Virus record (IMG/VR): IMGVR_UViG_3300030328_002053
Span: 1-29,435 of that record
From: a virus
DNA length: 29,435 nt
Strand: one strand, 5' to 3'
A program made the translations under genes and the position numbers. Below, in pieces: positions 1 to 29,435 of the stretch; the first letter of the stretch is position 1, and every line of letters starts with the position of its first letter. The notes under the pieces are model-generated. The model did no database searches. It had not been told where the DNA came from and saw nothing but the letters and a program-made list of their open reading frames with translations.

Positions 1-489
1 ATCTTCGTAACGGAAGAGTTCACATCTAAGTTCATAAACATAATTCTTTTGTAATTGGTAGAAAGGTTTTTCGTGCTCTACAAACTTAATCTCAAATAGA
101 CGATCCCCTAATGGAAAGTATATTAAATCCCCCTCTTTAGGTCTGGTTGTTAATTTTACATTCTCCTCATTCTTCATCAATGGAGAAATATAATCCTCAT
201 ATCTTTCTCTAGAAATAATTAAAGTTAATTCGTTAGTTGCTTGAATACCAAACTTTGATAATAAAACAGGGTTCTGTCCATATCCATCATAATTCTCTAC
301 ATATGCCTCAATAGGATACGCATCATCAAACTGAGATCTAATTACTTCTCTAATAATATTATTTTCAGTCATGTATTTACGAGGTAAATAATGCACCTCA
401 ACACCATACATCTTCAACTGTTCGTTGATTAGATCTTGAATAAGATTCTGTTCAGTTTTAGCACCTTGTTGAAAGTATGGATTAAGCAT
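1..489 (-). CDS. 14: Neck protein gp14 (T4-like), 3' end outside window
   Basis: Partial gene. The ATG is at 489-487 and the frame stays open to base 1, giving 163 residues; T4 gp14 is about 256 aa, so roughly the C-terminal third is missing. In T4, gp14 joins gp13 to form the neck that closes the filled head and accepts the tail. The visible N-terminus begins MLNPYFQQG and continues with an acidic, tyrosine-rich globular protein without membrane segments. The call rests on resemblance to cyanophage gp14 and on its place directly after gp13, 4 bases downstream of that stop. It is cut by the window edge, not truncated biologically. Confidence 0.85.
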   Translation of the reverse strand, partial: MLNPYFQQGAKTEQNLIQDLINEQLKMYGVEVHYLPRKYMTENNIIREVIRSQFDDAYPIEAYVENYDGYGQNPVLLSKFGIQATNELTLIISRERYEDYISPLMKNEENVKLTTRPKEGDLIYFPLGDRLFEIKFVEHEKPFYQLQKNYVYELRCELFRYED

Positions 490-493
490 ATTC

Positions 494-1348
494 TCAACCT
501 ATCATATCTAATGGTGGCAATTCATAAGTATTAGACATCATTTCACGAATTCTTTCTAGTTCTTTTTCACCATCATCAAAAATTTGTCTTCCATTTAATT
601 CAACACCACCAGGTAATTTAACCCCTTGGAATTTCATCAAATTTTGCCCCCATTGTCTTTTAATAAGAGCAGTTGTGTATGGTTTTAAGAATGAATCATT
701 CCAAACTCTAGTATAATCATTTGGATTTAAGAGTCTATAGCAATCCATAACAAGCCAATCACCTGGGTCAAGACTTGCCCAATCAATATCCAAATATAAT
801 CTATCTTGTCTTTGATTAAATCTAATTTGTTTCTGTGTTGTTAATGCAAATTCAATATCCTCAAGGTATGTCTTAGTCATTGCATATGACAACATCTCCA
901 TTGATCCCCAATAATACATATCATTTAAGAACATCTGATACTTAACACTAAACATATTATTAGTGGCAGTATTAGTTCCATCAAAATGCATTATCTTATT
1001 TACACCAATAATCTCTGGTGGAACTTGTAAATAATTACTATTTTCATACCAGTTGAAGGAAGTAGAAACTCCTGCAATTGTAGCATCAGCAGTAGTAGTT
1101 ACTATTCCTGCAGTATTAGTTGTATTTGTCTTCTTAGTTGCTCTTCCTCTATCAATATCGTCTTGTGTTACAGCATACTTCATGTATATTTGAGTAACAC
1201 CATCAAAATGCCTTTCTTGAAAATACTGAACAGCATCATCAATTAAATCATCTACTTGCTCATCGGCAACATTAACTTCCAAGACAGGAGCACCTAGCTG
1301 CCTTAAACAGTAATCTTTAAAAGTTGCTCTACTGGTTGGTTGTGCCAT
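494..1348 (-). CDS. 13: Neck protein gp13 (T4-like)
   Basis: 284 aa; T4 gp13 is about 309 aa. With gp14 it forms the head-tail neck. The N-terminal segment (about residues 20-50: LEVNVADEQVDDLIDDAV followed by QYFQERHFDG) is the conserved start of this family. A Thr/Ala-rich stretch at about 70-95 (TTNTAGIVTTTADATIAG) looks like a variable surface loop. The downstream half is rich in Trp, Tyr and Asp, as in known gp13 proteins. It lies between a 103-aa gene (24-base gap) and gp14 (4-base gap), matching the conserved 13-14 order. The family assignment is strong; details of neck assembly are transferred from T4. Confidence 0.9.
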   Translation of the reverse strand: MAQPTSRATFKDYCLRQLGAPVLEVNVADEQVDDLIDDAVQYFQERHFDGVTQIYMKYAVTQDDIDRGRATKKTNTTNTAGIVTTTADATIAGVSTSFNWYENSNYLQVPPEIIGVNKIMHFDGTNTATNNMFSVKYQMFLNDMYYWGSMEMLSYAMTKTYLEDIEFALTTQKQIRFNQRQDRLYLDIDWASLDPGDWLVMDCYRLLNPNDYTRVWNDSFLKPYTTALIKRQWGQNLMKFQGVKLPGGVELNGRQIFDDGEKELERIREMMSNTYELPPLDMIG

Positions 1349-1372
1349 TTAACCTATTATCCCCTGTAATAT

Positions 1373-1684
1373 TTAGGGTGCTGATGATATACCAGAATAA
1401 ACTAGAATATTACCATCGACAATATTATATATTGTTGCACCAGAACTCACTAGAACATTATATACATACCGACCTTGTGTTAAATTATTAGTATCAGTTG
1501 ATCCAAGAGATATATTAAATACTCCTCCAGCAGCACTCGTAAAACCTACGGTAAATGTTGTGGTGACCCCTAGTGTTGCACCCACGGCGACGCTCTTAGA
1601 CATTTGAGCAGAACCATATATGGTTAAATTAGCAGCATATGGGACTCCAGCATCTGGATCGAATGTTACATTCTTACTTGCCAT
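1373..1684 (-). CDS. Small beta-rich virion-region protein, function unknown
   Basis: 103 aa, not recognised as a T4 gene. The sequence is dominated by Ser, Thr, Gly and Val with alternating hydrophobic residues (for example VGVTTTFTVGF and NILVYSGI), suggesting a small all-beta domain. No signal peptide or catalytic motif is visible. Its ATG (1684-1682) lies inside the last codons of the upstream coiled-coil gene, an 11-base overlap, so the two are probably translationally coupled. The position between the DUF4815 protein and gp13 suggests a minor virion or assembly protein, but that is inference only. The stop codon sits in a CCCTAAATATT context, which includes a CTAAATA late-promoter-like string; I do not call it as a promoter. 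Confidence 0.65.
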   Translation of the reverse strand: MASKNVTFDPDAGVPYAANLTIYGSAQMSKSVAVGATLGVTTTFTVGFTSAAGGVFNISLGSTDTNNLTQGRYVYNVLVSSGATIYNIVDGNILVYSGISSAP

Positions 1685-1901
1685 TGACTAACTCCCTTAG
1701 TAGTGATTTAATTTCGTTCATTTCACCTTTTAAACTATCAAGATCATTTTTCATAGAATCAAGATTTTGATTCTTTTTCTCTTTTATGCTACGTTGAGTA
1801 ACATATTTTTGATAATCTCTAGAATTCACGTTAATAATTGCTCCAGTTTTTGGATCTCTTGCAAGATCTCTATGTCCCTCAACTTTATAATAATCATCCA
1901 T
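1674..1901 (-). CDS. 75-aa protein with C-terminal coiled coil
   Basis: A short charged protein. Residues about 1-35 are polar (MDDYYKVEGHRDLARDP...). Residues about 40-72 form a clear heptad pattern (LDSMKNDLDSLKGEMNEI, then KSLLREL) predicting a coiled coil. The gene starts 1 base after the stop of the 2619-aa protein and overlaps the 103-aa gene by 11 bases, so it belongs to the structural operon. A small coiled-coil protein immediately after a giant fibre-like protein could be an assembly chaperone or a short oligomerisation partner, like the small helpers found near T4 fibre genes. This is inference; no family was recognised. Confidence 0.7.
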   Translation of the reverse strand: MDDYYKVEGHRDLARDPKTGAIINVNSRDYQKYVTQRSIKEKKNQNLDSMKNDLDSLKGEMNEIKSLLRELVNGK

Positions 1902-1902
1902 A

Positions 1903-4900
1903 TTATGCTAATGCCATTACACGTAAGTTTTTAATTCTAGGAACGTATACCTGATTAGTTGAGGTTAATAATATTTTAACCCTATAATTTTTAAAAGCAG
2001 ATAAATTATCAGCAGTAAATTCATATTCACGGAATCCCAATTCTCCTGATGTGAATCCATAATCGTTTGATTTGATAACACGTTGATCAGGTAAACCAGA
2101 GTTATTTTTAGAAGAAATTACATTACCGTTAACATCAAAATTCAAATATCCTGGGAAAGGAACGAATGTTGGAATCAATCCACTCTCATTAGCAGTGTAA
2201 TAGAAAGCTCTAATATCACATTCATTATTGCAATATGCATCCAATAGAAGTTTAATAGAACTTGCAGATTCTTCTAATACAATTTCTTTAGAAATGTATT
2301 GACATGCTGTTGGATCTGATAAAATATTATTTGCATTTTGATCATTAATATAATCTGTAATTACAGAATTAACTCTATTTGATGTTGTAATAAGACTAAT
2401 TCTTTCACCATCAATCATAGGACTTAATCTACTATCTGTAGTATTAAGATCTAATGTCATATTAAATGACTTATTTCCTGGAATGTTAGTTAATTTCGCC
2501 TCCTCATTAACCACAGATGCGATTAATCTTGGAGTAGTCATATAATTCATTTCATTTAACTCTACAGATTCAAACCCATTATCAACCCAAGGAATTTCAG
2601 TTCCACTCATACTCTGTGCAGTAGTTGTTCGTATAGAAGCAGTAACAGAAGTTCCACGTATAGTTAAATTCTCAACTAATGGAGTAATTACTTCGAATGG
2701 CATATTTTGCGTAGCATGAATTTCATCTCCACCACAAGATTTAGTTGCCCCTAAGAATAATTTACCATATCCAGCAGAAGTACTTCTATCTGTTCCATTT
2801 TCTGTCATATCAACTTTAACATGATATGAATCATATGCAATTGAATTTGCCAAATCAGAGTCTGCTAATGAATGGATTTTATTAATTCTAGTTAAAGAAA
2901 CTCCCCCAAGTTCATACTTATAGACTGGAGTTCCAGCATCCCAAGTATCGCCACCAACATCATTATACACTGCTCTAGTGCTTATACCTATAGTGTTACC
3001 TGTAACAGAATCATAAGAAATGATTTCTGGATCATCACTATTTCCAATTCGAAGATATCCAAAATTGGTAGTTCCTATTCCAACACCTTCAAAATTTTCA
3101 AATATACTACTATCATCTACCTGAAGAGATGTATTATTATCTTCATCTAGAGCAACAGTTAATCTTGTAGGTTTAATATCAGGTTCTGCCTTAGAAATTT
3201 TAACTAAGTTATCACTGAAATACATTCCATGATTTTGATGATCAACTTTTATATGTAATCCATCAGTAACTTCTTTTAGAGAAGATACCTGAACATCACC
3301 ACCATATCCTGCATTCAATGCATTTATATTTCCTGCAGCATTGGTTAACATTATAGTTTTACCAGCACCAATAGTGAAATCACCTTGAACTCTATCTACA
3401 ACTAATTCACTAGTGAGACCAATTCCAGTAATTGTTAATTTTGCATCTCTACCAACAGTATTGACACCTAAAGTAGTAAATCCAACTACATCACCGACAA
3501 CATAACCACTTCCACCAGAAGTAATAGTAGCAGTACCAACAACACCATCCTTAATATAAACAGATGCTTGTGCTCCTCTTCCTTGTCCAACTTGAGTTAT
3601 TAAGTTGACACCAGTAACTGTTCTAGATCCATCAGCAGGAGTATATCCAATACCTGCATTTGAAACACTCATCGTTCCAGTTGCAGCACCAGCAACTCCT
3701 ATCAAAACTCCACTTGCAATTTCTGACCCACTTGAATCTTGAGAAATTTTACGTCCATTTAATAAAGCAGTATCAGCAACAGTGGTTCCAAGTCCAACTC
3801 TAACCTGTTTTGAGATTATATTTAGAGAATTGGGCATTAAATCGGGTACTTGCTCATTTCCTACATCTAAAGGTGGGTTATATACTTCCAGAGATCCAGA
3901 TTCTAAGAAATCTGCTCTATAAAGAGTAAACTTAAGATCTTCCCACTGACTAGGTTCCCATGTAGAAGCATTTTGTGACTTAAACATTGATCCCAAATAA
4001 GGTTGGTTAGAAATAAATGCGTCTGTTAACAAATCAGTTTCACCAACTCTAGAAACATAAACACTATATTGAGTAGAATTAGATGCTAATGCCATAGCAT
4101 ATTCTTGATTACCCTCAAGATAAACAGGTGCTTTAAATGCAATATTTGTAGCAACAGAACCATCAGCAGATGTTGTAATTTCATCTGGATTTACAACAAT
4201 CTCTGAGAAAGGTAATATCTTTGAAGTAGGTGTACCATTCTGCATTGATCTTAACTGGAAGACCATAGGAATACCCTCAGTATCCTTAGATCTAAAGAAT
4301 ATATCACAACTTGTTACATATACTCCAGTATTATCTTCAACTAAGAATGATTGTGCAAGTGGATCGTACCAACCAACAATCTGATTACTCTTTCTTATTT
4401 CACCAACAACTTTAGAATCTACTACTTCAAGTCCAGTAGCTTTTTCAATATATTCTGCTTTAAAATGCTGCTTATGTTGTATTTTAGCATTTTTTACAGA
4501 AATAATTTCTTCCTGAACTTTCTCAATTGTTCCTTGAGATCTGTATGCTTCTTCTGCTACAGTTGATGCGAAATTAACATCATTATCTGTATCATTAATC
4601 AAAGTAAAGGTCTTTGTGCCAGCTTCATATTTTGGATTCCTTGAGAAATGAGGTCTTGGTATATAGAAGCATCCAATACACTCTGCAGATATATCCGAAA
4701 CCAATCTTATATCAGTTACTTTTGCTTTTGCTGTACTTTTTTTACCTTTAACCCATGCACCTTTCTCAATATCACCAAAGTAACCACCTTTAGTTTTATT
4801 TGCCAAATGAGTTACATCTAGGTTTAATATAGTTGAAGTACTAGAATATGAAGTTTCTATATCTTGGTTTGTATATGGATTGGATCTATAAACCTTATTA

Positions 4901-7900
4901 GGTGACTTTCTAGGACCCTCTTTATGATTAATAGTACAAATCCTTGCATGTAAATGAGCTGATTTCTTTTTATGTCTTCTTTGAATTTCAACTACTTCAC
5001 CAGGTTGGAAAGTACCTTTGGTCATAGAGATTTCAAGAAGTTTGGGGAAACACCAATCAGTAACATCCTCTCCATCAAAGAAAGCATATAACCTTGTAAG
5101 TGGTTTCATATTTCGAGCGTGGAATTTAATATTCCTTCTTCTCATATATGGAGTAAGTTCTGTACCTACTACTCTTTCACCAAGATTAATAGTATCAATT
5201 TGTTCAACAACCGTAGTTGATGTTCCCGATTTAGTCTTAGTACCAGTCTTATATTCTTTTGATGTAGTAGTCTCAATTTCTTCGAAAACATGATCACCAT
5301 AAACCGTTATACGTTGTCCACCATTACCTTGTCCATTCTTAAAGTTTCTCACATGTCCACCAACTTTATGCTTACCATTTAAGAGACCCTCAAGCTGCTT
5401 TCCTTGAGTCTTTTGGACATCAATAACATCTGTCCTAGTCCCTGTCCAATTCTTCTCCCAAGAACCCCAAACAATTGGACCAAATCCATTTTGAGGATCA
5501 ACTCCAAATTCTTCTTGTGCTTCTTTCATTGTTTCTGCATAATTACCCATTTGTTCGGTAATTTTTGCTTCCAATTTAACAGTATCTACCCAAGTATCTG
5601 ATGAAGGTGTTAAATCTAGATTACCTTGCCAGAAACTAATAAGGAAAGGAGTCACACTTTCAGATCTTGTTGCAAATTGTTGATTTATAAACTCAACTTC
5701 AGAATAATCTAAAGATACAATACCATTATCCCTTCTTACATTATTTCCTTCAATTTGTGTAAATTCTGAATCAAGTGCATCATCTTGATCACCATCACTT
5801 ACAGGACCAAACATCAAATCAACTGAATTAGTATAATGTCTTGGTCTAAGTTCTTTACGATCCCGATCAATACTATTATTAATTCCAGTCTCTGGAAGAG
5901 ATTCTTGTGTTACAAATGTTGTAAAATTATCTACAAACATTCCAGATTTAAATCTATTGAGTCCATCGCCATCTGGAACAAACATATTTGCAGTCTGCAC
6001 TTCCAACATTGAAAGTGTAGTATAATACTCAAGATTACGAATTCTATCTTCAAGTTTTTTGATATCTTTCATTTGATATCTCTTATACTTAAAGAAGTTT
6101 AAAGTAGCATGGTCAACATGGAACAAATATGGAGGTAAAGTTGCCTGACAAATTTCTATAGAATCTTCTACAGGACCTGGTCTTTCTGGTTTTTCAGCAG
6201 GAACTCCAGTTTTAAGAATAAATTCTCCAGATTTTGATAAGAAAATTCTATCAATTCTTCCCAAATAGAAAGAATACGTTGTCTGTAAGACTTCATCAGA
6301 AGCTAATATATTTGGTGGATTTTGCCCATCTACCTTAAAATTCCTTCCAAAGAATTCTAATGGAGATCTTGCCCCTGCAGAAACAGTATAGTTAGATACT
6401 CTAGGTCTTATATCAATTATATCAGAATTACGATGACCATCAACAGAACCTATATCTTTATAATTTATTGCATCATAAGACTCCACAGTAACAATATCAC
6501 CATTATCCGTAGATTCGTAATAAGCATTCTGGAAATAAATTTTTAACTTTTTATCTGGTGCAGTAGTTTTAATCTTTCTTACTACTTTAGCATAATCCCA
6601 GAAAGTGGATTCTTGACCTCTTTTCCACTCATATCCATCAGTTACTTCAAAACTTGGATCAGTTAAAGTAGATACTACTGCTTCACTAGCAGATTCAGTA
6701 GCAATTATAGATTCTCCTTCATTAAATTCAACACCATTTTCACGAATATATCCTAATGTAAGATCATTTATTTTTTCAGCAACAATAGCAATAGCACCAC
6801 TATTCTGTCCTGTTATCCTTTCTCCTATTATAAATCCTGCAGTTGTTCCTGTTGTATTTTTTATTGCAGTTATTGCTGCTTGTGGGCATGAAGGATCACT
6901 AGTATCTGCCGATTCATATATTCCCCAAATTCTAACAATATCTGGATGATTTAATGATATATGTCTATCTTGAACTTTAGTACCAAATGGATAATTACCA
7001 AATGTTAATCCATCATTTAATGATGTTGTACCAATACCAGATGACTCATTATTAGATTTATCAACAATAATAGAATTAACTCTATTAAGTACTTTTCTTT
7101 TTGGAGTTGGTTTTTCCTTTTTCAAGGTGGCAATAAGTTGAGCACCAGTATCTGCACTACCAAGATCAAAGAATTGTAATAATGTACCATCTGCAGTAAG
7201 TGATAACTTATCACCTGTTAGAACTTCAACAGTTCCATCAGATCTTATTAGAGAGTATCTTTCTTCATCAAAGGGTAAAAATGCTTCATTTAATCCTGCT
7301 GCAACTTGTGCTGAAAGTTGATTATTTGCAATATCAACTTCAAAAGTTTTTCTTATAGTAATATATGAATCAGTTAAATCAACTGTAGCAACATTTTCTT
7401 TAGGTAATACAGTATAAAGACTAGAATCTGCACTTGTTGCCGTTTTTGATCCAATAATCTTTAAATCAGTAACCTCAATATTTTCGCTAGGTAAATTTCC
7501 ACGATTTATTCTTGCAGTGCCATATGTTCTTTCAACAATTACATAGTTAGTTGCAGTACTAATTCCAGAACCTACCTCTTTAATTCTACTATAAGTTGGT
7601 TTCCAAGAAGATATTGGATTTGTCCATGAAACCAACATACCTGGTTTTGCCAAATTCAAAAATGTAGGATCAGGTGATACTATAGTGGAAATACCAGTTG
7701 CATGACTATTGTTAGTTCTTGTAGTCATTGTAGCAATACCAACATTATATACAGTCGATTGTACTACATCTGCACTAAATGTATTAATTCCAGATACGCC
7801 ATTATTAGTTGCATATACAGACTCCACATCCTGTAGAGTATGAGCAGTAACAGCTACAGCAATTCTATTAATACTTTGATCTGTATCAAAACTAAGACTT

Positions 7901-9762
7901 TCATTGTTTATAAAATCTCCAGTTACTTCATAACAAGTTAATGCTGTTCCAGCAGTAACAGCATCTTTAAGGAAAGCAGTTGCTCCACTACTTTGCCCAG
8001 TAACAAAAGTAGGTACTGTCAAAGTAGTTGGTGTATTAAGAGCTAACTCAGTTGTAGTTTGAACATCATATAAACAAGCAGCCCAAACATTTGCTGCTGC
8101 AGTAGACGTAGTTTCATATGCACCACTTTCTAATCTAAAATCATAAATTCTAGCAACACCAATTTCTTTTCCTACTAAATTATTACCCCTAGTTGCTGAA
8201 CTACCTTGCTTTCTCGTATCTCTTAAACTTAAATAATAAGTATTTCCAATTCCTACAGTAGGTGATCTAAAAACATTGTTTAGATCTAAAGTTGGTCCAG
8301 TATTATATTTTATTGATTGCTTTTCTATAACTTTTGTTGTTCTTGGTTTAGGACAATCTAAAAAAGTAGAATTAACTGTCTCTATTTCCCAACCACGAAC
8401 AAAAGCTTTACCTGGAGCAAGTTTATATAATGCTAAATTATCTGTTGGAGTAGCACCACCAGCAGTAATCTGAGTTGAAGTAAAAACTCCACCATTACCC
8501 AGTCCATTATTAAGGGAATTTTTTAAAGTTGCAACAAATGGTCTTACATAGTAATCTCCAGATTCTGCAAATGTTCTTCTGGCAAGGATATCTAAGAAAT
8601 TGCTACTATAATCATCTTTTGGTTTTCTTACTGTTATAATAACACCATTTTCTATCTTAGCTAATTCACAGAAATATCCACCACCAGCAGTCGGTGCCTG
8701 TACAACTGTGTTGTTAGTAATATTAGTAATATTAGTGTTAGTAACAACATCACCAACAGATTCATCAATATTGACGGTAATGTTTGTTACTCCTTCAGTA
8801 ACATTAGTAATATTTTGGACGTTGGTGATATTAGTGGTATTAATAGTATCACCAGCAACTGGTTGTGGTGCTGGAGTAGTAGTAGGACTTGCAGTTAATG
8901 CAGAAACGACAGGACTTGGGGCTGGAGTTGGAGTTCCACCTAAATCATCTGAGAAATCACCAAGACGTTTTTTAAATAAACCAGCAGTAATTTTTAATCT
9001 ATCAGCTCCTGGTGCTGCATAATTATTAAATCCTTGAGAATTATCATTTAAAGATTGATCTAAATCTGCATTAATTATTTCTTCAGTAACAAATAATCCA
9101 ACTCTCCAATTTGATGCATTAGTATATTGATCTAATAAAATTGTTTCTTTATTAACTGTTACAAATTGCCCATGAAAGAAATAAACACCTTCTTCAATCT
9201 GAAAGGATGCACCAGTAATTGAAGCATTAACAGGAAATGTAGTAGCAAATGGAGTACCTGCATCTATTGAGGTATTACCAAGCAAACCAGATAATATTGT
9301 CGTATTACTGAATAATTCTTCTCCATCATCAAATACTTGACTTTGATTATCAGCAGTACTAGAACCTATGTAATTTACATAAAGAGTAAGTTGCGCTCTT
9401 TCCGATTCTGCTGGTGATAAAACTCTATCAACAATTGCAGTAACACCAGAACTTACTCCAGTAATTTTGGCTCCAACTAATTGATCTGCATAAGCAGATA
9501 CAGGAACCCCTTGAAAATTATTATTAAGTTGTATACCCCTATATAATTGATTATATCCAATATTTCCTGGAATTACTTTAGCACCTTCTTTAAAAAAGTG
9601 TTTACCAAATTTCTCAATCTGATTCTGTAGAATAGATTGAAGAGTTGTTAATTCTCTTGCTTGTACTGGGTAACCAGGCTTAAACAGGACTCTTGCAAAA
9701 TCATCAGTTGCCTGAAAATCGTCAAAGTATGGCGATACATTGAGGTTAGTTTGTAGGGGCAT
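1903..9762 (-). CDS. Giant DUF4815-type tail/baseplate structural protein
   Basis: 2619 aa. The N-terminus (about 1-75: NVSPYFDDF..., FKPGYPVQARELTTLQSIL) matches the DUF4815 virion proteins of cyanophages and related marine phages. A Pro/Thr linker (about 275-304) and an Asn-Ile-Thr repeat tract (about 305-352) interrupt this region. Around 1532-1584 is the block YMRRRNIKFHARNMKPLTRL followed by YAFFDG.DVTDW. At about 1801-1857 is WYDPLAQSFLVEDNTGVYVT with a following IFFRSKD; both blocks recur in phage tail proteins. GxGY repeats occur in the C-terminal third (NAGIGY, SGGSGY). The gene lies where T4 has genes 9-12 and wac, so a baseplate-peripheral or fibre-attachment role is likely. The ribosome-binding sequence AAAGGA precedes the ATG, and the gene starts 6 bases after gp8. 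Exact T4 equivalence is unknown. Confidence 0.8.
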   Translation of the reverse strand: MPLQTNLNVSPYFDDFQATDDFARVLFKPGYPVQARELTTLQSILQNQIEKFGKHFFKEGAKVIPGNIGYNQLYRGIQLNNNFQGVPVSAYADQLVGAKITGVSSGVTAIVDRVLSPAESERAQLTLYVNYIGSSTADNQSQVFDDGEELFSNTTILSGLLGNTSIDAGTPFATTFPVNASITGASFQIEEGVYFFHGQFVTVNKETILLDQYTNASNWRVGLFVTEEIINADLDQSLNDNSQGFNNYAAPGADRLKITAGLFKKRLGDFSDDLGGTPTPAPSPVVSALTASPTTTPAPQPVAGDTINTTNITNVQNITNVTEGVTNITVNIDESVGDVVTNTNITNITNNTVVQAPTAGGGYFCELAKIENGVIITVRKPKDDYSSNFLDILARRTFAESGDYYVRPFVATLKNSLNNGLGNGGVFTSTQITAGGATPTDNLALYKLAPGKAFVRGWEIETVNSTFLDCPKPRTTKVIEKQSIKYNTGPTLDLNNVFRSPTVGIGNTYYLSLRDTRKQGSSATRGNNLVGKEIGVARIYDFRLESGAYETTSTAAANVWAACLYDVQTTTELALNTPTTLTVPTFVTGQSSGATAFLKDAVTAGTALTCYEVTGDFINNESLSFDTDQSINRIAVAVTAHTLQDVESVYATNNGVSGINTFSADVVQSTVYNVGIATMTTRTNNSHATGISTIVSPDPTFLNLAKPGMLVSWTNPISSWKPTYSRIKEVGSGISTATNYVIVERTYGTARINRGNLPSENIEVTDLKIIGSKTATSADSSLYTVLPKENVATVDLTDSYITIRKTFEVDIANNQLSAQVAAGLNEAFLPFDEERYSLIRSDGTVEVLTGDKLSLTADGTLLQFFDLGSADTGAQLIATLKKEKPTPKRKVLNRVNSIIVDKSNNESSGIGTTSLNDGLTFGNYPFGTKVQDRHISLNHPDIVRIWGIYESADTSDPSCPQAAITAIKNTTGTTAGFIIGERITGQNSGAIAIVAEKINDLTLGYIRENGVEFNEGESIIATESASEAVVSTLTDPSFEVTDGYEWKRGQESTFWDYAKVVRKIKTTAPDKKLKIYFQNAYYESTDNGDIVTVESYDAINYKDIGSVDGHRNSDIIDIRPRVSNYTVSAGARSPLEFFGRNFKVDGQNPPNILASDEVLQTTYSFYLGRIDRIFLSKSGEFILKTGVPAEKPERPGPVEDSIEICQATLPPYLFHVDHATLNFFKYKRYQMKDIKKLEDRIRNLEYYTTLSMLEVQTANMFVPDGDGLNRFKSGMFVDNFTTFVTQESLPETGINNSIDRDRKELRPRHYTNSVDLMFGPVSDGDQDDALDSEFTQIEGNNVRRDNGIVSLDYSEVEFINQQFATRSESVTPFLISFWQGNLDLTPSSDTWVDTVKLEAKITEQMGNYAETMKEAQEEFGVDPQNGFGPIVWGSWEKNWTGTRTDVIDVQKTQGKQLEGLLNGKHKVGGHVRNFKNGQGNGGQRITVYGDHVFEEIETTTSKEYKTGTKTKSGTSTTVVEQIDTINLGERVVGTELTPYMRRRNIKFHARNMKPLTRLYAFFDGEDVTDWCFPKLLEISMTKGTFQPGEVVEIQRRHKKKSAHLHARICTINHKEGPRKSPNKVYRSNPYTNQDIETSYSSTSTILNLDVTHLANKTKGGYFGDIEKGAWVKGKKSTAKAKVTDIRLVSDISAECIGCFYIPRPHFSRNPKYEAGTKTFTLINDTDNDVNFASTVAEEAYRSQGTIEKVQEEIISVKNAKIQHKQHFKAEYIEKATGLEVVDSKVVGEIRKSNQIVGWYDPLAQSFLVEDNTGVYVTSCDIFFRSKDTEGIPMVFQLRSMQNGTPTSKILPFSEIVVNPDEITTSADGSVATNIAFKAPVYLEGNQEYAMALASNSTQYSVYVSRVGETDLLTDAFISNQPYLGSMFKSQNASTWEPSQWEDLKFTLYRADFLESGSLEVYNPPLDVGNEQVPDLMPNSLNIISKQVRVGLGTTVADTALLNGRKISQDSSGSEIASGVLIGVAGAATGTMSVSNAGIGYTPADGSRTVTGVNLITQVGQGRGAQASVYIKDGVVGTATITSGGSGYVVGDVVGFTTLGVNTVGRDAKLTITGIGLTSELVVDRVQGDFTIGAGKTIMLTNAAGNINALNAGYGGDVQVSSLKEVTDGLHIKVDHQNHGMYFSDNLVKISKAEPDIKPTRLTVALDEDNNTSLQVDDSSIFENFEGVGIGTTNFGYLRIGNSDDPEIISYDSVTGNTIGISTRAVYNDVGGDTWDAGTPVYKYELGGVSLTRINKIHSLADSDLANSIAYDSYHVKVDMTENGTDRSTSAGYGKLFLGATKSCGGDEIHATQNMPFEVITPLVENLTIRGTSVTASIRTTTAQSMSGTEIPWVDNGFESVELNEMNYMTTPRLIASVVNEEAKLTNIPGNKSFNMTLDLNTTDSRLSPMIDGERISLITTSNRVNSVITDYINDQNANNILSDPTACQYISKEIVLEESASSIKLLLDAYCNNECDIRAFYYTANESGLIPTFVPFPGYLNFDVNGNVISSKNNSGLPDQRVIKSNDYGFTSGELGFREYEFTADNLSAFKNYRVKILLTSTNQVYVPRIKNLRVMALA
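8690..8942 (-). repeat. Pro/Thr linker plus Asn-Ile-Thr repeat tract in the DUF4815 protein
   Basis: Within the 2619-aa protein, about residues 275-304 read as a PTPAPSP...TTTPAPQP linker. This is followed to about residue 352 by short reiterated units (INTTNITNVQNITNV, VTNITVN, NTNITNITNNTVV). At the DNA level the + strand shows near-tandem ttagtaatattagtaat copies around 8713-8740. The tract probably forms an extended repetitive beta structure after a flexible hinge and may expand or contract by slippage (inference). Confidence 0.75.
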
Positions 9763-9768
9763 AGTCCT

Positions 9769-11319
9769 TTAAAATTGCAAAATGACTTTAATATCTTCTT
9801 TTTGATTTTCAGACCGTACTATGGCAGGTCTATTATCAACATAAATTATATTTCCTGAATATTTTTTAACTTCAGGGCCAGAAATACCTTCGGAAAATTC
9901 TTGCCCAAGGTAATATGTCCTACTATTTATAGTGGTGGAGACACCAGAAAAAATAGTAGCAATAGCTAAATTAGAACCAGTTGTTGGTACAATCGTTAAA
10001 TTTCCACCACCATCAGGAGAACTGGTAAATTGATTTAAATTATATCCCCAAGTCGGAGATGTTTGTGCAGTACCAACGGTATTAAATCCTGCAAGAGTTC
10101 TATCTTGCCAATACTTTAACACTCCAGTAACTTGATCATAATTTATAACTCTTCCAACAGCAGTAACTCCTGTACCAATGTCTTGTTCAAAATAAGAATC
10201 TGCTGTAAATGTTGCTGTACTGTATCCAGTTCCTGTTAATCTAAGAGCATTTAAAACACTTGCTTTATCAACAGTTAAAAGTGCTTCTCCTGTTGATAAT
10301 GGATTTTCAACAATACCCACTCTAGCAATTTGATTGCCTGTTATAAAATCTGGATTTTCGTTATCATTCTCAATCCTAGAATACATCATAACATTCATAG
10401 CACCCAATTCTCTATAGATATCAGAACCATGACCCCCTTGAGGAGAAATAATAACATCAAAAAGAGGTCTTGTTGTACCAGTAGGAACTCCACCTGCAAT
10501 TAAATCAACATTTCCATATGAATATCCAGATCCTTGATTAGAAACTGTTACTGATTCAACTTGCTGATCTGCATCAACGATTATTGTACATTCAGCACCA
10601 TCACCATCACCTCTAATAGGAACAGCAGTATAAGTTCTATTTGCAGTTCCAACACCAACACCACGGTTAGTTATTGTTACAATTTTAATAGATCCATCTA
10701 CAGCATTATTTCTTATAGGAGCATTAACAATACTAGTATCCCATTCAACAGGAACGGGAATAAAATCAGTTGATTCAAATTTTATAATGTCTGCTGGTTT
10801 AATAGTGTAAAGGTATTTCCAAATATATCCGTCACCACTACTTCCAGCATTTCTTGGTTCTAAATCAGTAAAAAGTGGTTGATCTAATGAAGGTCTACCA
10901 TTTGGATTATCAGGATCTGTACCATTCTGAAGACATTCATAGATTCTATAATCTTCATTTACTACAAAATAGTTTGAAGAATATAAATTTGTAGCACCAG
11001 AAACCTTAGCGGGATTTGACCTACTAATATTTTGACGATACATATCATATGTTGTTCCAGATGTCCAAATTCTCTTTGGAACTACCTGTCTAACATCATC
11101 TGCATTAATTTTCTTTAATGCAATCATCGAATCCCAATAATCAGATTCTTCAGTAAAGTTGTCTTTAGGAGCTGGAGGACTTGTATCCCAATCACTTTGA
11201 ATATCTGCAGGATTAGGTAACCCTACAAATGAATAATATGACTTAGCATCAGTAGATACTCCAGCAACAAAGTTCTTTGCATTTAAGATTCTAATTTGAT
11301 CAGTTATAATGGCAGACAT
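9769..11319 (-). CDS. 8: Baseplate wedge protein gp8 (T4-like), enlarged
   Basis: 516 aa, against about 334 aa for T4 gp8. In T4, gp8 is a dimeric wedge component that binds gp7, gp10 and gp6. Family features visible are YRIYECLQNG (about 124-133) followed by GRPS, and DGYIWKYLYTI (about 163-173). The extra length appears to be inserted beta material, including a GxGY repeat at about 253-273 (VESVTVSNQGSGYSYGNV) of the same kind found in both neighbouring giant proteins. It sits 35 bases after the giant protein and 6 bases before the DUF4815 gene. A late-promoter-like GATAAATA lies about 22 bases upstream of the start. The identity is well supported; the role of the extension is unknown. Confidence 0.88.
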   Translation of the reverse strand: MSAIITDQIRILNAKNFVAGVSTDAKSYYSFVGLPNPADIQSDWDTSPPAPKDNFTEESDYWDSMIALKKINADDVRQVVPKRIWTSGTTYDMYRQNISRSNPAKVSGATNLYSSNYFVVNEDYRIYECLQNGTDPDNPNGRPSLDQPLFTDLEPRNAGSSGDGYIWKYLYTIKPADIIKFESTDFIPVPVEWDTSIVNAPIRNNAVDGSIKIVTITNRGVGVGTANRTYTAVPIRGDGDGAECTIIVDADQQVESVTVSNQGSGYSYGNVDLIAGGVPTGTTRPLFDVIISPQGGHGSDIYRELGAMNVMMYSRIENDNENPDFITGNQIARVGIVENPLSTGEALLTVDKASVLNALRLTGTGYSTATFTADSYFEQDIGTGVTAVGRVINYDQVTGVLKYWQDRTLAGFNTVGTAQTSPTWGYNLNQFTSSPDGGGNLTIVPTTGSNLAIATIFSGVSTTINSRTYYLGQEFSEGISGPEVKKYSGNIIYVDNRPAIVRSENQKEDIKVILQF

Positions 11320-11341
11320 TTGATGACAGATATTTTTTATT

Positions 11342-11349
11342 TATTTATC
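11342..11349 (-). promoter_or_regulatory. Candidate T4-type late promoter before gp8
   Basis: On the minus strand the 35-base gap upstream of gp8 contains GATAAATA, overlapping a second AATAAATA, inside a GATAAATAAATAAAAAATA stretch. This resembles the T4 late -10 element TATAAATA and the NATAAATA form described for cyanomyoviruses. It is about 22 bases from the ATG. The region is AT-rich, so chance occurrence is possible. Confidence 0.4.
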
Positions 11350-11354
11350 AAAGA

Positions 11355-14300
11355 TTACACAGTGTAATTTTTATACTTAAGAGAAGCATATCTCTGTACC
11401 AAAGCAGAAGTATGAATACCAGTAGCAGGAATAACAGTAACTATTCCAACTGGAAGACCTATTCCAGCAAAATTACCAACTGAGAAGCTGCTTTGACCAA
11501 CTCCTATACCATTTTGATTATATGCTTGGAAAGAATTTATACCAGACCTTGAAGGTAAGGTAATCAATCCCCAACTATAATCACCAAAGAAATCAGAAGT
11601 TCTAATTCCAACAGTTCCATACCAACCAGATGGGGTTGATCCAACTCCAACTGTAACCCTTCTAACATTTGTAGTAATACCAGAAACTGATGTTGATATA
11701 CTGACAGCAGCAGTTACTTTATAGACAGTATCAACAAAGTGAGTTGCTATTCCAAGTGTACTGGAACCATCTAGAGAAATCATAGATGTAGTTGCAACAC
11801 CAACGTTAGAATTAGTGACAACAAAATAATCATTTACATTTAGAGAACTTAAACTAACAGCAGTTGCAACACGACTAGTATTTCTTAATTCAGAATCATA
11901 TGGAATATGGAGATCAAATTGAATTTGATTACTGGTTGTAGTTCCAAATCCAACAATTACACCACTATCACCCACATAACTGTTAACATTATCAATTTCA
12001 TCAACAGAAGCAGGTGGAGAAATAAGAACTTGTGGAGGACTATCAGTAGTATATCCATAACCAGGATTAGTAATAGCAATACCAGTTATAGTTCCAGCAG
12101 CACCAATTGTTACTGCTCCAAAAGCAGTTGTAGTCGTACCAACACCAACACCACCCATCATTGTATTACCAATACTTACTGTTGCAGTAGTATAACCTAC
12201 TCCACCATCTGATATTACAATAGATGATATAGTTCCAAGACCAGAAACTATAGCAGTAGCAGCAGCACCAGTTTTATTCTCTTGACCAATAAAAGCAATC
12301 TTATCTTGGAAAGTAAGACTTGTATCATTCTCATTCTTAGGATCGAAGAATGGTCTTACACTATCAACATAAATTGCAGTTGATCCTACACCAACAGTTT
12401 TAATAACATATGCTGATGGTTGAATATTTGGTTCATATATTTCCCTATCTTTAGCAATTTCCTGCTCATTAATAATCCTATCTTCAGTTTGACGTACCCA
12501 AACAACAGGTCTCATTAAATCTGCATCTTGAGTATTTCCTGGTCCAAAGTATGGTGTTGAAATAATAGAATCTGTGGATGTTACAGTAGTAACTTCTCTA
12601 GGATCTTCTTGAAGGTAATCTGGTTGACCTATAGAAGCATCGTATCCTAATACTATATCATCACCTGGTTTAACAGTTTCTAATATTGGTACTGAATTAA
12701 CATCTATTCCAGCAGTTCCCTTATAGAACATTATTTTACATGTATCACCTGGTTTAGGTGCTTCGGTAAAGGTTAATATACTTCCTCCAGTAAATGTATA
12801 TGCTCTACCAGGAATCTGAAGTATATCATTTACAAATATTAGAAGAATATCTTGTACATTAATTTTAGATCCTTTACCTGATAAAATAGATACTACATTA
12901 TTAGATTTCTTTAATTGGAAAGTAATAGTGGTTCCATCAAATAAATCTTCTATTTTATCCATCATTTCTAATTGACCAAAGTTCCATCCAGTCATTTCAT
13001 CATTAAATACATCATCAATTGTAAGTTGGAACTCTTTTGATCCAAAATCAGCAGTTGTTGGAATACCAGTTAATCCACCTACAGGAACAGTTAGAATTTC
13101 TCCATTACCATAACCATATCCTCTATTCGTAAGATTGAATGAAATTACACTAGATCCTTGTCCAACAACAACATCAATAGTTGCAGTTGATCCCACTCCA
13201 GTTACAGAATCAGAACTGTAGATCAATGGCATATTTGAATAAGAAAGTGGAGCATCAATCTTTATAAGAGGTGGATTAGTTGATGTATGAATACCTAATG
13301 TACCTACTCCAGTGACTGAACTAATGCCCGTTATATAACCATTATTAATAATTGCAGTAGCAATACCAGTAAAGTAAGTTGCATTCTTACCTTGTGAACT
13401 AATTCCAACATTTACAGTTTGAATTCCTGCCCTATATCCAGAACCACTATTTCCAATACTGATTGATGCAATTGTTCCAAGACCAGAAATTACTGCAGTT
13501 GCACCAGCAGAAATTAGCGGTTGATATCCAAATCCTTCAGTAGAACCCACAGAAACTATAATACCACCAACAGGGAAAGTTGATATCCCAACATCATCCT
13601 TAATGGTTTTTGCATTACCTACAAAGGAGATAGTAGTAATTCCTGCAGTATCATCGAAAGTATAATCATAAGTTGCTCCTCTTCCCTGAACAACACTGTT
13701 AACTAAGATTAAAGCACCAGTCGATATTCCTACAAAATCAGAACCGTTAACCTTTAAATCAAATTGATTTCTAATTCCATTGAATTGATTAGAAATGCTA
13801 TCAATAATGTAATTAGAAGAATATGCTTCATTCGTTCCACCAGTAATTCCAGAACGCATAAACATTCTACCTTGGAAACTATATCCAGTAGAAATACCAG
13901 TCCAATCCCTATCATCTGGATCAGCAGTATCGGTACTTAATGGAGTATTTCCAACTGGAGCATCAACAAAGTTTAAAGTGTTCTGAACAATATTATAAGC
14001 ACCAATAACCTTTGTTACAATAGTATCAGTGGCATATCCTGCAAGAGGTGTTCCCATCCATCCTCGGTCAACCCTAATACCATTAGATACACCAACACCA
14101 ATTTCTGTAACTTGTACAATTTCACCAGTAGTACCAGCACCAAGTCTAACCAGATCCTCCGCAAAGAATGAAGTAATTCCACTAAAGTAGAAAATATCAT
14201 CAGTAGTAAATACAATCTGGGAAAGATGAGAAGTAACTGCTGTTGCAACAACTGGTGACTGAATAACGTTATCAAGAGCAAGAACAACTTTAGAATTTTG

Positions 14301-17300
14301 ATTGGTTGCTACAAATCTATGAGATGATCCAATACCTACACTAGTAAAGTCTAACGCCTCTGGTATAGTTTTAAGAGCGTTTTGGGCACTAGATGCCAAT
14401 CTAATAGTATTATCATCAACTTTAATAACATATACATCACCAGGTAATTTTTCAGTTGTACCAATTCCAACGAAGGATGCTGAACTAATTCCAATAGCTT
14501 GAGTGGCACCAATACCAGAATGGATATACTGAACTTGCTCACCAGTAACAAAGAAATGATTTGGTATGGTTATAGTGCTTGAAGCAACACTTACAATAGA
14601 AGTATCATTTCCTACAAAATCCGTATTGAATATTTCAATACTATTATGAGTTAATGGGAATGATCTCTTAATATCATTAAGAGTTCCTTGATAAGTACCA
14701 TAGTTGGTCTCGATTGTACCATTATTAAACTCAATAGTATCTTTATTATCATCCTGAATCTTCAATGCATTCATATAGGTGTTAACCTGACAAGCAATAT
14801 TTGCATTTGGAGTGAATGTAATCTCACAGTAAGAAACTCCACCTTGATTTTTCTGCAATCTACTTCCAATAGTACCTAATCCTGAAAGAGTTTCTATGTT
14901 TGCCCATTCAGTATCATAAGAAGTTCCAATTCCACTCTCTTCACTATAATCTTCCAAAACAAAGAATTCTGATAATTGATGTTCATTATTTGTGGTATCA
15001 GTAGCTTGGACCAATACATAAGCACCATCATAACCATCAGTTTCAGGGTTAAACTGAGTTGGGAAACTTGCAATACCAACAGGAACTGGAGATCCAGAAG
15101 ATGAAATTGTATTTGCTCTTGCTTCAAGAAGAGCATGTTTCATACTAACAGATCCAGTTCCAGTAGTAGTATTTCCAATCGCAACTTGCATGGTATTGAC
15201 TATACAAGTAGTTCCAATTCCAGCATTTGGATGGAAATCAAGTTTAACTGTTCCACTCTGAATATAAGCAGAGTAGGTTCCAAATCCTTGAGCAAGGTTA
15301 GCAGAATTGGTAACCATTTCACCATATTCTAAAATATCTACTTCACTTCCATCATGAAGTAAATTAATCTCTTCAAATTCCCAATCTTCACTATTAATAG
15401 TTTCTCCATCTCCACCAGCATCAGGTGTTATACTAACTAAAATCTTAGCAGAACGATATGTTGTACCTAAACCCACAACCGTAGTAGTTGTTCCAGCTGC
15501 AACTTTTGTACTTGTTGAATCAATATGAACACATCCAAGACTTGTAGTTCCTATGCCAAGATAATTATCATCTAAATTAAATGCTAAAGTAGTAACATAG
15601 TAATCATTCTTCTTAAATCTTGTTGGATAGAATAATACTTGACCCTCTGTACCAGAAACTTGGAAATCAAATGTACCTAAATCATAAACATTATCAATCT
15701 TTGCATATTGGTTAATATAACCAAAAGTACCATCATGCATAAGATCAACTATCATTACTTGTCTTTGTCCCGTATATCTTTGGTCTTTAATTAGTGTAAA
15801 ATATTTTTTCGCTCTATGTTCTGTTAACGTAAATGTATCAACTATACTATAAACTGTTGCTCTAGGATTACTATTAAATGTACCACTCATGTCATCTATA
15901 GTAAGAACTCTATTACTTACAGACTCCTCATAATCACTTAGAATTCTATTAGCAAAAATTACTTCATCTGATACAATAGTACCAGAAACTTGTCTAGCAT
16001 TTTCTTTAACTAAATCAAAATCTGATACAGAATGCATACTAACAGCAGAGAATACATCATGAACAGAATTAACCATAGTTTTTTCTGTAGATACTCCTAC
16101 AGTCAATTCTCCCAAAACTTCACTTTCTATTTGAAGATCAGAGAATTTTCTAAATCCAGATGTATGATTTAATGAACTTACAGGATCTTTCCAAGTATCA
16201 AAATCAATTTGAGATTTTAATGAATATGAGAAATTTTGGTAATAAAGACTATCTTCTATTCTTTGTAATCTAGAATTAAGGAACCCCGATTCAGTTTCCC
16301 AACCATGAAATCTCTTACAGAAAGCACCATAATCAAGATCAGCAGCAAATGTTTGTATTTTATCAGCACGTCCATGAGTATGAGAAGATTTTCCAATAAT
16401 AGTTTTATCTTTATAGAATACATCTGTAGTCGCAATTTTTAACATTCCAATTTTCTTATCCCATCTATCAACAGTACCTTTTACTTCATCTCCTAAAAGA
16501 TTTTTAGATACTACTTCTTCTCCTTGTAGGTAATCATTTTGCTTAAGAACGGTATTAAAAACTGGGAAATATTTTTCTGGTATAATTCTTCCAGAAGAAT
16601 TTGCATTCTGATAAACACCAGGAACTTCTCCATCAGATAATTCACCATCAAGACTATATGCAACTGTTCCAATTCCACCAATATTTTGATCAACTGCATT
16701 TATAGTGAAAAGTTTATAATTGTAATCTGATGAATTATAACCTTTTCCTGTTGATCCTAACCCAACACTAACATTTTCAATTAGAACTTTATCACCTAAC
16801 TGTAAGGGGAAAGATCCTGCAGTAGTATATCCCACATTTAAAGTAACAGTTACATCTTTAGTTGTACTGTTAAATCCAATTGTATTAATTCCTATACCAT
16901 TTGTGTTGTGTGTAGGAATAATTGTGGGAGTAACATTATGAATTCCATAAGTATTTTGAAGAATAGATATTTTCTGATTTTTAATATCATATTTAAAGTC
17001 TATATTAAGATCTAATTCATTTGTTTTACCATCAAATAAAAGTAATTTTGGTGCAGTAGAATACCCCCTTCCAACAGAAGTAATTGCTACAGATTCAACA
17101 CTAGCAAATTCTTTTATTGTTACAATTTGTGGTAATGCTACACTTGGTTCCAATGTTGGATCTGAAGGGAAATTAAATCCAATATTTTGAATTTCCGTTC
17201 TAGTAATTTTACCAATACCAATACTACCAGGTTCTGCTATACATGAAACACCCTCCTGTGAAGAAACAGAGGTAATTCCAGGAAGTGAATAATAATTTTT

Positions 17301-20300
17301 TCCACCATCAATTATATTAAATTCAGCTATAGGACCTAAAGCAGTCTTAGAATTAGTTCTATAACTTAAATTAGATGTAGTTCCAGCATATGATACCTTT
17401 TCTGGATAATCTCTAAGAGTATATGTGAAAGAATTTGTTGCAGCTGCCCCAAGTGTTAATAATTCATTAGAAACTTCAAACAATCCACTATATACACTCT
17501 TATAGCTATCTATTTCATGCCCATTAAGAACATCAGTATCTACATTAACTTCTTCTTTTTCTATTGGTAGATCATTCTCAAATACAGGAACAAGACGATA
17601 ATATAAAGTTTCTGGTATATACTTATTAGCAGTTAATTCAAGTTTAGCGTTTGTATCAATTCCAACTCTTCCTGATTTTATAACTTGGAATTTTTCAGTA
17701 TGAGGATTTTTATTCCATTCTTTAGTACAAGAACTATCCGCATATAATTGGAAATCAAATGCAGGATAAGATATTGTACCTTTAGTATATGATAAAGAGG
17801 AATCTGATAAATCAAAAGTGTATACTGAATCTTTATATATGTTTATTGGAGGATTAACTGGATTTAAAACACCATTAGATGCACTTGATCCTATTGAAAC
17901 AACAATAGGTTTAAATAAAGTTGCATTATAATGACTATTTGCTAATTTTATATTATTTTTATCAATTTTAACTACATAATAAATTCCATTATCATCTAAT
18001 CCATAAGTTACGTGTCCTGGAGCAGTATGAACAACCTTTTCTCCAGTCTTTAATCCATGATCAGTTATTGTAATAGTATTAGATGAGGTTGTTATCCCTG
18101 AAGTATTAAATCCTACAGGATCTACAATAAGTTTTCTATTATAATCATTATATTTTATAGTAGAAATACCAGTATTACCTGGATTTACACTCATATTAAT
18201 TTGATCTCTTACATTTAATCCATGAGTAGATGCAGTAGATACTGTTACAAGGTTTCTTGTAGCTTCTCCAGTAATTGGAACATATTGAGTATTAAAACTA
18301 TGATAAACTCCTGTTCCAATCCCAGTAAAGAAAAGTAATGAAGAATGTCTATGTGTTGATGCTATACCAACCCAATTCCCCGATTCATTAACAAAAAGTT
18401 TACAAGTTGAAATTCCAAGAAAATCTTTAGATAATTTATTAGCATAAACAGTTTGCCCATCAGTTAATGTTGTACCAGCACCTGCCCATATTTGGAAAGA
18501 AGGACCAAATCCAGTTGGAATTGTATCACCATATGAAGTAATATTAGAACCTTCACTAGTAGCTGCTACAGATACCTGAGACTTACAGCATAATAATTGT
18601 ACTTTAGATGCAGTGGCACCTTGACTTGTAGTAGTTGTTGGGTATAATGATGGTGTAAATGCCGATGTATAAATTGCTTCATCAACAGTATATCTCAAAT
18701 TAGAAATATAACCATTAAAATATCTGTCCTGCGATGCAGAAGTCTTATGAGCACCAATATGGACTACAGTTCCATTACCAGTTCTAGTACCACTTAAAGT
18801 ACCACTTGCCTCAACTACACCATTAATAAAAATCTTTCCAGCAGTACCTGATAAAGATGCAGCAACATGATACCATCTTCCATTCAATATACGATCTGCA
18901 CTGGTTGATATGTTAAGTAAATCAGTACCATTATCTGCTTCTACTAAAAGATTTAAATCACCAGCAGAAGTTTTAGAATAAGTTAATCCTATATTAGATG
19001 CACTACCTACAGAGGTATTAAAGATTTGCATCATTTTAGAAGCATCTTTTACATAAATCCAAGCTTCTATTGTAAAGTTTTTATTTTCGACTTTATAATC
19101 AGTACTCGTACTAGTCATATAGTCTCCAGTTCCATCAAACAAGACAGAACCTTGAATTAGAGTGGTTGTAGCAGCAGCAACAATCCCACTACCATTACCA
19201 GGTGAATATACTAAAGAATCTCCAGTTTCCCACTTATGATTCTCAAAATACATTACTCTAGTAGGAATAAACATTCCTGTTACACCTGCACCAGCTTTAA
19301 CTCTACTTTCATCAAAATAGACTGTAGATCCAATACCAACACCAACACTAGTACCTACTCCAACATGGTGTGATGGAACAAAATAGGTTTGTTCATTTAC
19401 ATTACCTATACTAGTAGTTTTAAATCCAGCATTTATAATAATCTTTCTAGGATCATCTTTAAATATTGATCCAACAGTATGAGAAACACCTACTGTACCA
19501 TCAACTGCCCTTATTACTCTAATTCTTGATAATAATTTATCTACATTTAAAACTTTTACCCTTTCAGTACCAATTCCTAAAATATCATTTTCTTTAATAT
19601 GTGGATAATCAAGACTTCCACTAACAGTAAAGTAAGTAACTATTCCAGTTACAGCAGTAGATCCTATTCCACTAGGATTTGTGGTTCCAACACCAACTAA
19701 TTTCAATGAATCAGTTGTAAGACCTACTTTATAAACTCCTTCCAACCCAGAAGATGTTGTAGATAATCCAGAAATTGAAATATCATCACTTACTTTCCAA
19801 TTATGAGGATTATCTGCCCATAAAATCCACTTACCACTTCCAGTATCAGCAGGATAAAATTCAATTCCACTAATAGAACTTGTTGCAACACTTACATTAT
19901 TAATAACAGATCCATGAAGTTGAGAAACTTCTGCTTTTGCTCCTGATTTAGGGTCAGGTTCCATTTGCAAAGTTCCAGTTGGACTTGTAACATTTGTAAG
20001 TCTTGATCCCTTTCTAACAGCTGCAGTATCTCTATTATCAAAAACTACTTCATCATAAATTTTATAATTTCTTCCACCACTACTAATACCAATAGTTTCA
20101 ACCATTCCACGGGTTGTTGATAAAATATCAACTTGCTGTTTTAATTTTTCTGGTATGTAAGTATAATTATAAGTTTTATTTCCTTCTATCAAATTATAAG
20201 GAGCAGTATTTCTGAACCAATTACCATTTGAAAAATTAAAGGAATCTTGATTTGAATCTAACTGGAAATTAAATGTTTCTGGAATTGAGTGATAATTTTT

Positions 20301-23300
20301 ACCAATTAAATAAGGGAATTTAGGTTCTCTATACTCTAAGAAAGGACCAGCAGATGCTGTTGCAGTATCAATTGTTGCAAAATAAGCATAGGTTCCTTCT
20401 GGAAATTCTGGAGTAATACAATATCTTCCATTATTTTCATCAAGAACTGAATCATCATTTACCTTAGTATAAGTATAATCTTCTACAAAATATCCTTCTG
20501 GGAAGAAAGTTTCTGGAGGTCTCTCTGCTTTCATTTTAAGAGTATATCCAGATTTCATTTGTGTAACTACACCACCTCTTCTATTTGCATATCCATATGG
20601 ACCATATATTGGATTTCCATCATATGCCCATCCAATTATAGGAGAATGTCCTGTAGATGAAACTTCTGATCCGTTTAATTTGGTTAAATCTTTTTGTCCA
20701 TATAAAACACTACCATCTTGATCTGTCGAATTTAAAGATTCTCTAAGTTTTCTAGGAGCATATAAATGAGTATATTGAAGTCCATTATCATTATAACCTT
20801 CGGTCATAAATCCATCATCTAAGGTAAATTGATTAAAATGCTTTCCTACTAAATCTACACGCCATTTTTGAAGAACTCCCCTAAATTCTGCACCTCCACC
20901 AGTAAAATCAACAAAAGCTACTGTAGTGGATTCTGTATATCCTTCTCCACCAGCAACTACTTTAACACCTATAACTTGATTAAGATCTCCTGGATTTACT
21001 CCCATTACAGGAACAACAACAGCACCAAATCCATCACCACCCCTATCATCAATAACTATATCTGGAGCACAGTTATATCCAGATCCACCATTTAGAACTG
21101 ATATATCAACAATCTTACCATTCTCAATAATTGGTTTTAATTGAGCTTGATCCCCAAAAGAAAGTGTTATAGAAGGTTCTCTAACATAATCCATAATTGT
21201 GGATGATCCATATCCAATACCATTTTCACTTAAATAAACACCAGTTACTGACCCTCTACATATTGGTTGAAGTTGAGCTTTAAATTCATGTAAACCTACA
21301 GAACTTACTCCAACTTGTCCTTTTACAGTAATAGAAACTGGTTCATAATTAAAACAATGATTTCCTTTACCTTGAGTTGTAAAATCAATATACTGTTTAG
21401 TTCTATAATATAGTTCTTTATCTATTGTTGATATACCAACTTGGGATAATTTAAATTGATTATCATCAATTTTAGTTACATAATAATCAGTATTAGTGGT
21501 AAGACCAGTAATAACTGTTGCGTCAGTTGTAAATCCAGCATAATCACTATTATTATCTTCAATTGAATATCTTACTATCTCTCCAGAATCATATCCATGA
21601 TTTTTAATAGTAATAGTATCTAAAGAAGTACTTACTCCAACTGGTTTTGTAGATCTCTTTTTATATTCATACCCAACTCCAGTAGAAACAACATTAACAG
21701 AATCTAATATGGCTTTTCTATTAATTGACTCAAACCTCTGTCTTCCTACTCCATAATCACTTATAGTGACAGTGTTAATACCCACAATTGCATCTATCTG
21801 TGATTTGTGTAATTTAATTGTTGTTGGATTGATATATTGAACATAATATGTTGCATTGGTACTAAGACCAGACAATCCATCTTGACCATCACTATGATAA
21901 ATTACATGTTCAGCATTCCTAAATTTATGATAAGTAGAAAATCCAATTGTTGATTGAGTAGCACCAATACCAATATCATTAACACTTTGTGCGCTGAAAT
22001 TAACAGAATGAGCAACCATTTTAATGTTAGGTTGTGCTACTGCACCATAACCATTACCACCTTTAATTTCAATAATTGGTTTGTCTATATAATCAAATCC
22101 AGTATCTAATACCCTAATTTCTTCCAAAGATCCAGTAATATCAACATAACCAGTAGCTCCAACACCTACATTATCTTCAATATGTAAAAGAGGTGGTTGT
22201 AAAATATCATATCCACCACCAGCAGCAAGAACTTCAATATTTTCAAGTTTTCCAGCATGAACAACTTGTTTTGCTTTATAATTTTTTATTTCAACACCAT
22301 TCACTAAAACCCCAGTACTACCAGGTACAGTTTCATATACAGTAGAATCTGTAATTGGTGTACGAACCAATCTTAATAATTTTTGAGATTCTAAAGTTTT
22401 AAGTTTAAATTTATAAGGTTCTATTTTATTATCTTTAACAGTTATATTATTGGTGATTTGAATATAATTCCCTCCTTGAATATCTGCGGGACTTTTAGCA
22501 AATCTAACAGTAGTTGCATTTTGTCTTCTTATAAAATATAAACCCTCATCAAATAGGTAAGACTTAGTTACTACTCTAGTTCTAGTTTCTCCAAAATTAT
22601 CAATATAAGTCTCTAAAACTTTTTCAGGAGTATACCAAACAGCATCTCCAGTATAAAATCCATGATCTACAGTATCTGAGATTTGAAATACGCTAGTAGG
22701 AGCAAAGGTTCCCTCAATTTTAATTGAACGATCTGAAACGTTAAGTGGTTGTGCATTATATGATGGTATGGAAGGAGATGATATTAAATAATCATTTCCT
22801 TGCTTATATACATTTTGTACGTTGGTTATATATCTTGAAGATCCTGGAAAGGTATTTGATATTGATCTTAAAAGATATCTCTTAACAGTATATGTTGCAT
22901 CAGGTGAGAGATCTTCTTGATCTTTAATAATAAATGATTTCTCAGATTTTATTTCACTGATAGTAGAAATTGGTTTTACTTCACCAACATTATTAACAAG
23001 AGAAACATTATCCCCAACACGGAAGTAGTGATTTTTTTCTAAATTAATTTGATATGTTTTATCAGAAGAATCAATTAATTCTATACTTGCAACTTTATAA
23101 TTTGTTGCAACATTATAGAACCAACCCTTTCCTTGAGAAGATATATCAGAAACACCTAAAGTTTTAATTTTAGCGGTGTCTCCATGAGAATAATAACGAG
23201 TATTTGGTGAATATTTAAAGTCTGACAATACATTATTCATCCTAACTCTAATAAGAGTCTCTCCATCTTTACTTGAATAACCATAACAATAAGTATTAAT

Positions 23301-24473
23301 TCCAACATCCTCACCATCTTCAATTATTTCTATTACATTAGAACATCCAAAAAACTGATTTAAATTTTTTGAGGTATATGAAACTATTCCAAGAGTGGTA
23401 TCATTATATCTTACTGATAATTCTCCTGATTGTGGAAATCCAACTGTAGAGTCTACATCAAATATAGTAGTTCCAGCAGATACTTGCCCAATTATCTTTG
23501 TTTTAGGATGAACAACAAATGTTCCGTAAGTTGCACCTTCTACTCTAGAATCTCTATTATAACCAGCATCTAAACTAATTTTATAATATGTTTTACCAAC
23601 TCCTGTAATACCAGGACTAATTTGCTCTACTTTAGTGATAGGGGCATAGGCTTTGCCCATAACACCATTATATTCATCCTGAAATAATGTTGCAGTTTCT
23701 AATTCTAATGGATCTCCACCCTCAACACCTTCAACACAGAAATCATTTGTAATAATATAGTGAGCATTTGATGGGGTAAAGAGATAATCCCTTGGTCTTA
23801 CTATTTTTACATTTTCATTATATAATGCTTTAAATAAAATCTCAAAGGCTGTATCAGTTCCTTTACTACTATAAAAATCCTTTGATTGTTTAATAAAAAT
23901 ATTTTTATCAACTTGTTCATGAATATTTCTTTCTTCAAAACCTGGTAAAAGTTGATGTTTTGTCTTTAATAAAAAATCTTTCAGAAAAAGATTACTTAAA
24001 TTCTCTATTGTAGCACCTTTTTCATGATTAACTGCTACTGTAGAGTCAAAAACAAGTTGATCTGGGAAATTTTCATCTCTATATGATGAAATACCACTAA
24101 ATCCCCTAACACATCCATTAAAAGAAGTTTGACTTTTAGAAGTGTATGTAATTATTTCATCACCAATCTTTATCAATCCATAATTTTTTGGAAATCCATC
24201 AGTTCCAGCAGGATAATTTGATAAATCAACAGAAATTGTTTTTTCAGCAAAATTAATATCAGAACCCAATCCAACATGATCAATTGTATTAGTTAATTCA
24301 TCAATTTTTACATATTTGTCAATATTTTGAATTAAATCAGCAGGAGCACTCTTAAATTCTTGTGAAACATAATAATTTTTAAGAAATTCCGAAATTAACG
24401 GAAATTCTGTTCTTACATACGTTGGAAGTTGATTTTCAACAACGCTACTAAATTTAACTCTGTTTTCTGACAT
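11355..24473 (-). CDS. 4372-aa baseplate protein in the T4 gp7 position, with YHYH and LamG domains
   Basis: A single uninterrupted frame between gp6 and gp8, the T4 gene 7 slot (T4 gp7 is about 1032 aa). The N-terminus (about 1-250) is a mixed alpha/beta region (VKFSSVVENQLPTYVRTEFP, FLKDFLLKTKHQLLPGFEER) typical of this cyanophage protein. A YHYH-type domain lies at about 1265-1385 (HSPIIGWAYDGNPIYGPYGY), and a LamG/concanavalin-like domain at about 1775-1945. Most of the rest is beta-rich. It includes about eleven GxGY repeats, at least five modules of the form HG..TGE.V.Y...YYV.KID.N.IKLA, and more than twenty G[IVL]G[TS]T loops. It starts 1 base after gp6. A wedge-initiator role like gp7 is inferred from position; I cannot show sequence homology to T4 gp7. 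Adhesion through the lectin-like domain is also inference. Confidence 0.8.
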   Translation of the reverse strand: MSENRVKFSSVVENQLPTYVRTEFPLISEFLKNYYVSQEFKSAPADLIQNIDKYVKIDELTNTIDHVGLGSDINFAEKTISVDLSNYPAGTDGFPKNYGLIKIGDEIITYTSKSQTSFNGCVRGFSGISSYRDENFPDQLVFDSTVAVNHEKGATIENLSNLFLKDFLLKTKHQLLPGFEERNIHEQVDKNIFIKQSKDFYSSKGTDTAFEILFKALYNENVKIVRPRDYLFTPSNAHYIITNDFCVEGVEGGDPLELETATLFQDEYNGVMGKAYAPITKVEQISPGITGVGKTYYKISLDAGYNRDSRVEGATYGTFVVHPKTKIIGQVSAGTTIFDVDSTVGFPQSGELSVRYNDTTLGIVSYTSKNLNQFFGCSNVIEIIEDGEDVGINTYCYGYSSKDGETLIRVRMNNVLSDFKYSPNTRYYSHGDTAKIKTLGVSDISSQGKGWFYNVATNYKVASIELIDSSDKTYQINLEKNHYFRVGDNVSLVNNVGEVKPISTISEIKSEKSFIIKDQEDLSPDATYTVKRYLLRSISNTFPGSSRYITNVQNVYKQGNDYLISSPSIPSYNAQPLNVSDRSIKIEGTFAPTSVFQISDTVDHGFYTGDAVWYTPEKVLETYIDNFGETRTRVVTKSYLFDEGLYFIRRQNATTVRFAKSPADIQGGNYIQITNNITVKDNKIEPYKFKLKTLESQKLLRLVRTPITDSTVYETVPGSTGVLVNGVEIKNYKAKQVVHAGKLENIEVLAAGGGYDILQPPLLHIEDNVGVGATGYVDITGSLEEIRVLDTGFDYIDKPIIEIKGGNGYGAVAQPNIKMVAHSVNFSAQSVNDIGIGATQSTIGFSTYHKFRNAEHVIYHSDGQDGLSGLSTNATYYVQYINPTTIKLHKSQIDAIVGINTVTISDYGVGRQRFESINRKAILDSVNVVSTGVGYEYKKRSTKPVGVSTSLDTITIKNHGYDSGEIVRYSIEDNNSDYAGFTTDATVITGLTTNTDYYVTKIDDNQFKLSQVGISTIDKELYYRTKQYIDFTTQGKGNHCFNYEPVSITVKGQVGVSSVGLHEFKAQLQPICRGSVTGVYLSENGIGYGSSTIMDYVREPSITLSFGDQAQLKPIIENGKIVDISVLNGGSGYNCAPDIVIDDRGGDGFGAVVVPVMGVNPGDLNQVIGVKVVAGGEGYTESTTVAFVDFTGGGAEFRGVLQKWRVDLVGKHFNQFTLDDGFMTEGYNDNGLQYTHLYAPRKLRESLNSTDQDGSVLYGQKDLTKLNGSEVSSTGHSPIIGWAYDGNPIYGPYGYANRRGGVVTQMKSGYTLKMKAERPPETFFPEGYFVEDYTYTKVNDDSVLDENNGRYCITPEFPEGTYAYFATIDTATASAGPFLEYREPKFPYLIGKNYHSIPETFNFQLDSNQDSFNFSNGNWFRNTAPYNLIEGNKTYNYTYIPEKLKQQVDILSTTRGMVETIGISSGGRNYKIYDEVVFDNRDTAAVRKGSRLTNVTSPTGTLQMEPDPKSGAKAEVSQLHGSVINNVSVATSSISGIEFYPADTGSGKWILWADNPHNWKVSDDISISGLSTTSSGLEGVYKVGLTTDSLKLVGVGTTNPSGIGSTAVTGIVTYFTVSGSLDYPHIKENDILGIGTERVKVLNVDKLLSRIRVIRAVDGTVGVSHTVGSIFKDDPRKIIINAGFKTTSIGNVNEQTYFVPSHHVGVGTSVGVGIGSTVYFDESRVKAGAGVTGMFIPTRVMYFENHKWETGDSLVYSPGNGSGIVAAATTTLIQGSVLFDGTGDYMTSTSTDYKVENKNFTIEAWIYVKDASKMMQIFNTSVGSASNIGLTYSKTSAGDLNLLVEADNGTDLLNISTSADRILNGRWYHVAASLSGTAGKIFINGVVEASGTLSGTRTGNGTVVHIGAHKTSASQDRYFNGYISNLRYTVDEAIYTSAFTPSLYPTTTTSQGATASKVQLLCCKSQVSVAATSEGSNITSYGDTIPTGFGPSFQIWAGAGTTLTDGQTVYANKLSKDFLGISTCKLFVNESGNWVGIASTHRHSSLLFFTGIGTGVYHSFNTQYVPITGEATRNLVTVSTASTHGLNVRDQINMSVNPGNTGISTIKYNDYNRKLIVDPVGFNTSGITTSSNTITITDHGLKTGEKVVHTAPGHVTYGLDDNGIYYVVKIDKNNIKLANSHYNATLFKPIVVSIGSSASNGVLNPVNPPINIYKDSVYTFDLSDSSLSYTKGTISYPAFDFQLYADSSCTKEWNKNPHTEKFQVIKSGRVGIDTNAKLELTANKYIPETLYYRLVPVFENDLPIEKEEVNVDTDVLNGHEIDSYKSVYSGLFEVSNELLTLGAAATNSFTYTLRDYPEKVSYAGTTSNLSYRTNSKTALGPIAEFNIIDGGKNYYSLPGITSVSSQEGVSCIAEPGSIGIGKITRTEIQNIGFNFPSDPTLEPSVALPQIVTIKEFASVESVAITSVGRGYSTAPKLLLFDGKTNELDLNIDFKYDIKNQKISILQNTYGIHNVTPTIIPTHNTNGIGINTIGFNSTTKDVTVTLNVGYTTAGSFPLQLGDKVLIENVSVGLGSTGKGYNSSDYNYKLFTINAVDQNIGGIGTVAYSLDGELSDGEVPGVYQNANSSGRIIPEKYFPVFNTVLKQNDYLQGEEVVSKNLLGDEVKGTVDRWDKKIGMLKIATTDVFYKDKTIIGKSSHTHGRADKIQTFAADLDYGAFCKRFHGWETESGFLNSRLQRIEDSLYYQNFSYSLKSQIDFDTWKDPVSSLNHTSGFRKFSDLQIESEVLGELTVGVSTEKTMVNSVHDVFSAVSMHSVSDFDLVKENARQVSGTIVSDEVIFANRILSDYEESVSNRVLTIDDMSGTFNSNPRATVYSIVDTFTLTEHRAKKYFTLIKDQRYTGQRQVMIVDLMHDGTFGYINQYAKIDNVYDLGTFDFQVSGTEGQVLFYPTRFKKNDYYVTTLAFNLDDNYLGIGTTSLGCVHIDSTSTKVAAGTTTTVVGLGTTYRSAKILVSITPDAGGDGETINSEDWEFEEINLLHDGSEVDILEYGEMVTNSANLAQGFGTYSAYIQSGTVKLDFHPNAGIGTTCIVNTMQVAIGNTTTGTGSVSMKHALLEARANTISSSGSPVPVGIASFPTQFNPETDGYDGAYVLVQATDTTNNEHQLSEFFVLEDYSEESGIGTSYDTEWANIETLSGLGTIGSRLQKNQGGVSYCEITFTPNANIACQVNTYMNALKIQDDNKDTIEFNNGTIETNYGTYQGTLNDIKRSFPLTHNSIEIFNTDFVGNDTSIVSVASSTITIPNHFFVTGEQVQYIHSGIGATQAIGISSASFVGIGTTEKLPGDVYVIKVDDNTIRLASSAQNALKTIPEALDFTSVGIGSSHRFVATNQNSKVVLALDNVIQSPVVATAVTSHLSQIVFTTDDIFYFSGITSFFAEDLVRLGAGTTGEIVQVTEIGVGVSNGIRVDRGWMGTPLAGYATDTIVTKVIGAYNIVQNTLNFVDAPVGNTPLSTDTADPDDRDWTGISTGYSFQGRMFMRSGITGGTNEAYSSNYIIDSISNQFNGIRNQFDLKVNGSDFVGISTGALILVNSVVQGRGATYDYTFDDTAGITTISFVGNAKTIKDDVGISTFPVGGIIVSVGSTEGFGYQPLISAGATAVISGLGTIASISIGNSGSGYRAGIQTVNVGISSQGKNATYFTGIATAIINNGYITGISSVTGVGTLGIHTSTNPPLIKIDAPLSYSNMPLIYSSDSVTGVGSTATIDVVVGQGSSVISFNLTNRGYGYGNGEILTVPVGGLTGIPTTADFGSKEFQLTIDDVFNDEMTGWNFGQLEMMDKIEDLFDGTTITFQLKKSNNVVSILSGKGSKINVQDILLIFVNDILQIPGRAYTFTGGSILTFTEAPKPGDTCKIMFYKGTAGIDVNSVPILETVKPGDDIVLGYDASIGQPDYLQEDPREVTTVTSTDSIISTPYFGPGNTQDADLMRPVVWVRQTEDRIINEQEIAKDREIYEPNIQPSAYVIKTVGVGSTAIYVDSVRPFFDPKNENDTSLTFQDKIAFIGQENKTGAAATAIVSGLGTISSIVISDGGVGYTTATVSIGNTMMGGVGVGTTTTAFGAVTIGAAGTITGIAITNPGYGYTTDSPPQVLISPPASVDEIDNVNSYVGDSGVIVGFGTTTSNQIQFDLHIPYDSELRNTSRVATAVSLSSLNVNDYFVVTNSNVGVATTSMISLDGSSTLGIATHFVDTVYKVTAAVSISTSVSGITTNVRRVTVGVGSTPSGWYGTVGIRTSDFFGDYSWGLITLPSRSGINSFQAYNQNGIGVGQSSFSVGNFAGIGLPVGIVTVIPATGIHTSALVQRYASLKYKNYTV
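18638..19151 (-). other. LamG/concanavalin A-like domain inside the giant protein
   Basis: Residues about 1775-1945 follow the Laminin_G_3 pattern: opening LFDGTGDYM, then FTIEAWIYV, a central GRWYHVAASLSG, then GKIFINGVVEASG, and closing GYISNLRYTVDEAIYTSAF. These elements are diagnostic of the LamG/pentraxin jelly-roll fold, which commonly binds carbohydrate. The domain sits between beta-rich segments and looks like an inserted module. Calcium or sugar ligands cannot be assigned from sequence alone. Confidence 0.85.
20365..20655 (-). other. YHYH-type domain inside the giant protein
   Basis: Residues about 1273-1369 contain HSPIIGWAYDGNPIYGPYGY, then later LDENNGRYCITPEFPEG followed by TYAYFATID. 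This is the layout of YHYH-domain proteins (Pfam YHYH), whose name comes from a Tyr-His-Tyr-His stretch in the segment after a PEFP/PDYP-G-T motif. Here that stretch reads YAYF, so both histidines are replaced. Function is unknown. Confidence 0.75.
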
Positions 24474-24474
24474 T

Positions 24475-26400
24475 TTATGCTCTTACTAAGGCTCCATTTT
24501 GGTAACTTGAGCTTACAGTATATTGAGATCCTGCAGGATCAGCTCCTGATGCAATTTGATCAACAACTGGTTCAAAAATACTACTACCTATATCTAGTTG
24601 TAAATATAAATCCTGTAATCCAATTACATCATTAGATTTAGGGCAAACTGACAATTCAATAATAGATTGTCCGTCTTTTATTTTACCAGAGGTAGTAACA
24701 ATTGGATTTAAGGTTATTATTCCAGAAACATAATTAACTACTCCAATATTTCTTCTAATAATAGTTGGACTATATGAATTTGGATTAGGAAGAGTAAATA
24801 AGAATAATGATCCAGTTGTTCTATTTGTATTGGGGATATCAGAAATATAAACAGTGTTAGTTATTCCTTCCACAGTAAATCCAGAAGATTTAATATTATA
24901 CCCACTCATACTTCTAATATGGAATTGATTACCATATCCAATAGAATATTCAGTGACTTTGTTCAATATCAATCTTAAATCCCTTCTCATCTCAACTGTT
25001 GTGATATTAGAAGTAATTGCTTCATGACTTTGATCAATAATATTCAAGAATTTACTATATTTAAATCGTGCCCCATACTTATTTAACTCACTAGATTCTG
25101 CGTATTTATTTCCATTATTTTGAACTATGCTAGTAACAACTGCACCATTTCGGGCAAGATTTGAATTATAATATATTTTAGATCTAATTTCAAGATAAAG
25201 ATATTTAAGATCAAGTATTTCTGGAACAATTCCAGCAACAGCATACTTTTTCAACCTCATTTTAATGTTTTCTTTAATAATATTAGGTAAAAAGTCTCCA
25301 GTTCTTGGTTTTATACTAATAAAAACCTTTCCATATTGAGGTGGGATTAATTCTTCACCTCCAAAAACTGAAATTGACTCAGTTTCGGGATAAATTCTTG
25401 CTGGAACCAAAGATTCATAATCTGCAGCAGTAACAGCTCTATTCTGAGATGCGTATATTCTTGGAGCAAATTTTCTAATAGAATCTACTGATTCTATCAT
25501 TTCACCACCAGTAGCAAATGTATTAGTGGTCATTAATGAAATGCCAGATGTTATATTATATTCTTCACCATTTCTACTATAAGTAAGACTTCCACTAAAT
25601 GACAATTGACCAACCCCATTTCCAGTATCACCACTAGTAACAATATAATCTGCTTCTATAAAATTACCTTCTTCCAATTTTTTACCAAAAACACCATCAC
25701 CAAACAATAATTGGTATCTTTCATCTTCAATTTCTTGTAAAAAATAAACTTTTGAGTCTTTACTAATGTCAAAAAGACTGCTATGAGCATTATATTTGGT
25801 TTTTGCAGTTGATTGCTCGTTACTTTTTACATGTACCGAAATTAATTCAGTATCAACACCAGCATTTGGTATAATAAACTTCTGAGTTGGGTTTCTTAAG
25901 CTATATGTGAAATCAATATTTAAAACATTACCTTCATATACCATTATATCTGTAAATTCTGCAATATTATTGAAAACAGGGACAGAAATATCCTCTAAAA
26001 TGGAAAAAATATAAGATTGATTACCAAAACTACCTGCTGTAGTAGCAACTACTCCTTTCTTAAGAGTAACAATGGATGGAGAAGGTACAATATCAGTAGT
26101 ATCTACGAAAAAACTAACCGAAGTTCTAGATGATTTTCGAGAACGAGGTAAATATCCAATATTTCTTGCTAATGAGACTATATTTTCTCTTAAAGTTGCA
26201 CTATCAATGAATACTTCATTCGTAACCATATTGGCATTGTATGAAGTTATGTAAGTATTATATGCCAATAAGTCAACAACAGTTGATAAATTAGACCCCT
26301 CGAAGTCATAATCCGTAAAATTTGCATTTGTCTGAAGATAATCCTTCAGAGTTGTCTTAATCTGGTCAAAATCCAGATTTGAGAAATTAACTAATGGCAT
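24475..26400 (-). CDS. 6: Baseplate wedge protein gp6 (T4-like)
   Basis: 641 aa, close to T4 gp6 (about 660 aa). In T4, gp6 dimers form the inner ring that joins neighbouring wedges and belong to the baseplate J superfamily. The N-terminal region has the family pattern: FDQIKTTLKDYLQTN (about 10-25), DLLAYNTYITSYNANMVTNE (about 44-63), then LRENIVSLARNIGYLPRS. At about 322-363 is the gp6/J-type core (AADYESLVPARIYPETESIS, VFGGEELIPPQYGKVFISIK). It starts 4 bases after gp25 and ends 1 base before the giant protein, the standard 25-6 order. No unusual insertion was noticed, in contrast with gp8. Confidence 0.93.
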   Translation of the reverse strand: MPLVNFSNLDFDQIKTTLKDYLQTNANFTDYDFEGSNLSTVVDLLAYNTYITSYNANMVTNEVFIDSATLRENIVSLARNIGYLPRSRKSSRTSVSFFVDTTDIVPSPSIVTLKKGVVATTAGSFGNQSYIFSILEDISVPVFNNIAEFTDIMVYEGNVLNIDFTYSLRNPTQKFIIPNAGVDTELISVHVKSNEQSTAKTKYNAHSSLFDISKDSKVYFLQEIEDERYQLLFGDGVFGKKLEEGNFIEADYIVTSGDTGNGVGQLSFSGSLTYSRNGEEYNITSGISLMTTNTFATGGEMIESVDSIRKFAPRIYASQNRAVTAADYESLVPARIYPETESISVFGGEELIPPQYGKVFISIKPRTGDFLPNIIKENIKMRLKKYAVAGIVPEILDLKYLYLEIRSKIYYNSNLARNGAVVTSIVQNNGNKYAESSELNKYGARFKYSKFLNIIDQSHEAITSNITTVEMRRDLRLILNKVTEYSIGYGNQFHIRSMSGYNIKSSGFTVEGITNTVYISDIPNTNRTTGSLFLFTLPNPNSYSPTIIRRNIGVVNYVSGIITLNPIVTTSGKIKDGQSIIELSVCPKSNDVIGLQDLYLQLDIGSSIFEPVVDQIASGADPAGSQYTVSSSYQNGALVRA

Positions 26401-26404
26401 CTTA

Positions 26405-26815
26405 TTACCTGTTTGATTCTAAAACGAATTCTAATTGTTGTGCAGGAACATCTGTTCCTATTATTGTATATCCAATTATCACATCAAAAGTGTTATTATC
26501 ATAATTAGGAAATGCTCTTACTCCATCAGGTTGCAATAATTCAACTCTAGGTTCAAATCTTTCTATAGAATTAATAATTTCGTCAACAATAATTGACGCA
26601 GTAATGTCATTTATGTTTTCAAAAAGACTTGCAGTTATGCGAGATCCAAATTCTGGATTGAAAAACTTCTCTCCAGGTAGAGTAAATACGATATTTTTCA
26701 ATGAACGAGCTATTGCATTCTCATTTTTGAGTGCAATTAAGTCTTTCGTCAGAGGATTTGCCTGAAATGACATGCTAAGGTCTTTAAAACCGTTATTTAC
26801 CCTTTCTAAAGGCAT
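26405..26815 (-). CDS. 25: Baseplate wedge protein gp25 (GPW_gp25 family)
   Basis: 136 aa; T4 gp25 is 132 aa. gp25 links the central baseplate and sheath to the wedge and is among the most conserved proteins of contractile injection systems. Visible signatures are FTLPGEKFFNPEFGSRI (about 44-60), SLFEN, and the invariant Glu-Pro-Arg core at 88-90 within RFEPRVEL. The C-terminus has the usual beta strands (FDVIIGYTIIGTD). It is the first gene of the structural operon in this window, preceded by a 48-base AT-rich gap with an AATAAATA motif. Confidence 0.95.
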   Translation of the reverse strand: MPLERVNNGFKDLSMSFQANPLTKDLIALKNENAIARSLKNIVFTLPGEKFFNPEFGSRITASLFENINDITASIIVDEIINSIERFEPRVELLQPDGVRAFPNYDNNTFDVIIGYTIIGTDVPAQQLEFVLESNR

Positions 26816-26843
26816 GGGATATGTAGTTATTACAATTATATTT

Positions 26844-26851
26844 TATTTATT
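26844..26851 (-). promoter_or_regulatory. Candidate T4-type late promoter before gp25
   Basis: The minus strand reads AATAAATA about 29 bases upstream of the gp25 ATG, in the gap after the 75-aa gene. The match to the late -10 element (TATAAATA/NATAAATA) and its place at the head of the baseplate operon support it. The AT-rich background lowers confidence. Confidence 0.45.
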
Positions 26852-26863
26852 AAGGTTTATATA

Positions 26864-27091
26864 CTAAAATTCTGCAAGAGGAATCGAATCTATGTCATAA
26901 TCTAGTCCATCTTCTTCAAAATCGCTTTTTCTTTTCTCATAAAGGTCATTTTGAACGTTAAAATCGTATTTTTTAGGTGTTATATTGTCATTTGCAATTT
27001 CTCTAAGCATTTTCTTATCGGAATTTTCCATTTTTTCGTCAAAATTAACGACACTAACACTAGTTATAATGGCACTTATAGGAATATGCAT
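26864..27091 (-). CDS. Small acidic hypothetical protein
   Basis: 75 aa from the ATG at 27091-27089. The frame extends to a GTG at 27109, and an internal ATG at 27031 would give 55 aa. None of the three has a well-spaced ribosome-binding sequence: AGAAGG lies about 15 bases or more before the chosen start. The N-terminus (HIPISAIITSVSVVNF) is hydrophobic but short; the rest is charged, ending EEDGLDYDIDSIPLAEF. I do not recognise it. It lies between the terminator of the glycosyltransferase cassette and the gp25 late-promoter motif, so it needs its own promoter or readthrough. A 10-bp inverted repeat brackets the start region. Confidence 0.55.
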   Translation of the reverse strand: MHIPISAIITSVSVVNFDEKMENSDKKMLREIANDNITPKKYDFNVQNDLYEKRKSDFEEDGLDYDIDSIPLAEF

Positions 27092-27131
27092 AAAAGTAGT
27101 TAAATACACCTTCTAGGGGCGTATAAGTGCC
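27071..27131. repeat. 10-bp perfect inverted repeat around the start of the 75-aa gene
   Basis: Arms GGCACTTATA (27071-27080) and TATAAGTGCC (27122-27131) are perfect inverse complements separated by 41 bases. That interval holds the AGAAGG sequence and the ATG. In RNA the arms could enclose the initiation region; in DNA they could be a bipartite protein site. Confidence 0.6.
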
Positions 27132-27148
27132 TATTAAGAGCAATAAAA

Positions 27149-27166
27149 AAGACCCTTTCGGGTCTT
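27149..27166 (-). terminator. Intrinsic terminator closing the glycosyltransferase cassette
   Basis: Minus strand: AAGACCC-GAAA-GGGTCTT followed by TTTT, ATTG. A 7-bp stem, a stable GNRA-type GAAA tetraloop and an uninterrupted U run form a textbook factor-independent terminator. It begins 4 bases after the stop codon of the 50-aa gene. The + strand side lacks a good U run, so it acts mainly leftward. Confidence 0.9.
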
Positions 27167-27170
27167 CTAA

Positions 27171-27323
27171 TTAATGTCCTTGTCCTCTATATCTTTTACG
27201 GGGGCCATTTCGGGAGGTTGCACTATATTTGGAATGTTTACCTCTTCCCTGACGAGACTTTTTCGGGGTTGGTTCGACAAATTCGGTTGAACCCCACGCT
27301 CCTGATTTTGTTTTTACTGGCAT
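27171..27323 (-). CDS. 50-aa very basic protein
   Basis: Begins MPVKTKSGAWGSTEFV and ends GPRKRYRGQGH; rich in Lys, Arg, Gly and Ser with few hydrophobic residues, so probably disordered and nucleic-acid binding (inference). The ATG immediately follows the TAA of the 61-aa gene with no gap. An AGGAAC sequence about 8 bases upstream serves as ribosome-binding site. The stop is followed at once by a strong terminator, making it the last gene of the cassette. It resembles short basic proteins common in cyanophage genomes. No function is assigned. Confidence 0.7.
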   Translation of the reverse strand: MPVKTKSGAWGSTEFVEPTPKKSRQGRGKHSKYSATSRNGPRKRYRGQGH

Positions 27324-27509
27324 TTAAGTTGTTCCTATACGTAGTTGTTTAAATTTGTTATCTAAAGATCCCTTCGAGACACGCACCTGATATTGAACAT
27401 CATCCCTACGAGAGAGTTCGGTGAGAATCGCTGCTTGTAGATCCCATAAGTCATCTGAACCCTTGTTGGGCAAATGCGTATCTGCCCATTTCTGTAGATT
27501 CTTCTCCAT
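27324..27509 (-). CDS. 61-aa hypothetical protein in glycosyltransferase cassette
   Basis: The open frame extends further upstream, but the start is placed at the ATG 27509-27507, which shares one base with the stop of the glycosyltransferase gene (TAATG). This gives MEKNLQKWADTHLPN..., a helical N-terminal half, then LTELSRRDDVQYQVRVSK and a basic C-terminus. No family was recognised. The 1-base stop/start overlap implies translational coupling to the glycosyltransferase, and the 50-aa gene follows with no gap. It may be a partner or regulator of its neighbours (inference). Confidence 0.75.
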   Translation of the reverse strand: MEKNLQKWADTHLPNKGSDDLWDLQAAILTELSRRDDVQYQVRVSKGSLDNKFKQLRIGTT

Positions 27510-28321
27510 TAGATGATACGAGATTTTTCGTGACCTACACGAATACGAGGATCGCACCAAATCTTCATCTTTGCCTCAATGGCATCTAAACAGAACGATA
27601 CGTCTTCTCCGCACATATCCTGAACTGCGCCTGATTCAAAGACTTGCATTTTAGGAGCAAACCAAGGATATGTCATTTCTGGATGCTCGAACACGCCCTT
27701 CTTGATTAATACCCAACCAAACCCTGTGTAATCTACTGTGAACGGTTTGCGACGCTTACCAATAGACTCAACGGTTTCGTGATTCATGACTCCACCGTTC
27801 TTGCGGAAATCATCTTCCTCTAACCAATGTGCAACAGAGGTAGTCTTGCCGTCCTCAGTAGCATACCAACCTGCGGTGATAGCACGATCATTTAATAGAT
27901 CCTCATCCCACGAACCATCTTCTTGTTTTGCTTCTGCTGGAACTGCAAGATCGCATAACTGCCAGAATTTGTTTGTGTCAAAGACAATATCGCTATCAAT
28001 CCAAAGTTGGTAGTCATAGTTTAACTTTCCGTCCCAAGGAATTTGATTTGGACCACGTAATACATTTGCTCCAAGACACTTACATCTTGCAAAGTTTACC
28101 ATTGACGAATAATCCTGAGATATCTGAATACTCATATTATTCTGTACCATGTCAAAGCACAGTTGGACGAAGTTCTTTAAGTAAGTATATGATACTCCAC
28201 GACCTGGAAGGCAAAATACAATTGCTTTCCCTTTCATTCTCTCTTTAATTGCAGCAATGTCCCAATCTTCTTTTGCTTTTGCTGTGGGTGCATTTGCTTT
28301 AACAGTGAATCCTTTTGCCAT
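27509..28321 (-). CDS. GT-A-fold glycosyltransferase-like protein
   Basis: 270 aa, first gene of a three-gene cassette. A nucleotide-sugar-dependent glycosyltransferase is suggested by the GT-A pattern: an N-terminal strand-turn (AIVFCLPGRGVSYTYLKNF, about 33-51); a DxD-type motif, DSD at 109-111 in QLWIDSDIVF, for metal-UDP/GDP binding; an acceptor-side FGWVLIKKGVF loop (about 200-212); GED at 238-240 (GEDVSFC) as the likely catalytic acid pair; and a late His264 (VGHEKS) in the third metal-ligand position. Some 20 N-terminal residues are Lys/Ala-rich and probably disordered. AAAGGATT precedes the ATG. Transcription should start about 17 bases upstream from the consensus promoter. The substrate is unknown; virion or host surface glycans are both possible. 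Confidence 0.7.
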   Translation of the reverse strand: MAKGFTVKANAPTAKAKEDWDIAAIKERMKGKAIVFCLPGRGVSYTYLKNFVQLCFDMVQNNMSIQISQDYSSMVNFARCKCLGANVLRGPNQIPWDGKLNYDYQLWIDSDIVFDTNKFWQLCDLAVPAEAKQEDGSWDEDLLNDRAITAGWYATEDGKTTSVAHWLEEDDFRKNGGVMNHETVESIGKRRKPFTVDYTGFGWVLIKKGVFEHPEMTYPWFAPKMQVFESGAVQDMCGEDVSFCLDAIEAKMKIWCDPRIRVGHEKSRII

Positions 28322-28344
28322 AATCCTTTAATACCTTCATATCA

Positions 28345-28373
28345 ATTATAGTGTATTTTATGTAGTATGTCAA
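28345..28373 (-). promoter_or_regulatory. Consensus sigma-70 promoter of the glycosyltransferase cassette
   Basis: Minus strand: TTGACA (28373-28368), 17-base spacer, TATAAT (28350-28345). Both hexamers match the bacterial consensus exactly at the optimal spacing. The predicted start is near 28338, about 17 bases before the ATG. The -35 hexamer directly follows the U run of the terminator of the 76-aa gene. Confidence 0.9.
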
Positions 28374-28405
28374 TAAAAAATCCCAAGGGCGGTTAACCCA
28401 AGGGA
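28374..28405 (-). terminator. Intrinsic terminator after the 76-aa gene
   Basis: Minus strand: TCCCTTGGG, a 7-base loop TTAACCG, then CCCTTGGGA followed by TTTTTTATTG. The stem has 4 bp + 3 bp separated by a symmetric TT/TT internal loop. It lies 1 base after the TGA of the 76-aa gene. It shares its TTTTTTATTG tail with the terminator at 27149-27166. Confidence 0.8.
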
Positions 28406-28406
28406 C

Positions 28407-28637
28407 TCAATAACTATCTTCTTCCCACATGGGGGTTTTCTGCACAACTCTACCTGGTCCTCCCACTCCGCACTTTGGTCCTAACTTAATGTATGATATA
28501 TCTCTCTCAGTATAATCAGTCTTGAGCAACCCTACCATTACTTGCAATAGCTCCCATTTTTCTTCGAAGTCCTCTTCATCTAGATTGCAATATAACACTC
28601 TATCTTTTGCGTAGATGTGATAAGTGGTATTGTCCAA
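28407..28637 (-). CDS. 76-aa cyanophage-type small protein (TTG start)
   Basis: The likely initiator is TTG (28637-28635), giving MDNTTYHIYAKDRVLYCNL...; no in-frame ATG is available upstream before the hairpin region and no strong ribosome-binding sequence is visible. The body is acidic (DEEDFEEKWELLQ) followed by a Gly-rich tail (GPKCGVGGPGRVVQ). It resembles a short hypothetical protein common in cyanomyovirus genomes beginning MDNTTYHIYAKD; this is from memory, not a search. The function is unknown. A terminator follows immediately. Upstream, a terminator-like hairpin separates the gene from the nearest clear promoter at 28900-28928, so expression may be attenuated. Confidence 0.7.
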   Translation of the reverse strand: MDNTTYHIYAKDRVLYCNLDEEDFEEKWELLQVMVGLLKTDYTERDISYIKLGPKCGVGGPGRVVQKTPMWEEDSY

Positions 28638-28664
28638 AATCTTAGTAGGCGATTTTTTTATATA

Positions 28665-28893
28665 TGAAAAAACCTTATAAGGCGTTTTTTATACCTTGGA
28701 AATTTTTTTTTATCTTTGTATCTCTCTCTCGATTTGTCACCTCTGTAGGTTAGGGTCTCTATCCGTTTTAAGCCACGGCATCGCAACGGGGGCGGCAAAC
28801 ACATAAGGGGCAAATAACTGCCAATACGCATTATTTAAGAACTGCTAATCTGTTCTTAGTTTGTGTTAGTAACTGTGTGCTTGCTATGTTATA
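28665..28893 (-). ncRNA. Possible short untranslated RNA or long leader
   Basis: About 230 bases lie between the expected transcription start of the consensus promoter and a U-rich hairpin. No strong gene is seen. One 57-codon frame (28658-28831, beginning MRIGSYLPLM) exists, but it has no ribosome-binding sequence and runs through the hairpin. The minus strand contains a small hairpin with CCGTT/AACGG and GCC/GGC stems (about 28762-28790). It could be a stand-alone phage RNA or the leader of the 76-aa gene. No known RNA family was recognised. Confidence 0.3.
28667..28690. terminator. AT-rich terminator-like hairpin upstream of the 76-aa gene
   Basis: AAAAAA and TTTTTT arms enclose CCTTATAAGG (minus strand: AAAAAACG, CCT-TATA-AGG, TTTTTT). 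The inner stem is weak with little GC, but it has an A run on one side and a U run on the other, so it could terminate in either direction or act as an attenuator. Confidence 0.45.
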
Positions 28894-28946
28894 TTTAATA
28901 TTATAACATTAATGCCCCTGAGTGTCAACAACTGTGCGGTCTGCTA
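28863..28946. repeat. Imperfect direct repeat near the second promoter
   Basis: gtgttagtaactgtg (then tgcttgcta, ending 28886) and gtgtcaacaactgtg (then cggtctgcta, ending 28946) share the pattern gtgtYARYAACTGTG...TGCTA, about 59 bases apart. The right copy contains the TTGACA -35 hexamer on the minus strand; the left copy has a degenerate CTAACA at the same place and no TATAAT downstream. This suggests duplication of a promoter region. Confidence 0.5.
28900..28928 (-). promoter_or_regulatory. Consensus sigma-70 promoter in the gene-poor region
   Basis: Minus strand: TTGACA (28928-28923), 17-base spacer, TATAAT (28905-28900), a perfect match at optimal spacing. The predicted start is near 28893, leading into about 230 untranslated bases and then the 76-aa gene. 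The spacer contains CAGGGGCA, one arm of an inverted repeat. Confidence 0.9.
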
Positions 28947-28966
28947 AGTGTTAATTAACAGGGGCA
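28913..28966. repeat. 8-bp inverted repeat overlapping the promoter
   Basis: TGCCCCTG at 28913-28920 and CAGGGGCA at 28959-28966 are perfect inverse complements. The left arm lies in the promoter spacer and the right arm upstream of the -35. A third copy of the core, AGGGGCA, occurs at about 28806-28812. It could be a repressor or activator site. Confidence 0.45.
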
Positions 28967-28988
28967 ATATGTGCTATAATTGTGTTAC

Positions 28989-29117
28989 TTATAGTGGGGT
29001 AGATTGCACCTCATAAAGATCATCTAAAACAGCAAGGATTTCATTGCCATTTGTTGCATTATCCAAAAGGAAATTAGCAAAGTTAACTGATACAAACTGT
29101 GCAGGACTATTTGACAT
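28989..29117 (-). CDS. 42-aa small protein
   Basis: Reads MSNSPAQFVSVNFANFLL... and ends YEVQSTPL. A well-formed ribosome-binding sequence, TTAGGAAAC, lies about 7 bases before the ATG. The composition is protein-like, with an amphipathic helix (FANFLLDN, NEILAVLDDLYE). It resembles very short hypothetical proteins seen in cyanophages, but I cannot confirm a family. The upstream gap carries a strong hairpin that would lie in its leader. Confidence 0.55.
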   Translation of the reverse strand: MSNSPAQFVSVNFANFLLDNATNGNEILAVLDDLYEVQSTPL

Positions 29118-29147
29118 TTTGGGTTTCCTAATTTGGAATAGGTTGTT

Positions 29148-29184
29148 ACACTATAGGGACACTTTAAACGTCCCCCCATAGTGT
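29148..29184. other. Strong hairpin in the leader of the 42-aa gene
   Basis: ACACTAT pairs with ATAGTGT (7 bp) and, inside that, GGGAC with GTCCC (5 bp), with an A/CCC internal bulge and a 9-base loop ACTTTAAAC. No U run follows on either strand, so it is not a standard terminator. It lies about 30 bases upstream of the 42-aa start and could be an RNA processing or stability element. Confidence 0.6.
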
Positions 29185-29218
29185 TAATAACTCCTCACAG
29201 ATTTGACAGTCTAAAGTG

Positions 29219-29392
29219 TTACCAACTGCATGGAATATCAATATCTTCAGTATAACTTAGGACTGCCTCATTATCCTCTAATTGTAATACTTTCCTCCAG
29301 TCAATTTGGTGCGGATTAAAGTCACTTAGTGTCTCTACTTCAAGTGTTATCCTAGTCCTCTTTTTAACTGCCTGATTGTAAAGAACTGTCAT
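29219..29392 (-). CDS. 57-aa small acidic protein
   Basis: Starts at the ATG 29392-29390: MTVLYNQAVKKRTRITLEVE..., with a middle DFNPHQIDWRKVLQLEDNEA and an end DIDIPCSW. The basic N-terminal strand followed by an acidic segment looks like a compact alpha/beta protein. The DFNPHQIDW stretch is reminiscent of small cyanophage hypothetical proteins, from memory. The ribosome-binding site is weak (GGA about 10 bases upstream). A TATAAT about 30 bases upstream suggests its own promoter with the -35 beyond the window. The function is unknown. Confidence 0.65.
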   Translation of the reverse strand: MTVLYNQAVKKRTRITLEVETLSDFNPHQIDWRKVLQLEDNEAVLSYTEDIDIPCSW

Positions 29393-29421
29393 CAGATTAG
29401 TCCATAGAAAGTGTTACTGTT

Positions 29422-29427
29422 ATTATA
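29422..29427 (-). promoter_or_regulatory. Candidate -10 element (TATAAT) before the 57-aa gene
   Basis: TATAAT on the minus strand about 30 bases before the ATG. The matching -35 would fall beyond base 29435, so only half of the promoter can be judged. The two complete promoters nearby have the same -10. Confidence 0.4.
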
Positions 29428-29435
29428 GTACTTTT

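Follow-up and report, generated by a model that had tools for sequence, protein, structure and literature searches.

We found that gp7, the baseplate wedge protein encoded in the window (the whole stretch of 29,435 nucleotides analysed here, from the IMG/VR virus record IMGVR_UViG_3300030328_002053), carries a LamG domain within a 232-residue cassette, at a site that is cleanly empty in most of its relatives. The cassette was probably gained once, in the ancestor of a single lineage of uncultured marine cyanophages, and on balance it may well act as an additional lectin-like domain for contact with the host surface.

The window encodes a T4-type gp7 protein with a LamG domain

The following genes and domains frame the analysis:

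26405..26815, minus strand: gp25 baseplate wedge (Pfam GPW_gp25, 51.4 bits)
24475..26400, minus strand: gp6 baseplate wedge (Pfam Gp6-like_1st, Gp6_C-I)
11355..24473, minus strand: gp7-like baseplate wedge protein P0001, 4372 aa (PHROG_2885; between gp6 and gp8; synteny)
20361..20879, minus strand: YHYH domain of gp7, residues 1199-1371 (Pfam PF14240, 90.1 bits)
18693..19136, minus strand: LamG core of gp7 (Laminin_G_3, PF13385), residues 1780-1927 (Pfam; Foldseek)
9769..11319, minus strand: gp8 baseplate wedge (Pfam Phage-Gp8, 58.7 bits; PHROG_438)

The genes are arranged in the order gp25-gp6-gp7-gp8, followed by the gene of a DUF4815 protein and, at the end, that of a T4 neck protein. The gene order is identical in Bellamy and S-SM2, where the orthologue of the 4372-aa ORF is annotated as gp7/baseplate wedge initiator. 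This ORF matches PHROG_2885 (baseplate wedge subunit) with 3569 bits, while the Pfam Baseplate_wedge model (PF23786) scores 17 bits, under its cut-off of 27, so that the identification leans on synteny and on the PHROG. By these two criteria we assign the ORF as a cyanophage T4-type gp7 baseplate wedge protein, which agrees with the preliminary description in placing the LamG domain in the baseplate wedge. Several features of the surroundings were also recorded. The YHYH domain of gp7 is 74-99% identical among close relatives; the DUF4815 protein (2619 aa, window positions 1903-9762, minus strand) follows gp8, and the S-SM2 gene in the equivalent place is annotated VrlC; in Synechococcus phage B23 (L007:4768-16547), gp7 is annotated as two successive ORFs of 2845 and 1081 aa.

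As the preliminary description had proposed from the letters alone, gp7 contains a LamG domain. In a Pfam profile search Laminin_G_3 matches residues 1780-1927 with an E-value of 4.3e-20 and 72.8 bits, where the cut-off is 27.6, and the five motifs quoted earlier are located in the ORF at residues 1778, 1800, 1865, 1879 and 1921, where they are hallmarks of the family rather than chance occurrences. Searched against the PDB with phmmer, the domain matches the S-layer protein 4qvs (3.4e-08). An AlphaFold2 model of the cassette (42 sequences) has a mean pLDDT of 84 and a pTM of 0.86, and with this model Foldseek retrieved pentraxins, laminin LG and neurexin LNS domains from the PDB at E-values of 1e-7 to 1e-8, about 5e-8 for pentraxins and 9e-8 for laminin LG5; PAPP-A is also among the matches. 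Against BFVD the search returned many phage LamG proteins, including a 'Baseplate wedge initiator' of ACG-2014f. Thus, the LamG domain in gp7 is real and its predicted fold is the concanavalin/pentraxin beta-sandwich. In score, motifs and predicted fold it is like other LamG-like concanavalin domains of PF13385, but its setting is another one, a wedge-protein loop in place of a fibre or an enzyme. A full scan of the 30,401-base record, itself a fragment of the genome in IMG/VR, found no second LamG.

The LamG domain belongs to a cassette inserted between two conserved strands

The insert and its flanks are delimited as follows:

19182..19778, minus strand: upstream acceptor flank, residues 1566-1764, last strand HKWETGDSLVYSPGNGSGI (conserved in 92/92)
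18486..19181, minus strand: inserted cassette, residues 1765-1996 (232 residues), LamG plus C-terminal tail (missing as a block from 80/92 relatives)
18495..18692, minus strand: cassette tail, residues 1928-1993, YTSAFTP..TTTSQGATASKVQLLCC..GD..F (recurs after LamG repeats in other phage proteins)
17877..18482, minus strand: downstream acceptor flank, residues 1998-2199, begins GAGTTLTDGQTVYANKLSKDFLGIST (conserved in 92/92)

Viral contigs were scanned with three profiles, for the cassette or for either flank, and after removal of duplicates 92 distinct gp7 sequences contained both flanks. The cassette lies between the flanks in 12 of them, with a spacer of 235-237 aa; in the other 80 it is missing and the spacer measures 8-21 aa, with a single exception of 89 aa. 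Apart from this outlier, no spacer of a size intermediate between empty and filled sites was found among the 92 sequences, and no LamG was found anywhere in the examined sequence of the 80 non-carrier ORFs, 47 of which are at least 3400 aa long. The outlier is DSL-LC03 (L008), whose spacer occupies residues 1681-1769 of the gp7 ORF and has no LamG match. The acceptor loop of the relatives differs in both length and sequence.

The same picture emerges from isolates. Pairwise alignments to Bellamy and S-SM2 close over a gap of about 232 residues, and in Bellamy gp7 a few residues separate ETGDQLTYSPGNGSGI from LSNNQTLFAAKISRDVIGIST downstream of it. The gp7 proteins of Bellamy, S-SM2, P-TIM68 and RN05-S are orthologous and possess both flanks, but have a loop of 8-13 aa where the window has LamG. 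Among deposited phage records, none covers at least 80% of a query composed of LamG and both flanks: those with both flanks are without LamG, those with LamG are without the flanks, and no deposited isolate was found with LamG at the window's gp7 site.

These alignments correct two points of the preliminary description. The flanks had been read as unrelated beta repeats; they are instead two successive strands of one conserved region, directly joined in relatives. The interval 18638-19151 proposed for the domain does span the LamG core, but the inserted unit is bigger (18486-19181) and comprises 232 rather than 171 residues, because the cassette brings its own tail. A model of the cassette with its flanks has an overall pTM of only 0.34; locally, the insert is enclosed by confidently predicted strands, at residues 1753-1757 on one side and 2007-2013 on the other, which is consistent with a cassette sitting in the hairpin loop between two strands. 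An imperfect 12-bp direct repeat (TGCTGCTACAAC / TGCTGGTACAAC, at about 18490 and 19170, minus strand) is present near both junctions with 11 of 12 bp identical. An equally good repeat occurs in 4 of 55 random pairs; the match is not above chance, and we do not claim a target duplication at insertion.

The carriers form a single clade

In a tree built from the flanks only, the 12 carriers, all of them metagenome contigs of which several may derive from overlapping samples, are set apart from all other sequences by a single branch, which has 100/100 support and is recovered in 100% of the bootstrap trees. The presence or absence of the cassette requires one change on this tree. Since the carriers form one fully supported clade, a single gain is the simplest history, and the cassette was probably acquired once by the ancestor of this clade, in frame, and has been inherited since. 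Lateral insertion, which the preliminary description had considered plausible, is supported because the empty site is clean in 80 of the 92 relatives, rather than the domain being present in all, and because the 12 carriers are one clade. We infer cyanobacterial hosts for these phages from those of their relatives.

LamG domains occur at other sites of gp7-like proteins

The presence of LamG in a cyanophage gp7-like protein is not in itself unusual; only the site is. Syn33, S-CAM8, ACG-2014b, S-M1 and P-SSM4 also have LamG in a gp7-type protein, in the same gene neighbourhood as in the window, after gp6. In Syn33 the gene of this protein (Syn33_092, L200:3720-22850, 6376 aa) lies between gp6 and gp9, in the place of gp7, and towards either end the protein is largely collinear with that of the window. 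It contains two good LamG units at about residues 4150-4330 and 5154-5375, far from the window's site, and a divergent LamG-like stretch at residues 2258-2405, inside a broad interval that matches the window's region. The LamG domains of S-CAM8, S-M1, ACG-2014b and P-SSM4 are comparable to those of Syn33. In all five phages it is the C-terminal half of the protein that holds the strong LamG domains, at positions that do not match the window's insert, the flanks of the window's site were not found, and the LamG domains fall on other branches of the tree. More generally, the giant gp7-like proteins of isolated cyanophages (L200, L009, L012, L013, L015, L017) have two to three LamG-like domains each, at non-corresponding sites, and include one divergent LamG copy of about 40-55 bits.

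Flank profiles gave at most weak and scattered matches around residues 2258-2405 of Syn33_092, and for this reason we do not claim homology of the Syn33-type site with that of the window. It is very improbable that LamG at this gp7 site is ancestral and was lost in every other lineage: the divergent domain of the Syn33-type homologues (~40 bits) does lie in the broadly corresponding interval, but the carriers are one nested clade for which one change is enough, the Syn33-type flanks cannot be aligned to the window's site and the Syn33-type LamG domains group away from the window's cassette, so that the flank tree led us to reject an ancestral domain with many losses. Because the LamG domains of the isolates lie at other sites, it seems that gp7-like proteins have received LamG cassettes at several positions. 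Deposited sequences (Syn33, S-CAM8, ACG-2014b) already provide examples of gp7-like cyanophage proteins with LamG, and no paper on LamG in cyanophage gp7 was found in the open-access literature; what is new here is the window's LamG site, its clean insertion and the recombination of the cassette.

The cassette resembles a unit shared by marine phages

In alignments, the start and end of the cassette coincide with the ends of the LamG units of other phages, including the tail YTxxFTP...LLCC...GD...F.P. About thirty other phage LamG units (L201-L254, various) contain the tail motif TTTSQGAT, often as TTTSQGATASNVKLLCC and often followed by LLCC, and many of these units are in multi-LamG proteins. 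This suggests that marine phages share the TTTSQGAT-tailed LamG as an exchangeable module. The closest deposited match of the tail is in Marine virus AG-345-F15 (54.7% over 53 aa), in which a two-LamG protein (L014:7684-9648) is encoded directly upstream of the terminase large subunit gene. The tandem-LamG proteins of marine phages (AG-345-F15, L201-L210, Phage DSL-LC04) share the LamG plus TTTSQGAT..LLCC repeat unit with the cassette; unlike the gp7 insert, they are separate proteins with several LamG units each.

The tail motif makes a candidate type of donor recognisable. No specific donor was found in the LamG-unit trees or among the deposited tail matches. In two LamG-unit trees the carrier clade sits on a long stem and its neighbours differ from one tree to the other; we therefore claim neither a donor nor direct descent from a known one.

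The cassette shows a recombination signal that its flanks lack

Between the window and its closest relatives (L018 and L020), dN is 0.08-0.10 and dS 0.15-0.16 in the cassette, compared to 0.01-0.03 and 0.08-0.12 in the flanks; the cassette has an excess of amino-acid change. When L021 and L022 are compared with L023-L026, both dN and dS are raised in the cassette, where dS is 0.54-0.64; the flanks have a dS of 0.21-0.40. A PHI-type recombination test, a small one run with our own script on 11 clade sequences, gave p=0.002 for the cassette, which is the floor of 500 shuffles, and p=0.49 and 0.31 for the flanks. As the signal is present in the cassette and absent from the flanks, it suggests that cassette alleles have been exchanged between lineages by recombination.

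Overall hypervariability of the cassette was also considered and was rejected, given that it holds among close relatives only and that over longer distances the cassette diverges no more than other parts of gp7 do (it is 67-71% identical, while 100-residue windows outside it range over 45-97%). Among the 11 clade members compared, 121 of the 232 cassette positions are invariant. Substitutions fall in strands in 14 of 35 and 16 of 42 cases, strand residues making up 100 of the 232; by this count loops are not clearly enriched in substitutions, L019 (4 of 21 in strands) being the exception. Taken together, recombination and excess change would fit a surface-contact module, with glycan binding as its putative activity.

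Possible roles of the cassette on the baseplate

The reading we lean towards is that the cassette is an extra lectin-like domain for contact with the host surface, carried by the baseplate wedge. On this reading, a self-folding unit, made up of LamG and the tail that accompanies it in other phage proteins of adhesin type, was inserted in frame between two beta strands of gp7, in what is presumably a surface loop. This probably happened once, in an ancestor from which a single lineage of uncultured marine cyanophages inherited it. The cassette would hang off the wedge, presumably exposed, as an added contact domain. In T4, gp7 lies at the periphery of the wedge and numbers six copies (PMC3004832), and with the same stoichiometry about six cassettes may be displayed per particle. 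They could add weak, multivalent and reversible binding to host surface glycans near the trigger of the sheath. A precedent is offered by Pseudomonas phage K8, in which a variant of the putative wedge protein GP075 binds the core oligosaccharide of the host directly and widens the host range, although this is a point mutation in a different protein and not a LamG insertion in gp7 (PMC9887876). In the coevolution of cyanophages with Synechococcus, mutations arise in wedge and adhesin genes (PMC9910659). Recombination may, in turn, reshuffle the cassette alleles between lineages.

LamG folds also serve in protein-protein contact and in structural or spacer roles. One alternative is that the cassette serves as decoration or as a spacer, has no specific ligand and became fixed because an insert is tolerated in this loop. 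This is possible but rather doubtful: the variable acceptor loop of the relatives, the frequency of LamG units as passengers of giant phage virion proteins and the overall divergence of the cassette, which resembles that of the rest of gp7, speak in its favour, but the cassette is intact in 12 of 12 members although their flanks diverge to ~65% identity, recombination is seen in the cassette and not in the flanks, and dN is higher in the cassette among close relatives. It is unlikely that the cassette binds instead another virion protein (a fibre, a gp8/gp9-like connector or a whisker) and aids fibre attachment or wedge assembly rather than host contact. T4 gp7 does touch gp6, gp8, gp9 and gp10 (PMC3004832), and LamG domains often bind proteins, with neurexin and PAPP-A among the structural matches reported above; yet relatives with the identical gp6-gp7-gp8 order manage without the cassette. 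Binding to marine particles, gels or other non-host surfaces, for attachment to particles or dispersal, is improbable, even if sulphated or acidic polysaccharides are possible ligands of LamG folds.

Implications for host recognition by cyanophages

The means by which marine T4-like cyanophages recognise Synechococcus and Prochlorococcus are poorly known. The LamG cassette is a single piece of protein whose binding is directly measurable, and its clean presence or absence in an otherwise conserved wedge protein provides a natural pair with and without it. In a wider and more tentative view, cyanophage gp7 might be an evolvable scaffold for lectin display, which LamG cassettes enter at several independent sites and where they then recombine separately from the remainder of gp7; part of host recognition would then be encoded in the baseplate wedge and not in the tail fibres.
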